From contig JALQYJ010000097.1 of NCBI GenBank assembly GCA_023254175.1, positions 1 to 60,408 of the forward strand: a stretch of 60,408 nt of DNA, written 5' to 3'. Both the position numbers and the translations under genes were made by a program. Positions 1 to 60,408 of this stretch are shown piece by piece. How positions within the stretch are numbered: the stretch's first letter is position 1; each line of letters begins with the position of its first letter. Source of the DNA: Runella sp. (lineage in GTDB: Bacteria; Bacteroidota; Bacteroidia; Cytophagales; Spirosomataceae). The notes under the pieces were generated by a model, which did not search any database, was not told the DNA's origin, and was given only the letters and a program-made list of their open reading frames with translations.

Positions 1-507
1 CTCCCCTACCGATGTAACCCCCGGTAGCATTTGTAGACTCCGCAATACATCAACTTCTCCCATAATAGCAGGAAGTTTTTTGATGGTTTTGATATTCATC
101 TGTGTTACTCCGAGTAATGGACGAGAAACATTTTCATCAACAGACTGCGTAGAAATGACCACTTCTTCTAACTCTTTTGCAACACTTAAAAGCTTTATAT
201 CAAGTCGAATATTTTTATCTAGATGTAATTTAGTACGAAAAGGCCTATAACCCAATCGACTAATAACAATACTATAATCTGATTCAGTAAGCATGATGGT
301 AAATGTCCCTGTTGAATCGGTATATAGGCCCGTTTTATCAAAATTTATTCGAATCGCAACGTTAGAAATGGGCTCCCCCGTGGTAGAATCTCGAAAAATG
401 CCGCTTAATTCAAAGGAACGCGTAGGTAATTGTTTTGTACGCTGTTGTGCCGATACAGCTCCCGCCAAGCCTATCAGCAATATAAAAAGTAAGTAGTTAA
501 GTTTCAT
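1..507 (-). CDS. TonB-dependent receptor, N-terminal part (cut by window edge)
   Basis: The reading frame starts at the ATG at 507 and runs off the window. Residues 1-21 form a signal peptide ending in VSAQ. About residues 33-110 are a carboxypeptidase-D-like regulatory beta-sandwich (ELSGIFRDSTTGEPI, then an SRLGYRPF segment). Next come a TonB-box-like stretch (LEEVVIST) and the start of the plug domain, with the family pattern LPAIMGEVDVLRSLQMLPGV. Such receptors sit in the outer membrane and import ligands using TonB energy. The substrate cannot be told from this fragment. It lies 60 bp downstream of a DUF4249 gene on the same strand, a common pairing in Cytophagales, so the two are probably co-transcribed. 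The family call is firm; the ligand is unknown. Confidence 0.85.
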   Translation of the reverse strand, partial: MKLNYLLFILLIGLAGAVSAQQRTKQLPTRSFELSGIFRDSTTGEPISNVAIRINFDKTGLYTDSTGTFTIMLTESDYSIVISRLGYRPFRTKLHLDKNIRLDIKLLSVAKELEEVVISTQSVDENVSRPLLGVTQMNIKTIKKLPAIMGEVDVLRSLQMLPGVTSVGE

Positions 508-567
508 TAGTAACAATTGGTCGTTGACTGTGAAAAATTGATGGTTTACATTCCCTCATTTACCTCA

Positions 568-1692
568 TTAAAAGGGCCACCCTTGTGGCTTTATAGAAGT
601 ACGTGATTTACTCAAAACACAGGGGTAAACTGGCGGACGAAAAGGAGTAGCAGGTTCTAAGTTCATTTCTCTACCCAAAATAGGTACCAAGTACGCATCT
701 TTATAGATACTTCTGTCGACCCAATATCGAGATGTACGGCTACTAGCAGCGCCAAAATAGCCAATCACTTTTTCATTCGGATTGGTTACGTTTACAATAT
801 TCCCAATAATAGGTGCAGGAGGTGTATCGGCCAAAGTACCCGTAGTTTGGTTTTGATTACTCATCAATTTATAATATAAGTATGCTTCTTGGGTTACCCC
901 TACTTGTTCAATTTCAATCAACGCCCCTTTATAGGAGTGATAGGGCACTTTAGCAATAAGTCGCCCTTGAACGCCTCGACCATTCGCAAATTCGTCGGAG
1001 TAGATATTTACGTCTGAATTGTAATAAACCTCCCAACAGGCTTTATCACACAGATAATCGTAAGTGGGTGGATTTCTAGAGTTTATTCTAACACAAACGC
1101 CCCCATTTCCTGACAATTGGCCTTCTTGACAGGTAATACAAACTGGCTGATCTTCATAACGTTTCCAACGCCATAGGTAATAATTTTTGCTTTCTTGAGG
1201 GTCATCAAAATCGATATACACATCGACTGTTGAACCTATAACCCGTTTCCCTTTCGGGTCCAGTAATCCATTTTGGTCGAATTTTTGATATACTTTTTTA
1301 ATTTCAGGAACTCCATGGAGTGTCTCTTTAGTAGATTCATACTCCTGCCCCTCAGGAGTACGAAAACGAAGTTGATACGTTTGACCCACTTTTCCCTTAA
1401 ACGAACTAGCAGGTGCATACACTCCCTCCACTTGCTCTTTCATAGGTACGACAGAGCCATCGCTTGCAACCAATTCGGCAGTACACCCCACCAATGGCAC
1501 CGAATAAAAGTTACTTGAAGAGTTTTTTGATTTGCTGATACTCACTGTGGTACCTGCATCGTCAGTAACAAAACCCTCTACTGTGAGTAGTTCGGCATTC
1601 AATTGGTAGTGTACATCGTAAGTTTCGACGCAGGCATACAATACAAGTACATTTAGCAAAATTAACAATCGAGCATGTAAACGAATTTTCAT
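568..1692 (-). CDS. DUF4249 family outer-membrane-associated lipoprotein
   Basis: This 374-residue protein starts MKIRLHARLLILLNVLVLYAC, a lipoprotein-type signal with Cys21 as the likely lipidated residue. The mature start (LLTVEGFVTDDAGTTVSIS) is the typical DUF4249 opening, and the C-terminus has the usual RTSIKPQGW ending. Six cysteines lie in the middle (around residues 184-220), probably as disulfides. DUF4249 proteins are encoded beside TonB-dependent receptors in Bacteroidota. Their job is not established; a surface partner of the receptor is the usual guess. The receptor gene follows 60 bp downstream. A decayed copy of the same family's C-terminus lies immediately upstream, so this was once a longer array. 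Confidence 0.8.
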   Translation of the reverse strand: MKIRLHARLLILLNVLVLYACVETYDVHYQLNAELLTVEGFVTDDAGTTVSISKSKNSSSNFYSVPLVGCTAELVASDGSVVPMKEQVEGVYAPASSFKGKVGQTYQLRFRTPEGQEYESTKETLHGVPEIKKVYQKFDQNGLLDPKGKRVIGSTVDVYIDFDDPQESKNYYLWRWKRYEDQPVCITCQEGQLSGNGGVCVRINSRNPPTYDYLCDKACWEVYYNSDVNIYSDEFANGRGVQGRLIAKVPYHSYKGALIEIEQVGVTQEAYLYYKLMSNQNQTTGTLADTPPAPIIGNIVNVTNPNEKVIGYFGAASSRTSRYWVDRSIYKDAYLVPILGREMNLEPATPFRPPVYPCVLSKSRTSIKPQGWPF

Positions 1693-1742
1693 AAATTACT
1701 GATAGGTTAATAACTTTGGTGATTATACGAATAAGGAAGGGG

Positions 1743-2003
1743 CTACAATCGCCATCCTTCAGAACGAACGGGGGTGCGGTTCGCACTTTGAATACATGGG
1801 GCAAATGGTGGAAGAACCCCAAACAGTGATGAAGTTGGCGGTGATTCTGACTCGAGATTAGGATTACGTCCCAACATTAAGTAACGATGGGCATCGGTGT
1901 AGGGTCGCTTATCGATAAAAATTAGCAACACACGTATAGAAACAAAAAACTGGCACAAATAGAGGAAGTTGCTTTGTGTAAAAACATTCCGAAATGTAAC
2001 CAT
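1743..2003 (-). pseudogene. Remnant of a second DUF4249 gene (C-terminal ~75 codons)
   Basis: An open frame on the minus strand ends APCIQSANRTPVRSEGW. This aligns with the end of the intact DUF4249 protein next door (YPCVLSKSRTSIKPQGW). Further back, FIDKRPYTDA corresponds to WVDRSIYKDA in the intact copy. Only the last quarter of the gene is left, with no plausible N-terminus, signal peptide or start. It is on the same strand as, and 51 bp upstream of, the intact copy. The homology is read by eye, and I infer a truncated duplicate rather than a functional small protein. Confidence 0.6.
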
Positions 2004-2229
2004 TTAGGCTGAATTTTTTCATTTTTATCGCATTTAGTCTACTTATTTTACTACAATGTGCAGACTAATCACCTGAATTCATCGATGAATCAATGAGATT
2101 TTTCTTCTTTTCTTCGCTGGCAATTGCCTGATTCATTGTTTATCTTACTCACCAATTCTAAAACCATTTCCGATGAAAGCTCTCATTCCCAGTACCCTAG
2201 CGATATATTTAGTTTTGGGAGCTTGAAAA

Positions 2230-2333
2230 ACTATGATGTACGCTGCCATGATAATCTTGGAGTGGCATTATTGGCCGAAGGTTTCCATTTTAAAATACCA
2301 AAAGGTTATATCTATTTCTCAATGGACTTATAA
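2230..2333 (+). pseudogene. Fragment of a TerC-family membrane protein gene
   Basis: The reading frame gives LGVALLAEGFHFKIPKGYIY followed by FSM and then a stop. This matches the highly recognisable last transmembrane segment of TerC-family integral membrane proteins (family pattern AEGFHFHIPKGYIYFAM). The preceding residues AMIIL lie in another frame, so there is at least one frameshift. Nothing else of the roughly 250-residue gene is present. Recognition rests on this short motif only. TerC proteins are membrane proteins implicated in metal homeostasis, but this fragment cannot be functional. Confidence 0.5.
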
Positions 2334-2339
2334 TAATTA

Positions 2340-2417
2340 TTCACGCAAAGACGCACTAACGTAAAGAATATCAAATATTGATTACTCAACGATTTTGCGA
2401 CTTTGCGTAAATTCTAA
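2340..2417. repeat. Imperfect inverted repeat built on ACGCAAAG
   Basis: The left arm reads TTCACGCAAAGACGCA and the right arm GCGACTTTGCGTAAA, so the element folds into an imperfect hairpin. It sits at the 3' end of the T9SS protein gene (minus strand), where it could also act in transcription termination. A related copy lies at 30837-30910. Confidence 0.5.
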
Positions 2418-4780
2418 GGACGAATAACTACTTTTTGGGACAACTTCTTTTCTCCCAGTTGGGTTTTGAGCCAATAGATTCCCGCAGTAGTTTTTACCGT
2501 TACTCGACCATTCCCATGATTGACCGGCAATTCGTTCCCCATCAAATCATAAAGGTGAACCTGCGCTTCTTCCCAACCCTCTGGAAGTTTCAATTCAAAT
2601 TCTCCCCAATTAGGATTAGGCGACACTAGCAACGCTATTTCTGTTGTACCCTCTATCCCTAGCGGCTGTACTATTTCCACAGTCAACGGAGGCGAGATTC
2701 GACTGCAACCGTCTTTGGTCACTTTTACCGAAAAAGTCCCACTTTCGACCGTTTCTAAACTCGACGTGGTAGCGCCTCCAATTTCTTGGCCGTTTTTTAG
2801 CCATTGGTGCGTTAAGCCCACGCCTTCGTTGGCTTGCAGTTTTGCTTTATTTGGAGCGTACACAGGAGGAGGAGTCACCAAAGAAACCGAGGCAATTGGA
2901 GGTGGTTTCACTTCGATGGTCGAAGAAGTCGAGCTTGTACCACACACCGAATCCCGTAAAGTCACTCGGTACACTCCTTCCGTAGTAGTCTCAAATATGT
3001 TTTGACGGTTGGTAATAATTGTTTGCCCGTCGCGCTGCCATTGGTACGACAAAAAACCAGTAAAATCAGCGTTTGCAACCATTTTTACCGTTTGTCCGCT
3101 GCACAGCGAGGGAGAGTTCGTTGAAAGCGAAGCCGCTAATTGAGCATAACAAGGCCGCGAAATTTTGATAACCGAAGTACTGTAGTCTATATTAGATTGA
3201 TTTCCGAACGCAGCATTTTTACTTGCAGTCAAAACCATTGAAGTCAACAAATACGCATCTTTTGAGTCTTTTGAAGGATACGTTCCTGCTAAAAAACGCA
3301 CTTGGTAATTCGGTTCGTTGACGGGCAAAGTAATAGGTGCCCGCCACATCATTTTCCCCTCTTTGGTATACTTTGTCAGGCTAAATGTATTCACCACATC
3401 CAGCCCCCACGCCCCTAAAAAATCACTGACTTTTGGGTTCTGAATCGAAAACGTTTCTGTCAAAAGTAGGTTTTCATCCCTATCTTCACTAACAACGGCA
3501 CGCGACGACGGGCGGTTGATGGTCCAAGCAATTTCTCCTTGTGGGTTAACGGCATACAGTTTATCTAACGTTGTGCCATATAACCACCCATTTTTACTTT
3601 CTAGTAGGTGAAAAAGCGTCAATTTTGCTTTCTCTCTTCCCGTGGGCGAGAGTAACACTAATTGATACTGATTGAGATAGTGAGTATAAGCTACAATATT
3701 TCCAGTTGAAGTAATTTTTACTTGCTCAAGATACGAGGGCATTTGATAGCTCCACTCGCGGGTTCCTGTTTTACTGTATTTTGCAAAAAATGGCGAAAAT
3801 ATATTTTTATTAAACAGCACAAAGCCTTCATCGGCTGTTTTCTGAATATCTGCCCCACCAAAATTGAAATTATTAAAACCAGGCATCGATAGCATCACTT
3901 CCTTACTTTTTTTGCCTTCTCCCGAATACGTTAACAAACGACCGACCGAATCTCGTTGAGTTAAAACGTACCATTGCCCCTCTGCATCCGTCCCAATTAC
4001 CTTTGTGGTAGCAAGAGGAGATTCAATCGTTACGCTCCATTTTTCTGTACCGTCTCCTTTAACTACCTTCAAGTCAACTTTCTGCGAAAGAATTGTACTA
4101 GAATTATTGAAATCGTAAATAGTTCTAAAACTAATAAAAGCAGCCTCTTCGCCTTGGTACTTAGGTAAAGCGGCACTCATTACATTCCAATTTGTTTGAT
4201 TTTGAGAACGTGAATAACTCTCCGTAGCTATGGCCCAAACTCGCCTGCCTTGTGCATCTAAACGAACCAAAGAGTCGCTATTATCTCCTGTGTTTTTTGA
4301 TGTACTCATCATCAACGACCCATTTGGCTGAGGGTTGACTGAAGTAATATATGCAGGGTTTTGTTGAGTGATTTGTCCTATTTTGTTAAAATCAGGAGAA
4401 TAATAGGTTGTTGTTGTGTAAAACTTTTGAGTGGTTTCATCCCACCCGCTAGCCAACTTAGAAAAATACCCATTTACGAGAGGAAATCCCATTTCAGCCC
4501 CTAACGTATATCGTCCTTCTGTCTTATACAATGAATCACGGGCTATGCCTCGATAAACGATGGCTGTACTGCACCTAGAAGCACAAAGGCGATATGGAAA
4601 ATTAAAGATAATAGTACCACCAGTAGAAACCCTACTCACAGGCCAACCTAACGCGACTTCACCCGACAACGAAGGGCCGTAGTTTTTATTCCACTGATTT
4701 CGAATTTCTAACGGTTCTTGTGCTTGTAACGTCAGCGAACAAATGAAGTAAAAAATGTACGTAATTTTTTTTTTCATCAT
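2414..4780 (-). CDS. T9SS-secreted protein with Ig-like region and type A sorting domain
   Basis: A 788-residue exported protein. I start it at the ATG at 4780 (MMKKKITYIFYFICSLTLQAQ), because the 32 codons upstream do not resemble a signal peptide and the next ATG follows at once. Residues about 20-520 form a repetitive beta-rich region with tryptophan and sugar-propeller-like repeats and no recognised catalytic motif. Residues about 550-710 look like two Ig/PKD-type repeats (SLCSGQTVKMVANADFTG and SVSLVTPPPVYAPNKAKL) with paired cysteines. The last 80 residues are a type A T9SS C-terminal sorting domain (VSPNPNWGEFEL, then VHLYDLMGNELP and GIYWLK). The protein should be exported by Sec, then secreted or surface-anchored by the Por machinery. 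Role unknown, perhaps adhesion. A TAnnTTTG box lies 26 bp upstream. Confidence 0.8.
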   Translation of the reverse strand: MMKKKITYIFYFICSLTLQAQEPLEIRNQWNKNYGPSLSGEVALGWPVSRVSTGGTIIFNFPYRLCASRCSTAIVYRGIARDSLYKTEGRYTLGAEMGFPLVNGYFSKLASGWDETTQKFYTTTTYYSPDFNKIGQITQQNPAYITSVNPQPNGSLMMSTSKNTGDNSDSLVRLDAQGRRVWAIATESYSRSQNQTNWNVMSAALPKYQGEEAAFISFRTIYDFNNSSTILSQKVDLKVVKGDGTEKWSVTIESPLATTKVIGTDAEGQWYVLTQRDSVGRLLTYSGEGKKSKEVMLSMPGFNNFNFGGADIQKTADEGFVLFNKNIFSPFFAKYSKTGTREWSYQMPSYLEQVKITSTGNIVAYTHYLNQYQLVLLSPTGREKAKLTLFHLLESKNGWLYGTTLDKLYAVNPQGEIAWTINRPSSRAVVSEDRDENLLLTETFSIQNPKVSDFLGAWGLDVVNTFSLTKYTKEGKMMWRAPITLPVNEPNYQVRFLAGTYPSKDSKDAYLLTSMVLTASKNAAFGNQSNIDYSTSVIKISRPCYAQLAASLSTNSPSLCSGQTVKMVANADFTGFLSYQWQRDGQTIITNRQNIFETTTEGVYRVTLRDSVCGTSSTSSTIEVKPPPIASVSLVTPPPVYAPNKAKLQANEGVGLTHQWLKNGQEIGGATTSSLETVESGTFSVKVTKDGCSRISPPLTVEIVQPLGIEGTTEIALLVSPNPNWGEFELKLPEGWEEAQVHLYDLMGNELPVNHGNGRVTVKTTAGIYWLKTQLGEKKLSQKVVIRP

Positions 4781-4805
4781 GACTATTTTTACTGAATGGT
4801 ACAAA

Positions 4806-4813
4806 CAAATATA
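4806..4813 (-). promoter_or_regulatory. Bacteroidota -7 promoter box for the T9SS protein gene
   Basis: On the minus strand the box reads TATATTTG, matching TAnnTTTG exactly. A TTG sits 22 bp further upstream in the -33 position. The gene's ATG is at 4780. Confidence 0.55.
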
Positions 4814-4914
4814 AGGCCAAACTTTTGGGGAAATACAAGAAAAAGCGAACCTACCTAACAGGTAAGTTCGCCACAATGATTATTCTCAAAATAGAGTTAA
4901 ACCTGCGTTAAGGC

Positions 4915-5160
4915 TTACTCTACATCCCAAATTATATCTTTACGATTCTCTACCCCTACCGATAAGCGAACCATACTTTCGGTCAATTCGCAAGCCTTTT
5001 ACTCTTTTTATGACTTCTTTATTTCCACAAACGGCGCCTGCTATCACATAGCTATGCCCACCGCCAACACATATCAATCAAAGCATTGGATTAGCAGGGG
5101 TTTCATCGTAAATCATTAAATTAGCCAAACTTGAAACATTGGTAACGCGCAAAGTTCGTT
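4915..5160 (-). pseudogene. Remnant of a transsulfuration (cystathionine gamma-synthase/methionine gamma-lyase) gene
   Basis: Minus-strand translation gives three recognisable blocks of a PLP-dependent transsulfuration enzyme in the right order: LANLMIYDETPANPML; then, after an in-frame stop, GGHSYVIAGAVCGNKEVIKR (the GHSD(V)xxGA region after the PLP lysine); then, after a frameshift, CELTESMVRLSVGVENRKDI and the natural C-terminus IIWDVE. The parts between the blocks, including the PLP-lysine segment, are deleted. The original family is about 390-430 residues, so only about 80 codons survive. This is clearly non-functional. Which member of the family it was cannot be decided. Confidence 0.65.
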
Positions 5161-5204
5161 TTTAATAATCGAAATAAAACATTCGACGACTTTACTGCTT
5201 GAAT

Positions 5205-5242
5205 AAACAGAGAGCCGACTCACTAGAATCGGCTCTCTGTTT
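5205..5242 (-). terminator. Intrinsic terminator of the RRM protein gene
   Basis: A perfect 14-bp inverted repeat (AAACAGAGAGCCGA with its complement) surrounds a 10-nt loop. It lies just past the stop of the RRM gene at 5258. Confidence 0.8.
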
Positions 5243-5257
5243 CAATATGTTTTAAGC

Positions 5258-5650
5258 TTACCAGCGCTTTTTGAAATCGTTGTCACGTCCACCACCGTAG
5301 CCTCCGCCACCGCCGCGATTTCCACCACCGTAGCCTCCACCGCCACCGCGGTTTCCACCACCGAAGTTACCACCGCCAGAGCGAGGGCGATCTTCACGTG
5401 GGCGTTCGTCACGTGGACGAGCTTCGTTTACTACCAACACTCTTCCTAAAAACTCATAGCCATTGAGTTGTGAAATCGCTTGATTTCCCTCTTCATCGTT
5501 AGGCATCTCGACAAACGCAAAACCACGGCTTTTACCCGTAAACTTGTCAATAATGATGCGGGCAGTGGTCACTTCTCCAAATTCCGCGAATAATCCGTTT
5601 AATTCATCATCGTTCGCCTTGAACGAGACATTAGCTACATAAATGTTCAT
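5258..5650 (-). CDS. RNA-binding protein with one RRM and Gly-rich tail
   Basis: 130 residues. Residues 1-80 are a single RNA recognition motif: RNP2 is IYVANV (residues 3-8) and RNP1 is SRGFAFVEM (about 42-50), with the aromatic residues that stack on RNA present. Residues 80-130 are an Arg/Gly-rich tail containing two copies of a GGGNRGGGGGYG unit. This resembles the small glycine-rich RRM proteins of cyanobacteria and Bacteroidota, which act on RNA in the cytoplasm and are often cold-responsive. Single gene with its own promoter box at 5778-5785 and its own terminator. The leader of roughly 120 nt is long for this genome and could carry temperature- or auto-regulation (inference). Confidence 0.9.
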   Translation of the reverse strand: MNIYVANVSFKANDDELNGLFAEFGEVTTARIIIDKFTGKSRGFAFVEMPNDEEGNQAISQLNGYEFLGRVLVVNEARPRDERPREDRPRSGGGNFGGGNRGGGGGYGGGNRGGGGGYGGGRDNDFKKRW

Positions 5651-5777
5651 TGTACATTAATTTGAAATAATGAGACTAGGTATGCTTAGGACGGCCTTCA
5701 ATTTACAACTCCGTCTAGCAAATGACAAATACATAGCAATGCAGTCGAGAGAAACAGAGAAACTACCTATAGCGAAA

Positions 5778-5785
5778 CAAATATA
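5778..5785 (-). promoter_or_regulatory. -7 box for the RRM protein gene
   Basis: The box reads TATATTTG on the minus strand, an exact TAnnTTTG match. It predicts a 5' leader of about 120 nt before the ATG at 5650. I see no clear -33 box. Confidence 0.5.
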
Positions 5786-5926
5786 AAATTAATTTCGGCT
5801 TTATTCATAAAAAAAACAATGTTTTTTGAAGTTTTTTAAACGAGCAAGCAACCTTATCCTTTTTTTTTGCGTACATACTGTTGCAAACCAAGGTAATTGG
5901 TCAAATTATTTTAGGAACGCACACAC

Positions 5927-5965
5927 AAAAGTAGTAGATGGCATTTGCTATCCACTACTTTTTTT
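5927..5965. terminator. Hairpin with T-run upstream of murA
   Basis: AAAAGTAGT.GAT pairs with ATC.ACTACTTTTT with one mismatch, followed by a run of T on the plus strand and preceded by a run of A. It looks like a bidirectional terminator. No intact gene ends here, so it may be the leftover of a lost gene. Confidence 0.5.
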
Positions 5966-5987
5966 ATGGCCTTGTCCCTTCAGTCGG

Positions 5988-6019
5988 TTGTTATCATTTT
6001 TAAAAAAATGGTAGCTTTG
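5988..6019 (+). promoter_or_regulatory. murA promoter (-33 TTG, -7 TAGCTTTG)
   Basis: TTG at 5988-5990, a 21-bp spacer, then TAGCTTTG at 6012-6019, an exact TAnnTTTG. The murA ATG is 57 bp downstream of the box. Confidence 0.6.
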
Positions 6020-6075
6020 CAGAAATCATTGAACCGCAAGTTTATTTAACTCCCCATAACGCTTATTTCCAAAAT

Positions 6076-7383
6076 ATGGCTTCATTCAAAATAGCAGGTG
6101 GGCATTCGTTGAAAGGTGAGATTACTCCCCAAGGTGCCAAAAACGAAGCACTACAGATTTTATGTGCTGTCTTATTGACCAAAGAACCTGTTACTATTCA
6201 TAATATTCCTAACATTCGCGACGTCAATCAACTTATTGATTTATTAGGCGATTTGGGGGTAAAACGTACTCGTTTAAGCGATTCTTCGATTCGATTTGAA
6301 GCATCTGACGTCAATCTCGAATTTATGGAAACTGAGATGTATCGCCAAAAAGCTGCCGCCCTTCGTGGGTCAGTAATGCTTTTAGGACCGATGCTTGCTC
6401 GTTTCAAAAAAGGACGTATTCCACGCCCAGGTGGCGACAAAATCGGCCGTCGTCGCTTGGATACCCACTTTTTAGGATTTGAGCGTTTAGGCGCTAAATT
6501 TGAATACGATGCCAATGATGGTGGGTTTTATCAAGTAGACGCCAGCGGATTAAAAGGAGTGTACATGTTGCTCGATGAAGCTTCCGTAACAGGTACTGCC
6601 AACATTTTGATGGCAGCCGTGATGGCAGAAGGTGTTACTACCATTTACAACGCAGCTTGTGAGCCTTATTTACAACAACTTTGTAAAATGTTGAACCGCA
6701 TGGGGGCCAAAATTTCTGGTGTTGGTTCAAACTTACTTACCATTGAAGGCGTAGCTGAGCTTCAAGGTACAGAACACACAATGCTGCCAGATATGATTGA
6801 GATTGGTTCTTTCATCGGATTGGCCGCCATGACAAAGAGTGAAATTACCATCAAAAACTGCTCTATTCCTGATTTAGGGGTCATTCCAGGGGTCTTCCAA
6901 AAATTGGGTATTCAAATGGAATTCCGTGGCGATGATATTTTTATCCCTTCTCAAGAACACTATGAGGTTGAATCATTTATCGATGGCTCTATGCTTGTCG
7001 TTGCCGATGCTCCTTGGCCAGGTTTCACGCCCGACCTACTAAGTATTGTTCTTGTAACCGCAATTCAAGCCAAAGGAACGGTCTTAATTCACCAAAAAAT
7101 GTTTGAAAGTCGTTTGTTCTTTGTCGACAAACTGATTGAAATGGGTGCCCAAATTATTCTTTGTGACCCTCACCGCGCCACTGTAGTAGGTCTTAACCGC
7201 GCAACTCAGCTCCGTGGTATCCGTATGACATCGCCTGATATTCGTGCGGGGGTTTCGTTATTAATTGCCGCGTTGTCAGCCAAAGGAGTAAGTATCATTG
7301 ACAATATTGAACAAATTGACCGTGGTTATCAAAACATTGATACCCGTTTAAATGCCATCGGAGCCGATATTGTTCGCCTTTAA
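6076..7383 (+). CDS. murA: UDP-N-acetylglucosamine 1-carboxyvinyltransferase (MurA)
   Basis: 435 residues, full length. MurA transfers enolpyruvate from PEP to UDP-GlcNAc, the first committed step of peptidoglycan synthesis, in the cytoplasm. The N-terminal PQGAKNEAL motif has the conserved Lys/Asn pair, and SPDIRAGVSLL holds the conserved PEP-contacting Arg. The active-site loop reads PGGDKIGRRRLDTHF: the position of the usual catalytic cysteine (Cys115 in E. coli) is Asp121. A natural Cys-to-Asp change is known in Mycobacterium and Chlamydia MurA, where the enzyme works but is not inactivated by fosfomycin. This strain is therefore predicted to have fosfomycin-insensitive MurA (inference). 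It is monocistronic with its own promoter. Confidence 0.95.
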   Translation: MASFKIAGGHSLKGEITPQGAKNEALQILCAVLLTKEPVTIHNIPNIRDVNQLIDLLGDLGVKRTRLSDSSIRFEASDVNLEFMETEMYRQKAAALRGSVMLLGPMLARFKKGRIPRPGGDKIGRRRLDTHFLGFERLGAKFEYDANDGGFYQVDASGLKGVYMLLDEASVTGTANILMAAVMAEGVTTIYNAACEPYLQQLCKMLNRMGAKISGVGSNLLTIEGVAELQGTEHTMLPDMIEIGSFIGLAAMTKSEITIKNCSIPDLGVIPGVFQKLGIQMEFRGDDIFIPSQEHYEVESFIDGSMLVVADAPWPGFTPDLLSIVLVTAIQAKGTVLIHQKMFESRLFFVDKLIEMGAQIILCDPHRATVVGLNRATQLRGIRMTSPDIRAGVSLLIAALSAKGVSIIDNIEQIDRGYQNIDTRLNAIGADIVRL

Positions 7384-7437
7384 TACCTTACGTAGTCCAA
7401 ACCATATCTGCCGAAAGGCACCCTATTAAAAATCAAC

Positions 7438-9228
7438 ATGATACGCAAACTAGTACCGCTTTTTAGTCTTGTTTCGTTAGTCGTAAAAAGCCAAACCATT
7501 TCTCTTAACGACCTTAGTTCTTTTAAAAACCCGTCTGCCAATTGGTCGATTGTTGGAGATGCTACCGTTGACCTTGTTCAAAACAACGCCATGAGCACTA
7601 CACCTGGCAAAGGCGTATTGGCCTGTATTCATCCTCGTGGTAAGTACGGTCGTCAGTATGACTTATTGACCAATTTTGAACACGGCGATGCCGACGTTGA
7701 ATTTGATTTTATGATGGCCCAAGGTTCTAATTCAGGGTTCTACCTACAAGGTCGTTATGAAATTCAATTGTTCGATAGTTGGGGGGTACGTCAACCTCAC
7801 GCGCATGATGCAGGTGCCATTTATGAGCGTTGGGATGAATCAAAACCTAACGGGCAAAAAGGGTACGAGGGATATGCCCCACGCATGAACGCCAGCAAAG
7901 CTCCTGGTTTGTGGCAACACATGAAAATCTTTTTTCAAGCTCCCCGCTTCGACGCCGCTGGAAAGAAAATTTCGAATGCTAAAGTTCTTAAAATTGAATT
8001 GAATGGCATTACGGTTCAGGAAAATGTAGAGCTTTCTGGGCCCACACGCGGAAGTCTGGACGGAGAAGTAGCCAAAGGGCCGATTCTTATTCAAGGCGAC
8101 CACGGCTGTGTTGCTTTTCGCAACCTTTCTGTGAAACAATACGGTGAGCAAATACCTCAATTGAAAGACTTAAAATACGCCCAATACGACGGTATTTTCA
8201 TGGCAGAACCCGATTACACCAAAACCAAAATGGTCAAAGAAGGGTCGCTGGAAAAGCTTACCTACGACGTAGCAGGCAAAGATAATGGTTACTTATTGCG
8301 TTTTACGGGTAAACTTGTGGTACCAGTAGCGGGAGAATATCGTTTCCAAACCGTGCATAACGGAGGCAACGGAATCCTTCGCGTAAACAACGAAGAAATT
8401 CTGAAATGGAAATGGTGGGAAGGTCAAGCCAGGGTAAAATTACCCGCTGGAGAAGTTCCATTTGAGTATGTTTATAACAAAAACACAGACTGGGCAAAAT
8501 CATCGTTAGGTCTTTCGGTAGAAAGTGATTTCAACCGCGCTGTCGAATTACAAGGTTTGGGCTCAGTGAACCTCAGCAATCCTACCAACCCTATTCTAAT
8601 TGCTCCAGGTAGCTCGCCCGTAGTTCACCGTAGCTTTTTCCGTATTTTCAATGAAAACGTTTCACACGGCATTTCAGTTGGAGAGCCAACGGGCATCCAT
8701 TATGCGGTTAACCTTGAGAAAGGAGCATTAGCACGCGTTTGGAAAGGCGACTTTTTGGACGTAACCCCCATGTGGAACGACCGGGGAAATGGCATGAGCA
8801 TTCCTCAAGGAAGTGTTCTGAACCTCAATAACCAACCAACGTTGGCGTTGATTGCCAATGAACAGACAGCTTGGCCAGCAACGTATGGTGAAACCGACGG
8901 CTTCCGTCAACGCGGATATGAAGTTGATGCCGCAGGGCGCCCAACGTTCAAATACGATGTAGCTGGGGTGAAAGTTGAAGACCAAATCCGTCCAGATGCC
9001 GATAGTAAGTTTTTAAACCGTGAGCTTCGTATCACTGGAAACATTCCAACAACGTTGAAATGCCGTTTGGCGACAGGTAAAGAAATCGTAAAAATCGGCG
9101 ATAATACCTTTGTTGTGGATAAAAGTTACTATATTCAAGCTGACGGTGCAACAATCCGAACCATTGGTGGAAGCCAAGAGCTAGTGGTACCAGCAGCGGC
9201 AAAAGTTAATTATGCTTTAATGTGGTAA
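7438..9228 (+). CDS. Secreted DUF1080 (3-keto-disaccharide hydrolase-like) protein with PA14-like domain
   Basis: 596 residues with an N-terminal signal peptide (residues 1-18, ending VKSQ). Residues about 20-235 are a DUF1080 concanavalin-like fold, with the pattern FDFMMAQGSNSGFYLQGRYE and the family's closing GPILIQGDHGCVAFRNLSVK. Residues about 245-365 resemble a PA14 module (LRFTGKLVVPVAGEYRFQ, then GNGILRVNNEEIL), which usually binds carbohydrate. The C-terminal 230 residues are not recognised. DUF1080 proteins have been linked to 3-keto-glycoside hydrolysis and are abundant in polysaccharide degraders. An MFS transporter gene follows 55 bp downstream on the same strand, so export-and-uptake of a sugar product is plausible. 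The substrate is unknown. Confidence 0.75.
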   Translation: MIRKLVPLFSLVSLVVKSQTISLNDLSSFKNPSANWSIVGDATVDLVQNNAMSTTPGKGVLACIHPRGKYGRQYDLLTNFEHGDADVEFDFMMAQGSNSGFYLQGRYEIQLFDSWGVRQPHAHDAGAIYERWDESKPNGQKGYEGYAPRMNASKAPGLWQHMKIFFQAPRFDAAGKKISNAKVLKIELNGITVQENVELSGPTRGSLDGEVAKGPILIQGDHGCVAFRNLSVKQYGEQIPQLKDLKYAQYDGIFMAEPDYTKTKMVKEGSLEKLTYDVAGKDNGYLLRFTGKLVVPVAGEYRFQTVHNGGNGILRVNNEEILKWKWWEGQARVKLPAGEVPFEYVYNKNTDWAKSSLGLSVESDFNRAVELQGLGSVNLSNPTNPILIAPGSSPVVHRSFFRIFNENVSHGISVGEPTGIHYAVNLEKGALARVWKGDFLDVTPMWNDRGNGMSIPQGSVLNLNNQPTLALIANEQTAWPATYGETDGFRQRGYEVDAAGRPTFKYDVAGVKVEDQIRPDADSKFLNRELRITGNIPTTLKCRLATGKEIVKIGDNTFVVDKSYYIQADGATIRTIGGSQELVVPAAAKVNYALMW

Positions 9229-9283
9229 TCAATCCCCCATTTTAACTAAACTCCTCCCACTGGGGGCGGGGGGCTGTCAACCC

Positions 9284-10531
9284 ATGAAATACCGCTACCG
9301 AACCCTTGCTTTTTTATTCGCTCTTTCGATCATTACTTTTCTTGACCGCGTTTGTATGAACGTCGTCAGTAAATACGTAAAAGCCGACTTAGGCTTAAAT
9401 AACGAAGAATTAGGCTGGATTTTAGGCGCATTTTCATTGGCATACGCATTATTTGAAATCCCGACGGGGGCCATGGGCGATCGCCTTGGCCCCCGTCGTG
9501 TTTTAACGCGGGTGGTACTTTGGTGGTCAGGATTTACAGCGCTGACCGGTACAGCCTTTAATTTTTTGTATTTGCTCGTCGTACGTTTCCTTTTTGGGAT
9601 GGGCGAAGCAGGTGCCTACCCCAATGCCACCATTGCCATTTCGCGTTGGTTTCCTGCCATTGAGGTGGGTCGTGCGCAATCGGCCATTTGGGCCGCAGGG
9701 CGCATTGGTGGAGCACTTACTCCTCTGCTAGTCATTCCATTGGTTCATAAAGTGGGTTGGCGCTGGGCCTTTGTGGTTTTGGGAGTGGCAGGCGCTATTT
9801 GGGCGGCGGCTTGGTTTTTATGGTTCCGAGACGAGCCAAGTGCCCTCAAAGGAATTTCGGATGAAGAAGTGGAAGAAATTGAATCAGGTCGAAACCTAAA
9901 ACAGACTGACCATGCCATTCCGTGGAAAACCATCATCCTTAATCCCGACATTTGGGCGTTGATGCTCATGTGCCATTTGTTTTTTTACGGCTCCTACTTC
10001 TTTACTAACTGGTCTTCCACTTACTTCCAAGAAGGCCGCCACATGACCGAAGACCAATCTAAAAACTTCGTATCATTATCGTACTTTTTGGGAGCGATTG
10101 GGTGCGTTGTTGGCGGTATTCTCAGCGATTTTCTTACCAAAAAATATGGCTTAAAAATCGGACGTAGGGCCGTAGCTCTCACTGGACTAGGACTATCTAG
10201 CTTCTTTTTTTTAGCCGCAGGACTTACCCCAGACGACCAACTAGCAGGCTATTTATTGGCTATTTGTGTATTAACCAAAGATTTGGCCTTACCCGTTGCC
10301 TTTGCTGTTTGTGTAGATATTGGTAAACGAAATGCGGGTACCGTTGCGGGTTCTATGAATTTTGCAGGCCAAATGGGTGGTTTTTTCATTACCATCATTT
10401 TTGGGATGGTTGTTGAAAACACCAAAAACTTCAACATTCCGCTTTTCCTGATTGCGGGTTGCTTATTGGTAGCAGCACTGCTTTGGCTGAAAATTGACCC
10501 CACCAAAACAGTGCATCTGAAAGAATCGTAA
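9284..10531 (+). CDS. MFS transporter (anion/sugar-acid:cation symporter type)
   Basis: 415 residues with 12 predicted membrane helices. The loop after helix 2 reads GAMGDRLGPRRVL, the MFS motif A. Helix 4 and its flank (RFLFGMGEAGAYPNA) match the ACS family, which imports hexuronates, glucarate and related organic anions. The start is MKYRYRTLAFLFALSIITFLDR, with the conserved early Asp/Arg of this group. It follows the DUF1080 gene by 55 bp and is probably co-transcribed with it, so it likely takes up a product of that secreted protein. It ends 8 bp from the convergent gene at 10540 with no visible terminator between. Confidence 0.8.
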   Translation: MKYRYRTLAFLFALSIITFLDRVCMNVVSKYVKADLGLNNEELGWILGAFSLAYALFEIPTGAMGDRLGPRRVLTRVVLWWSGFTALTGTAFNFLYLLVVRFLFGMGEAGAYPNATIAISRWFPAIEVGRAQSAIWAAGRIGGALTPLLVIPLVHKVGWRWAFVVLGVAGAIWAAAWFLWFRDEPSALKGISDEEVEEIESGRNLKQTDHAIPWKTIILNPDIWALMLMCHLFFYGSYFFTNWSSTYFQEGRHMTEDQSKNFVSLSYFLGAIGCVVGGILSDFLTKKYGLKIGRRAVALTGLGLSSFFFLAAGLTPDDQLAGYLLAICVLTKDLALPVAFAVCVDIGKRNAGTVAGSMNFAGQMGGFFITIIFGMVVENTKNFNIPLFLIAGCLLVAALLWLKIDPTKTVHLKES

Positions 10532-10539
10532 CTGTTTGA

Positions 10540-11247
10540 TTACCACCAACGATAAAACAAGCCAACGCGGACATTCATCGAAGAGACATCACTAATGCCT
10601 TCATTTTCTAATTTAAAAGGAAGATGTTGATAGGCTGCCCCCATTTCAAGACCTACATTCCCTGTTTTACTCAATAAAAAGCGAAGCCCTGCTCCACCTT
10701 GTGCAACGAACCTAAAGCCGTTGTCGCCCGTTGACAATACGCCATAATAATTGCTCACTTCAGTAAATGCCGCCCCAAGTCCTGCTTGAACATAAGGGCG
10801 AATTCGGGCGTTTGGGTCACCAACGTGGTAACTTCCCGTCAACGTAATAGGATAAGCTGACATTATTCGGGTCTGAACCGCTGAAATTGCCCCGTTACTG
10901 TATTCAAACAACTGACGTGGCAAGCGATTTTTAAAATACTGCGACCCAATCGCAAACCCCAGCGAAAGGTTATTCTTTGGAAAAACGAAATCGACTGCCA
11001 ACGAATAGTTACGTAACGTTGAATTTCCCATAAAATCTTTAAACGAACCTACTGGTGTTCCTAACCCACCTGTCAATGACACTCGGTAAGTCGTGTACCG
11101 CAAGTAGGGCGATTCACGTTTAAACAGTTGTGGGCGCTCAATCACTTGCTGCGCTTCCACAACACCCATCAGTAACAAGCCCATCAGCAAAGATATACTG
11201 CATTTGATTGGGGCTATTTGTTTAAGTTTATTGAACAAAATCATCAT
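10540..11247 (-). CDS. Outer-membrane beta-barrel protein (PorT/OmpA-like barrel)
   Basis: 235 residues with a signal peptide (hydrophobic residues 15-30, cleavage near VVEAQQ). The mature protein has alternating amphipathic strands with glycine-rich turns (RVSLTGGLGTPVGSF, FVAQGGAGLRFLL) and ends in aromatic strands (VRVGLFYRWW), the C-terminal aromatic signature of outer-membrane barrels. No catalytic motif. It is 12 bp downstream of the DUF4136 lipoprotein gene, so the two form an operon. Function unknown. Confidence 0.7.
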   Translation of the reverse strand: MMILFNKLKQIAPIKCSISLLMGLLLMGVVEAQQVIERPQLFKRESPYLRYTTYRVSLTGGLGTPVGSFKDFMGNSTLRNYSLAVDFVFPKNNLSLGFAIGSQYFKNRLPRQLFEYSNGAISAVQTRIMSAYPITLTGSYHVGDPNARIRPYVQAGLGAAFTEVSNYYGVLSTGDNGFRFVAQGGAGLRFLLSKTGNVGLEMGAAYQHLPFKLENEGISDVSSMNVRVGLFYRWW

Positions 11248-11259
11248 TTTTCTTCTTAG

Positions 11260-11865
11260 TTATTTCTTTAAATAAGCAGATTGCGTAAACACTTTGTCCA
11301 CAAGACTCTTCAATGATGCCGCATCAAAAATGCCATTTCCACGAATTTGAGCATTCCAAACGACCTTCGGTTGCTGCCCCGTAAGAGCATTTTTTAAGTC
11401 AACGATTTCCATGTACCAATACGTTTCGGTCGTTTGGTAGAAAGAATAAGTAGGAGGATAATAAAAACCTCCTCCACCAAAACCCCAGTAACTATTCCAA
11501 GGATTGAAATTGGAAACTACCCCCGTTTGAGTTTCGCTAATTCTAGCAATATTCACTCCCAAATCAGGTTTAGCTTCTCGCGTTACTTTTTTATATCCTC
11601 GCTGCGTCAATGTACTTGACACTCTGTCAAGTACTTGAAAATCTTGGCTTGTCGTCGATACTCCAGTCCGTTGATTTTGAATCACATATACCGAATCTGC
11701 CAAACTAAATGTCTGATAACTACCAAAATTAGTGGTAGGCTCATAATTGGTTATAAAAACCTGGGTTTCTTCTACAGTCAAATCCTCTAACGGATTGGGG
11801 GCGCAAGCAGCAGCCATAACGGCAACCAATGCTCCTAAAATAAGTGCTTGAAATTTAACTTTCAT
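11260..11865 (-). CDS. DUF4136 lipoprotein
   Basis: 201 residues. The lipoprotein signal peptide has lipobox VMAAAC, with Cys21 as the acylation site. The DUF4136 body shows the usual features: YEPTTNFGSYQTFSLAD near residue 45, then VLDRVSSTLTQRGYKKV, then a Gly/Tyr-rich insert and WNAQIRGNG near the end. DUF4136 proteins are periplasm-facing lipoproteins of unknown role. First gene of a two-gene operon with the outer-membrane barrel protein. Confidence 0.8.
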   Translation of the reverse strand: MKVKFQALILGALVAVMAAACAPNPLEDLTVEETQVFITNYEPTTNFGSYQTFSLADSVYVIQNQRTGVSTTSQDFQVLDRVSSTLTQRGYKKVTREAKPDLGVNIARISETQTGVVSNFNPWNSYWGFGGGGFYYPPTYSFYQTTETYWYMEIVDLKNALTGQQPKVVWNAQIRGNGIFDAASLKSLVDKVFTQSAYLKK

Positions 11866-11931
11866 GGTTTATTCTCGGTTTTCTCTATGAATTACTAACG
11901 AAAATACACCCCAAATCATTTCATTGGTTCC

Positions 11932-12849
11932 ATGCTCAAAATCGCCCACGACCCAATTTATTGCCATCCACTTCCCAAAGGCCCCAACGGAGAACCGCAT
12001 CGTTTCCCTATGTTAAAGTACGAGCTTATTCCTGAACAGCTTCTGTACGAGGGGACTTGTTCGATTGCAAATTTTTTTTCTCCAACAGAACTAGACCCTT
12101 TCTGGATTTTGGGAATACACAATGCTACGTATTGGGAAGATTTAAAAAATTTACGAATTTCGGACAAAATGGTTCGTCGAATCGGGTTTCCCCTCACTCG
12201 GCAGCTTATCGAACGTGAAACCCGAATTGCCCAAGGTACGATTGAATGCTGCCATTATGCGTTAGAATACGGGATATCAATGAATATCGCAGGAGGTACT
12301 CACCATGCCTACGCCGACCGTGGAGAAGGTTTTTGTTTGTTAAATGACGTTGCCATTGCGGCTAACTATTTACTTACTAAACAACTTGCGAGGCAAATTG
12401 TAGTCGTTGATTTGGATGTACATCAAGGAAATGGAACGGCGGTTATTTTTCAGAATAACCCTCAGGTTTTTACCTTTTCAATGCACGGTAAAGACAATTA
12501 CCCATTGTTTAAGGAAAAATCAGACCTCGATGTTGAATTGCCTACAGGAACGCAAGACCAGGTATATCTCTCATTACTTTTTGATGCCCTTCCTACACTT
12601 TTGGAAGAACAACGTCCCGATTTTGTATTTTATATCTCGGGAGTTGATATTTTGGAAACGGATAAATTAGGGAAATTGAAAGTAACCCGCGAGGGTTGTT
12701 ATCGACGTGACGAATTTGTCTTTTCTCAATGCCGACAACGGAACATTCCCGTTGTGGTATCGATGGGGGGAGGCTATTCACCTCGCCTAGCCGATATTGT
12801 AGAAGCACACTGCAATACTTATCGAATTGCGCAGCAGATGTACTTTTAG
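11932..12849 (+). CDS. Histone-deacetylase-superfamily (acetoin utilization-type) deacetylase
   Basis: 305 residues spanning one HDAC/arginase-fold domain. The catalytic features are all present: GGTHHAYADRGEGFCLLND (tandem histidines), VVVDLDVHQGNGTA (zinc ligands Asp and His), YISGVDILETDKLG (third zinc ligand Asp) and the closing MGGGYSP. Bacterial members deacetylate acetyl-lysine, acetylpolyamines or related amides in the cytoplasm. The substrate cannot be told from sequence. It is a single gene, convergent with feoB, with a repeat hairpin between them. Confidence 0.85.
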   Translation: MLKIAHDPIYCHPLPKGPNGEPHRFPMLKYELIPEQLLYEGTCSIANFFSPTELDPFWILGIHNATYWEDLKNLRISDKMVRRIGFPLTRQLIERETRIAQGTIECCHYALEYGISMNIAGGTHHAYADRGEGFCLLNDVAIAANYLLTKQLARQIVVVDLDVHQGNGTAVIFQNNPQVFTFSMHGKDNYPLFKEKSDLDVELPTGTQDQVYLSLLFDALPTLLEEQRPDFVFYISGVDILETDKLGKLKVTREGCYRRDEFVFSQCRQRNIPVVVSMGGGYSPRLADIVEAHCNTYRIAQQMYF

Positions 12850-12851
12850 CT

Positions 12852-12944
12852 CACAGGTAATCACAGATTAAACAGCTTGTAGAGGTGTAAAGATTGGTTC
12901 TGGGTATGTTTGTGAATACCGTCTGTGCTCATCTGTAAGATAGG
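12852..12944. repeat. Imperfect inverted repeat between convergent genes (CACAGATTAA type)
   Basis: ACAGGTAATCACAGATT on the left pairs with CTGTGCTCATCTGTAAG on the right. It lies between the convergent deacetylase gene and feoB and could serve both as a terminator. Confidence 0.45.
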
Positions 12945-12946
12945 AA

Positions 12947-15070
12947 CTATTGCAACACTTGGTAGGTCAAAAAAGCCAATCCGTAGGCCAAAACCGTCAT
13001 GTATGCTAACTGAATAAGAGGCCATTTCCAGCCATGAGTTTCACGTTTGACAGTAGCAATGGTACTCATACACATCATGGCAAACACATAAAACACTAAC
13101 AACGAAAACGCCAATGCAGGTGTATACATAGGCGAACCTGTCTTAGGGTTCACTTCTGCCCGCATTCTCGCTTTGATAGTATTATTGTCTTCGTCGGCTT
13201 CACTTCCAATGCTATAAATTGTACTCATTGTACCCACAAAAACTTCACGAGCGGCAAACGAAGCCAACAGAGCAATCCCTATTTTCCAATCATATCCAAG
13301 AGGGGAAATAGCTGGCTCAATAAATTTACCAAAATGCCCCGCATACGAATGTTCTAATTTGTAGGCAGCAACCGCATTGTCAAAAGCAGGGCCTCGCAGG
13401 GTAGGTTGCTCTTGTTGGACGGTTTCTTCTGCTTTGGAAATAGCATCTCCTGGACCATACGTTGCCAACACCCAAAGGATAATCGAAATGGCCACGATGA
13501 TTTTACCCGCCTCTGTCACAAAAGATTTGACGCTATCCCAAACCGCAATACCTACGTGATACCAACGAGGAATTTGATACGTTGGCATCTCCATCACAAA
13601 ATAACCCGTTTCGGCGCTTTCAACCTTACCTTTTATCGCCCAAGCCGACAGCAGTGCACTCAAAAGTCCTAGTAAGTATAGCCCCATCAACGTCAAACCT
13701 TGAAGTGTAAAAAAACCTAAGACAGCCGTAGAGGGTACTACCAATGCAATAAGAACTGTGTAAATAGGCAAACGTGCCGAACAACTCATAAGTGGTGTCA
13801 CCAATATAGTTAACAAACGTTCTTTGCGATTGCCAATGCTACGCGCCGACATGATGGCAGGCACCGCACACGCTACTCCCGAGATGAGTGGAACAACACT
13901 TCGTCCATTTAACCCAAACTTTCGCATGAGTTTATCCATAATTACCATCACCCGAGCCATGTACCCCGACTCTTCAAGCAAAGACACTAAGAAAAATAAG
14001 AAGGCTATTTGAGGAATAAATATCACCACACCACCAATACCTGCAACCAGTCCATCGGTCACTAAATCGGAGAGGGCACTTTCAGGGAGACGTTCTTTTA
14101 ACCAATCATTGAGCGAAGAAATGCCCGCATCAATCAAGTCCATGGGATAACTTGCAAACGTAAATACAGCTTGAAAGATAACAAGCAAGACCGACAAGAA
14201 AACAGCATATCCCCAAAACGGATGCAGCAAAACTTTATCTAAACGCCGCGTCCATAGAGGCTTTACTAAAAACTCGGCCAGTGTTTTCACCGAATCTTTC
14301 ACCAAACTGTCAATGACAGCGTAACGGTGCATAGTTTCAGCAGCTTGAAACCCACTTTCTTTGAACCCATATTTTTCAATCATTTGGTCAAAAGCCACTC
14401 GCTGTTCGACAGGCACAAACGAAAAAATATCGTGTTGCTGCACATAATGCAAAGCCAAATAATTATTTGAAAGGGAGTTTGTGTACTTTACTTCTTCTAT
14501 TAGCTCTGGGAATTGGTCAGCGGGGTTAAAATAGTATTTTTCACGTTGAGCAAGCGGAGTTTTGAGGGTTTGAAGTACCGCTTGTTTTAAGTTATCAATC
14601 CCTTCTCCTACCCGCGCGTTGATACGAACAACGGGTACGCCAAGCTTCATAGCTAACTTAACGGCATTGACCTGCAAGTTTTTGTCACGGGCGACATCGA
14701 GCATGTTTAGGGCCAAAACTACGGGCAAACCCAAATCGGCTACTTGCGTAAATAACAACATATTCCGCTTCAAATTGGAAGCATCTACCACTACCACCAC
14801 CACATCTGGATAATCTTGATGCTGAGGGTTTGCCAAAATATCAATCACCACCCGTTCGTCGAGGGCTTTAGGATACAAGCTGTATAACCCTGGTAAATCT
14901 ACTACCACGGCTTCGGTTGCATCATCCAACATCCACGGACCTGACTTTTTCTCAACCGTTACACTTGGGAAATTTCCTACTTTTTGACGCAGTCCCGTCA
15001 GTTGATTAAACAACGACGATTTACCAATATTTGGATTACCTACGATGGCGATGATGGGGTTCTTTTTCAA
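12947..15070 (-). CDS. feoB: Ferrous iron transport protein B
   Basis: 707 residues, full length. The N-terminal G domain has G1 GNPNIGKSSLFNQLTG (residues 11-26), the switch-region T of the TVEKKSG segment, G3 DLPGLYSL (about 58) and G4 NMLD (about 120). It is followed by a helical spacer and two Gate/nucleoside-recognition membrane blocks (GGVVIFIPQIAFLFFLVSLL; PLISGVACAVPAIMSAR, with the conserved Cys implicated in Fe(II) passage). It imports Fe2+ across the inner membrane. It is 5 bp downstream of feoA, forming a feoAB operon. No FeoC is seen. Confidence 0.95.
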   Translation of the reverse strand: MKKNPIIAIVGNPNIGKSSLFNQLTGLRQKVGNFPSVTVEKKSGPWMLDDATEAVVVDLPGLYSLYPKALDERVVIDILANPQHQDYPDVVVVVVDASNLKRNMLLFTQVADLGLPVVLALNMLDVARDKNLQVNAVKLAMKLGVPVVRINARVGEGIDNLKQAVLQTLKTPLAQREKYYFNPADQFPELIEEVKYTNSLSNNYLALHYVQQHDIFSFVPVEQRVAFDQMIEKYGFKESGFQAAETMHRYAVIDSLVKDSVKTLAEFLVKPLWTRRLDKVLLHPFWGYAVFLSVLLVIFQAVFTFASYPMDLIDAGISSLNDWLKERLPESALSDLVTDGLVAGIGGVVIFIPQIAFLFFLVSLLEESGYMARVMVIMDKLMRKFGLNGRSVVPLISGVACAVPAIMSARSIGNRKERLLTILVTPLMSCSARLPIYTVLIALVVPSTAVLGFFTLQGLTLMGLYLLGLLSALLSAWAIKGKVESAETGYFVMEMPTYQIPRWYHVGIAVWDSVKSFVTEAGKIIVAISIILWVLATYGPGDAISKAEETVQQEQPTLRGPAFDNAVAAYKLEHSYAGHFGKFIEPAISPLGYDWKIGIALLASFAAREVFVGTMSTIYSIGSEADEDNNTIKARMRAEVNPKTGSPMYTPALAFSLLVFYVFAMMCMSTIATVKRETHGWKWPLIQLAYMTVLAYGLAFLTYQVLQ

Positions 15071-15075
15071 GGTAC

Positions 15076-15303
15076 TTAAATGCTTTCTTCAACAATAACC
15101 GTAGCTGCTTCTTCTTTGCGCATTGCCAAACAATAACCATTTACTTGGATACCGACGGGGTCACCTAAAGGTGCCACAAACTCCAATATTACTTCTTCGC
15201 CAGGCAAACACCCCATCTCAAGGAGTTTGAGAGACAAATCTTCTTGACAAAACTCTTTTACAAAAGCGCGTTCTCCTATTTTCAAATCAGCGATGGTCTT
15301 CAT
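15076..15303 (-). CDS. feoA: Ferrous iron transport protein A
   Basis: 75 residues, an SH3-like FeoA domain: start MKTIADLKIGERAFVKEF, then LLEMGCLPGEEV and IQVNGYCLAMRKEEA. It is a small cytoplasmic partner needed for FeoB function. First gene of the feoAB operon. A 25-bp palindrome in the leader region (15357-15381) is a candidate metal-regulator site. Confidence 0.92.
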   Translation of the reverse strand: MKTIADLKIGERAFVKEFCQEDLSLKLLEMGCLPGEEVILEFVAPLGDPVGIQVNGYCLAMRKEEAATVIVEESI

Positions 15304-15356
15304 TGGAACGATAGTTCAGTATATTTTCTCAAAAGGGCTTTGAGTCAATAACAAAA

Positions 15357-15381
15357 TTTATTTAGATTGAGTTTAAATAAA
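15357..15381. promoter_or_regulatory. Palindrome upstream of feoAB, candidate metal-repressor operator
   Basis: TTTATTTAGAT-TGA-GTTTAAATAAA, with arms matching at 9 of 11 positions. It lies 54-78 bp upstream of the feoA start, where the promoter should be. The shape would suit a DtxR- or Fur-family iron repressor, but no regulator gene is nearby and the assignment is inference. AT-richness makes a chance palindrome possible. Confidence 0.35.
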
Positions 15382-15569
15382 ATCCTACAAAGTAACATTT
15401 CTCTTCCCATATTTTCAAAGAATAAAAGTCATGTTTTGTATAAAAAACTGAAAATGATTGATTTACACGCAGTTTTGGGGTTTATAAAATATTCGTGAGT
15501 ATTATTTTTTTGCAAATAATAAGTAAATGCCCCTAAAGCTTCCGCTGAAAAGTAGGTAGTGAAGAACGC

Positions 15570-15600
15570 TTGCTTTTTTAAGAGCAAAACTCTACTTTTG
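15570..15600 (+). promoter_or_regulatory. Promoter of the metal-efflux locus leader gene
   Basis: TTG at 15570-15572, a 20-bp spacer and TACTTTTG at 15593-15600, an exact TAnnTTTG. The ATG of the small exported protein is 20 bp further on. Confidence 0.55.
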
Positions 15601-15620
15601 TCTGAGAGCAGTTATCTAAA

Positions 15621-16001
15621 ATGAAAGCCCTTTTTACTTGGATATTGGCCATCGTTATGTTTGCGCAGAGCCTTACGCCCCGCGCAGCTATCGAATTGCT
15701 ACGGTCGACTGACGTTTGGGCTCATTACCGCGAACACCAAGAAGAGCAAAGTCAACCGCTTAGCCTGCTTGATTTTTTATGGATGCATTATTCGGTCGAC
15801 TCAGACCATACTAAGCAAAAAAAACATCACCTTCCAAGTTTTGATTTCAACAGCGTAGCTAGCTTTTTTGTAGTACCTTCAGCATGGGTTTCGCTCGATA
15901 AAAAAGCAACTGTATCGGTTTTAACTTCTGCTAATTTTCATTGGCTCAACTCCTACGCCTTTTTAACTTTCAAAGCTCTTATTTGTCCTCCCCGAGCCTA
16001 G
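15621..16001 (+). CDS. Small exported His-containing protein of the metal-efflux locus
   Basis: 126 residues. It has an N-terminal hydrophobic segment (MKALFTWILAIVMFAQSLTP) and then a polar stretch with several His and acidic residues (HYREHQEE; LDFLWMHYSVDSDHTKQKKH). After an LPSFDF motif it continues to the ending FKALICPPRA. The layout (helix, HxxHE-like, LDFLWxHY, His/Asp cluster, LPF, Pro-Pro tail) matches small uncharacterised proteins I recall upstream of CusA/CzcA genes in Bacteroidota. The His cluster could sense or bind metal in the periplasm; that is inference. It is transcribed toward the RND gene 327 bp downstream and has its own TAnnTTTG promoter. Confidence 0.55.
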   Translation: MKALFTWILAIVMFAQSLTPRAAIELLRSTDVWAHYREHQEEQSQPLSLLDFLWMHYSVDSDHTKQKKHHLPSFDFNSVASFFVVPSAWVSLDKKATVSVLTSANFHWLNSYAFLTFKALICPPRA

Positions 16002-16328
16002 TTAGGGCTTTTTTGATGGGAGAAGTATATCCTTTCAGTTCTGGCTTTTAAGCTTTTAATCTATCCTCAAAATAGGTTATTGAAACGGATTCTCCATCCA
16101 TTCATCAAATCAAACATACTGTCAGCTAAATGTTTTCATTGAAAAAGCTGAATCATGTTTTTCAACTCAAATTCTCCTTGTTAGAGCCTTTCAACCACTT
16201 GGCAAAATTGGCACAAGCCTTTCACCTTGGAGAAACAATCACCTAAATGAGTCTCAAAAATACCTCTTTCTCGGAGATAGCGATTTATAAAATATTGCTA
16301 TACAATTTTCAATAAAATAAAACAAAAT
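16002..16328 (+). other. Gap before the RND gene; holds one doubtful 38-codon frame
   Basis: The only open frame with an ATG of interest is at 16130-16246 (MFSLKKLNHVFQ..., 38 codons), which has no recognisable motif or promoter box. I see no TAnnTTTG box, terminator or strong inverted repeat. The stretch may be the mRNA leader linking the small exported protein gene to the pump gene. Confidence 0.25.
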
Positions 16329-19300
16329 ATGATTGATTCACTGATTCATTACAGTATCAAAAACAAGCTCATCATCGGATTAGCAGTAGTTGCGCTGGTG
16401 ATTTGGGGGGGGTACTCGCTTTCGCGGTTACCCATTGATGCCGTTCCTGACATTACAACCAACCAGGTACAAATCCTAACACTCACACCCACTTTGGCGG
16501 CCCAAGAAGTCGAGCAGTTTGTGACTACGCCCATCGAGTTATCGCTGGCCAACATTCCCGATGTGACCGAGATTCGTTCGGTATCTAAACTTGGACTTTC
16601 GGTGGTGACGGTTGTTTTTAAAGACGAGGTGGACATTGTCCGTGGTAAACAATGGATCACCGAACAACTCAAAACCGTGGAAGCTGATATTCCTGCGGAG
16701 TTCGGGAAACCCATGATTGCGCCCCTCACAACAGGTTTGGGAGAAATTTACCAGTATACATTGGCCGTCAAAAAAGGAGCAAAGTCTAAATATGACCTCA
16801 CTGAACTTCGGACTATTCAAGACTGGATTGTCAAACGCCAATTGGTAGGAATCGAAGGAGTGATTGAAATCAGCAGCTTTGGGGGATTCGTCAAACAATA
16901 CGAAGTAAGTGTCAACCCTGAACGCCTGCGCGCGCACAATGTTACCCTTTCGGAATTATACGATGCGTTACAAAAAAACAACGCCAACACAGGGGGAAGT
17001 TACATTGAACGGATTGGTCAAGCGCAGTTTATTCGCGGCGAAGGGGTTGTCAAAAGCCTTAACGACATTGAACAAATTGTGATTAAAAACGTAAGTGGAG
17101 TACCCGTATTGGTGCGTGATGTAGCTGGGGTTGATTTTGGCCATGCCAACCGTTTTGGGGCATTGGTACGGAATGGCGAAGGCGAAGCCGTTGGGGGAAT
17201 TGTGTTAATGCTGAAAGGTGCTAACTCGGCCAATACCGTAAATGCCGTCAAAGAACGCATTGCTCGTATTCAAAAAACCCTCCCCGAAGGAATTGAAATT
17301 GTGCCGTTCATTGAACGAACCAAACTTATCAATAAAACCATCACAACCGTTAGCGAAAACCTGCTTTTAGGGGGACTCATCGTAATTATAGTTTTGGTAC
17401 TTCTTATGGGTAGTTTGCGGGCAGGATTGGTGGCTGCTTCGGTCATCCCTTTAGCTATGTTGTTCACGATTGGAATGATGAACACATTCGATATTTCCGC
17501 CAATTTAATGTCGTTAGGTGCCATTGACTTTGGGGTGATTGTAGACGGTGCCGTGATTATTGTGGAGGCCATTGTTCATCGTTTTCAGGTTTGGTACGAA
17601 GACAATAAGCGCAACAACGTCGATGACCCACTCGAACGTGACCAATTGGTATATGATACAGCCAAACGTATTCGCACGTCAGCAGCTTTTGGTGAAATTA
17701 TTATTTTGATGGTATACCTACCCATTCTTTCGTTGGTGGGGATTGAAGGTAAGATGTTTAAACCTATGGCCATGACGGTTGGTTTTGCCATTTTTGGGGC
17801 GTTCATTTTGTCCTTGACCTACGTTCCGATGATGTCTTCGTTGGTAATGGGCAAAAACTTACACAAACACTGGAATTTTTCAGAGCGAGTACTCGCTTGG
17901 TTATACCGACGCTATGAACCCCTCATTATCTGGTCTTTACAATGGAAGAAGGCCACGGTGGGCATCACATTGGGGCTTTTTGTCATCTCACTTTTTGTAT
18001 TTAATCGACTTGGCGGTGAATTTGTCCCTACCCTCGACGAGGGCGACTTGGCCATCGACTTCCGAACAGCTTCGGGAACTTCTTTGACTGAAACAATTAA
18101 TTCAGCTAACAAAGCCCACCAAATTCTCCGAAAACATTTTCCCGAAATTCAACAGATTGTAGGACGGGTGGGAGCTTCCGAAATTCCTACCGACCCCATG
18201 CCCATTGAAATGGTCGATCAAATGATTAACATGAAAGACATTTCAGAATGGAAAAACGCCAAAAACCGCGAAGAAATGTCCGAAAAAATGGCGGCGGTAT
18301 TGGCCGAAGAACTTCCTGGAACCAGCGTAGAAATGACCCAACCCATTCAGATGCGTTTTAATGAAATGATTACGGGGGTTCGCTCAGACGTAGTAGTTAA
18401 AATCTTTGGCAACGACCTTGACGTTTTGTACGAACGTGCCAACGCCGCAGCAAAAGTCATCGAAAAAGTGGAGGGTGTGGCCAGCGTTCGCGTAGAGCAA
18501 ATTGTGGGTTTACCCCAAATCAGCATCAATTACAATCGGGCGAAAATTGCGCAATACGGTCTGAGTATTGCCGACATTAATCGCCTCGTTCGCAGTGGGT
18601 TTGCTGGTGAAACCGCAGGGACTGTCTATGAACAAGAGCGCCGTTTCGACTTAGTAGTAAGATTGGATGCACAACATCGCCAAGACATTGAAAACGTTCG
18701 TCAATTGCTCATCCCATTACCACAGGGTGGAACAGTTCCGTTGGCAGAGTTAGCGGATATTGATTTTCGTAAAGCTCCCGCTCAAATTTCCCACGAAGAA
18801 ACCCGTCGGCGCATTACAATTGGCATCGGGGTTCTCAACCGCGACGTAGAAAGTGTAGTCAATGATGTTCAGGCTACTATTGAGAAAAAAGTGGCGTTAC
18901 CATCGGGTTATTTTTATACCTACGGGGGAGCTTTTGAAAACCTTCAACGTGCGAAAGAACGCCTAAGTTTTGCCGTACCGTTGGCCCTTTTCCTCATTTT
19001 TACCTTGCTTTATTTTACATTCCATTCTTTAAAAGAATCACTCTTAATATTCTCCGCCGTTCCTATGTCAGCCATTGGAGGAATCATCGCCCTCTGGATG
19101 CGCGACATGCCTTTTAGTATCTCAGCGGGTGTTGGGTTTATTGCGTTATTTGGGGTTGCTGTTTTGAACGGAATTGTACTTATCAGCTACCTCAACGACC
19201 TTGAAAAAGAAGGAGTTACTAACCTCAAAGAACGCATTTTAAAAACCGTCGAGGTACGATTCAGGCCCGTAATTATCACCGCCACGGTAGCCTCCTTAGG

Positions 19301-20624
19301 TTTTCTACCGATGGCAATTTCCAACTCAGGCGGAGCCGAAGTACAACGCCCACTGGCAACGGTGGTAATCGGTGGGATTTTATCTGCTACGCTCCTTACG
19401 TTGGTCGTATTACCTGTGTTGTATGCGTTGTTTTCGAAGACATCCACTTCTAGAAAAAGAGTAGCAAGCGTATTGGTACTGATTACACTTTCATTACCAT
19501 CCCACGCTCAAATCAGCGTCCAACAAGCAATTGAACGAGCTTCACAGAATAACCTAACCCTAAAAACAACGGAGTTAACCCAACAATCACAAAAAGCATT
19601 GGTAGGGTCGGCTTGGCAGCTGCCCAAACTCTCCGCTGATTTAGCAGCAGGACAAACCCAAAGTCGCCCTTTTGATTATACCCTAAGCGCGGTGCAGAGT
19701 TTTGAACCTTTTGGCGTGTATCGCAATCGTGCGAAGGTATTGACACAACAAGTCAATGTGACGAAAAAACAACAGGAAATTCAGCGAAATGAGTTGGCTT
19801 TCAGCGTCAAGCAGCAGTATTATCAACTTCTGTTTTTGTACAAAACGCGTCAACTTATTCAAGCACAAGACACCTTATACGTAAAAGCGCTGGAAGCCGC
19901 AAAAACTCGGTTTAAAACGGGGGAAACCAACCAATTAGAAGTGGTAGCGAGCGAAACCAACCGTCGTGAAATTCAAAATCGTCGTACAATCATCGACCGC
20001 GAGATTTTGTTGGCTTACATGGGTTTACAAACTTTAATGTACAGCAACGAATCGTTGATGATTGATACGTTACTCAACTTACAACGCCTTATACCTTCTC
20101 AAGAAGGTGTCAATCGGTACGCTGCCCTTGCGTCGGAAGAATCACAATTGAGCCGTAATTTTACAGATTTAGAACGTGCACAGCTCAAACCTGACTGGAG
20201 AATTGGTGCTGCGAATCAATCCATTGAAGGTAAACTTGGCTTTATGTACCTCTCTGGAGGCTTGGGGATTCCGTTGTCTAACAAGCCCCAAAAAGCACGC
20301 ATCGAGGCAGCAAAAGTGGGCGAACAAGCCAGCGAAAATCAGCTAAAAGCCATTCAGTTTCAGACCGAAGCCAACACCAAAATTCTGCGAGAAAGTCTCC
20401 AAAAACTCCAAGTAACGCTCAATTATTACGAGCAATCGGCGCTACCTCAAGCCGAGTTATTGCTTAAAACCGCCTACAAACAATTTCGTTTGGGCGACAT
20501 TGAATACGTAGAATTTTTCCAAAACACCCGTCAAGCCTGGCAAATCCGTGAAGCTTATTTGACCGAACAACTACGCTTTACCCAAACCGTCATTGAGCTT
20601 GAAAAATGGCTAGGTATTGAATAG
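16329..20624 (+). CDS. CusA/CzcA-family heavy-metal RND pump fused to a TolC-type outer-membrane factor
   Basis: 1431 residues, against about 1040 for a plain RND pump. Residues 1-1040 are the RND pump, with 12 membrane helices and two periplasmic loops. Helix 4 contains DFGVIVDGAVIIVE (Asp400, Asp406, Glu413), the proton-relay pattern DFGxxxDGA typical of CzcA-type (Zn/Co/Cd) rather than CusA-type (Cu/Ag) pumps. Residues 1062-1431 are a CzcC/TolC-like outer-membrane factor. Between them, VASVLVLITLSLPSHAQ still looks like a complete signal peptide with a SHA|Q cleavage site. The polypeptide could therefore be cut into pump and outer-membrane channel after export (inference). The periplasmic adaptor follows 24 bp downstream. 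Metal specificity is inferred from the motif only. Confidence 0.88.
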   Translation: MIDSLIHYSIKNKLIIGLAVVALVIWGGYSLSRLPIDAVPDITTNQVQILTLTPTLAAQEVEQFVTTPIELSLANIPDVTEIRSVSKLGLSVVTVVFKDEVDIVRGKQWITEQLKTVEADIPAEFGKPMIAPLTTGLGEIYQYTLAVKKGAKSKYDLTELRTIQDWIVKRQLVGIEGVIEISSFGGFVKQYEVSVNPERLRAHNVTLSELYDALQKNNANTGGSYIERIGQAQFIRGEGVVKSLNDIEQIVIKNVSGVPVLVRDVAGVDFGHANRFGALVRNGEGEAVGGIVLMLKGANSANTVNAVKERIARIQKTLPEGIEIVPFIERTKLINKTITTVSENLLLGGLIVIIVLVLLMGSLRAGLVAASVIPLAMLFTIGMMNTFDISANLMSLGAIDFGVIVDGAVIIVEAIVHRFQVWYEDNKRNNVDDPLERDQLVYDTAKRIRTSAAFGEIIILMVYLPILSLVGIEGKMFKPMAMTVGFAIFGAFILSLTYVPMMSSLVMGKNLHKHWNFSERVLAWLYRRYEPLIIWSLQWKKATVGITLGLFVISLFVFNRLGGEFVPTLDEGDLAIDFRTASGTSLTETINSANKAHQILRKHFPEIQQIVGRVGASEIPTDPMPIEMVDQMINMKDISEWKNAKNREEMSEKMAAVLAEELPGTSVEMTQPIQMRFNEMITGVRSDVVVKIFGNDLDVLYERANAAAKVIEKVEGVASVRVEQIVGLPQISINYNRAKIAQYGLSIADINRLVRSGFAGETAGTVYEQERRFDLVVRLDAQHRQDIENVRQLLIPLPQGGTVPLAELADIDFRKAPAQISHEETRRRITIGIGVLNRDVESVVNDVQATIEKKVALPSGYFYTYGGAFENLQRAKERLSFAVPLALFLIFTLLYFTFHSLKESLLIFSAVPMSAIGGIIALWMRDMPFSISAGVGFIALFGVAVLNGIVLISYLNDLEKEGVTNLKERILKTVEVRFRPVIITATVASLGFLPMAISNSGGAEVQRPLATVVIGGILSATLLTLVVLPVLYALFSKTSTSRKRVASVLVLITLSLPSHAQISVQQAIERASQNNLTLKTTELTQQSQKALVGSAWQLPKLSADLAAGQTQSRPFDYTLSAVQSFEPFGVYRNRAKVLTQQVNVTKKQQEIQRNELAFSVKQQYYQLLFLYKTRQLIQAQDTLYVKALEAAKTRFKTGETNQLEVVASETNRREIQNRRTIIDREILLAYMGLQTLMYSNESLMIDTLLNLQRLIPSQEGVNRYAALASEESQLSRNFTDLERAQLKPDWRIGAANQSIEGKLGFMYLSGGLGIPLSNKPQKARIEAAKVGEQASENQLKAIQFQTEANTKILRESLQKLQVTLNYYEQSALPQAELLLKTAYKQFRLGDIEYVEFFQNTRQAWQIREAYLTEQLRFTQTVIELEKWLGIE

Positions 20625-20648
20625 AATGACGATTTTTTTGAATAACGA

Positions 20649-21866
20649 ATGACGACGACCAACAACTTCAACATAATTCCAATGAACACATTAATTCACT
20701 CTATACGACGCATTTCAGCTTTACCTTTTGCCTTTTGCCTTTTGAATTTTGCTCCTCGCCCTTTACTCCTAGCCCTTTGCTTATTAGTAGCTCTCAGCAG
20801 TTGTAATAAAACAGAAACTGCGCAAAGTGAAGCAGCAGTAACCGAAACCGCCCCCACTGAGCTAAAACTGACAGCTGAACAAGAAAAAAACTTTGGTATA
20901 AGCCTTGGAAACCCTGAAACGAGGACAGTTTTTGATGCTATTGTCCTCAATGGGGTTGTAGAATTATCGCCTCAACAAAGTGCCAGTGTGAGCTTCCCAC
21001 TTTCGGGTATTGTCCGCAGTATTGGGGTTTTGGCTGGGAATTCAGTAGGGAAAGGCAATACCCTTGCAACCATTGAAAGCCTCGAAATTATCCAATTACA
21101 GGAAGATTATTGGAAAACAGCAGGGCAACTTCAATTTGCTGAACAAGAACGTCAACGCCAAACAACTCTCTCACAAGAAGAGGTTGGCGCCAAACGAAAA
21201 TTACAACAAGCAGAATCGGAAATGCGAGTTTTGGAAGCCACCAAACAGGGCATAGAAGCCAAACTGCAAGTGGTAGGAATCGATCCAAAATCCCTCAAAA
21301 CGAATCAAATTTTACGTACCATTGCCCTTCGTGCCCCCATTGGTGGTGTAGTTAAGAGTGTTCAAGCAACCCTTGGAAAATCCATTAACGGCGGCGAATC
21401 GTTGTTTGAAATTGTTAACCAAACTGGGGCGCGTTTGGTACTCAAAGTATTTGAAAAAGACGTAAATCGCGTAAAAATAGGCCAAAAAGTGACATTTGAG
21501 AACGGTTCAGCTACCATCACAAGTTTAGGTACGACTTTCGACCCCAACACTCGTACCGTGGATGCCTACGCTACTCTTACTGCAACCCGTTTATTGGCAG
21601 GCCAATATGTGAATGGGAAAGTGGTATCATCGCCTCGCCAAACCGAGACTCTTCCCGAAACTGCGATAGTACGCACGGGAGAGACCGCCCACATATTTGT
21701 CAAAACTCCTCAGGGAATTTATCGCCCCATCGACGTGAAAACAGGAGCCACCCAAGATGGTTTTGTAGAAGTAACTTTCAGTAAAAAACCAACGTTGCCC
21801 ATCGTAATTACAGGCGCTCAAACCCTACAAGCCGAACTGACAAAAGGCGAAGGTGAAGAGGAATGA
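20649..21866 (+). CDS. RND efflux periplasmic adaptor lipoprotein (CusB/CzcB-like)
   Basis: 405 residues from the first ATG; the ATG at 20682 (394 residues) is equally good. The lipobox is VALSSC, so this is a lipid-anchored membrane-fusion protein. After a short linker come the beta-barrel/lipoyl half-motif (GVVELSPQQSASVSFPLSGI), a coiled-coil hairpin of about 80 residues rich in Gln/Glu (LQFAEQERQRQTTLSQEEVG), the second lipoyl half (LRAPIGGVVKSV) and a C-terminal barrel (VYFENG-like, then PETAIVRTGETAHIFV). It should join the RND pump to its outer-membrane channel. The signal peptide is odd: its DNA is made of tandem CCTTTTG-like units, as in the dispersed repeats of this genome. Confidence 0.88.
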   Translation: MTTTNNFNIIPMNTLIHSIRRISALPFAFCLLNFAPRPLLLALCLLVALSSCNKTETAQSEAAVTETAPTELKLTAEQEKNFGISLGNPETRTVFDAIVLNGVVELSPQQSASVSFPLSGIVRSIGVLAGNSVGKGNTLATIESLEIIQLQEDYWKTAGQLQFAEQERQRQTTLSQEEVGAKRKLQQAESEMRVLEATKQGIEAKLQVVGIDPKSLKTNQILRTIALRAPIGGVVKSVQATLGKSINGGESLFEIVNQTGARLVLKVFEKDVNRVKIGQKVTFENGSATITSLGTTFDPNTRTVDAYATLTATRLLAGQYVNGKVVSSPRQTETLPETAIVRTGETAHIFVKTPQGIYRPIDVKTGATQDGFVEVTFSKKPTLPIVITGAQTLQAELTKGEGEEE

Positions 21867-21874
21867 GTTGGCAA

Positions 21875-21965
21875 GTATGCAAGCGGCAAAGGGCAAGAAG
21901 CAAAAGGGTAAGTTAGTTTACTTTTTTGCCTACTTGCTTATTTGACAGGCTTGCCCAGTTGCAAA
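21875..21965. repeat. Inverted repeat of GCAAAAGG/GCAAGT type
   Basis: Left side GCAAGTATGCAAGCGGCAAA and AAGCAAAAGGGTAAGT; right side ACTTTTTTGCCTACTTGC. The arms pair around TAGTTT. It lies between the adaptor gene and the cyclophilin gene. The unit matches the one inside the adaptor's signal peptide (20715-20785). Confidence 0.45.
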
Positions 21966-22027
21966 GTTGCACCTTTCTTTCGTACATTAACTAGTAATTC
22001 TATATCACCTTTAAAAACCAACATCTT

Positions 22028-22615
22028 ATGTACAAACCCTTACTTATATCCCTTTTTTCAGCAGTTTTACTTGGTTTTACATTCAAGGAGAAGAAGTACG
22101 AAGTAGGACATATCCAAACCAACATGGGTGATATTTACTTTTGGTTGTACAATGAAACTCCCAACCATAAAGCAAGTTTTACCAAATTAGCGGGCGAACA
22201 TTACTGGGATTCGCTGACCTTCAACCGTGTTATTAATAATTTTGTGGCTCAAGGTGGCTGCCCCGATACGCCCGAAGGTTTTGCCAATTCTCCCTATTTA
22301 CTCAAACCCGAGTTCGATAAAAAGATTCGGCACGTGTATGGAGCCGTAGGTGCAGGCCGCGACAATAATCCTGACATGCTTTCGGCTGGGTGCCAATTTT
22401 ACATAGTCCAAAATAAAAAAGGTTTGGCGCGTCTCGATGATAAATACACTGTTTTTGGACAAGTTTTTAAAGGAATGGACATCGTAGATGCCATCGTTGC
22501 CGTAAAAACCGACTCAACTGACACGCCACTTAAACCAATAACGCTTAAAGTTAGGGTAGTGAAAATGAACGACAAAGAATTAAAAAAACTGGGTTGGACG
22601 AGAGACTTAAAATAG
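22028..22615 (+). CDS. Exported cyclophilin-type peptidyl-prolyl isomerase
   Basis: 195 residues. An N-terminal hydrophobic segment (MYKPLLISLFSAVLLGFTF) indicates export. The cyclophilin domain has FNRVINNFVAQGGCPDTPEG (catalytic Arg and the Phe/Gln motif), the AGCQFYIVQNKKGLARLDDK segment and YTVFGQVFKGMDIVDAI. It should catalyse cis-trans prolyl isomerisation of envelope proteins. Single gene; it converges with the DUF58 gene 32 bp away. Confidence 0.9.
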   Translation: MYKPLLISLFSAVLLGFTFKEKKYEVGHIQTNMGDIYFWLYNETPNHKASFTKLAGEHYWDSLTFNRVINNFVAQGGCPDTPEGFANSPYLLKPEFDKKIRHVYGAVGAGRDNNPDMLSAGCQFYIVQNKKGLARLDDKYTVFGQVFKGMDIVDAIVAVKTDSTDTPLKPITLKVRVVKMNDKELKKLGWTRDLK

Positions 22616-22647
22616 TCTCTCTACTTTGTAATAAGCCCTAAGAAATG

Positions 22648-23562
22648 TTAACGCATTTTTGCTCGTTTGGCCAAGTAAGCCGTCAAAATCTGGTCTAATC
22701 CCTTAGCGACATCGGCTTCAATGAAATCAATTTTGTATTGCCCGCATTTCAACCGAAGTTCGTGGTAGTATTTTTTTGCGGCTTCTTGGTATTGCTTTTT
22801 CACTTGTCCAGGTTGAATTTTCACCCGTTCTCCCGATTCCAAATCAATAAACTCATACGGGCGGTCGTCAAACGCAAATTCCTCTTCCGTACGACGATCT
22901 GTAACATGGAATAACAACACTTCGTGCATGTTGTGACGCAAGTGCTGCATGGCTGAAAATATCTTTTCGGCTTGGTTGATATCCTCAAACATATCGCTAA
23001 AAATCACCACCAACGAGCGTTTGTGAATCTTCTCGGCAATTTCGTGCAAAACATCCGCTACGGCTGTTTTACGAAGGTCTTTTGGCTTTTTAAGAACATT
23101 CTCCAAATCCAAAAACACTTTGTGTACGTGCGATGGGGTGGATTTTACGGGCGTCTGTACCTCAATTTTATCCGAAAATGTACACAAACTCACTGCATCT
23201 TTTTGGCGCTGGAGCAAATTGGCAATACTCGCAGCAGCCAACACGCTGAACGTAATTTTATCGTGATTAGGCTCTGGATAATACATCGAAGACGAAGTAT
23301 CGACCAGCAAGTGACAACGCAAATTCGTTTCTTCTTCGTAGCGTTTTACGAACAGACGATCGCTTTTTGCAAATACTTTCCAGTCGATATGGCGAGTACT
23401 TTCACCCGTGTTATAGAGACGGTGTTCGGCAAATTCAACCGAAAAACCGTGAAAGGGCGATTTATGCAACCCCGTGATAAACCCTTCAACGAGCTGTCTC
23501 GCCAAAAACTCTAGATTTCCGTACTGTCTTACCGTTGCAATATCAAATTTGCGCGCGCTCAT
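22648..23562 (-). CDS. DUF58 (von Willebrand A-like) protein
   Basis: 304 residues. The DUF58 core motif is GESTRHIDWKVFAKSDRLFV (residues about 54-73), followed by a VWA-like domain starting HLLVDTSSSM, a MIDAS-type DxSxS motif. Later VVIFSDMFED completes the fold. Such proteins usually belong to MoxR-AAA/BatA operons and act in envelope or enzyme maturation. Here the MoxR ATPase gene is not adjacent, which is unusual. Cytoplasmic, with no signal peptide. Upstream 23563-23695 holds no recognised motif. Confidence 0.85.
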   Translation of the reverse strand: MSARKFDIATVRQYGNLEFLARQLVEGFITGLHKSPFHGFSVEFAEHRLYNTGESTRHIDWKVFAKSDRLFVKRYEEETNLRCHLLVDTSSSMYYPEPNHDKITFSVLAAASIANLLQRQKDAVSLCTFSDKIEVQTPVKSTPSHVHKVFLDLENVLKKPKDLRKTAVADVLHEIAEKIHKRSLVVIFSDMFEDINQAEKIFSAMQHLRHNMHEVLLFHVTDRRTEEEFAFDDRPYEFIDLESGERVKIQPGQVKKQYQEAAKKYYHELRLKCGQYKIDFIEADVAKGLDQILTAYLAKRAKMR

Positions 23563-23695
23563 GTAGTTTAAAAGGGTTATGGGCCAATCAAAGATGTTTT
23601 TAAGTTCACAGCAGTTGTAAACACAAATATCGTGCTAATAAACCACATTATTGAGAGGCTGTAAACTTAAAACAGGGGAAGAAGAAAAATTTACT

Positions 23696-24142
23696 CTAGT
23701 TGGACAGTGCCCTTTCGATAATATCACCTGTGTCGGTAATTATCTCATTTTTTCCGAGTAGCACCATTCCTTCCATACCTACAACGCGGAGCGTAACATT
23801 AGCAACTCCCGAACTGATAATACCGAGGTATTGGGCTGCCGAACGACTTAAATCAATTAAACGCGAGCGGTGATATGGCCCACGGTCATTGATACGTACA
23901 ATAACAGTTCGTTTATTCGAAAGATTTGTCACCTCAACCATCGTATTAAAGGGCAATGTACGATGAGCTGCCGTATACTCTTTTTGATTAAATGGTTCGC
24001 CTAACGAAGTTATGCGACCATTGAACATGTTCGCATAAAACGATGCTCTTCCCTGCTCTTCCTTCCCCAACAATTGTGCTACCGCAGGCTTAACCCTCAT
24101 CAACGATAATAATATAAATACATAAAAAGTAGTAGAATACAT
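23696..24142 (-). CDS. RlpA-family septal-ring lytic transglycosylase-like protein
   Basis: 148 residues from the ATG at 24142, chosen because a signal peptide (MYSTTFYVFILLSLM, ending AVAQ) begins there; the longer frame would need a TTG start. The double-psi beta-barrel domain is clear: GRASFYANMFNGRITSLGE, AAHRTLPFNTMVEVTN, VRINDRGPYHRSRLIDLS with the catalytic-site Asp, and AAQYLGI. RlpA proteins cleave or bind denuded peptidoglycan in the envelope. No SPOR domain is present, so septal targeting is uncertain. Monocistronic. Confidence 0.85.
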   Translation of the reverse strand: MYSTTFYVFILLSLMRVKPAVAQLLGKEEQGRASFYANMFNGRITSLGEPFNQKEYTAAHRTLPFNTMVEVTNLSNKRTVIVRINDRGPYHRSRLIDLSRSAAQYLGIISSGVANVTLRVVGMEGMVLLGKNEIITDTGDIIERALSN

Positions 24143-24409
24143 AGATTTTTTCAGTTTGTTTGACGTCAAAAACGTTAATTTGACACGTAGTCTACGAGGT
24201 TTAATACTCAAAATAATGCAACCTTTTTTGAGTTTAAGAGCTGAAAATTAAGCAAAAAATAAATACAAACTACGTTTTTTACAAATTAACATATCTCTTT
24301 TTATATGTAACAACGTAAAAACCAACAACTTTATTTTGAAAAAATTTTGACTACAAACAACAAAAGAAGTATTTTAGCGTTTGGTATAACTCTAAACCTC
24401 TTAAGGATA

Positions 24410-24730
24410 GTGGAAGACAAAGACAGAGAAAAAATCTACTCGAAACGCGTAAAGGCAGGTAAAAGAACTTACTTTTTTGATGTGCGTTCAACCCGTTCCA
24501 ATGATTACTACTTAACTATTACTGAAAGTCGCCGTTTTCCGCAAGGAGATGGGTTTGCTTACGAAAAACACAAGATGTTTCTCTACAAAGAAGACTTCGA
24601 TAAGTTTGTGGATGCCCTGCAAGAAACTGTAGCCCACATTAAAACTGAATTGATGCCCGATGTAGATTTCTCTCAATACACCGTACGCGAAGAAGAGGAC
24701 TACTCTGGAAGCGATTTGAAGTGGGACTAA
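24410..24730 (+). CDS. PUR-alpha-like DUF3276 nucleic-acid-binding protein
   Basis: 106 residues from GTG at 24410, which has AAGGAT just upstream. I prefer it because homologues begin near the EDKDREKIYSKRV segment; the frame stays open back to a TTG at 24347, but that stretch is not family-like. The core is VKAGKRTYFFDVRSTRSNDY, then YLTITESRRFPQGDG and KHKMFLYKEDFDKFVDAL, the bacterial PUR repeat. These small cytoplasmic proteins bind single-stranded DNA/RNA. A hairpin terminator follows at 24762. Confidence 0.85.
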   Translation: MEDKDREKIYSKRVKAGKRTYFFDVRSTRSNDYYLTITESRRFPQGDGFAYEKHKMFLYKEDFDKFVDALQETVAHIKTELMPDVDFSQYTVREEEDYSGSDLKWD

Positions 24731-24761
24731 TTATTATTTACTGACCTCTCTCCTATGCCCT

Positions 24762-24793
24762 GCCTCTGGTTGCTCCAGAGGCTTATTATTTTT
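24762..24793 (+). terminator. Terminator after the DUF3276 gene
   Basis: GCCTCTGG and CCAGAGGC form an 8-bp stem with a 5-nt loop, followed by TTATTATTTTT. The T-rich tail also contains TATTTTTG (24787-24794), which could be the -7 box of ychF. Confidence 0.7.
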
Positions 24794-24846
24794 GTAGCCA
24801 CCACAAAAAGCACTAATTTTGCGAATCAAAAATCGTAAATCATCTA

Positions 24847-25944
24847 ATGTCTCTCCAATGTGGTATTGTCGGATTGCCTAACGTCGGTAAATCCACTCTT
24901 TTTAGTGCATTGTCTAGTGCCAAAGCAGAAGCTGCCAATTATCCTTTCTGTACCATCGAGCCCAACGTCGGAGTAGTAGAAGTACCCGATGATCGCATAA
25001 AAGTCCTCGAAGGTTTAATCAATCCACAACGCACGGTTCCCACCATCGTTGAGATTGTCGACATTGCAGGGCTTGTACGAGGAGCCAGCAAAGGACAAGG
25101 TCTTGGCAATCAATTTTTGGCTAATATTCGTGAGGTAGACGCCATTATTCACGTAGTTCGTTGTTTCGCCGACGACAACATCGTTCACGTCGAAGGTCGC
25201 GTTAATCCCGTAAGCGATAAAGAAATAATCGACCTTGAACTTCAATTCAAAGACCTTGATTCCATTGAGAAAAAATTTGCTCGTGTTGAAAAAGCAGCCC
25301 GCGTAGGCGATGCTAAAGCCAAGGTAGAGCTTGAAATTTTAACGCGTGTTAAAAACGCCCTTCTTCAAGGTAAAAGCGTCCGCGCAGTAGGTTTAACCGA
25401 TGATGAAAAAGCCGCTATTGCCGACCTTCAACTTCTGACCATTAAACCCGTAATTTACGTGGCTAATGTAGATGAAAATTCTATTCAAAATGGCAACGAA
25501 TACGTAGAGCAATTGAAAGCAGCTGTTGCCGATGAAAACGCCGAAGTCATTGTTCTTTGTGCCGCAATTGAGTCGCAAATTGCCGAAATGGAAGACGCTG
25601 ATGAACGTGAGATGTTTTTAGGAGAATATGGACTTACCGAATCAGGCCTTAACAAACTTATCCGCGCTTCGTACGCTATTTTGAATTTGATTACATACTT
25701 CACTGCAGGAGTAAAAGAAGTTCGGGCTTGGACGATTCAGCGTGGTTGGAAAGCCCCTCAAGCAGCAGGGGTGATTCACACTGACTTTGAGCGGGGCTTT
25801 ATTCGTGCCGAAGTAATCAAACTTCCTGATTACGAAAAATACAGAACTGAAGCAGGCTGCCGCGATGCAGGTAAAATTTCGGTGGAAGGAAAAGAGTACG
25901 TCGTTCAAGACGGCGACATCATGCACTTCCGCTTTAACGTCTAA
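24847..25944 (+). CDS. ychF: YchF/OLA1-family redox-regulated ATPase
   Basis: 365 residues, full length. G1 GLPNVGKST (residues 9-17), G3 DIAGLVRGASKGQGLGNQF, and the altered G4 NVDE that shifts this family from GTP to ATP. The coiled-coil insert lies around residues 120-200 and the C-terminal TGS domain (VRAWTIQRGWKAPQAAGVIH, then KEYVVQDGDIMHF) is intact. It is a ribosome-associated cytoplasmic ATPase. A possible -7 box TATTTTTG lies 52 bp upstream; its own terminator follows at 25976. Confidence 0.95.
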   Translation: MSLQCGIVGLPNVGKSTLFSALSSAKAEAANYPFCTIEPNVGVVEVPDDRIKVLEGLINPQRTVPTIVEIVDIAGLVRGASKGQGLGNQFLANIREVDAIIHVVRCFADDNIVHVEGRVNPVSDKEIIDLELQFKDLDSIEKKFARVEKAARVGDAKAKVELEILTRVKNALLQGKSVRAVGLTDDEKAAIADLQLLTIKPVIYVANVDENSIQNGNEYVEQLKAAVADENAEVIVLCAAIESQIAEMEDADEREMFLGEYGLTESGLNKLIRASYAILNLITYFTAGVKEVRAWTIQRGWKAPQAAGVIHTDFERGFIRAEVIKLPDYEKYRTEAGCRDAGKISVEGKEYVVQDGDIMHFRFNV

Positions 25945-25975
25945 GCTTTAAACATTACCTTTCCCCTATAATATT

Positions 25976-26007
25976 AAGGGTGCCAAGAATCATTGGCACC
26001 CTTTTTT
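25976..26007 (+). terminator. Terminator after ychF
   Basis: AAGGGTGCCAA and TTGGCACCCTT form an 11-bp stem with a 6-nt loop, followed by TTTTT. Confidence 0.85.
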
Positions 26008-26105
26008 ATTGCCCCCAACAACGCTTTTTCAACTTTTTTTAATATCTTCCAGCTTAGTCTAATTACCTAAATTAAATCGTTCATCGACCACTTTAACTCT
26101 TTTTT

Positions 26106-27422
26106 ATGAAGCGGATTCTACTTGGATTTTTGTTATTTACCACTTCTTCTCTCTTTGCGCAAATTAGTAACGACACCCTCGTTCTTATTAAAAACGTTTC
26201 ACTTTGGGATGGTCTATCCGAATCAGCGACGCCTAACGCTCAGGTGCTTATTGTACAGAACTTAATTAAACAAGTGGGCAGCAACCTGACCGTTCCTAAA
26301 GGGGCAAAAGTCATTGATGGCAAGGGAAAAACCCTTATCCCTGGACTAACAGATGCGCATTTACATATCATGCTCAACGTTTCGATGAGTGCTGTTAGCA
26401 ACACCGCTCACTGGGCCTATGTGAGTGCCCGTGCGACCAAATCGGTGCACTCGTATTTGATGCTAGGTTTTACAACAATTCGAGACATGGGCGGCCCCAT
26501 TTTTGGCATCAAAGAAGCCATCGATGAAGGTACCATTCCAGGCCCTCGTATTTACCCATCAGGAGCGTTTATCAGTCAAACCTCTGGACATGGTGATTTA
26601 CGCAATCGCAATGACGCCAATCCGAATTGGACGGGGCAAGCCGTCAACGTAGCTCAAATGCAGGGATGGGGCTATTTAGCCGATGGCCGCCCGCAAGTCC
26701 TCAATGCCGTTCGAGAAAACCTGCGCCAAGGTGCTTCTCAAATCAAAATGATGGCAGGTGGAGGTATTTCTACGGTTTTTGACCCTTTACATACGGTTCA
26801 ATTTACGCTCGACGAACTACAAGCAGGAGTCGAAGCAGCAGCCGATTGGGGCACTTATGTTTCGGTTCACGCTTATTATCCTGATGCTATCAAACGCGCA
26901 TTAACTGCTGGCGCAAAAACGATAGAACATGGGCATCTCATTGACGAAGAAGCTATGCAACTTTTGAAGGAAAAAGGTGCTTTTTTGGTACCTCAAAGTT
27001 ACTGGGCCGACATTCCTCTTCAATTTTCGTCGAACGCCCGAAAGTTTAAACTTGTTAAAGAAGGTGCACTCAATGAAATGACTTTGGCAAAAAAATACGG
27101 GGTAAAAGTAGCTTTCGGCACCGACGTATTTGGTAAAATTGGCATCGAAACCGACGCTCTCAAAGAATTTACCTCTCGGCTTCGTTGGTACAAACCCGTG
27201 GAAATTCTTCGCCAAGCCACCTCGCTTAATGCCGAGCTTTTTGCCCAAACGGGCAAACTGAACCCATACCCCGCCCCGCTCGGAGTCATTAAAGAAGGTG
27301 CATATGCCGATTTATTAATCTACGATGGTAATCCGCTCGAAAAATTGGAAATTGTCACAAAGCCAGAAGAACACCTCATGTTTATAATGAAAGACGGCAA
27401 AGTGTATAAGAATAATCTTTAG
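26106..27422 (+). CDS. Exported amidohydrolase (imidazolonepropionase/prolidase-like)
   Basis: 438 residues with a signal peptide (residues 1-19, ending SLFAQ). Metal ligands are visible: GLTDAHLHI (HxH), QIKMMAGGG (Lys likely carboxylated), VSVHAYYPDAIKRAL and TIEHGHLI (His ligands) and FGTDVFG (Asp). This is the subtype-I amidohydrolase fold, close to Xaa-Pro/imidazolonepropionase-like enzymes that Bacteroidota export to the periplasm, where they hydrolyse peptides, lactams or amides. The exact substrate is unknown. Single gene, no neighbour with a linked function. Confidence 0.85.
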   Translation: MKRILLGFLLFTTSSLFAQISNDTLVLIKNVSLWDGLSESATPNAQVLIVQNLIKQVGSNLTVPKGAKVIDGKGKTLIPGLTDAHLHIMLNVSMSAVSNTAHWAYVSARATKSVHSYLMLGFTTIRDMGGPIFGIKEAIDEGTIPGPRIYPSGAFISQTSGHGDLRNRNDANPNWTGQAVNVAQMQGWGYLADGRPQVLNAVRENLRQGASQIKMMAGGGISTVFDPLHTVQFTLDELQAGVEAAADWGTYVSVHAYYPDAIKRALTAGAKTIEHGHLIDEEAMQLLKEKGAFLVPQSYWADIPLQFSSNARKFKLVKEGALNEMTLAKKYGVKVAFGTDVFGKIGIETDALKEFTSRLRWYKPVEILRQATSLNAELFAQTGKLNPYPAPLGVIKEGAYADLLIYDGNPLEKLEIVTKPEEHLMFIMKDGKVYKNNL

Positions 27423-27499
27423 GAAACAGAAGCCCAGCTTAGCGAACTAGGTCAGGCTGCGTGTTTAGTTTTGTTGATGCGTGCTCGTCAGAACCTAAT

Positions 27500-27883
27500 T
27501 TAATCGATGATTTCTTTTTTTCCAAACAATGCCCTAAAAGTGCCCGACATGTGAATCAAATTGTCAACCCGATTTTTGGCTTGACTAAGTAGATGCACAC
27601 TGATACCTTTTTGGAGCAAACTGCCCAAAGAAGCCGATAATAAATATAGCTCATCGACATTTACTGAAAAGTCATTCACCACAAACATTTGAAAACCTCG
27701 GTCTTGCGAGTTGGCAAAATACAACACAAGGCAAAAATTTTGGCCATCGAAATATGAAATCACTTTATCAGTATCAAACTTCTTGGGCATTTCGTGGTGG
27801 TCAACCAACGCATCAATTATTTCTGATTCCTCGTTGGTAATGTACATATGAGGCGTCAGATATACGGGTGGTTGATAGTTCAT
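27500..27883 (-). CDS. Hypothetical protein, 127 residues
   Basis: I do not recognise this protein. It starts MNYQPPVYLTPHMYITNEES and is soluble, with no signal or membrane segment. It has acidic patches (DKVISYFDGQNFCLVLYFAN; VVNDFSVNVDELYLLS) and a basic C-terminus (RVDNLIHMSGTFRALFGKKE). Composition and length look like a real gene: even amino-acid use and a sensible start. No operon partner. Confidence 0.6.
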   Translation of the reverse strand: MNYQPPVYLTPHMYITNEESEIIDALVDHHEMPKKFDTDKVISYFDGQNFCLVLYFANSQDRGFQMFVVNDFSVNVDELYLLSASLGSLLQKGISVHLLSQAKNRVDNLIHMSGTFRALFGKKEIID

Positions 27884-28170
27884 TTTACTTAATCTGATTT
27901 TTAGAATTATTTAGCTTTTTTACTTATTCAATTTTTGGAATGAGACAAAAGTGGAATATTTTGATTTATTTTCATAACTTTTTTAATATTTTATTGAATT
28001 TTTTAAATTGTTACTCAACTTTTTTCTAAGGCTTTCTTCAAGATAAAAGCTCATCTTTTTGTAATATTTCATTTAGTTTAAACCAAAATTACCCTCATTT
28101 CCCAAAATGTTTTGTTAGAAGACTCATTTTGAAACTAAGTTTTAGCAAAAAACTATTTCTGCCTGAAGCC
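27884..28170. other. AT-rich intergenic stretch without recognised features
   Basis: Between the hypothetical gene and greA's terminator. Very AT-rich (long T runs). I find no reading frame of interest, no exact TAnnTTTG box for the minus-strand gene at 27883 and no inverted repeat. Confidence 0.4.
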
Positions 28171-28198
28171 AAAAAAGGGACACCCGTGGGCGCCCCTT
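28171..28198 (-). terminator. greA terminator
   Basis: On the minus strand AAGGGGCGCCC pairs with GGGTGTCCCTT (two G-U wobbles) around a short loop, followed by TTTTTT. Confidence 0.75.
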
Positions 28199-28226
28199 CT
28201 GTAGTATATCTATATAGTGTATCCGA

Positions 28227-28700
28227 CTAGCGAGAAATCTCAAGAACTTCAAACTCCATTGCTCCAGCAGGAACTTGGATTTGAGCTTTTTCTCCTACTT
28301 TTTTCCCGATGAGGCCTTTTCCAATCGGTGAACCTACGGAAATCTTGCCTAGTTTGAGGTCTGCTTCTTCTTCCGCCACCAATGTGTAGGTTACTATTGC
28401 GTTAGTGCGGCAATTTTTAATTTTCACTTTTAACAAAACCCCTACCTGTGAAGTATCAATTGCCGACTCATCCAATACACGAGCATTTCCTAAAACCTCT
28501 TCCAATTTCGCGATTTTAGCTTCGTGCAATCCTTGTGCATCTTTTGCTGCATCGTACTCGGCATTTTCACTTAAATCACCTTTATCACGCGCTTCGGCAA
28601 TCGCACGAGCAATTTCCTGACGACCGCGTGTTTTTAAGTCCTGCAATTCAGCCTTGAGCTTATTGAGACCTTCTTCGGTGTAGTACTGTATCTTAGCCAT
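28227..28700 (-). CDS. greA: Transcription elongation factor GreA
   Basis: 157 residues. The N-terminal coiled coil includes the acidic tip region (ARDKGDLSENAEYDAAKDAQ, residues about 40-60), which enters the RNA polymerase secondary channel to stimulate cleavage of backtracked RNA. The C-terminal FKBP-like domain ends VGSPIGKGLIGKKVGEKAQI and VPAGAMEFEVLEI. Full length, monocistronic, with its own terminator. Confidence 0.95.
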   Translation of the reverse strand: MAKIQYYTEEGLNKLKAELQDLKTRGRQEIARAIAEARDKGDLSENAEYDAAKDAQGLHEAKIAKLEEVLGNARVLDESAIDTSQVGVLLKVKIKNCRTNAIVTYTLVAEEEADLKLGKISVGSPIGKGLIGKKVGEKAQIQVPAGAMEFEVLEISR

Positions 28701-28992
28701 ATTGCTGTTTTGTACATTAATTGTTTAGTATTAAATATCTTTCCTATCACTCATTTCTTCCACTATAGACAAAAAAAAGAACGGTGAAATGACCGCTCTA
28801 CAACAAATGGGGTAGCTCTGTCACTTCTTCCTAAAAGACCGAAAAGAATTGGGTGTGTCGGTTCATGGTCGAAATTTGAATCACAAAATTAGCAATATTT
28901 GCAACGGGAATCAATACTACCTATGTTTGAATCTAAAAAATTACTCCTAAAATTATATCTTATTACCGGTTAACTGATTTAAAAAAGTTGAT

Positions 28993-29922
28993 ATGTCAAA
29001 ACTTCGTGTCATATTTATGGGAACTCCTGAGTTTGCAGTGAGTAGCCTTCAAAAATTGGTAGAAAGTGAATGCCAAGTTGTGGCGGTTATCACAGCTCCT
29101 GACAAACCTGCTGGACGCGGTTTACAACTAACTCCATCTCCTGTGAAGCAATATGCAGTTTCCCAAGGAATCCCTATTTTACAGCCCGAAAAACTTAAAA
29201 ATGCTGATTTTCTGGAAGAATTACGTAGCTATCATGCTGATTTGCAGGTAGTAGTAGCTTTTAGAATGTTACCCGAAGTAGTCTGGAACATGCCTCCTAA
29301 AGGCACCTTTAACCTACACGCGTCTCTTCTTCCCAAATACCGTGGGGCTGCTCCAATCAACTGGGCGATTATCAACGGAGAAACCGAAACTGGCGTTACC
29401 ACCTTTTTTCTTGAACATGAAATTGATACTGGAAAAATCATTTTTCAGGAAAAGGAGTCCATTCATTACGACGACAACGTAGGAACTCTTTATGAACGAC
29501 TTATGAACAAAGGTGCCGAATTGGTTGTACGGACAGTCAAGGCGGTAGAAGCAGGCAACTATCCTCAGACACCTCAGCCTCACGATGAAGAATTGAAAGC
29601 TGCCCCTAAGATTTTTAAGGAAACTTGCGAGATTCAATGGAATCAACCCACAGAATCTGTTCGAAATTTTATTCGCGGGTTAGCTCCTTACCCTGCTGCT
29701 TGGACCACCTTAAATGGCAAATTGTGTAAAATTTATAAAAGCTCAGTTGCAACACAGATACCCACTGACAATGGTAGCCAACTATTTACGGACAACAAAC
29801 ACGTACTGCTTTTCAAAACTGCCGACGGATGGTTATCGATTGACGAGTTACAATTGGAAGGAAAGAAAAGAATGGGAGTTGAGGAATTTTTACGCGGGAC
29901 AAAATTGACAATGGGTCAATAA
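28993..29922 (+). CDS. fmt: Methionyl-tRNA formyltransferase
   Basis: 309 residues. The N-terminal formyltransferase domain has FMGTPEFAVSSL at the start, the catalytic segment FNLHASLLPKYRGAAPINWA (His and Arg), and GETETGVTTFFLEHEIDTG (catalytic Asp). The C-terminal tRNA-binding barrel begins near residue 205 (RNFIRGLAPYPAAWT). It adds formyl to initiator Met-tRNA. Monocistronic, with a strong terminator at 29952. Confidence 0.95.
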   Translation: MSKLRVIFMGTPEFAVSSLQKLVESECQVVAVITAPDKPAGRGLQLTPSPVKQYAVSQGIPILQPEKLKNADFLEELRSYHADLQVVVAFRMLPEVVWNMPPKGTFNLHASLLPKYRGAAPINWAIINGETETGVTTFFLEHEIDTGKIIFQEKESIHYDDNVGTLYERLMNKGAELVVRTVKAVEAGNYPQTPQPHDEELKAAPKIFKETCEIQWNQPTESVRNFIRGLAPYPAAWTTLNGKLCKIYKSSVATQIPTDNGSQLFTDNKHVLLFKTADGWLSIDELQLEGKKRMGVEEFLRGTKLTMGQ

Positions 29923-29951
29923 TTGTACCTCAAACCCATCAGCTCTAATAC

Positions 29952-29985
29952 ATAAAAAGCCGCTATAATTTATAGCGGCTTTTTA
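29952..29985. terminator. Bidirectional terminator after fmt
   Basis: ATAAAAAGCCGCTATAA pairs with its exact complement (17 bp) with essentially no loop beyond the centre, flanked by A-run and T-run. Confidence 0.85.
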
Positions 29986-30120
29986 TGTTGAGTGACACAA
30001 CTGATATGAAAACGACGTAGAGATAGAAAAAGTTTTAGCTTTGAAAAATTATCTTATTATTTTTCATATTATTGCCAAAAATCAACAAATGTTGATTTTT
30101 CTTAAAAAAATGACAGATAC

Positions 30121-30444
30121 ATGCTCCAACAAACCATCTACGAAGTACGAATCACCTACATTGGTAGCCTAACGGGGCTCCGTGAGCGCGAGCCATTTGT
30201 CTGTTATTTTTCAAACCTAAAGAAAACCGTAGAAAATCTCACAGGTCAATTGGCCTTAAACGGTTGGCCGCAAAAAATTAATTACACAGCGGTATATCGC
30301 GGACTTAAAATGAAGAAAAAATACCACTGTGATTTTGAGGTAGCAGGGTATAAAGTATTTAGGGTTTCAATTATCCCATGCGTACTCAATCCAGTTCTCA
30401 CTACCCTTGGGATTGACGAAATGCCTGCTTATAAGAATTCCTGA
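30121..30444 (+). CDS. Hypothetical protein, 107 residues
   Basis: Not recognised. It starts MLQQTIYEVRITYIGSLTGL and continues basic and beta-rich (TVENLTGQLALNGWPQKINY; MKKKYHCDFEVAGYKVFRVS). No signal peptide, membrane helix or known motif. The composition is gene-like. It lies alone between fmt and a region of IS debris. Confidence 0.5.
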   Translation: MLQQTIYEVRITYIGSLTGLREREPFVCYFSNLKKTVENLTGQLALNGWPQKINYTAVYRGLKMKKKYHCDFEVAGYKVFRVSIIPCVLNPVLTTLGIDEMPAYKNS

Positions 30445-30483
30445 GCAGTGGCTATATTGGGTAAATAAAAGTATTCATTGGGT

Positions 30484-30645
30484 ATGACTCAACAAGAGTT
30501 GGATTTTACTAAGGCATTAGCTTTGCCAAAGTTCTGGATATCACACATACAGATTAGTGAACAATGGAAAAGCGAGCAAATCAGATTAATTTCACGGAAG
30601 TTAAGTAGGCAATTAAGCAAAATCAAAGTGGATATGAGATTTTAA
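30484..30645 (+). pseudogene. Possible N-terminal fragment of an ISL3-like transposase
   Basis: A 53-codon frame starts MTQQELDFTKALALPKFW, reminiscent of the first residues of ISL3-type transposases (TxxELFTxALGL..PW). The zinc-finger CPxCG motif and the rest are missing, and the sequence degenerates after about 25 residues. Weak evidence; the flanking stretch (30445-30981) otherwise contains only repeats. Confidence 0.3.
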
Positions 30646-30735
30646 TTAATTAGTAGCTTTGTTGCATGGCTCGCCTTTCAAAAGAATTAATACAAAAATA
30701 CCTGTAAGAAGTGAGATTTTAAAGACCCAAACAAC

Positions 30736-30768
30736 CAATATTTAAGAGATTCTTTCTCTTAAATATTG
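30736..30768. repeat. Perfect 14-bp stem-loop in the intergenic debris
   Basis: CAATATTTAAGAGA, a 5-nt loop (TTCTT), and the exact complement TCTCTTAAATATTG. It is not followed by a T-run on either strand close by, so it is either an IS-end relic or a structured element. Confidence 0.6.
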
Positions 30769-30836
30769 TACAAAACGTATTTGTATTTTATTAATGCAAA
30801 TTAACCATACAACAAAGCCCAAAATTAGCAAAAATT

Positions 30837-30910
30837 TTACGCAAAGAAAGACCCTAAATTTTAAACAATCAGGCTTTTACGACCTTTGCATCACTGCGCC
30901 TTTACGTGAA
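30837..30910. repeat. Copy of the ACGCAAAG-type repeat
   Basis: TTACGCAAAGAAAGACCCT on the left and GACCTTTGCATCACTGCGCC with TTTACGTGAA on the right. The unit is the same as at 2340-2417. It lies just downstream of the molybdenum-hydroxylase operon (minus strand). Confidence 0.45.
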
Positions 30911-30981
30911 CAAATTTGCCTACTTAAACTAAAAGAAGCCACGAATAATTACTGTATTCATGGCAATATAATTATCTCATA

Positions 30982-33237
30982 TTACGACTTAGGCTTTTCA
31001 AGCTCTACCTTAAACGGCTGATTATAGTAACGTTTGCCCGTCGTTTGAAACAACGCATTGGCAACCGCCCCAAACACAGGCGGGAACGGTGGCTCACCAA
31101 GCCCCGTCGGGTCAAGTTCGCTTTGCACAAAATGAACGTCAATTTTCTTTGGTGCTTCGTTGTGACGAATCATACGGTAGTTATGAAAATTAGTTTGCTC
31201 GGCTACCCCGTCTTTGTGCGTCAGTGCGCCATAAAACGAATTTCCAATGCCATCAACCACGGCACCTTGCACCATATTACGAGCGGCATCGGGGTTGACC
31301 ACTACGCCACAGTCAATAGCCGATGTAACGGCTTCTACATACGGCTGACCGTCTTTTATCACCATGTCCACTACGTGACCTGCATACGAAGCGTGGCAGA
31401 AATAGGCCGCCACACCGCGTTTTTTACCCGCATTTTCGGGTTTTCCCCAGCCTGATTTTTCTTTCAGTAATTCCAACACACCGATGTATCTGTTGGCATC
31501 ATAATCGTTGTTGTTACCCACGGGGTTTTCTTTGGCGCGTTTCAGCAATTCCAGGCGCATCTCAATGGGGTCTTTGCCCATAGCCGCCGCTACTTCGTCT
31601 AAAAACGATTGCTCAGCAGCAGCATTGAAATTGGAACGTGGTGCTCTGAATGCCCCAATCGTGATGTTTGAGGGAATTTCCCAGCCTTCGGCCAAGTAAT
31701 TATCCACCGCCCCCGCAGGAAAACGGTTGGCATGAACGGGGTTTTCGGGGATTCCTCCGCCTTTGACGTGGAAGCCAATCAAGTTTTTGTTGGCATCTAA
31801 CGCCGCCCGATACGTAGCGGTGTACATGGGTCGGTAAATTCCGTACGTCATGTCGTCCTCCCGTGTATAAATCAGCTTGACAGGAGCTTTCATTTTTTGA
31901 GAAATACGAGCCGCCTCATACACATAAGACCCGTAGGCCCTGCGTCCAAAACCTCCTCCCATGCGCGTCATTTGAATTTCGATTTTATCGGCAGGTAAAT
32001 TAAGAAGTTTCGACAAAGTAGGTTCTACCCAGCCTGGTGCCTGCAATGGCCCCGCTACCAAGGCTTTGTCTTCTTGTACGTGCGCAAAGAAGTTCATTGG
32101 TTCCATGCAGTTATGGGCCAAAAACGGCGCATTGTACGTACGTTCGATGATTTGAGCCGCATTTTTAAAGGCCGTTTCGGGGTCGCCATCTTTTCTAAGT
32201 TGTTGGGCTGGCCTTTTGGCATATTCCGCCATCATCTCAAATTGCGCACTCGTAGTTTCTAATCGACCAGGCACAGTCACTTCTCTCTTTCCACTTCTCC
32301 CCATCATGGTTTCTTTTACATCGCCCACCGCTTCCCATTGCACAATCAACTTTTTGCGGGCATTCATCACCTCCCAAGTACTATTCCCTACGATAGCTAT
32401 CATTTCGTTGAACGTACGGGTATCAAAACCTGCCTGTTCAAACCCTTCGTCGTATAATTTAAAGCTGAATACGTCTTTGATACCTGGCATTTTCTTGACG
32501 GCGGTGGCATCAAACGACTTGAGTTTCATTCCAAAAGCAGGTGGGTGCTGCACCATGGAAATCAACATACCATCTACTTTATAATCCATCCCAAAAAGTG
32601 GCTTACCAGTCACTACTTTTACGCCTTCGATATTTTTCTTTGAATGACTTACGATGGAGAAATCCTTGGGAGCTTTCAATTTTACCTCTTTCGGAACGGG
32701 CAAAGTGGCTGCTTTTGAGGCCATTTCGCCGTAGTTCGTCTTTTTTCCACTCGAATGTAACAAAACACCCGCTTTGGTGGTGATTTCCGAAGCCGCCACT
32801 CCCCACGTTTGTGCAGCAGCTTCAATGAGCATTTGGCGAGCAGCAGCCCCCGCATTTCGAAGCGGTTTCCAGTACATTCTGACCGAATTACTTCCCCCCG
32901 TAAACTGTGCTCCGTACTTGACGTTATCGTGGGTACTCATTTCTACTACCACGTTTTTCCAATCAACGTCGAGTTCCTCGGCTACCATCATTGGCAAGGA
33001 CGTCATTACGTTTTGGCCAAATTCGGGGTTAGGCACCAAAATTTTCACGACGTTATCGGGTGTAATTTTGATATATGCCGCCAATTCTGACCAAACTGGC
33101 TCAGGTAAATTTAGCTCTTGCATTGTTTCGGCGGCTTTGGCGCTCGAAAACCAGCTAAAACTAATCATTAGTCCACCACCTGCCAAGGCCGAAGACTTTA
33201 AAAAATCTCTTCTATTTTGTGATTTTATATTTTTCAT
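30982..33237 (-). CDS. Tat-exported molybdopterin-binding subunit of a xanthine-dehydrogenase-family hydroxylase (isoquinoline 1-oxidoreductase beta-like)
   Basis: 751 residues. Twin-arginine signal NRRDFLKSSALAGGG at the N-terminus. The body is the aldehyde-oxidase/xanthine-dehydrogenase large subunit of the IorB type, with two Ald_Xan_dh_C2 halves: GGSNSVRMYWKPLRNAGAAA, TRMGGGFGRRAYGSYVYEAA (molybdopterin contact), and near the C-terminus GLGEPPFPPVFGAVANALF containing the active-site Glu. It hydroxylates N-heterocycles or oxidises aldehydes in the periplasm. The 2Fe-2S subunit gene lies 9 bp upstream, forming an operon. No cytochrome c subunit or maturation gene adjoins. The substrate is not identifiable. 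Confidence 0.9.
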   Translation of the reverse strand: MKNIKSQNRRDFLKSSALAGGGLMISFSWFSSAKAAETMQELNLPEPVWSELAAYIKITPDNVVKILVPNPEFGQNVMTSLPMMVAEELDVDWKNVVVEMSTHDNVKYGAQFTGGSNSVRMYWKPLRNAGAAARQMLIEAAAQTWGVAASEITTKAGVLLHSSGKKTNYGEMASKAATLPVPKEVKLKAPKDFSIVSHSKKNIEGVKVVTGKPLFGMDYKVDGMLISMVQHPPAFGMKLKSFDATAVKKMPGIKDVFSFKLYDEGFEQAGFDTRTFNEMIAIVGNSTWEVMNARKKLIVQWEAVGDVKETMMGRSGKREVTVPGRLETTSAQFEMMAEYAKRPAQQLRKDGDPETAFKNAAQIIERTYNAPFLAHNCMEPMNFFAHVQEDKALVAGPLQAPGWVEPTLSKLLNLPADKIEIQMTRMGGGFGRRAYGSYVYEAARISQKMKAPVKLIYTREDDMTYGIYRPMYTATYRAALDANKNLIGFHVKGGGIPENPVHANRFPAGAVDNYLAEGWEIPSNITIGAFRAPRSNFNAAAEQSFLDEVAAAMGKDPIEMRLELLKRAKENPVGNNNDYDANRYIGVLELLKEKSGWGKPENAGKKRGVAAYFCHASYAGHVVDMVIKDGQPYVEAVTSAIDCGVVVNPDAARNMVQGAVVDGIGNSFYGALTHKDGVAEQTNFHNYRMIRHNEAPKKIDVHFVQSELDPTGLGEPPFPPVFGAVANALFQTTGKRYYNQPFKVELEKPKS

Positions 33238-33246
33238 CGTCGTTTC

Positions 33247-33714
33247 TTATTTAGCATTTGATGTTTTGGCCGCCGTTTTGATTGCATCTTTAATTCTCAA
33301 ATACGTCCCACAACGGCAAATATTACCACTCATAGCAGCATCTATATCAGCATCGCTTGGATTTGGATTGCTTTTAAGCAGAGCCGTCGCCGTCATGATT
33401 TGTCCCGTTTGGCAATAACCACACTGCGCCACGTCGTGTTCTAGCCACGCTTTTTGGACGGGGTGGTCACCTTTCTCCGAAAGCCCTTCAATGGTCGTCA
33501 CTTCTTGTTTGCCAATAGCCGAAACAGGCAACACGCACGAACGAACAGCGTTTCCGTCTATATGAATGGTACAAGCACCGCATTGCGCCATACCGCACCC
33601 AAACTTTGTTCCTACCAAATTGAGGCTATCACGTAGCACCCAAAGCATGGGCGTGTTTGGGTCAACATCTACTTGGCGGGCTTTACCATTAATTTTAAGA
33701 TTGTACTTTGCCAT
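33247..33714 (-). CDS. 2Fe-2S subunit of the molybdenum hydroxylase (IorA/CoxS-like)
   Basis: 155 residues. The plant-type ferredoxin cluster motif is [16 protein letters not shown] with the later C of the first cluster (SCVLPV). The second cluster is CGYCQTGQI and CRCGTYLRI in the all-helical domain. It passes electrons from the Mo centre to an acceptor. No signal of its own, so it presumably rides out with the Tat-bearing large subunit. First gene of the operon, under a TAnnTTTG box and the putative AraC element upstream. Confidence 0.92.
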
Positions 33715-33745
33715 GACTTAGAAATAGGTTAAAAAGAAAATTTAA

Positions 33746-33753
33746 CAAAAATA
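33746..33753 (-). promoter_or_regulatory. -7 box of the molybdenum-hydroxylase operon
   Basis: TATTTTTG on the minus strand (exact TAnnTTTG), 32 bp upstream of the 2Fe-2S gene's ATG. It lies 26 bp downstream of the putative AraC element. Confidence 0.55.
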
Positions 33754-33779
33754 TACAGGAATTTATGCACAAAAAAACA

Positions 33780-33810
33780 GTTTTCAAATGAATACTTACG
33801 AAAATCAAAC
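33780..33810 (-). promoter_or_regulatory. Putative AraC-family operator, copy 1
   Basis: On the minus strand two half-sites, GTTTGATTTT and ATTTGAAAAC, start 21 bp apart, two helical turns. The 31-bp element matches copy 2 (35725-35755) at 27 of 31 positions, and both lie exactly 26 bp from their -7 box. Binding by the nearby AraC regulator is inferred. Confidence 0.65.
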
Positions 33811-33976
33811 AGGATTGGTTTAGCTAAGTAATTTCACTTGCGCAAAAGTCAAAAAATATGACACCTTACTCCACTGCCTGACGTATCAATTTTATCGAAT
33901 CTTCTTTGGGCGGGAAAGGGGCATAGCTAACCATATTTAATTTTAAAATGTATCTCCATCTTATTTGGGAAAAGGG

Positions 33977-34870
33977 CTATTCTTTCCGAAACTTCACGGG
34001 GCTTACATTGGTATGCTTTTTGAAAAAATTATTGAAATGAGTCACTTCCGTAAACCCTAACGCAAAAGCGATGTCCGACACGTTCCATCTGCTTTGCTTG
34101 AGCATGATTTTAGCTTCTTGCAACAACCGCTCTCCAATGAATTGCGAGGTGGTTTTTCCGCAGGTCTCTTTTACAGCTCGATTGAGGTGATTGACGTGTA
34201 CGTTGAGTTGAGACGCATAATCTGAGGCAGTACGTAGTTGGATATGAACATGGTTTTCGTCAATCGGAAATTGACGCTCTAACAACTCCAAAAACAACCA
34301 ATGAATCCGCTGCGCGGCATTGATAGGTAATTGTTCTACGCGCGTGGACGGGCGAGTTTTCATAGCGTAATGAATCAGTTCGTAAATCATGTTTCGAATC
34401 ACATCGTACTTATGGATGTACTCAGAACTCAATTCATTTTCCATTTTTTCGTAAAACCCGCACAAATAATCAAATTGAAGATTATCCAACTCAAACACAT
34501 GGGTACCCGTTGGTTGAAAGACTTCGTACTGAGTCAAATTTCCAAACTGATTAAAAAAACTAGCATTGAAAACCACATAAAAACCTGCCACTTCTGGTTC
34601 AATATGTTCCCATTTGTAAGGGATAAAAGGATTGGAAAATACCAGTGCTTGTTTTTCAAACGAAAATACCTGATCAGCATAGTGAATCCGACTGCCTCCA
34701 CGACAAAGAGTTACTTTAAAAAAATCGCGCCGCCGATATGGTACAGGCTTATTCGCAGGATGTGGCAGGCGAAATACATTGACATGCCCGATGTCTTTGA
34801 TTAGACTTTCGGGAATCCACTCAAATTGCCGATTATAAAACTCTTGAAGACTTTCTGCTTTTTCCATCAT
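33977..34870 (-). CDS. AraC-family transcriptional regulator
   Basis: 297 residues from ATG 34870, chosen because it overlaps the stop of the upstream gene in an ATGA junction; the longer frame to 34921 lies inside that gene. Residues about 20-150 are a cupin-like ligand/dimer domain (YRRRDFFKVTLCRGGSRIHY, then FSFEKQALVFSNPFIPYKWE). Residues 190-297 are the two helix-turn-helix AraC domain: ASDYASQLNVHVNHLNRAVK, GKTTSQFIGERLLQEAKIML, WNVSDIAFALGFTEVTHFNN. It probably activates its own operon and the molybdenum-hydroxylase operon through the shared element (inference). Confidence 0.92.
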   Translation of the reverse strand: MMEKAESLQEFYNRQFEWIPESLIKDIGHVNVFRLPHPANKPVPYRRRDFFKVTLCRGGSRIHYADQVFSFEKQALVFSNPFIPYKWEHIEPEVAGFYVVFNASFFNQFGNLTQYEVFQPTGTHVFELDNLQFDYLCGFYEKMENELSSEYIHKYDVIRNMIYELIHYAMKTRPSTRVEQLPINAAQRIHWLFLELLERQFPIDENHVHIQLRTASDYASQLNVHVNHLNRAVKETCGKTTSQFIGERLLQEAKIMLKQSRWNVSDIAFALGFTEVTHFNNFFKKHTNVSPVKFRKE

Positions 34871-35661
34871 TTTTTTACCATTAGCTTTTTGTCTAACAAA
34901 TAACCCAAACTCAAATTCCAATCAAATGCTCTCCCCGAAATATCAGTTTTTAAGGGCGCATTGAGGGTCGAACCCACAAAAAAGGAAGTCTTAGACGATG
35001 ATAATGTAACGTTGGAAGCAAAATAAACGCCCGACTTACTGTCCAATTTTAAGTGAAACAATTGAGGATTTATGCGCATAGTAAGGTTTTTGCCAAGCGG
35101 TACAATGGAAATAACTCGAAACGAAACCAACGACGTATGATTGACGGCATCATCGCTTATTCCTTTGGCATACAGGCAAAAAAAGCTCATACTTAGTCGT
35201 TTACCTACCACCAAATTGGGAGTAATTTCAACAGGAATCACCCGCGATACGGCCAATGTATTTTTGACTTGTGGAGAAGTTTCATAAGCCAATACTCGAA
35301 AAGGCACCGCTGGAAAATGCGTACCCGCTGTAAGCTGAAACCGTTTTTGATCGATGATTTTGTAGCGCCAAATAAAGATAAAAGACCAAGGCCGCCCGTC
35401 TTGAAGGGCAAAACGAAACTCAGGCTCAAAACTAAATCGATTGCCACCGTTGATATTTAGGTTGAAAATAGCCGCAGGCTTACCCAATGAAAATGCGGGG
35501 ATAAATGAAAAACCATTATTGGTAATGCTTGCTGTTGCTCTAAAATTAACCATTTGGGTCGTCGAATCGGTTTGCTGTGCATTGCTTACGCGAACCAATC
35601 CAAAGGCACAAACTGCTAAAATTATTTTTACGAACTCAACTTTTGACACTTGAAAACACAT
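34867..35661 (-). CDS. Putative outer-membrane/exported beta-rich protein coupled to AraC regulator
   Basis: 264 residues with a signal peptide (hydrophobic residues 11-24, cleavage near VSNAQQ). The rest alternates short amphipathic beta strands with Gly/Asn turns (GGNRFSFEPEFRFALQDGRP; NLTMRINPQLFHLKLD) and ends FDWNLSLGYLLDKKL, as in a small outer-membrane barrel. Not a recognised family. Its stop codon overlaps the AraC start by 4 bp (translational coupling), so the two are one operon. It may be the surface entry or sensing component for the regulated pathway (inference). Confidence 0.6.
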   Translation of the reverse strand: MCFQVSKVEFVKIILAVCAFGLVRVSNAQQTDSTTQMVNFRATASITNNGFSFIPAFSLGKPAAIFNLNINGGNRFSFEPEFRFALQDGRPWSFIFIWRYKIIDQKRFQLTAGTHFPAVPFRVLAYETSPQVKNTLAVSRVIPVEITPNLVVGKRLSMSFFCLYAKGISDDAVNHTSLVSFRVISIVPLGKNLTMRINPQLFHLKLDSKSGVYFASNVTLSSSKTSFFVGSTLNAPLKTDISGRAFDWNLSLGYLLDKKLMVKK

Positions 35662-35690
35662 GTACTTGATTTATTGATGATTTGATACGG

Positions 35691-35698
35691 CAAAAGTA
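35691..35698 (-). promoter_or_regulatory. -7 box of the AraC operon
   Basis: TACTTTTG on the minus strand, an exact TAnnTTTG match, 29 bp upstream of the envelope-protein ATG and 26 bp downstream of the putative AraC element. Confidence 0.55.
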
Positions 35699-35724
35699 AT
35701 TTCATCTCTATCCATCGCTAAACG

Positions 35725-35755
35725 GTTTTCAAACCAAAACTTACAAAAATCAAAC
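35725..35755 (-). promoter_or_regulatory. Putative AraC-family operator, copy 2
   Basis: Half-sites GTTTGATTTT and GTTTGAAAAC start 21 bp apart on the minus strand, next to the -33 region. It lies in the shared intergenic region with the divergent polyketide-synthase operon (ATG at 35908), so it may also affect that operon. A further ATCAAAC half-site occurs at 35792-35798. Confidence 0.65.
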
Positions 35756-35907
35756 CGTTACTTGCTTTCATACAGCATCTGAAAAAGATTTATCAAACTC
35801 CTTCGACTAATTCTAGTTATTATATATTATTATGTGTCGTTTGGGCGACATTTCGTATAATGTCAAACTGCGTATTTTACGCAATCTATCAACTAGAACA
35901 TACCTAC

Positions 35908-36972
35908 ATGCCCTATATCAATGCCATCGGTACAGCTGTGCCACCTTACAAGCACCAACAAACCGACATTCTGAGCTTTATGCTCGCGGCCGAAACGTAC
36001 TCAGAAGACGAAGCCCGTCGGTTGTCGTTGATGTACCATCGAAGTGGCATTTCTTTTCGTCATTCTGCATTGCCCGATTACAGCAGTTCCAAGGAAAATT
36101 ATCTATTTTACCCAAAAATCGCTGATTTAGAGCCTTTTCCAACGGTTTCCCAGCGTATGAGTTTCTTCGAAACGCACGCGCTTCCCTTGGCGCAGACAGC
36201 CATTGAAGACCTTGATTTCACTGAAAATCCCGCTACTTTTACACACCTAATTACGGTAAGTTGTACGGGATTGATGGCGCCCGGGCTAGACATTCAGTTG
36301 ATGGAATCACTGGAATTATCGCCAACCATTGTCCGAAATTCGGTCAATTTTATGGGCTGTTACGCAGCTATTCACGCCCTCAAACTCGCTGACGCTTTTT
36401 GTCGAGCCAATGTCAACGCACAGGTTTTGGTGGTTTGTACCGAGCTGTGTACCTTACATTTTCAAAAAGGGAAATCGCTGGATACCCAGACCTCCAACCT
36501 CCTTTTTTCCGACGGTGCCGCCGCTTGCGTCGTCAGTAATCGCCCCTATGGCAAACGCATTGAGGGGTTTTATTCAGAAGTGGTGTCGGAAGGTAAAAAT
36601 GACATGTCTTGGAAGATTTCGGAACACGGTTTTTTGATGAAGTTGAGCAATGAAGTACCAAAATTACTGGAGGCTTCGATTCGACAAATGATTCTCAACG
36701 CCCTCTTCAACAACCACTTAACGCTTGACAATATTACCAATTGGGCCATTCACCCGGGTGGAAAAAGCATCTTAGAAGCTGTTCAACGAGCCATGAAATT
36801 GGAAAGTACAGCAAGCGCTACTTCATTTGAAGTGTTAAGAAACTACGGAAATATGTCGTCGGTGACGATACTTTTTGTGCTAAAAAAGTTATTTTCAACC
36901 AACAATGACAGCAATACGTTTGCGGTTGCCTTTGGGCCTGGTATCACCATGGAAAGCATGATGTTGGCATGA
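35908..36972 (+). CDS. Type III polyketide synthase (chalcone/stilbene synthase family)
   Basis: 354 residues from ATG 35908 (MPYINAIGTAVPPYKHQQ is the normal family start; the frame extends 16 codons upstream without similarity). The catalytic triad is complete: Cys in NFMGCYAAIHALK, His in WAIHPGGKS, Asn in NYGNMSS. Other landmarks are VSCTGLMAPGLDIQL and the C-terminal AFGPGITMESMML. The enzyme condenses malonyl-CoA units onto an acyl-CoA starter without acyl carrier protein, giving resorcinols, pyrones or phloroglucinols. It is the first gene of a four-gene operon (ATGA overlap with the methyltransferase). The product is unknown. Confidence 0.93.
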   Translation: MPYINAIGTAVPPYKHQQTDILSFMLAAETYSEDEARRLSLMYHRSGISFRHSALPDYSSSKENYLFYPKIADLEPFPTVSQRMSFFETHALPLAQTAIEDLDFTENPATFTHLITVSCTGLMAPGLDIQLMESLELSPTIVRNSVNFMGCYAAIHALKLADAFCRANVNAQVLVVCTELCTLHFQKGKSLDTQTSNLLFSDGAAACVVSNRPYGKRIEGFYSEVVSEGKNDMSWKISEHGFLMKLSNEVPKLLEASIRQMILNALFNNHLTLDNITNWAIHPGGKSILEAVQRAMKLESTASATSFEVLRNYGNMSSVTILFVLKKLFSTNNDSNTFAVAFGPGITMESMMLA

Positions 36973-37652
36973 TAGATTTCAAAAAACGCTCCTACACGCC
37001 CGAACTTTTGGATGCCGATGACATCCCTTCGGCCGATTTGTTTCAAAATCTAAAAGAACTCAAAATCATTAATACTTTGCTCGGGGGACATCGGGTGGTG
37101 CTCAATGGAATTGCCAAATTTTCCCAGAAAGCCTCCTCGCTCTTTGTGGTTGAAATAGGCTCAGGAGGCGGTGATAATCTCGGGGCAATTCGCTCAAAAT
37201 ACCCCGACTTTTTCTTAGAAGGTGTGGACTTAAAGCGAGACTGTACAACCTACGCACGCAGTCATAACCCGACGATTCGTTTTCAAACAGCTGACTATCA
37301 AAAAGCTAACTTTCATCAAACGCCCGACCTCCTTTTTAACTCACTCTTTTGTCATCATTTTAACGACGAGCAGTTGGTGGAAATGTTGCAATGGATGCAC
37401 CAAAATTCGACCCAAGGCTTCTTTATCGCGGATTTGCACCGCCACGGGTTAGCCTACTATTCGATTAAACTATTGACTCAGCTTTTTTCTCGCTCCTATT
37501 TGGTTAGAAATGACGCACCGCTTTCAGTCAGGCGTGGTTTTAGGCAGTCGGAATGGGAAGCGTTACTTGCCAAGGCAGGTATTACTGATTACACTATACG
37601 TTGGCAATGGGCGTTTCGATTTTTAATTGTTGTCAAACATGCGCAAACATAG
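36969..37652 (+). CDS. Class I SAM-dependent methyltransferase of the polyketide cluster
   Basis: 227 residues. Motif I is VVEIGSGGGDNLGAIR (residues about 58-73), followed by the acidic LEGVDLKRDC and the LLFNSLFCHHFNDEQLVEML region typical of small-molecule methyltransferases. The start ATG overlaps the stop of the polyketide synthase by 4 bp. It probably O- or C-methylates the polyketide aromatic ring (inference from context). Its stop overlaps the next gene by 14 bp. Confidence 0.85.
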   Translation: MIDFKKRSYTPELLDADDIPSADLFQNLKELKIINTLLGGHRVVLNGIAKFSQKASSLFVVEIGSGGGDNLGAIRSKYPDFFLEGVDLKRDCTTYARSHNPTIRFQTADYQKANFHQTPDLLFNSLFCHHFNDEQLVEMLQWMHQNSTQGFFIADLHRHGLAYYSIKLLTQLFSRSYLVRNDAPLSVRRGFRQSEWEALLAKAGITDYTIRWQWAFRFLIVVKHAQT

Positions 37653-38775
37653 ATTAGGCATCGTTGGAGGAGGTTTGGCGGGACTAAGTCTGGCCATTCA
37701 AGCAGCACGACGAGGCTTTGAGGTACTATTGTTTGAAAAAAATAGCTATCCATTTCATCGCGTGTGCGGCGAATACATCAGCCTTGAATCGTACGATTTT
37801 CTTCAACGCTTGGGGGTTCCGCTTTCTGAATGGAACTTACCTACCATCAAACGCCTTGAAATTTCCTCGCCTAAAGGGACAATAGTAACGGAAACTCTGC
37901 CCTTGGGTGGGTTTGGCTTGAGTCGCTACCAACTCGACCACGAATTGGCATGCCTTGCCCGTTCCGTGGGTGTTCAGGTATTAGAAAAACATACCGTTAG
38001 CAAGATTGACTACTTGACAACTACCGATTCGTTTGTCGTTGTAGCCAACCAACAAACGTGGGAAGTGGATTGCTGCGTGGGTAGTTTTGGCAAAAAATCA
38101 AACCTCGACGTAGCATGGAAACGGCCTTTTGTGCAAAGCCAAGAAACACGACTCAATAACTACATTGGGGTCAAATATCATCTTAAAACTGACTTCCCAA
38201 AAGATAAAATCGCCCTGCATAATTTTGTGGATGGCTACTGCGGTATTTCGGCTATTGAAGATAACAACTACTGCCTTTGCTACCTCACCACGGCTCAAAA
38301 CCTTAAAAAATCGGGCAATAAACTGGAGCAAATGCACGAACAAGTGCTCTTTCGGAATCCTTATTTGAAATCAATTTTTGCCAATGCCGACTTTTTATTT
38401 CCCGAACCTGTCACGATTTCTCAGATTAGTTTTGAACCCAAAAGCTTGGTCGAAAACCACGTACTGTTAATCGGCGATGCAGCAGGGATGATTACACCCC
38501 TCTGCGGCAATGGTATGAGCATGGCGTTGCACGCGTCTAAAATTGCGCTTGAGTGGATTGATAAATATACTAATGGAACGATTTCTCGAAACGAGTTAGA
38601 AACACAGTTTGTGCGCGATTGGGTCCAACATTTCAGACGGCGTTTGTGGATAGGGCGGCAAATTCAAGCCCAATTTGGAAGCGAATTTCAAACAGAATTA
38701 TTACTCCGTACGCTTCGACCTTTTCCTTTTATCATTAAAAATTTAATCCGTCTGACCCACGGGCAACCTTTCTAA
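37639..38775 (+). CDS. FAD-dependent oxidoreductase (geranylgeranyl reductase/hydroxylase-like) of the polyketide cluster
   Basis: 378 residues from ATG 37639, inside the end of the methyltransferase gene (14-bp overlap); the in-frame TTG at 37627 is less likely. FAD Rossmann motif GIVGGGLAGLSLAIQAARRG (residues 6-25), then FEKNSYPFHRVCGEYISLES as in geranylgeranyl-reductase-type flavoproteins. The second FAD motif is HVLLIGDAAGMITPLCGNGM (about 276-295). It may hydroxylate the aromatic product or saturate a prenyl chain. Context favours a tailoring step in the cluster. Confidence 0.85.
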   Translation: MRKHRLGIVGGGLAGLSLAIQAARRGFEVLLFEKNSYPFHRVCGEYISLESYDFLQRLGVPLSEWNLPTIKRLEISSPKGTIVTETLPLGGFGLSRYQLDHELACLARSVGVQVLEKHTVSKIDYLTTTDSFVVVANQQTWEVDCCVGSFGKKSNLDVAWKRPFVQSQETRLNNYIGVKYHLKTDFPKDKIALHNFVDGYCGISAIEDNNYCLCYLTTAQNLKKSGNKLEQMHEQVLFRNPYLKSIFANADFLFPEPVTISQISFEPKSLVENHVLLIGDAAGMITPLCGNGMSMALHASKIALEWIDKYTNGTISRNELETQFVRDWVQHFRRRLWIGRQIQAQFGSEFQTELLLRTLRPFPFIIKNLIRLTHGQPF

Positions 38776-38786
38776 ACCTTTTCCAA

Positions 38787-39638
38787 ATGACGCCCAAGGC
38801 TATTCTTCTACATCTTCGTTTACCATTTTCGTTGTTTTTGATGCCTGTTTATTGGTTTGCACTCAGCCAATCGCCGCATTTTAACGTTACGAAAGCTTGT
38901 TGGGTATTTGTGATTTGGCACGTGTTGGTGTATCCCGCCAGCAATGCCTACAACAGCTATTTCGACAAGGACGAAGGTAGCATTGGTGGCCTCGAAAAAC
39001 CACCCGCCGTTGATAAAAAGCTTTTTACAGCCGCTTGGGCAATGGACATTTTGGCCATTGTGCTTAGTTATTTCTTTGTCGGAATCGTCTTTTCACTGGC
39101 CGTTTTGGTGTATGGGTTGGTTTCTAAATCGTACAGTCATACCAGTATTCGGCTCAAAAAATACCCGTTGCTGAGCTGGTTTATCGTTGGTCTTTTTCAA
39201 GGTTTTTTTGTTTATCTCAGCACCCAACAGGCTGTTTTACAAGAAAATAGCGAATTGACTAATAATCTTCTCCCTGCCATTTTGAGCTCAATGATGCTGT
39301 GGGCGGTGTACCCCATGACCCAAATTTACCAACACGAAGAAGACGCCAAACGCGGCGACCGAACCTTGAGCCTTTTGTTGGGGATTCGGGGCACTTTCTC
39401 TTTTACCGCCGGCATTTATTCATTGACTGCCCTCGGATTTTGGGTGTATTTACCGCTTCAGTCCTTTCTTCTTTTTATCGTACTCACCTCTCCCACCCTC
39501 GTTTTTTTCCTAAATTGGTTTCGTAAAACATGGCTCGACGCATCGCAAGCCAACTTTAAAAATACGATGTGGCTCAATTTATTGGCCTGCTTTGGGCTTA
39601 ATGCGTTGTTTATAACCCTCGTAGTACTCCAAAAATAA
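38787..39638 (+). CDS. UbiA-family prenyltransferase of the polyketide cluster
   Basis: 283 residues with about 8-9 membrane helices. The first Asp-rich motif region is NAYNSYFDKDEGSIGG (residues about 52-67), a variant of NDxxDxxxD. The second is QIYQHEEDAKRGDRTLSLLL (about 175-194). UbiA enzymes transfer a polyprenyl group from its diphosphate to an aromatic ring within the inner membrane. It follows the flavoprotein by 11 bp and is the last gene of the cluster. Prenylation of the polyketide ring is therefore plausible. The first motif lacks one of the canonical Asp positions, so activity should not be assumed. Confidence 0.8.
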   Translation: MTPKAILLHLRLPFSLFLMPVYWFALSQSPHFNVTKACWVFVIWHVLVYPASNAYNSYFDKDEGSIGGLEKPPAVDKKLFTAAWAMDILAIVLSYFFVGIVFSLAVLVYGLVSKSYSHTSIRLKKYPLLSWFIVGLFQGFFVYLSTQQAVLQENSELTNNLLPAILSSMMLWAVYPMTQIYQHEEDAKRGDRTLSLLLGIRGTFSFTAGIYSLTALGFWVYLPLQSFLLFIVLTSPTLVFFLNWFRKTWLDASQANFKNTMWLNLLACFGLNALFITLVVLQK

Positions 39639-39756
39639 ACGCAGACGTTGGCAGACGTAGGATTATAAGCAACCCTCTTCACCGTGGGAAGGGTTCAACC
39701 CGATTTACATTGTTGCTCTCAACCCAATCAAGAACGCCAAAATTACTTTGCTCCAA

Positions 39757-40008
39757 ATGTCAGCCTACCAGCAATTCGACAGTGAGTTCATTAGTTTTAT
39801 GGAATCTATTCACCCTGGCCCCGTCAATTTGGCCGTTATCAATGCCACCCTTTTCCGAAATTTCAAAACGGGTGTTTGGGTAGCCGCCAGCAATGCTCAT
39901 CTTTCTCCTTATAAATATTCCACTATCAACATATTACAACTTTCAAAAAAACCAACAATACTTTTTTTAGCGGGAAACAGAACTACCTTACCGCTCCCGC
40001 TAAACTAA
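39757..40008 (+). CDS. Hypothetical small protein, possibly damaged by frameshift
   Basis: 83 residues from ATG 39757 (MSAYQQFDSEFISFMESIHP). Not recognised; a gene-like N-terminal 60 residues (PVNLAVINATLFRNFKTGVW), after which the frame changes character at a run of seven T (about 39962-39968) and ends TLPLPLN. The neighbouring frame continues as the beta-barrel remnant described next, so this could be its decayed upstream part or an independent small gene cut by the same event. Confidence 0.35.
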   Translation: MSAYQQFDSEFISFMESIHPGPVNLAVINATLFRNFKTGVWVAASNAHLSPYKYSTINILQLSKKPTILFLAGNRTTLPLPLN

Positions 40009-40343
40009 CTTCTGGCTCACAAAGTATTGCCGCTTTATTTATTGAAAATATTTTGAGTAATATTTACACATTACAACTCACAAAAACGGCCGCTGGGAGT
40101 TTAAATAGCATGATTATTTTACAATACAGTTTCCCAAAGTGAGACGTAGGTTTTAATATTGACGCTTTGGGGATTTCATTTGGTAATAAACAATCGGGGA
40201 AGTTCATTGCCAGCGACTCAAAATCACTAAATGGTAGCCTACAAAATGCCAAACCTACTTCTTTTAATTTACTGTTCATAAGCGACATTGGAAGTTTAAC
40301 TTCTGAGCTGTATGCCCGTTATTGGGTAGTTGCGCAAAATTAA
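39957..40343 (+). pseudogene. Decayed outer-membrane beta-barrel protein gene
   Basis: A single frame runs from 39957 to the stop at 40341-40343 with one internal TGA (40140-40142) and no start. It reads YLTAPAKLTSGSQSIAALF, then LQLTKTAAGSLNSMIILQYS, and after the TGA DVGFNIDALGISFGNKQSGK followed by DIGSLTSELYARYWV. The last blocks resemble a family of small exported beta-barrel proteins of Cytophagales that I recall but cannot verify. The C-terminal strands after ARYWV are missing. I infer a pseudogene with nonsense mutation, 3' truncation and lost start. Confidence 0.5.
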
Positions 40344-40436
40344 CTGAGACTTTTTTGTTTATAATAGATTGATATTCAGCTGATTTTGCTTTTTACCTTA
40401 TTTGTAAATTTGCCCATTTACTTAAAATTTTTCTGC

Positions 40437-40985
40437 ATGCTTTTAACCTTAATAAAAAAACTATTTTCAGGAGCATTGCTCTTTCTAGTTTTGACTTCTC
40501 AAGCACAGGGTTGGAAACCGACCTCGGCCTCAATCACTTTCAAAATAAAACACGCTTTGGGTGCTACTGCCGACGGCTCCTTTAAAGGATTTGTAGGGGC
40601 AGTCATTTTTGACCCTAAAGAACTCGCCAACGCTACTATCAAGGCGAATATTGCCGCAAAGACAATTGATACTGGTCTGAAAATCAGGGATAAAATCTTG
40701 AGAAGTGATGAGTATTTTGACGTAGAAACGTACCCAATAATTATAATGGTTTCGCAGAGGTTTGAGAAAGGGGCAAAAGAAAATGAGTATGTGGGAACGT
40801 TCAGTTTGACACTAAAGAAAACGACCAAAGTCATCAAAATCCCCTTTTCATTCGTCCAAAATGGCGCCACCGCTCAATTTAAAAGTACCTTCCAGCTCAA
40901 TCGAACTGAGTACGAAATCGGGAAAAAAAGTTCGCTTTTGGGTGATATAGCTATCATTTCTATTACATTAAATGTGCAACAATAA
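40437..40985 (+). CDS. YceI-family periplasmic lipid-binding protein
   Basis: 182 residues from ATG 40437, where the signal peptide begins (MLLTLIKKLFSGALLFLVLT, cleavage after SQAQ); the frame is open further upstream. The YceI lipocalin-like fold is shown by WKPTSASITFKIKHALGATA at the start, then GAVIFDPKELANATIKANI, SDEYFDVETYPIIIM and the ending FQLNRTEYEIGKKSSLLGD. These proteins bind isoprenoid or other amphiphilic molecules. It lies about 0.8 kb after the UbiA-containing cluster, which may be a coincidence. Confidence 0.88.
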   Translation: MLLTLIKKLFSGALLFLVLTSQAQGWKPTSASITFKIKHALGATADGSFKGFVGAVIFDPKELANATIKANIAAKTIDTGLKIRDKILRSDEYFDVETYPIIIMVSQRFEKGAKENEYVGTFSLTLKKTTKVIKIPFSFVQNGATAQFKSTFQLNRTEYEIGKKSSLLGDIAIISITLNVQQ

Positions 40986-40986
40986 G

Positions 40987-41423
40987 ATGACAATCAACGC
41001 TTGTTTATCAATTCTAAAGCAATTGCACAACTTGCTTACTCAATTAACTACCGCGACCAATACACGCAAAAACTTCCCGTTTTGAACGGAAGCAGTATTG
41101 GGCAGCACGTCAGGCATGCCATCAAGTTTTTTCAGTGTTTATTTGAAGAGTTGTCAACGATTATTATAAACTCCGACCCCTATTTTCCAATTCAGCTAAA
41201 AGTGAATTTTGACGATGATAACTTCGAATTAATTGAGACAAATTTTTTACGCGAATTGGTGTATATGGTCGAACATTCTATTCATCATTTTGCCTTAATG
41301 CAGATCGGTATTCAAGAGAACTTTAAACACATCAAGATTGAATCTAATTTTGGAGTAGCTTATTCTACTATTAGTCATCAGCAAAAGCAGCACGTTTTTT
41401 TTAAAAGACCCCAAAGGTGGTAG
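40987..41423 (+). pseudogene. Frameshifted DinB-family protein gene
   Basis: The natural start is ATG 40987 (MTINACLSILKQLHNLLTQL). The frame breaks near 41050, and the protein continues in the next frame as YTQKLPVLNGSSIGQHVRHA, then ETNFLRELVYMVEHSIHHFA and FGVAYSTI. These are DinB-like helical-bundle motifs with His ligands of a metal site. A segment of about 30 residues present in relatives (the YDxRxRD motif region) also seems to be deleted. The gene begins 1 bp after YceI's stop, so it was in the same operon. Frameshift plus deletion suggests it is dead. Confidence 0.6.
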
Positions 41424-41442
41424 TACAATGACGGATGAACAT

Positions 41443-41487
41443 AAAAAGCCGTCACACAGCAAAAATGCTCTTTGTGACGGCTTTTTT
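41443..41487. terminator. Bidirectional terminator between convergent genes
   Basis: AAAAAGCCGTCACA and TGTGACGGCTTTTT form a 14-bp perfect stem around a 16-nt loop, with A-run and T-run flanks. Confidence 0.85.
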
Positions 41488-41504
41488 AAAATTATTTACG
41501 CTAG

Positions 41505-42167
41505 TTACTTTATACGTTTTGCCTTCGCTTCAAACATATTCATCAGCGTGCCTTTGAGGTTATCGTCATCTACTTTGTTTAATTCAACGTTGACATCGTA
41601 TCCCTGAGCAGAAAAATAAAGCGTAATTTTGCCATCAGTTTCTTCCACTTTCGCGGGTATTGTTTCTTTTGCATCCCCCGCCGTCATTTTCAAATCCCCT
41701 GTCAATTTACCGTCTTTACGAATAAACTCAGTAGTAAACTTAGCATCACCATTTGGAGTACCAACAACAACAATTTCCCACTTCCCTGCGAAGAAGTCAT
41801 TGCTTTTTAGTCGTTTTCCCGATGCTTCAAACGAATCGGCCAACAACCCTTTGAGGTTATCTCCGTCAACTTTATTAAGGGCTAAATTCAAATCGTATCC
41901 AGCCGCCGAGAAAAATAATACGATTTTATCGGCGCTTTCTTCAATCGAACTAATAGCAATTTTCTCCGTCGCTTGACTAGTGATTGGCGTCAAGTCGCCC
42001 GTCAACTTCCCTTCTTTTCGAACCAAATTTCCCGTCATTTTCACGTCGCCTTGAGGAGTTTCTTTGACAAAAATTTCCCATTTGCCCACCCAATAATCGG
42101 TTTGTGCAACACTTTCTGATACGATACCACCCACAAGTGCGAGAATCAATACGATTGCTTTTTTCAT
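41505..42167 (-). CDS. Exported protein made of two copies of a ~95-residue beta-rich domain
   Basis: 220 residues with a signal peptide (residues 1-21, ending SVAQ). The mature part is two tandem repeats: WVGKWEIFVKETPQGDVKM ... LKGLLADSFEASGKRLK, and FFAGKWEIVVVGTPNGDAKF ... LKGTLMNMFEAKAKRIK. The repeats share KWEIxVxxTPxGDxK, RKxGKLTGDL, a Y(D)xN(V/L)xLNKVDxDNLKG segment and an AxxKRxK end. A third copy forms the C-terminus of the neighbouring 1263-residue protein upstream in the same operon. Looks lipocalin-like in pattern; function not known. Confidence 0.7.
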   Translation of the reverse strand: MKKAIVLILALVGGIVSESVAQTDYWVGKWEIFVKETPQGDVKMTGNLVRKEGKLTGDLTPITSQATEKIAISSIEESADKIVLFFSAAGYDLNLALNKVDGDNLKGLLADSFEASGKRLKSNDFFAGKWEIVVVGTPNGDAKFTTEFIRKDGKLTGDLKMTAGDAKETIPAKVEETDGKITLYFSAQGYDVNVELNKVDDDNLKGTLMNMFEAKAKRIK

Positions 42168-42189
42168 TGTATTTGAGTTTAAATTGATG

Positions 42190-45100
42190 TTATTTGATAC
42201 GAGTTGCTTTAGTTGTAAACATGCCCATCATTGAGCCCTTCACGTTATCTGCGTCCACTTTTTCAAGGTTGACGTTGATGTTGAATCCTGACATTTTGAA
42301 GTAAATCATGATTTTACCGTCAGTTTCTTCCACTTTTTCGAGGGTTTCGGCAGGAATATCGCCCGTTTTTGGTTTAATCGTCCCTGTCAGTTTACCATCC
42401 TTGCGCTCTAGTCTTAGATTCATCACGGCATCCCCCTGAGGCGTACCCATGAAGGTTGTCTCCCAAGCCCCCACAAAGAAATCGGCTTGTTCTGAGGTAG
42501 CTTCTGCGGCTTTAGGTGCGGCCTCTTCTTCACTACTTCCTGCGAGTTTGAATTCACTACCCATCACTACCATCAACGAACCTTCCGCTTTCGGATTCAC
42601 AAACACCGCAAAGATATTATGTAGCTTACCGTCATTGGGTCCATCATTGATGGGAATTTTTACCATTTTAGGCGTAAAGTCCATTTTATCCGAAGCCTCA
42701 AGGAAGTCCGACTTACCAATGACCTTGCCCGTTGGGCTGTCAATGCGCAATTCAATCGCCCCTCCCGCCGCATTTAATTGCGGTTTTGGCGCAGTTGCCA
42801 TCACAATTAATTCCGTAATTCCATTCAAATCAACTTCTTTCATAGCCATATACGCTCCTGATTTTGCAGGAATTGCCAGGTTATTTCCTCCAAAGGCCAT
42901 TTTGTTTACGTCGTTGTAAACATCAAACCCGTGAGCATCTACCTTCGAGTTGCGAAGGGTAAACGTTTGTTCCGAACGAAGTGCAGGCAAACCGTTGGCA
43001 CCTTGATCTTCGTAAGCCGCCCGCACGATATATACCCCTTTGTTTTTGTCGGCAGCAGGTGCTTTTGCAACGTAGGAACCATTCAAAGGCATTGATTTTG
43101 CTTTGGGTTTTTCGTTGGCAATGTTTAAAATATACTTCACCATCTCCGACGCATCGGCAGTAGAAAGTTGTGGGTGACCCGCCATCGCGGTTTCGCCCCA
43201 AACGCCACTTCCACCCGAAATCACCTTTTTCGTCAATTTCTCCAAAGCTGAGTTATCTCCTTTGTATTTATTGGCCACATCGCGGTAAGTGGGGCCAATC
43301 GACTTTTTGTCGATGCTATGGCACGCCATGCAATCGCTTGCCTGAATCAGTTTCTTACCCGTCGCAAAGGCCGCACTGGCATCCGCCGAACGGTGCCCCA
43401 TCGCAATCATGTTTTTATCAAAGCCTTCGGCTAGGTAATCAATGCTCACCGCCACGTTTTCAGGGTCGATTCCCTTGCCTACTGTACCATCTTCTTTATC
43501 GCTTACTTTGATGTCATAATTGAACTTACGGTTGGCTATGTAAAAAGATCTGTTGCTTTTGGGCATTTCAAGGCTTAAAACGGGAGGTTCGTTCCCCGCT
43601 GTAATTTCCATCGACTGCGTATTTAAGCCACCTTTACCATCATCAACGGTCAAGGTAGCCTTGTAAATACCTGCTTTCGCAAGGGTCACGTTGGCATCTT
43701 GAGTCGTCACAATTTTATTAAATCCAGCCTTTGAGGTAATTTTCCACGTATATTTCAAAGCGTCGCCGTCAGCATCGGTCGTGCCTTTGGCCGATAATTT
43801 CAGATTAAACGGAACTGCGCCTCCCATCTGATTGGCGGCTAACTGAATTTGTGGTTTGCGATTTCCACCATTGTACTCTATACGTACTAAACGTGCATCG
43901 TCGTTGGCCGTAAACCAGCCCGAACCGTATTCGAGTATGTACAGGTCACCATTCTCCGCAAATTCCATGTCCATTGGGTTGCTAAATTTGTAGCTTGGCA
44001 TGAAGCGTTCCATTGAAGCATAGTTGCCATTTTTGTCAAAACTCACGGCCATAATCCAGCCGCGCATCCATTCGTAGGCAAAGAATTTACCATCGTAATA
44101 GGCGGGAAAAGCTCGCGACGCAGTAGCAAACATTTCTTTGTTATAAACAGGCCCTGCCATTGGGTTACATCCACCACTTCCCAACAACGGGAACTCATCG
44201 CTCTTACCGTAAGTGTACCAAATCATGGCACCTTTAGCTTCGGGAAGTTGGATTAGACCTGTATTATTGGGCGAATTGTTGACAGGTTTGAACACATCCC
44301 ATTTTTCGCCTGATTGCTTGGTTTCAAAATTAAACTTATTGTACGGCTGATTGTTTCCCACAAAGTGCGGCCAACCATAGTTACCAGATGCAGATGCCTG
44401 CCCAAACTCACAAGTACCCGCTGCCCCGCGATTTGGGTCGGATTTAGAAGCATCAGGGCCTACATCCCCCCAATATAACTTGCCCGTTTTTTGGTCAACC
44501 GAAATCCGGAATGGATTACGGTGACCCATCGTATAAATTTCAGGACGGGTTTTGTCCATACCCTTAGCAAATAGGTTACCTTCTGGAATGGTGTACGTTC
44601 CATCAGGCTGAGGTTTAATTCTCAGAATCTTACCTCGCAAGTCGTTAGTATTAGCCGACGATTTTTGGGCATCCCAGGGGCTGCGGCCTGGGCGTTCGTC
44701 ACTTGGGCTATATCCATTTGAAGCATGGGGGTTGGTATTATCGCCCGTGCTTAGGTAAAGGTTTCCTGCCTTGTCCCAGTCAATTGCTCCCCCCGTGTGG
44801 CAACATTCTTCGCGTTGAGTTTCGACTTTCAATATTTCTTTTTCAGAATCCATCAACAGTTCATCGCCTTTCATCGTAAAGCGCGAAAGCACGTTGTACG
44901 AGCCTTTGGTTGAAGAATAATACAGATAAATCCATTGGTTTTGGGCAAATTTCGGGTCTTTACCCAAACCAAGCACACCATCTTCGGCTACTGATTCTTT
45001 CCCTTCGCGGTTGACGTACTTTAAACTAACGGGAAGTTTCGCAATCGTTTTGAGTTGTTTAGTTTTGTTGTTGTAGAGGCGAATTTCTCCTTTTCGTTGG

Positions 45101-45981
45101 ATAAACAACACCCGGTCTTTATCCAACACCGTCAACTCCATTGGTTCGTCCAATTTTTCTTCCAACACCACCTTGGTAAAACGGTTTTCTTCAGGACGCG
45201 ATTTAGTAAAATCAAGCGGTTTAGGAGAATTCCCGCCTATAGCGTACTGAATTCCTGCCCACAAGTGATTGAGGAAAAGCACTTCCGAAAACGACTCATC
45301 GGTATGACCCATTGCAGTATAAAAAGCCCGTCCACCGTCATACTCTTGGTACCAGCTCATAGGATGATAATCAGGGTTTTTACCACCAATATAGGTTTTT
45401 TCGTCAATTGTGAGTACGACATTGATTTTAGGAGAAATATCCTTAAAGCTATAAAACTCATCGGTGCGTTCAAATTCATCAGGCATTCCTTTGGTAGCCC
45501 AGTGGTTTTTAAGTTTAACGATGAATTTTCCCTTCTGAACGTTGCTAGGCGTACTTGGGTGATCTAAAAAGTAAGCTCCCGCCAATTTTCCGTACCAAGG
45601 CCAATCGTATTCAGTGTCCGTTGCCGAGTGAATCCCTACATAACCACCTCCTGCCTGAACGTAACGTTCAAAAGCAACTTGCTGCTCGTCGTTTAAAATG
45701 TTACCTGTGGTATTTAAAAAGACAACGGCACTGTATTTTTTGAGATTAGGCTCATTGAACTGCGTCGCTTCTTCCGAAAAGCTAACGCCAAAGCCTTTTT
45801 CTTTCGCCATTTTTGCCAAAGCCACTTTACCTGCTTCAATGGATTGGTGACGAAACCCTTCCGTTTTGCTAAAAACCAAAACGTTTAATTTCGCCGTTTG
45901 TGCAACTAGGTGGTTAGTACAGAAAAGCAACAATAATGCTTTTACATATAGCCACCTACTTACATAAAGTAGCTGTTTCAT
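42190..45981 (-). CDS. ThuA / sugar-dehydrogenase / PKD / cytochrome c / CBM chimera
   Basis: 1263 residues with a signal peptide (cleavage near LVAQ, residue 28). In order: ThuA trehalose-utilisation/glutamine-amidotransferase-like domain (about 30-245; KTEGFRHQSIEAGKVAL, GGGYVGIHSATDTEYDWPWY); PQQ-dependent glucose/sorbosone dehydrogenase-like beta-propeller (about 260-700; HTGGAIDWDKAGNLYLS, MGHRNPFRISVD); PKD domain (about 705-785); cytochrome c class I with CMACHSIDKKS (about residue 880); a CBM6-like region (about 950-1135); and a C-terminal domain (1165-1263) repeated twice in the next gene. It should oxidise a sugar in the periplasm, passing electrons to its own heme. A palindromic operator and -7 box lie upstream, divergent from the Nudix regulator. 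Confidence 0.85.
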   Translation of the reverse strand: MKQLLYVSRWLYVKALLLLFCTNHLVAQTAKLNVLVFSKTEGFRHQSIEAGKVALAKMAKEKGFGVSFSEEATQFNEPNLKKYSAVVFLNTTGNILNDEQQVAFERYVQAGGGYVGIHSATDTEYDWPWYGKLAGAYFLDHPSTPSNVQKGKFIVKLKNHWATKGMPDEFERTDEFYSFKDISPKINVVLTIDEKTYIGGKNPDYHPMSWYQEYDGGRAFYTAMGHTDESFSEVLFLNHLWAGIQYAIGGNSPKPLDFTKSRPEENRFTKVVLEEKLDEPMELTVLDKDRVLFIQRKGEIRLYNNKTKQLKTIAKLPVSLKYVNREGKESVAEDGVLGLGKDPKFAQNQWIYLYYSSTKGSYNVLSRFTMKGDELLMDSEKEILKVETQREECCHTGGAIDWDKAGNLYLSTGDNTNPHASNGYSPSDERPGRSPWDAQKSSANTNDLRGKILRIKPQPDGTYTIPEGNLFAKGMDKTRPEIYTMGHRNPFRISVDQKTGKLYWGDVGPDASKSDPNRGAAGTCEFGQASASGNYGWPHFVGNNQPYNKFNFETKQSGEKWDVFKPVNNSPNNTGLIQLPEAKGAMIWYTYGKSDEFPLLGSGGCNPMAGPVYNKEMFATASRAFPAYYDGKFFAYEWMRGWIMAVSFDKNGNYASMERFMPSYKFSNPMDMEFAENGDLYILEYGSGWFTANDDARLVRIEYNGGNRKPQIQLAANQMGGAVPFNLKLSAKGTTDADGDALKYTWKITSKAGFNKIVTTQDANVTLAKAGIYKATLTVDDGKGGLNTQSMEITAGNEPPVLSLEMPKSNRSFYIANRKFNYDIKVSDKEDGTVGKGIDPENVAVSIDYLAEGFDKNMIAMGHRSADASAAFATGKKLIQASDCMACHSIDKKSIGPTYRDVANKYKGDNSALEKLTKKVISGGSGVWGETAMAGHPQLSTADASEMVKYILNIANEKPKAKSMPLNGSYVAKAPAADKNKGVYIVRAAYEDQGANGLPALRSEQTFTLRNSKVDAHGFDVYNDVNKMAFGGNNLAIPAKSGAYMAMKEVDLNGITELIVMATAPKPQLNAAGGAIELRIDSPTGKVIGKSDFLEASDKMDFTPKMVKIPINDGPNDGKLHNIFAVFVNPKAEGSLMVVMGSEFKLAGSSEEEAAPKAAEATSEQADFFVGAWETTFMGTPQGDAVMNLRLERKDGKLTGTIKPKTGDIPAETLEKVEETDGKIMIYFKMSGFNINVNLEKVDADNVKGSMMGMFTTKATRIK

Positions 45982-46024
45982 AGGAAATTGTTGGTATAAA
46001 TTACTGATAGATTAATTTTTAGAA

Positions 46025-46032
46025 CAAAAGTA
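46025..46032 (-). promoter_or_regulatory. -7 box of the ThuA chimera gene
   Basis: TACTTTTG on the minus strand (exact TAnnTTTG). The operator begins 13 bp upstream and covers the -33 region. Confidence 0.55.
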
Positions 46033-46045
46033 GAAGAAATATCTT

Positions 46046-46070
46046 TTATTGTCTATTTTAGAGACAATAA
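46046..46070. promoter_or_regulatory. Palindromic operator, copy 1 (TTATTGTCT-N7-AGACAATAA)
   Basis: A perfect 9-bp inverted repeat with 7-bp spacer, identical in arms and spacing to the copy at 57009-57033. It lies in the divergent region between the ThuA chimera and the Nudix regulator, a typical place for the regulator's own site. Binding is inferred. Confidence 0.7.
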
Positions 46071-46133
46071 ATTTTTCATTATTTTGCCTTTGAAGAGTAC
46101 CTCTTTGTAAGAGGTAAAAAATCTGGATAAACA

Positions 46134-46141
46134 TACCTTTG
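46134..46141 (+). promoter_or_regulatory. -7 box of the Nudix-type regulator
   Basis: TACCTTTG, an exact TAnnTTTG match, 64 bp upstream of the ATG at 46206. The nearest TTTG upstream (46104-46107) is 26 bp away, longer than usual. Confidence 0.45.
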
Positions 46142-46205
46142 TACTAAATTTAAGTTTTTCAAAAATTGGCCGTTTCCAAATTTGCAATTCCTAAAACCAC
46201 GCCCT

Positions 46206-46979
46206 ATGAAGTTATTTAATGAAGAATATTTTATTCGCCAGCTCTCTATCGATTGTGTTATTTTTGGTTATCAAGAATTGGAATTAAAGGTCTTAGTTTC
46301 TAGAGTTGCTCTTCCTAACTCCGTCTGGACACTTCCTGGGGGGTTTATCAGGCAAGAGGAAAGTATTGACTTAGCCGCCCAACGTATTTTGGAAGAACGC
46401 ACAGGACTCACTGACATTTACCTAGAGCAATATCGGGTATTTGGGGAGCCATCTCGTATCAACCACGAAATCGTTGAGGGTTTCAACAACATGAAAAAAG
46501 AATGGCTAAGTAAAAGTATGTTAGACGAAAGTAGTTTCCAATGGCTCTCCAAACGCTTTGTTTCGATTGGCTATTATGCCTTGGTAGACATCAACAAAGT
46601 GAGCCCTCGAAAAGGAATGCTTGATACTTCCGTTGATTGGTACAATGTGAAGGAACTACCAACAATGATTATGGACCACAACGAAATGGTCGATGCCGCG
46701 CTGGAAACTCTCCGACAAAACCTTGACCAAAAGCTCATTGGCTTTAATCTTTTACCCGAAACGTTCACGATGCGAGAAGTACAAGAACTGTACGAAGCGG
46801 TGTATGACAAACCTTTTGCCCGCAACAATTTCCAAAAGAAAATGCTCGACCTGAACGTACTCGAACGCCTCGAAAAGAAATTTACAGGGGCGCAGAATAA
46901 GGCGCCGTATTTGTACCGGTTCCAAAAAGTAACTCAACAAAGCATGGAAGAGCCGCAGGTTATTGAAAATCTTTCGTAA
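46206..46979 (+). CDS. Nudix-domain transcriptional regulator (NrtR/AraR-like)
   Basis: 257 residues from ATG 46206 (MKLFNEEYFIRQLSIDCVIF); the upstream in-frame codons to 46182 are not family-like. Residues 1-150 are a Nudix fold, but the Nudix box GGFIRQEESIDLAAQRILEE keeps only part of the GX5EX7REUXEE residues, so hydrolysis is unlikely and ligand sensing more likely. Residues 165-245 are a winged helix (FTMREVQELYEAVYDKPFAR, then NFQKKMLDLNVLERL), as in NrtR and the Bacteroides arabinose regulator AraR. It is divergent from the sugar-dehydrogenase chimera and next to a rhamnosidase operon that shares the same operator, so it likely senses a sugar. Confidence 0.85.
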   Translation: MKLFNEEYFIRQLSIDCVIFGYQELELKVLVSRVALPNSVWTLPGGFIRQEESIDLAAQRILEERTGLTDIYLEQYRVFGEPSRINHEIVEGFNNMKKEWLSKSMLDESSFQWLSKRFVSIGYYALVDINKVSPRKGMLDTSVDWYNVKELPTMIMDHNEMVDAALETLRQNLDQKLIGFNLLPETFTMREVQELYEAVYDKPFARNNFQKKMLDLNVLERLEKKFTGAQNKAPYLYRFQKVTQQSMEEPQVIENLS

Positions 46980-47010
46980 TTTCAAATTGTGACACGCTCT
47001 GCTCAATCGC

Positions 47011-47504
47011 ATGCACGAAGCTTTGATAAATTACATCGACCGTCAGTTAGCAACGCCGTTGTCTGAGGATGAAATTACGCGTATCAAGAAGACCTTTGTT
47101 CCCAAAAAACTCCAAAAACACCAGTATTTTCTTCAAGAAGGCGACATCTGCAAAGTGACAGGGTTTGTCAAAAAAGAGGCCATGCGCCAGTACACCGTTG
47201 ATAAATCGGGTAAAGAATATATTTTGGGTTTGTACATTGAAAATTGGTGAATCGCCGACCGCGAAAGCTTTACCCAAAACACCCCGTCATTGTACAACAT
47301 TGATGCTTTTGAGGATACCGAGTTTGTGGTAGTGACGCAGGAAGCATTTCAACACTCATTGAAGCCGAACAACGTCTGGCCGATTTAGAGAGAACCTATC
47401 CAGCATTTTTACTCGGTATCAGTGAATTACTGGAGGGGGTAGGTCTATTGTTTCCTTCTTTCCTCAGAGTCAAGCCTATACTTACCACCCCTTGCCGCTG
47501 CTAG
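47011..47504 (+). pseudogene. Decayed Crp/Fnr-family regulator gene
   Basis: Frame 1 gives a cyclic-nucleotide-binding domain start (LQKHQYFLQEGDICKVTGFV; DKSGKEYILGLYIENW) and hits TGA at 47248-47250, where relatives have a second Trp (ENWW). The same frame continues IADRESFTQNTPSLYNIDAF and EDTEFVVVTQEAF to a stop at 47386. A second frame contains IEAEQRLADLERTYPAFL, from the dimerisation-helix region. A section between them and the helix-turn-helix are missing. So it carries a nonsense mutation, a frameshift and a deletion. It starts 31 bp after the Nudix regulator on the same strand. Confidence 0.75.
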
Positions 47505-47528
47505 TTTGGCCGTAGTGATAGACCGTTA

Positions 47529-47554
47529 TAAGAGGCGAGTTGCCCCGCCTCTTA
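47529..47554. terminator. Terminator at the end of the rhamnosidase operon
   Basis: TAAGAGGCG and CGCCTCTTA form a 9-bp stem with an 8-nt loop between the Crp/Fnr remnant (plus) and the GH106 gene (minus), so it can serve both strands. Confidence 0.6.
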
Positions 47555-47574
47555 CTTTTCATTGATAATTTCTC

Positions 47575-50500
47575 CTATTTTACTTGCACTACCTTCACCT
47601 CACCAATTAAACCTGAGGGAACCAAAGGCGAATCTTTGCGGTAAAACGGCATGGTTGTGAAGGTCGTTTTTTGCTTAACATCGGGCTGCGCATCCCCCAC
47701 AAGGCGGTTGACCCAATTATTGGTAACATTGATTTGAAGGTTATTCTCACCTTCTTTCACCGCCGAAGTAACGTCGATTTTATACGGTTTTTTCCAAACG
47801 GTTCCTACGTTTTTACCGTTCACAATGACCTCCGCGATATTTTTAACATCGCCCAAATCGAGGATAGCAGCCTTTCCCCCAATGGGGGTATTTATTTGAA
47901 AATTATTCTCATAAGTGGCTGTACCTGAAAAGTATTTTACGTCAGTATCTGCATTTTCACTCCATGACGTCAGTTTATCCATCGTTACATTTTTACCTGC
48001 AATGCTTACTTTCCATGCTCCTGACATTTGGCTCAGGGGCGTTTCTTTAGTAGCAGGCTTGGTGTAGCTATTGACCGTGGCTTTGTCTTTGAAAACAACA
48101 AAAAACGCATCCCATGATTCAAATTTCAAAGGAACAATAGTGCGTCCAGCCTTCATTTGGTAACTCACCTTTTCGACTTTGCCTGTTTGTGCGTGCCATA
48201 TTTCTGGTACCCTACCCGTTATTCGGAAACTTACCTCGGCATTGGTAGGGTTGTCGCTACGATTGTTTAACCAATAAATATCAGTCCCTTGGTCCTTCGA
48301 AAGCCCGTCCCCACTAACAGCAATTTGACGGTGGCGGTATAGGATTTTATTTGGGGTATTTGAAATAATTATGTCGGGTTGCATTCCGATTAGAGACAGG
48401 GCATGCCCTGTCTCTACATTGACGTTTGGATTTGACCAAATTTCATTTACAATCGACTGAAATTCAGACTCATTATCGGCCAAACTTGGCGATTTTAGCG
48501 GTTTTTCGCCTGCTACTTTTACCCCTGCTTTGACCAAATCACGAATTTTTTTCAAAACAGGCAGGGTCATCAGTTTCGCAGATTCATCCAACACCAGGAT
48601 GCTATACGTATTACCACTTTGCGCCACTAACTTCCCATTTTGAGCCTTAATCGCATTTAATAGTGCCGAAGAATTGACAAAATCGAACTCAAAACCCGCA
48701 GGAATAGCTGGCAATTTTTCTCGGCAAAGCCATGTGATATTGGTATTTTCTCCGTACAAATAAAGAATATCGGCTACGTTTTTACCTTGTTGTAGCATAT
48801 AGCTGCTTCTCCCCAAATAGCCCATCCACGCTTTGCCTCCCGCTTCGGCCCACGTCTCTTGGCGGGTAAAATACTGTCCAAATGGCCCAAGTGAAAAACC
48901 AGGTTTTTTATCATCGAGTGGTTGGTGAACGGAAGTGTGAATCACAAATCGGTTTAAACCCGACGCCATTTCCAAATCAGCAGTACGTTTCAATTTTTCA
49001 GGATATTCTTGAAAAGGTTTTCCCACCGACGTCATTGATTCTGCCGCCACGATGGTTTTACCATAAATATTAGCTACCGAAGCCGATTCACGAATATCTG
49101 CCTCACTCCGTACCTCCTCGTCGTTTCCTCCTGCCAAGCTCCCTGGCGTCCACATAGCCGACATCGGAATATCCGAATTGCGTTTTACATCCATACCATC
49201 GGCCAAATAAATCCGTCCACCTTCATGTGATTCAGTATAGCGTTTCATACCACGTTTCTTCAACTCTTCCCCAATCACATCATAGTGGTTTTCGGCAATC
49301 ATTTCGCCAATCGTTTTTCTGAAATCCCACAAGAATTTTTCACTTTCTTCTACATTCTTCACGATTCTACCCGTAAGCACCGGCACCCAAGGGCGTAAAT
49401 CGTACGCACGTCTTTTCTTAAATTCATCGGGCAGATTTTTGGTCCAGTTCATGTGCCCTGCCTCGTAACTATCCAAAACCATGTACTGCAATCCCTTTGC
49501 GCCCATCATTCCCCCTGTGGCATCTTTGTACATATCCAAGTAAGTATTAATATACCGACGTACCGCTTCTTTGTCAAGTTTATCCACTTCCAAACCTGTT
49601 GCCTCAGGCGAAGCAGGGTGGTTTTGGCGGCCAGTTAGTGAATACCCCAAACGCACAACCATCCAAGTAGACCCCTCACCCCCGGTGGGGGGATTCCAGT
49701 CGATTGTACCATCTGACTTCATTTTATCAGTTAAGTCGATTACATCAGACGTTGGAATCGCATCAACATCTCTTCCCTCATTAGGGAATAGGGGGCTTTC
49801 TTTCCAAGCTACAAAGCCTGCTTTATCTGCCGCTTGATCAATGCGCGACGTATTGAAAAGAACAAACTCCGAAATATTTGTCCCTTCGGGCTTGGGTTCT
49901 CCTGTTTGCCCCATCAGGGCCGCAATCGAATTGATGGTTCCTGGCAGAGTTTCAAAACAAATCCGCCAGTATTTGGCTGTAGTGGCAGGAATCCCAACCG
50001 TAATAAACGGCAAAGTACTGTTAGGCACTTTGACTACGGTTCTAAAATTTACCCCGTCGTCGCTTACTTTTAAACTACGATTGTTTGGTCCCCCGTTAAA
50101 TTCCGACAATTCGCCCGCAGGGCTCACCCCCACCGCAAACGCCTTGAAAGTTTGAGGAGTATCAAATGCATACTGTACCCACATATCTTTTCCGACCTCC
50201 ATAGGAGGCAAAAGGTAGGTTTTGTTCAAATCGTGGTCGAGCATCAGCTTTGTGTCAAAATCCCCTCCACTTTTGCTCATCTTTGGGTTCAACTCCATAA
50301 GATGCTTTTCGTTAGAGGGCAACTTATACGCAATCACGAGGGCATCGGCCGCAAAGCGAGGCATTTCACCCACAAATCCCCCCATCAATCCACCTGCAGC
50401 AGTTCCTACTTCCTGAAACTTACCTATCACATTAGGAAGCGAGGGAAGTTTTACGGTTTGTTTTTTTCCTCCTTCTACGAGCGTCTCAGCCCAAACATAC

Positions 50501-50898
50501 TTTTTCATGGCATCTTCAGGCTTTACCCAAGGTCCCCCTGTCACACTCCAACCTGGCGACCCCGCAATGGCCATTTCGAGCCCTTTTTGCTCGGCGAGTT
50601 CGGTCGTAAATTTAAACGCATCTTTCCAGTCGGGCGTCATAAAAACAAGTTTTTTGGGAACCACGACGGGCGTAAACAAGTTCGCGTCGAAGTTTTGAAA
50701 CCCGCCGATACCCACTCGTTGCATCCATTCTAAGTCTTTTTGGATGCCTTCTTTAGAGATATTACCGTTCATCCAATGCCACCAAACGCGCGGCTTAGCC
50801 GAGCTGGGAGGGGTCTGAAACTGGGTCTTGTCTTGGGCATAACCTCCTACATTCGACAAAAGTAGTAAGGCTAGAACAGCTTGAATTTTTGTTCTCAT
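47575..50898 (-). CDS. GH106-family glycoside hydrolase (alpha-L-rhamnosidase-like)
   Basis: 1107 residues with a signal peptide (ending GGYAQ). The start of the mature protein, PRVWWHWMNGNISKEGIQKD, then MQRVGIGGFQNFDAN, is the recognisable GH106 N-terminal barrel. Later landmarks are EMAIAGSPGWSVTGGPWVKP and KKRRAYDLRPWVPVLTGRIV; the C-terminus is a jelly-roll sandwich (AEVIVNGKNVGTVWKKPYKI). GH106 enzymes remove alpha-L-rhamnose from rhamnogalacturonan and other glycans or glycosides. It is the last gene of the five-gene operon. Odd point: a 26-bp perfect palindrome at 48391-48416 lies in frame, encoding VETGHALSL, and looks like a dispersed repeat inserted in the coding region. Two GC-rich palindromic stretches (about 49675-49690 and 49777-49797) may be similar. 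Confidence 0.85.
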   Translation of the reverse strand: MRTKIQAVLALLLLSNVGGYAQDKTQFQTPPSSAKPRVWWHWMNGNISKEGIQKDLEWMQRVGIGGFQNFDANLFTPVVVPKKLVFMTPDWKDAFKFTTELAEQKGLEMAIAGSPGWSVTGGPWVKPEDAMKKYVWAETLVEGGKKQTVKLPSLPNVIGKFQEVGTAAGGLMGGFVGEMPRFAADALVIAYKLPSNEKHLMELNPKMSKSGGDFDTKLMLDHDLNKTYLLPPMEVGKDMWVQYAFDTPQTFKAFAVGVSPAGELSEFNGGPNNRSLKVSDDGVNFRTVVKVPNSTLPFITVGIPATTAKYWRICFETLPGTINSIAALMGQTGEPKPEGTNISEFVLFNTSRIDQAADKAGFVAWKESPLFPNEGRDVDAIPTSDVIDLTDKMKSDGTIDWNPPTGGEGSTWMVVRLGYSLTGRQNHPASPEATGLEVDKLDKEAVRRYINTYLDMYKDATGGMMGAKGLQYMVLDSYEAGHMNWTKNLPDEFKKRRAYDLRPWVPVLTGRIVKNVEESEKFLWDFRKTIGEMIAENHYDVIGEELKKRGMKRYTESHEGGRIYLADGMDVKRNSDIPMSAMWTPGSLAGGNDEEVRSEADIRESASVANIYGKTIVAAESMTSVGKPFQEYPEKLKRTADLEMASGLNRFVIHTSVHQPLDDKKPGFSLGPFGQYFTRQETWAEAGGKAWMGYLGRSSYMLQQGKNVADILYLYGENTNITWLCREKLPAIPAGFEFDFVNSSALLNAIKAQNGKLVAQSGNTYSILVLDESAKLMTLPVLKKIRDLVKAGVKVAGEKPLKSPSLADNESEFQSIVNEIWSNPNVNVETGHALSLIGMQPDIIISNTPNKILYRHRQIAVSGDGLSKDQGTDIYWLNNRSDNPTNAEVSFRITGRVPEIWHAQTGKVEKVSYQMKAGRTIVPLKFESWDAFFVVFKDKATVNSYTKPATKETPLSQMSGAWKVSIAGKNVTMDKLTSWSENADTDVKYFSGTATYENNFQINTPIGGKAAILDLGDVKNIAEVIVNGKNVGTVWKKPYKIDVTSAVKEGENNLQINVTNNWVNRLVGDAQPDVKQKTTFTTMPFYRKDSPLVPSGLIGEVKVVQVK
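48391..48416. repeat. 26-bp perfect palindrome inside GH106
   Basis: TAGAGACAGGGCA joined directly to its reverse complement. This shape (GTAGAGAC...GTCTCTAC around a variable core) is one I associate with a dispersed repeat in other genomes, including cyanobacteria. It is in frame with the coding sequence. Confidence 0.75.
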
Positions 50899-50944
50899 TC
50901 AATTAGAGTTATTGGTAAAAAGGAGCGCACACTAGCTACCTACC

Positions 50945-51811
50945 TCAGCGGGGTATGGCTAGCGTTTTATAATAAAAATTGACCGTATGCTTCACCGAGG
51001 AAAGGTTCGACGGCTTCTCTTTGGTATCGCGTTCAATCATGATATATCCCTTGTAGTTTTGACTCTTCAATTCGTCAAAAACTGCTGGAAAGTCGATTAC
51101 TCCCGTTCCTACAGGCACATCTTGGAGTTTATTGTTGTTGTATTCCGCGATGTCTTTTAGGTGAATTCCAATGATTTTTCCGTGCAATTTCTTCAACGCT
51201 AACACAGGGTTTATTCCTGATTTAGGGTAGTGCCCAAGATCGGGGCAAGCCCCAAAATTGGGATGACCTTTCAAGGCCGCCAATACCGAATCAGGATGCC
51301 AATAAATGCTGTTTCCATTCCAATGGTTGTGCAAAGCTACTTTTATTCCGTAAGCCCCTGCCAAACTATCCACGCTGTTCCACAAATTTCGAGGGGGCTC
51401 TGCAGTCACATATTTGACCCCGAACGCTTTCGCTATTTCAAAATCGCGTTTCCAATCGGGTAGTGTTTTACCTCCAATGATGTATATCGACTCCATTTTA
51501 AGCCCTTTATCAGCTATCTGCTTTTTCAGATGCTGAAGCCCCGACGGCGAAAGCCGAAATAGTGCGGAGTCTTGAAGTTCTTTTCCCGCTTTGGCAAACA
51601 CAAACCCTTCCACGTACTTTAAGGAAGCACTGTCGGCGTAGGCCAATTGTTCGGGAAAAGATGCTGTACTAAAGGTGTACAAGGCCACACCCAGCTTCCA
51701 GTTTTCAGCGACAGACGTGTTTTTAGACGTTGACTGTGCATTTAGCACTAACGAAAACATCATAACTACTAACCCAAAGGCTAATACGGTTACTTGATAT
51801 TTATTTTTCAT
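50945..51811 (-). CDS. Exported sugar phosphate isomerase/epimerase-like TIM barrel
   Basis: 288 residues with a signal peptide (MKNKYQVTVLAFGLVVMMFS, cleavage near LNAQ). The xylose-isomerase-like TIM barrel is shown by KLGVALYTFSTASFPEQLAY, KYVTAEPPRNLWNSVDSLAG, VALHNHWNGNSIYW, GACPDLGHYPKSGINP (metal ligands), IIGIHLKDI and YIMIERDTKE. Periplasmic members of this family occur in polysaccharide and glycoside utilisation loci, but the exact reaction is not known. Fourth gene of the operon. Confidence 0.82.
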   Translation of the reverse strand: MKNKYQVTVLAFGLVVMMFSLVLNAQSTSKNTSVAENWKLGVALYTFSTASFPEQLAYADSASLKYVEGFVFAKAGKELQDSALFRLSPSGLQHLKKQIADKGLKMESIYIIGGKTLPDWKRDFEIAKAFGVKYVTAEPPRNLWNSVDSLAGAYGIKVALHNHWNGNSIYWHPDSVLAALKGHPNFGACPDLGHYPKSGINPVLALKKLHGKIIGIHLKDIAEYNNNKLQDVPVGTGVIDFPAVFDELKSQNYKGYIMIERDTKEKPSNLSSVKHTVNFYYKTLAIPR

Positions 51812-51848
51812 TGAAATTCAAAAATTAAATATTCCTCATTTTTTAGTG

Positions 51849-53477
51849 TTACACTTTCCCGATAGAACGCCACATCTCAATTTCTGACCCAAACCGATTA
51901 TTGATTACTTCCAATTGCGTATCAATGCGCATCGTTGAGCGATTTTTCAGGTCGTAAGCTTTCCATTTAGGGGCATTTTGGGCGGCGGGCTTTCCTGTTT
52001 TGGCAAAAGTAGTCCACAACTCAGCAAAATTATGCGAAGCTGTTACCCGTTCAGGTCTATTTCCTCCAAAGAAACTGGGTTTTTTAGCAGATTCATTAAA
52101 AAACTTAAAACTAATATCCATTGCGTGAGGAGTTCCCATCGCATACTCAGTTCCAGGAATTTTTGCTTCTGATTTGTACCCAAAATTGTACAGATACACT
52201 GGTGCTCCGTTTTGCGCAGCTTTCCTTTCGGCGATAATCACCGAACCCAAACCCATCATCGTAATTGAAGAAATGGCAATAAAAATATCGGGAGCAGTGG
52301 CTTGTGGTCTGGCTTTTTGATAGGTCTCAATAATTTTAGACGTATCTTGACCGTATTGTGGTTCAAGCTTTTTGTGTAAGCTTTCAAAGTCCAATTTGGC
52401 AAACTCGGTATCTTTCCTTTCCCACGCAAAAAAGGTGTATTCATCTTCGTTCCAACCTACCAACAATGGCTTATTTTTAGAAATTGCAGGAGCAGTTGGG
52501 TCAAACGGATGGTGCGGTAGTGCTTTCCCATCCACCACTGGGGCAAATCCACCCGCATTGCGCTGCATCATCCCCCGATTTTTATTTTTTTCAACAAATG
52601 GGGGCACAAAAGGAAGTTTAGATTGTATAGCCAATAGCTCCGAAGCGGGGACATCCAAGACTTTTTTCCAATTGCTTACGGAGATATTTAGCTCTTTCAA
52701 CAACATCAGCGTTATCTCTTGGGCAATTTCTTTATCCACCATGCGTACGCCTGGCCCACTTTCAATGGAGGCTTTGTTGAAATATGGAGCTGCCGAAGGC
52801 ATGGCATACAAACACGATGTTTTTGCGCCACCACCCGATTCTCCCCAAATCATCACGTTGTTGGGATCACCACCAAATTGAGCAATATTAGCATTCACCC
52901 ATTTCAGTCCTTCCACAATGTCTAGCATACCGTTATTGCCTGACCCTTCGTAGTCTTTTCCACCCAGTTCGTCCAAATAAAGGAAGCCTAATAATCCCAA
53001 ACGGTGATTGGTTTCCACCACCACATCAAAATTTCGGGCTAAATTTGCTCCATCTTGCCCAGCCGAACCGCCCGAACCAATCACAAAACCACCCCCATGG
53101 CTGTAAAACATGACAGGACGTTTTTTGTTGTCGGTAGCAGGAGTCCAGACATTCAAGAAAAGGCAATCTTCGGAAGGAGCGGGTTCGTTCCGTCTTGGAT
53201 TTTGAATAGCTGGTGCTCCAAGAGTAAGTGCCTCACGCACTCCTGTCCATGGTTCGAGCGGCGCAGGGCGGCGGAAACGTCTTTCGCCCGAGGTTTTCCC
53301 TGCATAAGGCACTCCTTTGAAAATACTTACGCCTTGTTCTCGGTAGCCTTTGATTTTGCCGTGAGTGGTATCAGCAGTTACGAATTCCTCAATCAATGAA
53401 TTGGAAAAAGCATAATTTGCAACCGACAAGCCTGCGACCGAAAGGGCAGTTTTGTTTAAAAATTCTCTCCTTTTCAT
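51849..53477 (-). CDS. Carboxylesterase type B, exported
   Basis: 542 residues. The N-terminus MKRREFLNKTALSVAGLSVA is a twin-arginine-type signal (RREFL). The catalytic serine is in MIWGESGGGAKTSCLYAMPS (Gly-Glu-Ser-Gly-Gly), the oxyanion hole in FYSHGGGFVIGSGG, and a His near TPHAMDISFKFFNES, giving a complete type B triad region. EDCLFLNVWTP is also typical. It may deacylate a phenolic or acetylated glycoside before or after rhamnose removal (inference from neighbours). It lies 5 bp after the GH78 gene. Confidence 0.9.
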   Translation of the reverse strand: MKRREFLNKTALSVAGLSVANYAFSNSLIEEFVTADTTHGKIKGYREQGVSIFKGVPYAGKTSGERRFRRPAPLEPWTGVREALTLGAPAIQNPRRNEPAPSEDCLFLNVWTPATDNKKRPVMFYSHGGGFVIGSGGSAGQDGANLARNFDVVVETNHRLGLLGFLYLDELGGKDYEGSGNNGMLDIVEGLKWVNANIAQFGGDPNNVMIWGESGGGAKTSCLYAMPSAAPYFNKASIESGPGVRMVDKEIAQEITLMLLKELNISVSNWKKVLDVPASELLAIQSKLPFVPPFVEKNKNRGMMQRNAGGFAPVVDGKALPHHPFDPTAPAISKNKPLLVGWNEDEYTFFAWERKDTEFAKLDFESLHKKLEPQYGQDTSKIIETYQKARPQATAPDIFIAISSITMMGLGSVIIAERKAAQNGAPVYLYNFGYKSEAKIPGTEYAMGTPHAMDISFKFFNESAKKPSFFGGNRPERVTASHNFAELWTTFAKTGKPAAQNAPKWKAYDLKNRSTMRIDTQLEVINNRFGSEIEMWRSIGKV

Positions 53478-53482
53478 GATTT

Positions 53483-55870
53483 TTAAATATTGAAATTATT
53501 CATACCCTCTTTCAAGGCAATCGTTTTACCTTTCCAAACCAAGTTACCCGTAGTGGTTTTTGGTAATTCGATTTGAATCTTCCATTTGCCATTTTCTAAT
53601 TTATAACTGGCCGAAATACTTCCTTTGGGATGCGGCATCTTTCCACTGATTTCAGTCATTTGACCCAAATGTGGCTGAATTTTGACTTTTGAAAAGGCCA
53701 AACCGTCGCTGTCAATACCGAGGATAGTGCGGTAAAATTCAATGTTTGGACTCGAACCCCAGGCATGACAATCGGAGCGAGTTTTGTCCACATCGGAAGT
53801 TTCAGCCCAAGTGGTAAGTCCCATTTGAATGTTTTCACGCCATTTATCGAGCCATTTCAAATAGTCGTTGCCTTTGCCCGCTTTAATCAATGCCTGATGC
53901 AAATAATATTTAAAATAGATAGAGGCTGGCGCAAGTTTGGAGTTGGTAATGAATTGATTGGCAATCTCATTTGCTTCTTGTGGCGTAGCCAAACCCGTCA
54001 GAATAGCCAATGAATTGGTATGTTGCGAAAACTCATCTTTTTCTTCTCGGTCAGCAAAAAGTTTTTTGGCACTGTCCCAGTATTTGGCTCTGATGGTCTT
54101 TTTTAAAGTAGCAATTTCCTGTTGGTATTGAGACGCAAAAGCAGCATTACCCAGTTTTGTTTCCAAATCTGCCGCTACCTGATACGCCCAAAGTAACTGA
54201 AAATCAAGCACAGCTGAAGTACCATTGGCACTCATTGGCCCCATACCTGCCCGCCATTCTTTGAAATTATCCACCCAATCGGTAAACATCCACTGGGGAG
54301 AGTTTTTTAACGAGCCATCAGCTTGTTGGTAGCTTTTGAAGTAATTCAAAATTTGCCGCGTACCACTTATTTTGCCCTTTACAAACTCAATATCAGCACC
54401 GTAGCGAGCGTAGTCTTGCAACATACCAATGTACCAAAGCGAGAAAGTCGGGATAAATTGGGGAGTATAAGAGGGATGTCGGCTCAGGGTAACGCCCTCG
54501 GGTGTTCGAGAAAAATCCATGAGGTTAATGGCATTTTTTACGAGTCGGTCATCGCCGCTGTTGTAAAGCGATACCAATGCCTGAATACGACCATCCCCAA
54601 TGTATTGAAGTTGCTCATAGTAAGGGCAATCCATGTAAGTTTCATAGGCACAAAGACGAGCGGTACGCCAGCCAATTTCAAGCATTTTATCCATTTCGGA
54701 CTGGTTGGCCAACAGTTGGGCATTCATCCGAAAAGGATAACCCGTAAATGTACCATAAATATCATTTAAGGTAATTTCCTCATTTTGAGTAACAATACTT
54801 AGTTGAACATAGCGGTAAGTACGGTAGGTAAGGCTAGTAAATTTCTGGCGTTGGCTTCCGTCCGAAACAAGGCTATCAGCCCGCCCAATAAAGGTTTTGC
54901 CAGCGGTTTCGTTTCTATTGCCTTTTGAGGTATTTTTAAAAAGTGCCTCAGCATATCTCAATGTAATACTCGCCGATTTACCTCCACTAAATTCTACATT
55001 TGGGTAGGCATTGGTCAAATAACTTTGGTCCAAAATAAGGATTACTTTCGAGTTGGCAGGAATCGTCACTTCTGATTTTTGAGCAGGAAAACCCGCAGGC
55101 AAACCCGTAATACCCTCATTACTAACTACTTTAACCAATCTCTCATCTTTCAGCTCCATTTGAGGTATGATTGACGGCACAAGCATCCAGCCGCTCATGG
55201 TACCAAAGGCCCCTAAAATATTTTTGGGAACTCCTCCCCCCACGGGTCTCGCTTTTTGCCAATTTTTATCGTCAAAACCTTCACTTTTCCAATTTTTGGG
55301 GCTTAAAGCCATGTTACGAATTTCACCCGCTCCAGCCACATAATAGCCCCGCGTTCTGAAAACCAAAGGGGCGAAGCTGTTGTCTTTTTCACAAAGCCAA
55401 GTGTTGTTGGTATTCACCGCCGACTCCGCAGAAGTAGCTCCCTGAAGAATAAAACCCGTTCGATAAGTTATCTGCGCCTCGGGTTTAAATTCGCCCTCGT
55501 TCCACACTTGGGCAGCAATGATATTTTTTCCTGCTTTTAAATAAGACGCAATGTCCACCGTTTCGTAGTTCCAATGGGCAATATCGCCACGGGCAGGACC
55601 CATCGAAACCAGTGTTTCGTTCACAAAAAGTTTGTAGCGGTTATCGCCCGAAACGTGAATTTTGAAATTATTGGGCTTAGAAGCCAACTCAATGGTTTTG
55701 CGAAACAGATACACACCATATCCATCAGCCGTAGTGTTGGGCACAGAAATCCACTGGGCGTGCCAGCGTTTGTTAACGACATCAGGTTCACCCGTTGGAG
55801 GCCCAAATTGCGCCTTAGTACTTGAAGTTAAGGTTGCAAAAACTAGGGCAATTAGTGCTATCTTTTTCAC
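53483..55870 (-). CDS. GH78-family alpha-L-rhamnosidase
   Basis: 795 residues with a signal peptide (ending STKAQ). The N-terminal beta-sandwich domains (WISVPNTTADGYGVYLFRKT; FKIHVSGDNRYKLFVNETLV) precede the (alpha/alpha)6 barrel, whose hallmark is ETYMDCPYYEQLQYIGDGRI (residues about 417-436), the Bac_rhamnosid catalytic region with the acidic residues. The barrel continues with TPQFIPTFSLWYIGMLQDYA and TDWVDNFKEWRAGMG. It should release terminal alpha-L-rhamnose from oligosaccharides or flavonoid-type glycosides in the periplasm. Second gene of the operon, 22 bp after the alpha/beta hydrolase. Confidence 0.92.
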   Translation of the reverse strand: MKKIALIALVFATLTSSTKAQFGPPTGEPDVVNKRWHAQWISVPNTTADGYGVYLFRKTIELASKPNNFKIHVSGDNRYKLFVNETLVSMGPARGDIAHWNYETVDIASYLKAGKNIIAAQVWNEGEFKPEAQITYRTGFILQGATSAESAVNTNNTWLCEKDNSFAPLVFRTRGYYVAGAGEIRNMALSPKNWKSEGFDDKNWQKARPVGGGVPKNILGAFGTMSGWMLVPSIIPQMELKDERLVKVVSNEGITGLPAGFPAQKSEVTIPANSKVILILDQSYLTNAYPNVEFSGGKSASITLRYAEALFKNTSKGNRNETAGKTFIGRADSLVSDGSQRQKFTSLTYRTYRYVQLSIVTQNEEITLNDIYGTFTGYPFRMNAQLLANQSEMDKMLEIGWRTARLCAYETYMDCPYYEQLQYIGDGRIQALVSLYNSGDDRLVKNAINLMDFSRTPEGVTLSRHPSYTPQFIPTFSLWYIGMLQDYARYGADIEFVKGKISGTRQILNYFKSYQQADGSLKNSPQWMFTDWVDNFKEWRAGMGPMSANGTSAVLDFQLLWAYQVAADLETKLGNAAFASQYQQEIATLKKTIRAKYWDSAKKLFADREEKDEFSQHTNSLAILTGLATPQEANEIANQFITNSKLAPASIYFKYYLHQALIKAGKGNDYLKWLDKWRENIQMGLTTWAETSDVDKTRSDCHAWGSSPNIEFYRTILGIDSDGLAFSKVKIQPHLGQMTEISGKMPHPKGSISASYKLENGKWKIQIELPKTTTGNLVWKGKTIALKEGMNNFNI

Positions 55871-55892
55871 AGTGATAAGGTTAAATGGATAT

Positions 55893-56795
55893 TTATTTCA
55901 ATTCAGCTTTCAAGAAGTCAATCACTTTAGTTTTAATTTCTTCCACATCAAACATTTTCCCAAAATGAGGGGCATCTTTAACGATAATAAGTTCGTTTTT
56001 AACGCCGTTGACCGTAAGCCAACTGCTCAATAATTGCGAGTGGCGCGGTGCAACTAAGTTGTCTTTTTCGCCGTGAATCAATAAAAACGGCGGATCGGTT
56101 TTATCAACGTAGGTTGTGGGGCTTGCGATTTTGGCCAAATCAGGGCGCGCACTCGGAGCTGCCCCAATGAGCAACCCTTCGGGCGACTTGGCATCGTCTG
56201 CCCCAGGGAAAAGAATCAGCTCGGCTGGCCCGTAAAAGTCAACCACCGCTTTGAACTTAAACTTCTTTGATGTGTTAGGCATAAAAAAAGCATCAACTTT
56301 ATTGTTATTTGACAACCCTTGCAAAGAGGCCAAATGCCCCCCTGCTGAGAATCCCATCAAAGCGATTCGATTTTTATCCAAACCATATTTATCGGCGTTG
56401 TCGTATAAAAACGACACAGCACGATTACAGTCTTGAATTTGAGCGGGGAAGGTCGCTTGCGTTGCCCAACGGTAATCTATGGATGCAATGGCAATGCCAC
56501 TGTTAATTAGAGCCGATACGGTATTACCCATGTAACCAATATCGGCTGTTTTGTCATTGCCAATCCAACCGCCACCGTGAATCAACACCACGAGCGGCAA
56601 TTTTTTGGGAGCATTGGCAGGCAGATAAATATCTAATAAATGCTTTTTGAGAGTATCGTTATTGAATGGGATATTTCCGTGTAAAATCGTTCCTTGAGGA
56701 AAAAGTTTTAGGACACGGTTGGTTTCCTGTTGAGCATTGACCAAAAGCACTTGAAATAGTAAAAGTGCTACAAGAACTATCGACTTGATTTTCAT
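55893..56795 (-). CDS. Exported alpha/beta hydrolase (esterase/lipase-like)
   Basis: 300 residues with a signal peptide (ending LVNAQQ). The oxyanion motif is LVVLIHGGGWIGNDKTADIG, the nucleophile elbow ALMGFSAGGHLASLQ (Ser), and the acid/His part DAPHFGKMF near the end. It resembles hormone-sensitive-lipase/BD-FAE-type esterases that remove acetyl, feruloyl or related groups from carbohydrates. First gene of the five-gene operon; the operator at 57009-57033 lies upstream. Confidence 0.88.
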   Translation of the reverse strand: MKIKSIVLVALLLFQVLLVNAQQETNRVLKLFPQGTILHGNIPFNNDTLKKHLLDIYLPANAPKKLPLVVLIHGGGWIGNDKTADIGYMGNTVSALINSGIAIASIDYRWATQATFPAQIQDCNRAVSFLYDNADKYGLDKNRIALMGFSAGGHLASLQGLSNNNKVDAFFMPNTSKKFKFKAVVDFYGPAELILFPGADDAKSPEGLLIGAAPSARPDLAKIASPTTYVDKTDPPFLLIHGEKDNLVAPRHSQLLSSWLTVNGVKNELIIVKDAPHFGKMFDVEEIKTKVIDFLKAELK

Positions 56796-56875
56796 TCTAA
56801 GAAAAAATCAGGGTTTACTTTTTTACTAAAAGATAAATTAAATGCCTTAAAAACAAAGCCCCACCAAGGCGGCAT

Positions 56876-56895
56876 TCGGTGAAAAATATCACCGA
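56876..56895. promoter_or_regulatory. Stem-loop in the leader of the rhamnosidase operon
   Basis: TCGGTGA and TCACCGA form a perfect 7-bp stem with a 6-nt A/T loop, between the operator and the first gene. It could be an mRNA leader structure; no T-run follows. Confidence 0.4.
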
Positions 56896-57008
56896 GCGTC
56901 GCATAGTTGTAGACAAGCCCTGAGAAATTTTGAATAAAAGGCGTATTTTAACTTTTATAAATACAAATAAATGCTTCTTTTATCCAGAAATCATCCTGTA
57001 CTTGCCTG

Positions 57009-57033
57009 TTATTGTCTTTGTTTTAGACAATAA
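57009..57033. promoter_or_regulatory. Palindromic operator, copy 2 (TTATTGTCT-N7-AGACAATAA)
   Basis: A perfect 9-bp inverted repeat, identical in arms and spacing to copy 1. It lies upstream of the alpha/beta-hydrolase-led operon and immediately after the end of the MFS gene. I find no exact TAnnTTTG box beside it. Confidence 0.7.
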
Positions 57034-57049
57034 TAAATTCATGTCATTT

Positions 57050-58261
57050 CTATTTTAGTTTTGTTGAAAAAGCAAGTCCTGCTATTGCTAAACTTGCGGC
57101 AATCCACAAAAAAGCTGAGGGGTCAATAGCATCAGAAAGTAGACCCGCCAGAGCAGGAACGAGCACGCCCCCCACAATCTCTGCAACTCCTGTTATTAGC
57201 CCAATAGCCTTGGCTTTGAGATGTTCGGGAACTGCTTCTGAAGGCACCACAGCCGCGACCAATGGAATAAGCCCCATCATAAAATAGGTAAGAAACATAA
57301 CAGGCAAATGTACCCTCGAACCAGCTAAGAAATAAACGGCAAAAGGGTAACAAGCCCCTACAACACAAAAAAATAGAACCACTTTTTTTCGTCCTATTTT
57401 ATCCGAAAGACCTGGAACAAGAATAGAAGAGAATAAACCCGAAACCCCTAATAATCCCATTGTTTTGCCCATTTCATCAGCAGTCATGCCTTGAGTATTA
57501 ACAAAATAATTGGAAATAAAGGGTAGTGTAGCAAACCACCAACCAAACACACAACACGCAACGGGGATGCCCCATTTGATATTGTTGTATTGAAGTAACT
57601 CGGAGAGATTGAGGGTGGACGTTTCTTTGCTTTTCGCACTTTCTGCGGTTGTGTTCTTGACGTATACCCATGCAATCAACCCCAAAAGTAACCCTGGCGC
57701 CCCTGCAATATAAAAAGCATTGCGCCAACCCACGTTTTCGGCAATTTGTACTAAAACAACAGGTGCTAAAATAGAGCCAAACAGAGCCGAACCCATTCCT
57801 TGTAAAATTCCTGCATTTACGCCAAGGCGATGCGGTGAAGACTCGCGCTCAACAAAATTTTGGGCCAATGGAATGACAGGACCTTCGGCCAGGCCCATGA
57901 GTAGCCGAGCCAAAAGTAAGGTTACGAAAGAAATGGCCAAGCCTGAACCAAACGAACAAATCGAAAATACAAAAACGGCAATGACAAAAACGATTTTCTT
58001 TTTGTTATTCGTTTCGGCCCAAGCAGTAGAGAAAAAACTCGAAAAGGCCCATGCCAGTGACAATGCTCCTGCCAAAAGTCCGATTTGGGTGTTGTTGAGT
58101 TGAAGGTCTTTGGCCACATAGGGCATTAAAAAATTAAGCGCGAGGCGGTCAAAGAAAAGACAACCAAAGGTCAGCGCCATTACTAAGACTATGCCGTTTT
58201 CGTAGGTAAATAATCCTTTTTTGGACGTCGTGGAAATACCTTGTTCAGTTGGAGTACTCAT
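57050..58261 (-). CDS. MFS transporter (aromatic acid/organic anion type)
   Basis: 403 residues, 12 helices. N-terminal LFFDRLALNFLMPYVAKDLQ carries the early Asp/Arg typical of ACS-type anion symporters. Helix 4 has LLMGLAEGPVIPLAQNFVE, and the central loop separates two six-helix halves; LSDKIGRKKVVLFF is motif A of the second half. It probably imports a sugar acid or aromatic acid released by the neighbouring hydrolases (inference). A terminator at 58293-58323 separates it from the fumarylacetoacetate hydrolase-family gene upstream, and an operator for the next operon follows its stop. Confidence 0.85.
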   Translation of the reverse strand: MSTPTEQGISTTSKKGLFTYENGIVLVMALTFGCLFFDRLALNFLMPYVAKDLQLNNTQIGLLAGALSLAWAFSSFFSTAWAETNNKKKIVFVIAVFVFSICSFGSGLAISFVTLLLARLLMGLAEGPVIPLAQNFVERESSPHRLGVNAGILQGMGSALFGSILAPVVLVQIAENVGWRNAFYIAGAPGLLLGLIAWVYVKNTTAESAKSKETSTLNLSELLQYNNIKWGIPVACCVFGWWFATLPFISNYFVNTQGMTADEMGKTMGLLGVSGLFSSILVPGLSDKIGRKKVVLFFCVVGACYPFAVYFLAGSRVHLPVMFLTYFMMGLIPLVAAVVPSEAVPEHLKAKAIGLITGVAEIVGGVLVPALAGLLSDAIDPSAFLWIAASLAIAGLAFSTKLK

Positions 58262-58292
58262 CGAGAATAGATTTTAGGGTGATTTCGAGTAT

Positions 58293-58323
58293 AAAAAAAC
58301 TCATAGGAACAGGCGCCTATGAG
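58293..58323 (-). terminator. Terminator between the FAH-family and MFS genes
   Basis: On the minus strand CTCATAGG and CCTATGAG form an 8-bp stem with an 8-nt loop followed by seven T. It marks the end of the FAH-family transcript. Confidence 0.7.
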
Positions 58324-58514
58324 GTAGTACAGCCAAGTTCATCCTTTAGACTTATTGGTCATTTAAACAACATTGGGGCAAAATCCTGCAAATTTTTGCA
58401 CCATGCTGGAAATGTATGGGCTCCCCGCCATTTTCGTTATTGATATGAAAGTGCTCATGAGGCAATCCCAAAAATATCGGCACAAGGGATGAGCTCATAC
58501 CCATATTTCTGGGA
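58324..58514 (-). other. Unassigned stretch after the FAH-family gene, with a small open frame
   Basis: A 50-codon minus-strand frame at 58352-58504 reads HEHFHINNENGGEPIHFQHG, a His-rich pattern that looks like part of a metal-binding protein. It has no recognisable family, and its start is arbitrary. Possibly a gene remnant or a short peptide. Confidence 0.2.
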
Positions 58515-59471
58515 CTAGGAAACTACCTTATTTCTCAATATGCCAATACCTTCTACTTCTAACTCAACCACATCGCCAGGTTCGAGTGGGCGATGAACGG
58601 TAAAATTATTTTCGATTAAACTTCCCCAACCGAGTGTACCTGAGCCAAGAATATCGCCTGGCATGAGGGTAACATTGTTTTCGGAAGCGCGCTCAATCAT
58701 TTGCTCGAAATTATAGTACGATGTTTTGTAATTTCCTTCGCATACGGTCTGTCCATTGATGCGTGAAGTCATTTTCAGATTCATTCTCTCTCCCGCCACT
58801 TTTGGTACGCTGATGGGTTCTTGAAAAACACTTTCATCAAATGGCACTCGGTACTGCTCCATTTCATCGGCAGTAACGATACACGGGCCGATGGCATTGG
58901 CAAAATCTTTGCCTTTGTGCGGCCCCAACGGAATCTCCATTTCCACTTTTTGAATCGCACGGGCTGTCCAATCATTGAAAATTGTATATCCAAAAATGTA
59001 CGGACGAGCATCGGCGGCTTTAATATCTTTCCCTTTTTTACCAATGATACAAGCAATTTCAAGCTCAATATCCAATTTGGATTCTTTGGTCGGACGTTTG
59101 ATTTCATCCTCAGGGCCATAAATGGCTTGGTGATTGGTGAAATAAAAAATGGGCATATCGTACCAAGCAGGGCCAATTTTATGTCCGAATGAACGAGAGG
59201 CATTTTGCATGTGCATCTCAAAACCGATGTAATCACGGAAACTACGTGGATTGGGCAACGGTGCTAAAAGTTTAACCTCTGCCAAGGTGTAATGTGGCTC
59301 CACTTCGCCCAGAGTTTTGATAATATCGAAATAGGTTTCGTGATTATCAATAAAAGTGAGCATATCGGTAGGCAATTTTTCATTGGCCAAACGCATATCA
59401 ACTACGCTTTCGCCCACCAACCAACCGATGCGGCTTTCTTGATTTTTATCTAAAAATGTTACGAGTTTCAT
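58515..59471 (-). CDS. Fumarylacetoacetate hydrolase-family protein
   Basis: 318 residues. The FAH domain (about 100-315) shows DIELEIACIIGKKGKDIKAA and FGYTIFNDWTARAIQKVEME, with the acidic metal ligands and the usual NDW(T/S)AR signature, then GTLGWGSLIENNF near the end. The N-terminal small domain starts MKLVTFLDKNQESRIGW. Such enzymes hydrolyse acylpyruvates or related C-C bonds at the end of aromatic ring-cleavage pathways. The FAD monooxygenase upstream on the same strand supports aromatic catabolism (inference). Confidence 0.9.
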   Translation of the reverse strand: MKLVTFLDKNQESRIGWLVGESVVDMRLANEKLPTDMLTFIDNHETYFDIIKTLGEVEPHYTLAEVKLLAPLPNPRSFRDYIGFEMHMQNASRSFGHKIGPAWYDMPIFYFTNHQAIYGPEDEIKRPTKESKLDIELEIACIIGKKGKDIKAADARPYIFGYTIFNDWTARAIQKVEMEIPLGPHKGKDFANAIGPCIVTADEMEQYRVPFDESVFQEPISVPKVAGERMNLKMTSRINGQTVCEGNYKTSYYNFEQMIERASENNVTLMPGDILGSGTLGWGSLIENNFTVHRPLEPGDVVELEVEGIGILRNKVVS

Positions 59472-59476
59472 ATTTT

Positions 59477-59582
59477 AATTGGGAGTTTGGATTTGGGAAG
59501 TCGGAGTGTGAACACAGATTTTGGAATTTTGAATTAGGATTTAATTTTAAAATTCCCAACTCATAATTCCGCACTCCCAATT
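59477..59582. repeat. Inverted repeat of AATTGGGAGT type
   Basis: Left end AATTGGGAGTTTGGA and right end CCGCACTCCCAATT, with further pairing of GGAATTTTGAAT-like blocks between. A shorter copy is at 59908-59968. It looks like a dispersed element and separates the FAH gene from the remnant below. Confidence 0.5.
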
Positions 59583-59597
59583 CATTTTTTACTTTAT

Positions 59598-59864
59598 TTA
59601 TTGAAACACTACAATAGAAAGCAATTCATTGCCTTCTTTCCACAGGTCTTTTACTTTTTCTCTATGATTTTCATCAAGACCAACTGTGAAGTCTGACCAA
59701 AATAGAGTTAGTTTCATTTAATTCTTCTTCAACAATTGTCAGTTTATGTTTGAAATCAGCTGTTGACTTTGCTCTCGAAACGGCTCTGTAGTTATCTGAT
59801 TTCTTACCGTACGAAACCCTAAATTATAAGGTAGTTTTTCTGCAAACTTTATGATTGAAATTGC
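59598..59864 (-). pseudogene. Decayed four-helix-bundle (23S rRNA intervening-sequence-type) protein gene
   Basis: Three frames must be joined to read it: AISIIKFAEKLPYNLGFRTV (helix 1), SDNYRAVSRAKSTADFKHKL then TIVEEELNET (helices 2-3), and LFWSDFTVGLDENHREKVKD then LWKEGNELLSIVVFQ (helix 4). This is the small four-helix-bundle protein first known from rRNA intervening sequences and common as a solitary gene in Bacteroidota. A dozen codons between helices 1 and 2 (the RSGTSVGAN segment) are missing. Non-functional. Confidence 0.65.
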
Positions 59865-59907
59865 ATATAACTTGCAACTGTTTTAAAGTTCGTTGATGTC
59901 CATAAAA

Positions 59908-59968
59908 TGTGGAATTTTGAATGCGGAATGTGGCTAATAAACCGTTAAAACAATTCCCAACTCCCAAT
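59908..59968. repeat. Short copy of the AATTCCCAACTCCCAATT repeat
   Basis: GGAATTTTGAATGCGGAATG at 59911-59930 and CAATTCCCAACTCCCAATTA at 59951-59970, the same units as in 59477-59582. Confidence 0.4.
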
Positions 59969-59970
59969 TA

Positions 59971-60408
59971 TTATATCTCTTCTGTCAGCGCCATCCCTGT
60001 TTTGCCCATGAGCATCCCCATGTTTGCTCCTTCGGGCAATGGTTGATCGGTGTATTCGAGTAGTTCCCAAGCCCCCAAAGTCTCCGAAACCTCTACCACC
60101 ATTTTACAACGGTCATAGCGGCGTTTCATATATCTTTCAAACACCTCTTCTACTGAACCTTCTTTTTGTAACTCTTCAATCAAAACTACGGCATCTTCGA
60201 TGGCCAAAGCTGCTCCCGAACCCAATTGAGGAATGGTTGTGTGAGCAGCATCGCCCAACACTACTACACGGTTTTGATGCCAAGGCGCAGGCATTTTGAG
60301 CGTCTCAAGCGTACGATAATTGACCAATTTAGCATCTGTTACTTGCTTCGTCTCATCAAACTCCCAATACTTGCAAGGTTCTTCGAAGTGACCAATACCT
60401 TCTGCTTC
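59971..60408 (-). CDS. FAD-dependent monooxygenase, C-terminal part (cut by window edge)
   Basis: The last 145 codons are in the window; the N-terminus lies beyond 60408. The second FAD motif is VVVLGDAAHTTIPQLGSGAA (Asp contacting FAD), then ALAIEDAVVLIEELQ, as in salicylate/p-hydroxybenzoate hydroxylase-type flavoproteins. It probably hydroxylates an aromatic ring using NAD(P)H. Together with the FAH-family enzyme downstream it suggests an aromatic degradation step. The substrate cannot be told from the C-terminus. Confidence 0.85.
   Translation of the reverse strand, partial: EAEGIGHFEEPCKYWEFDETKQVTDAKLVNYRTLETLKMPAPWHQNRVVVLGDAAHTTIPQLGSGAALAIEDAVVLIEELQKEGSVEEVFERYMKRRYDRCKMVVEVSETLGAWELLEYTDQPLPEGANMGMLMGKTGMALTEEI

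Follow-up and report, generated by a model that had tools for sequence, protein, structure and literature searches.

A palindromic operator and its candidate Nudix-type regulator at ThuA and rhamnosidase genes of Runella

The locus and its palindromes

Two copies of a palindrome, TTATTGTCT-N7-AGACAATAA, stand in the window, by which we mean the whole 60,408-nucleotide stretch of Runella sp. DNA that was analyzed; a pattern search finds the 9-bp arms to be the same in both copies and the spacers to be 7 bp in each (Table 1). Site 1 lies between the gene for a 257-residue regulator and a divergent gene encoding a fusion of ThuA, glucose/sorbosone dehydrogenase (GSDH), PKD, cytochrome c and CBM6-like domains, the CBM6 part scoring slightly under the Pfam cut-off. 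Site 2 is found 213 bp upstream of a run of five genes, which begins with a BD-FAE type hydrolase and includes two rhamnosidases, and just 16 bp past the stop codon of an MFS gene. A sequence-only reading of this DNA had reported both perfect 9-7-9 repeats exactly as they are found here, and its naming of the gene kinds is consistent with Pfam. It had also placed both sites in regulatory positions, which holds for site 1, an intergenic site, and for the position of site 2 before the operon, with the reservation that site 2 also follows the MFS stop codon closely.

Table 1. Coordinates of the palindromes, boxes and genes discussed in the text
Feature	Position	Strand	Sequence or basis
Operator site 1	46046..46070	.	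TTATTGTCT-ATTTTAG-AGACAATAA; exact match
Operator site 2	57009..57033	.	TTATTGTCT-TTGTTTT-AGACAATAA; exact match
NrtR/AraR-type regulator, 257 aa, Nudix + NrtR_WHD winged helix	46206..46979	+	Pfam, PDB relative, alignments
ThuA-GSDH-PKD-cytochrome c-CBM6-like fusion (putative target)	42190..45981	-	Pfam
Small protein behind ThuA fusion	41505..42167	-	leader-like N-terminus, two similar halves (by eye)
Putative -7 box TACTTTTG of ThuA promoter	46025..46032	-	13 bp from operator 1
Second conserved box CAGGATG-N6-GGATAAAA-N10-TTTG	56964..56998	-	10 bp behind operator 2
Presumed target operon gene 1: BD-FAE type alpha/beta hydrolase	55893..56795	-	Pfam, 269.7 bits
Presumed target operon gene 2: GH78-like alpha-L-rhamnosidase	53483..55870	-	Pfam PF17389, 69.2 bits
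Presumed target operon gene 3: carboxylesterase	51849..53477	-	Pfam, 307.3 bits
Presumed target operon gene 4: xylose-isomerase-like TIM barrel	50945..51811	-	Pfam, 78.9 bits
Presumed target operon gene 5: GH106 alpha-L-rhamnosidase	47575..50898	-	Pfam, 1068.2 bits
MFS transporter, neighbor upstream of site 2	57050..58261	-	Pfam, spacing

That two such copies are unlikely by chance, as had been argued, is borne out by shuffling: with up to three mismatches allowed, 2 matches occur in the window, whereas 100 dinucleotide-preserving shuffles average 0.06 and never reach 2. The proposed search for further copies in the genome (4.85 Mb, 99.86% complete) yields two more sites with one mismatch each, bringing the total to four with 0-1 mismatch and six with up to three, compared with three matches at up to three mismatches for the pattern read backward. 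Across the genus, matches with up to two mismatches occur in all 13 genomes, some of them belonging to other paralogs or falling within genes, and the backward control matches in one; G011 and G012 carry no site of the window kind or of the kind that goes with a paralog on contig C134 (see below), a second G011 match being left out of account. Many of the sites elsewhere fall in divergent promoters. Between positions 45900 and 57200 no RNA family reaches its gathering score. A literature search for the arm letters gave nothing relevant among the matches listed, judged by title.

A regulator of the NrtR/AraR type

Judged by Pfam and its PDB relative, the 257-residue protein belongs to the NrtR/AraR type of regulator, in which a Nudix domain is joined to a winged helix; this upholds and narrows the earlier assignment to the Nudix fold. 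It combines an N-terminal NUDIX domain (32 bits, cut-off 21.1) with a C-terminal winged helix (NrtR_WHD, PF21906; 68.5 bits, cut-off 27) and also matches AraR_C (35.3 bits, cut-off 23.8). Its Nudix signature, as read from the sequence, is impaired, with two glutamates replaced (G-FIRQE-E-SIDLAAQ-R-I-L-E-E-R-T-G-L versus GX5EX7REUXEEXGU). The best PDB relative (E=2.1e-43) is BtAraR (BT0354; PDB 5bs6, 5dd4, 5ddg, 5deq), an L-arabinose-responsive Nudix repressor of Bacteroides thetaiotaomicron (PMC4666351), and alignments place the recognition helix FARNNFQKK, residues 204-212, at BtAraR positions 177-185, whose numbering we use for helix residues.

The two proteins have in common their domain order, the impaired Nudix signature, Asn181 and Lys184, and their operators share the register GTxT-N7-AxAC: the operator in the BtAraR crystal is G7-T8-G9-T10-N7-A18-C19-A20-C21 (PMC4666351, Table 2) and that of the window G7-T8-C9-T10-N7-A-G-A-C, so that base 9 is C where BtAraR has G. 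The window regulator differs in having Arg for Lys179, Asn for Arg180 (the intercalating residue of BtAraR), Asn/Lys for the wing residues Lys204/Arg205 and Met for Phe129, in about 20 additional residues directly after the Arg86 position, and in being linked to ThuA and rhamnosidase genes rather than to arabinose genes. Lys179, Arg180, Asn181, Lys184, Lys204 and Arg205 are reported as absolutely conserved DNA contacts among AraR orthologs (PMC4666351). We rejected AraR proper as an identity on this basis: the corresponding residues here are Arg, Asn, Asn, Lys, Asn and Lys, the half-sites read GTCT instead of GTGT, and the neighbors encode ThuA-GSDH and rhamnosidases. In the sugar pocket, BtAraR His131 corresponds to H158, invariant in 37 sequences. 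Arg34 is paired by phmmer with an Arg of the window regulator, at a position where Lys is the majority residue in the 37 sequences, and by MAFFT and BLASTP with Val; the counterpart of Arg86, not visible in direct alignment, is probably R84 from comparison of paralogs.

Other systems are more distant. For instance, the xylose regulator XylR (BT0791) is likewise a Bacteroidetes member of the NrtR family's sugar branch but controls xylose genes (PMC3878776, PMC4666351). NrtR of Shewanella oneidensis (PDB 3gz5/3gz6), an ADP-ribose-responsive NAD regulator, shares the Nudix and winged-helix architecture; an NAD-type identity was rejected, as the window regulator scores far under the NCBIfam NtrR cut-off (NF050029; 87.9 bits versus 400), and no NAD gene is present among the ten proteins scanned around it. 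RhaR of B. thetaiotaomicron (BT3768) has the rhamnose theme in common but is an unrelated AraC-family protein of rhamnose catabolism (PMC3878776). We found no literature joining Runella with rhamnosidase, and NrtR did not occur among the matches listed for NrtR with the genus names, which by title deal with taxonomy, genomes and ecology.

Helix residues track operator bases

Operators of the NrtR family are reported to differ widely from one bacterial group to another, in parallel with a lack of conservation of the DNA-contact residues (PMC4666351). Searching for regulators of this type returned 172, of which 165 are distinct, and an operator-like anchor, defined by at least 11 matching letters among the 12 outer ones, lies upstream of 112 of these, compared with 13 of 825 base-shuffled upstream regions; the other 53 fell under the threshold and were left out, several with 10 letters resembling operators. 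Sites resembling the operator adjoin 24 of 25 relatives with the window-type helix.

Among the 112 regulator/operator pairs, four recognition-helix residues track operator bases: R179 with G7 (22/0 versus 0/8, p=1.7e-7), R184 with C11 (19/1 versus 0/10, p=3.7e-7), N181 with T10 (14/4 versus 1/11, p=0.0005) and N180 with C9 (9/0 versus 8/13, p=0.0033), all by Fisher tests on 30 helix types, values that overstate independence because the helix types are related. C11 is present in 149 of 154 half-sites of R184 regulators. On a tree of the Nudix domain, both losses of R179 fall on branches that lose G7 in one or both halves (chance 0.0009), and residue 180 changes 15 times, 5 of them on a branch where base 9 changes too (chance 0.004). 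The link between residue 184 and base 11 comes down to a single change on this tree, and residue 181 changes twice, once together with base 10 (p 0.07); bases 7, 9, 10 and 11 change 7, 18, 8 and 8 times, and in most of these cases the matching residue stays as it was. This covariation ties the regulator to the operator and so strengthens the earlier suggestion that the Nudix protein is the candidate binder. Close paralogs, several per genome, serve here as natural variants that pair helix residues with operator letters in the register of a solved complex, and operator prediction and paralog assignment become testable.

Two promoter arrangements

Judging from gene neighborhoods, the most constant partner of the regulator is ThuA, not the rhamnosidase operon: a ThuA relative is found in 22 of 37 loci, all 22 among the 25 loci with the window-type helix. 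Of 24 sites in the 37 loci that matched the window-type expression, one (L044:11597) was dropped for want of an adjoining regulator, and at all 23 remaining loci the flank facing away from the regulator has a TAnnTTTG box whose start is 11-15 bp from the operator, against a null mean of 0.08; L040 and L041 seem to duplicate the genomes G002 and G003, and L051 and L054 share an operator and look closely related. The genes at these promoters are ThuA in 18 loci, directly divergent in each, GH106 in one, a 256-aa protein in two, a 402-aa protein in one, and not visible in one. Such spacing is as for a repressor. On the regulator side, the window has the corresponding box 63 bp from the operator, and just 10 of the 23 relatives have it at 14-16 bp, so self-repression is less clear.

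Rhamnosidase promoters show another geometry. The operator recurs at the promoter corresponding to site 2 in 10 of 13 genus genomes, with 0-4 mismatches; elsewhere in the genome of the window a further GH78 gene also has it upstream, and in Larkinella it lies between the regulator and a GH106 gene. Here the operator stands near -62, and 9-10 bp behind it comes a conserved box with the consensus CAGGATA-N6-GTAYAAAA-N10-TTTG, which may be the core of a promoter or be bound by a second factor. A survey of 30 loci gave 22 boxes with up to two mismatches, 20 of which adjoin an operator, the other 2 standing without one; with 2 further two-mismatch matches that were left out of the survey, 20 of 24 genus-wide matches lie at operator-bearing rhamnosidase promoters, a count to be read knowing that the pattern was derived from those very promoters. 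Only matches with 0-2 mismatches were used, because at up to three the backward control also matches in 13 of 13 genomes (65 places versus 117). Site 2 has no TAnnTTTG box at the repressor distance. A repressor sitting on its promoter therefore fits site 1 and not clearly site 2, where the operator lies near -62 with the second box beside it.

A working model and its alternatives

We put at about three in four the probability that the palindromes are docking sites through which a Nudix regulator of the sugar type controls ThuA, its own promoter and the rhamnosidase run. The Nudix domain with its impaired signature would act as the ligand sensor and the winged helix would bind DNA as a dimer, the effector-free form occupying the palindrome. 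Operator 1 would overlie the -33 region of the ThuA-dehydrogenase promoter and also precedes the regulator's own gene; binding there is accordingly predicted to repress ThuA and probably the regulator too. At site 2, the dimer would bind just upstream of the hydrolase/GH78/esterase/TIM-barrel/GH106 promoter (center near -62), and this binding, together with whatever reads the adjacent box, would set expression of the five genes, presumably co-transcribed. Counting against the model at this site are the missing TAnnTTTG box and a terminator-like hairpin that separates site 2 from the first gene of the run. A sugar or sugar derivative from rhamnose-containing glycosides may enter the Nudix pocket, turn the winged helices and free the DNA, as L-arabinose does with BtAraR. 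Rhamnose itself, earlier proposed along with rhamnoside-derived sugars as the likely inducer, is unproven: the genome has no match to rhamnose isomerase (RhaA), and none of the contigs that carry its three RhaM homologs has one of the six sites found at up to three mismatches, for which reasons we rejected rhamnose catabolism as part of the regulon. The model also points to a protein that may regulate the alpha-L-rhamnosidase genes of environmental Bacteroidota, and to a promoter box.

The direction of control at the rhamnosidase promoters invites another reading, in which the regulator activates there while repressing ThuA and itself. The gap between box and operator is 9-10 bp at 20 of 20 promoters with both, and among nine aligned GH78/GH106 promoters the distance from box to TTTTG is near-constant by eye, a full TAnnTTTG occurring in only five, at 37 bp. 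We consider activation unlikely, if worth keeping in mind, as BtAraR, a relative that has been described, represses its targets, an effect that its sugar L-arabinose lifts (PMC4666351), and a repressor at -62 could also work by hindering a second factor at the box. Control of the site 2 operon by the C134 paralog, or by both regulators, we hold to be less probable still. Operators of the C134 type share their arms with site 2 apart from position 10, the difference lying mainly at the spacer edges, and six other genus genomes carry a CA-type operator at the same promoter; the edges of site 2, however, are T11 T12 and A11 A12, not C11 A12, and R184 regulators nearly always have C11. Moreover, genomes with a window-type regulator have window-type edges at this promoter, or one such half.

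Two further explanations do without the Nudix protein. That the palindromes are sites of an unrelated factor is very improbable, given that from genus to genus the regulator gene has the site beside it, and that helix residues of the regulator covary with bases of the site. Least credible of all is a hairpin at site 2 ending the MFS transcript, with site 1 an unrelated palindrome: the closeness to the MFS stop codon and the perfect arms would suit a terminator, but the stems are A/T-rich, many sites elsewhere lie in divergent promoters, and no terminator is called at site 2 itself, the two calls at 56858-56884 marking a terminator-like hairpin between site 2 and the first operon gene. The regular spacing to the -7 boxes and the placement of the sites led us to reject it.

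Paralogs sharing the palindrome

The sequence-only reading linked the operator to the rhamnosidase operon; the second GH78 gene and the Larkinella GH106 gene support that link, but the operator is not private to the window regulator, as operators of the C134 paralog have the same arms except at position 10 and different spacer edges. A single regulator for all four genomic sites was rejected: in sites 3 and 4, C11 A12 occupies either both halves or one, as matches the C134 paralog. By their edges, the window regulator fits sites 1 and 2 and the C134 paralog the two others. At the rhamnosidase-operon promoter, edges are of the window type in G000, G002 and G006 and in one half in G003, the four genomes that have both this promoter and a window-type regulator; the remaining six with the promoter have CA edges and, as far as the helices read, no window-type regulator. 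Another paralog, on contig C102, lies beside araA-like and kinase genes with GTGT-N7-ACAC upstream, and would fit AraR.

More tentatively, and at clearly less than even odds, the NrtR family of Spirosomataceae may have expanded into coexisting sensors whose palindromes lie 1-4 letters apart and are read by helix residues 179, 180, 181 and 184, making the controlling paralog predictable from sequence. Rhamnosidase promoters would then represent a second geometry (center near -62, 9-10 bp from the new box), possibly for activation, and the same promoter would have passed between paralogs via changes at the spacer edges.

The small protein encoded behind the ThuA fusion matches no Pfam or NCBIfam family. 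Its homologs occur near the regulator in several relatives; by eye, three of four Dyadobacter loci have one that follows a perfect operator.

Operator sites in the window and across the genome

A pattern search of the window recovers TTATTGTCT-N7-AGACAATAA without mismatch at two places, sites 1 and 2, confirming the identical palindromes described in the sequence-only reading. No third place appears in the window even with up to three mismatches, and two finds against an expectation of 0.06 uphold the earlier argument that the pair is unlikely to have arisen by chance. The search for further copies that had been proposed yields two more sites in the whole genome, each with one mismatch: site 3 is flanked by a second Nudix regulator (P0001, the paralogue on contig C134) and a row of carboxylesterase genes, while a 1212-aa GH78 rhamnosidase is encoded downstream of site 4. 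With up to two mismatches the pattern is present in 13 of 13 Runella genomes (this one included) versus 1 of 13 for a backward control, these matches taking in other paralogues' operators and intragenic places; G011 and G012 have no window- or C134-kind site among the matches examined (in G011, the first of two). Judged from sequence, the two palindromes are very probably genuine operators belonging to a new NrtR/AraR regulator of sugar type; the sequence-only interpretation is largely upheld, with rhamnose as a candidate inducer.

Coordinates of operator sites and associated features (window positions unless a contig is named)
Feature	Position	Strand	Description
Site 1	46046-46070		perfect; between regulator and ThuA-dehydrogenase genes
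Site 2	57009-57033		perfect; before rhamnosidase operon
Site 3	C134:40551-40575		one mismatch
Site 4	C145:13908-13932		one mismatch
-7 box			TACTTTTG; 13 bp from site 1, ThuA side
Second conserved box	56964-56998	-	relatives in L302, L282-L304
Terminator-like hairpin	56858-56884	-	between site 2 and operon's first gene
Small protein	41505-42167	-	two similar halves; behind ThuA-dehydrogenase gene
Genes upstream of site 2	57050-60408	-	MFS transporter, fumarylacetoacetate-hydrolase family protein, partial FAD monooxygenase-like gene

The regulator and its operator register

The 257-aa window regulator, which joins a Nudix domain to an NrtR_WHD/AraR_C winged helix, is one of seven such proteins encoded in this genome. 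Its closest named relatives belong to Runella defluvii (92% identity) and R. limosa (91%), and among proteins of solved structure it is nearest to BtAraR, the Bacteroides thetaiotaomicron arabinose repressor. Because two glutamates of its Nudix signature are substituted in the sequence, it is probably not an enzyme. We take R84 as the counterpart of the arabinose-contacting Arg86; R84 and H158 (the His131 counterpart) are unchanged in all 37 aligned sequences. At the Arg34 position the alignments are at odds, phmmer placing an Arg of the window protein there and MAFFT and BLASTP a Val. The window, C134 and C33 proteins form one subgroup, with about 20 extra residues right behind the presumed Arg86 position.

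In the BtAraR–DNA crystal (PMC4666351), G7 is contacted by Lys179 and the A opposite T10 by Asn181; Arg180 is inserted and stacked between T8 and G9, Lys184 extends to T10, and seven bases separate T10 from A18. In this register the window operator reads G7 T8 C9 T10, and its sequence fits the NrtR/AraR family. A further paralogue, on contig C102, has GTGT-N7-ACAC upstream and neighbours an araA-like gene (recognized by eye) and an FGGY kinase gene.

Covariation of helix residues and operator bases

The covariation set comprises 172 regulators, 165 of them distinct, drawn from 37 loci of named genomes, 30 C134-type loci, a further 80 places from the list behind these 30, and 20 more Runella sequences (the window and fetched regions). 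The neutral anchor consists of the 12 letters of the outer TTATT.T plus its mirror and leaves positions 7, 9, 10 and the spacer free. At least 11 of its 12 letters are found upstream of 112 of the 165 regulators versus 13 of 825 base-shuffled upstreams, the 53 regulators under threshold being a real gap in the set. In an anchor-free test, 113 of 172 upstreams pair at least 8 of their 9 arm letters, versus 73 of 860 dinucleotide shuffles. Counted per half-site in BtAraR numbering, G7 accompanies Arg179 in 197 of 206 cases and other residues in 3 of 18, C9 accompanies Asn180 in 70 of 70, and T10 accompanies Asn181 in 93 of 110, with mixed bases beside other residues; Arg184 goes with C11 (149/154) and A12 (144/154), and C11 stands beside Lys184 in 4 of 70. 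Across the 30 helix types, Fisher values come to 1.7e-7 for residue 179, 0.0033 for 180, 0.0005 for 181 and 3.7e-7 for 184, evidence weakened by kinship among the types.

Shared descent was considered on a midpoint-rooted tree of Nudix domains (Fitch parsimony), where bases 7, 9, 10 and 11 change 7, 18, 8 and 8 times. The two changes at residue 179 both lie on branches losing G7 in one or both halves; five of the 15 changes at residue 180 share a branch with a base-9 change, as does one of two at residue 181 with base 10. The chances of such shared branches are 0.0009, 0.004 and 0.07, respectively. The single change at residue 184 lies on a branch assigned no base-11 change, so the link of this residue to base 11 is in effect one event. 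The broader yield is a natural helix-to-operator correspondence, together with a second promoter box.

Which paralogue is predicted to read which site

With Arg, Asn, Asn and Lys at the four positions, the window regulator is predicted to read TGTCT without CA edges (C11 A12), as at sites 1 and 2. For the C134 protein, with Arg, Gly, Ala and Arg, the prediction is TGTC-N-CA-N3-TG, present in both halves of site 3 and one half of site 4. Since the window helix predicts the site 2 letters, the proposed link between the Nudix regulator and the rhamnosidase operon stands, with the amendment that the sister C134 regulator shares the theme.

In G000, G002 and G006 the rhamnosidase-operon promoter has window-type edges, and in G003 it has one half of this type; these are the four genomes combining this promoter with a window-type regulator and its 7-bp operator. 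The promoter has CA edges in G001, G004, G005, G007, G009 and G010, where no such regulator was seen among the helices read; in four of these six there is a relative with that helix and an operator spacer of 8 bp. The edge pattern is suggestive, not proof, of a promoter handover between paralogues, and the groups may simply be two lineages.

Loci L232-L235 (G004, G010, G007, G001) encode regulators that share the ARNNFQKK helix at 57-59% protein identity and have an operator TTATTGTCT-N8-AGACAATAA, the half-site spacing altered and the letters unaltered. L124, below the anchor threshold, and four related loci keep the arms and space them by 8 bp. A paralogue with a VRTNFQKM helix (L131, L136, L142, L146, L112, L124, L126) has the operator TTATTGTAT-N7-ATACAATAA; in L131 and L136 a GH79-like glycosidase gene is divergent from it.

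Promoter architecture

For Flavobacterium psychrophilum the Bacteroidota -7 box is reported as TAnnTTTG at -12 to -5 (PMC9723704). On the operator flank that faces away from the regulator gene, TAnnTTTG begins at a distance of 11-15 bp in 23 of 23 loci, against a mean of 0.08 and a maximum of 2 of 23 in 1000 shuffles. The gene on that side codes for ThuA in 18 loci (stand-alone in 9, dehydrogenase-fused in 9), for GH106 in Larkinella and for other products in three, and is not visible in one. At this spacing the operator would cover the -33 region, the position expected of a repressor site. On the regulator side the box stands at 14-16 bp in 10 of the 23 loci; the window has none closer than 63 bp. 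In 10 of 10 C134-type esterase promoters the operator lies 17-19 bp ahead of the start codon.

Rhamnosidase promoters carry a further element, CAGGATA-N6-GTAYAAAA-N10-TTTG, 9-10 bp past the operator. With up to two mismatches this box has 24 matches in 13 genomes; of 22 examined, 20 lie directly behind an operator (counted at 0-4 mismatches) and two do not. Ten of the 13 genomes have box and operator together at two promoters, that of the GH78 gene and that of the rhamnosidase operon, whose first gene encodes a Dabb protein or the hydrolase (G005 and G007 being judged by protein start). Each of the 15 matches with at most one mismatch stands at an operator, the pattern having been derived from the very promoters at which it was counted; with up to three mismatches there are 117 places versus 65 for a backward control present in every genome. 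Were TTTG to end the -7 box, the operator centre would fall near -62. The second box may be a core promoter of unusual type or a second factor's site. The hairpin beyond it is possibly a leader or attenuator.

Regulon and effector

ThuA or ThuA-dehydrogenase relatives occur in 22 of 37 loci (22 of 25 with the window-type helix, none of the 12 others), and GH106 relatives in five: two Runella, Lacihabitans LS3-19, Larkinella and Dyadobacter arcticus. In this genome, two of four GH78 genes and one of two strong GH106 genes belong to (presumed) transcription units with an operator ahead of them. The genome has no RhaA match, and none of its three RhaM homologues shares a contig with any of the six sites found genome-wide at up to three mismatches; the regulon therefore looks geared to releasing, and possibly oxidizing, rhamnose-bearing glycosides, not to catabolizing rhamnose. 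An effector derived from rhamnose is plausible, if clearly short of even odds, and as far as the pocket sequence goes the effector could also be arabinose.

The small protein behind the ThuA-dehydrogenase gene matches no Pfam or NCBIfam family and is similar to a portion of the ThuA fusions in L047, L053 and L057. In three of four Dyadobacter loci read, its homologue (recognized by eye) has a perfect operator upstream. The genes upstream of site 2 may belong to an aromatic or sugar-acid pathway.
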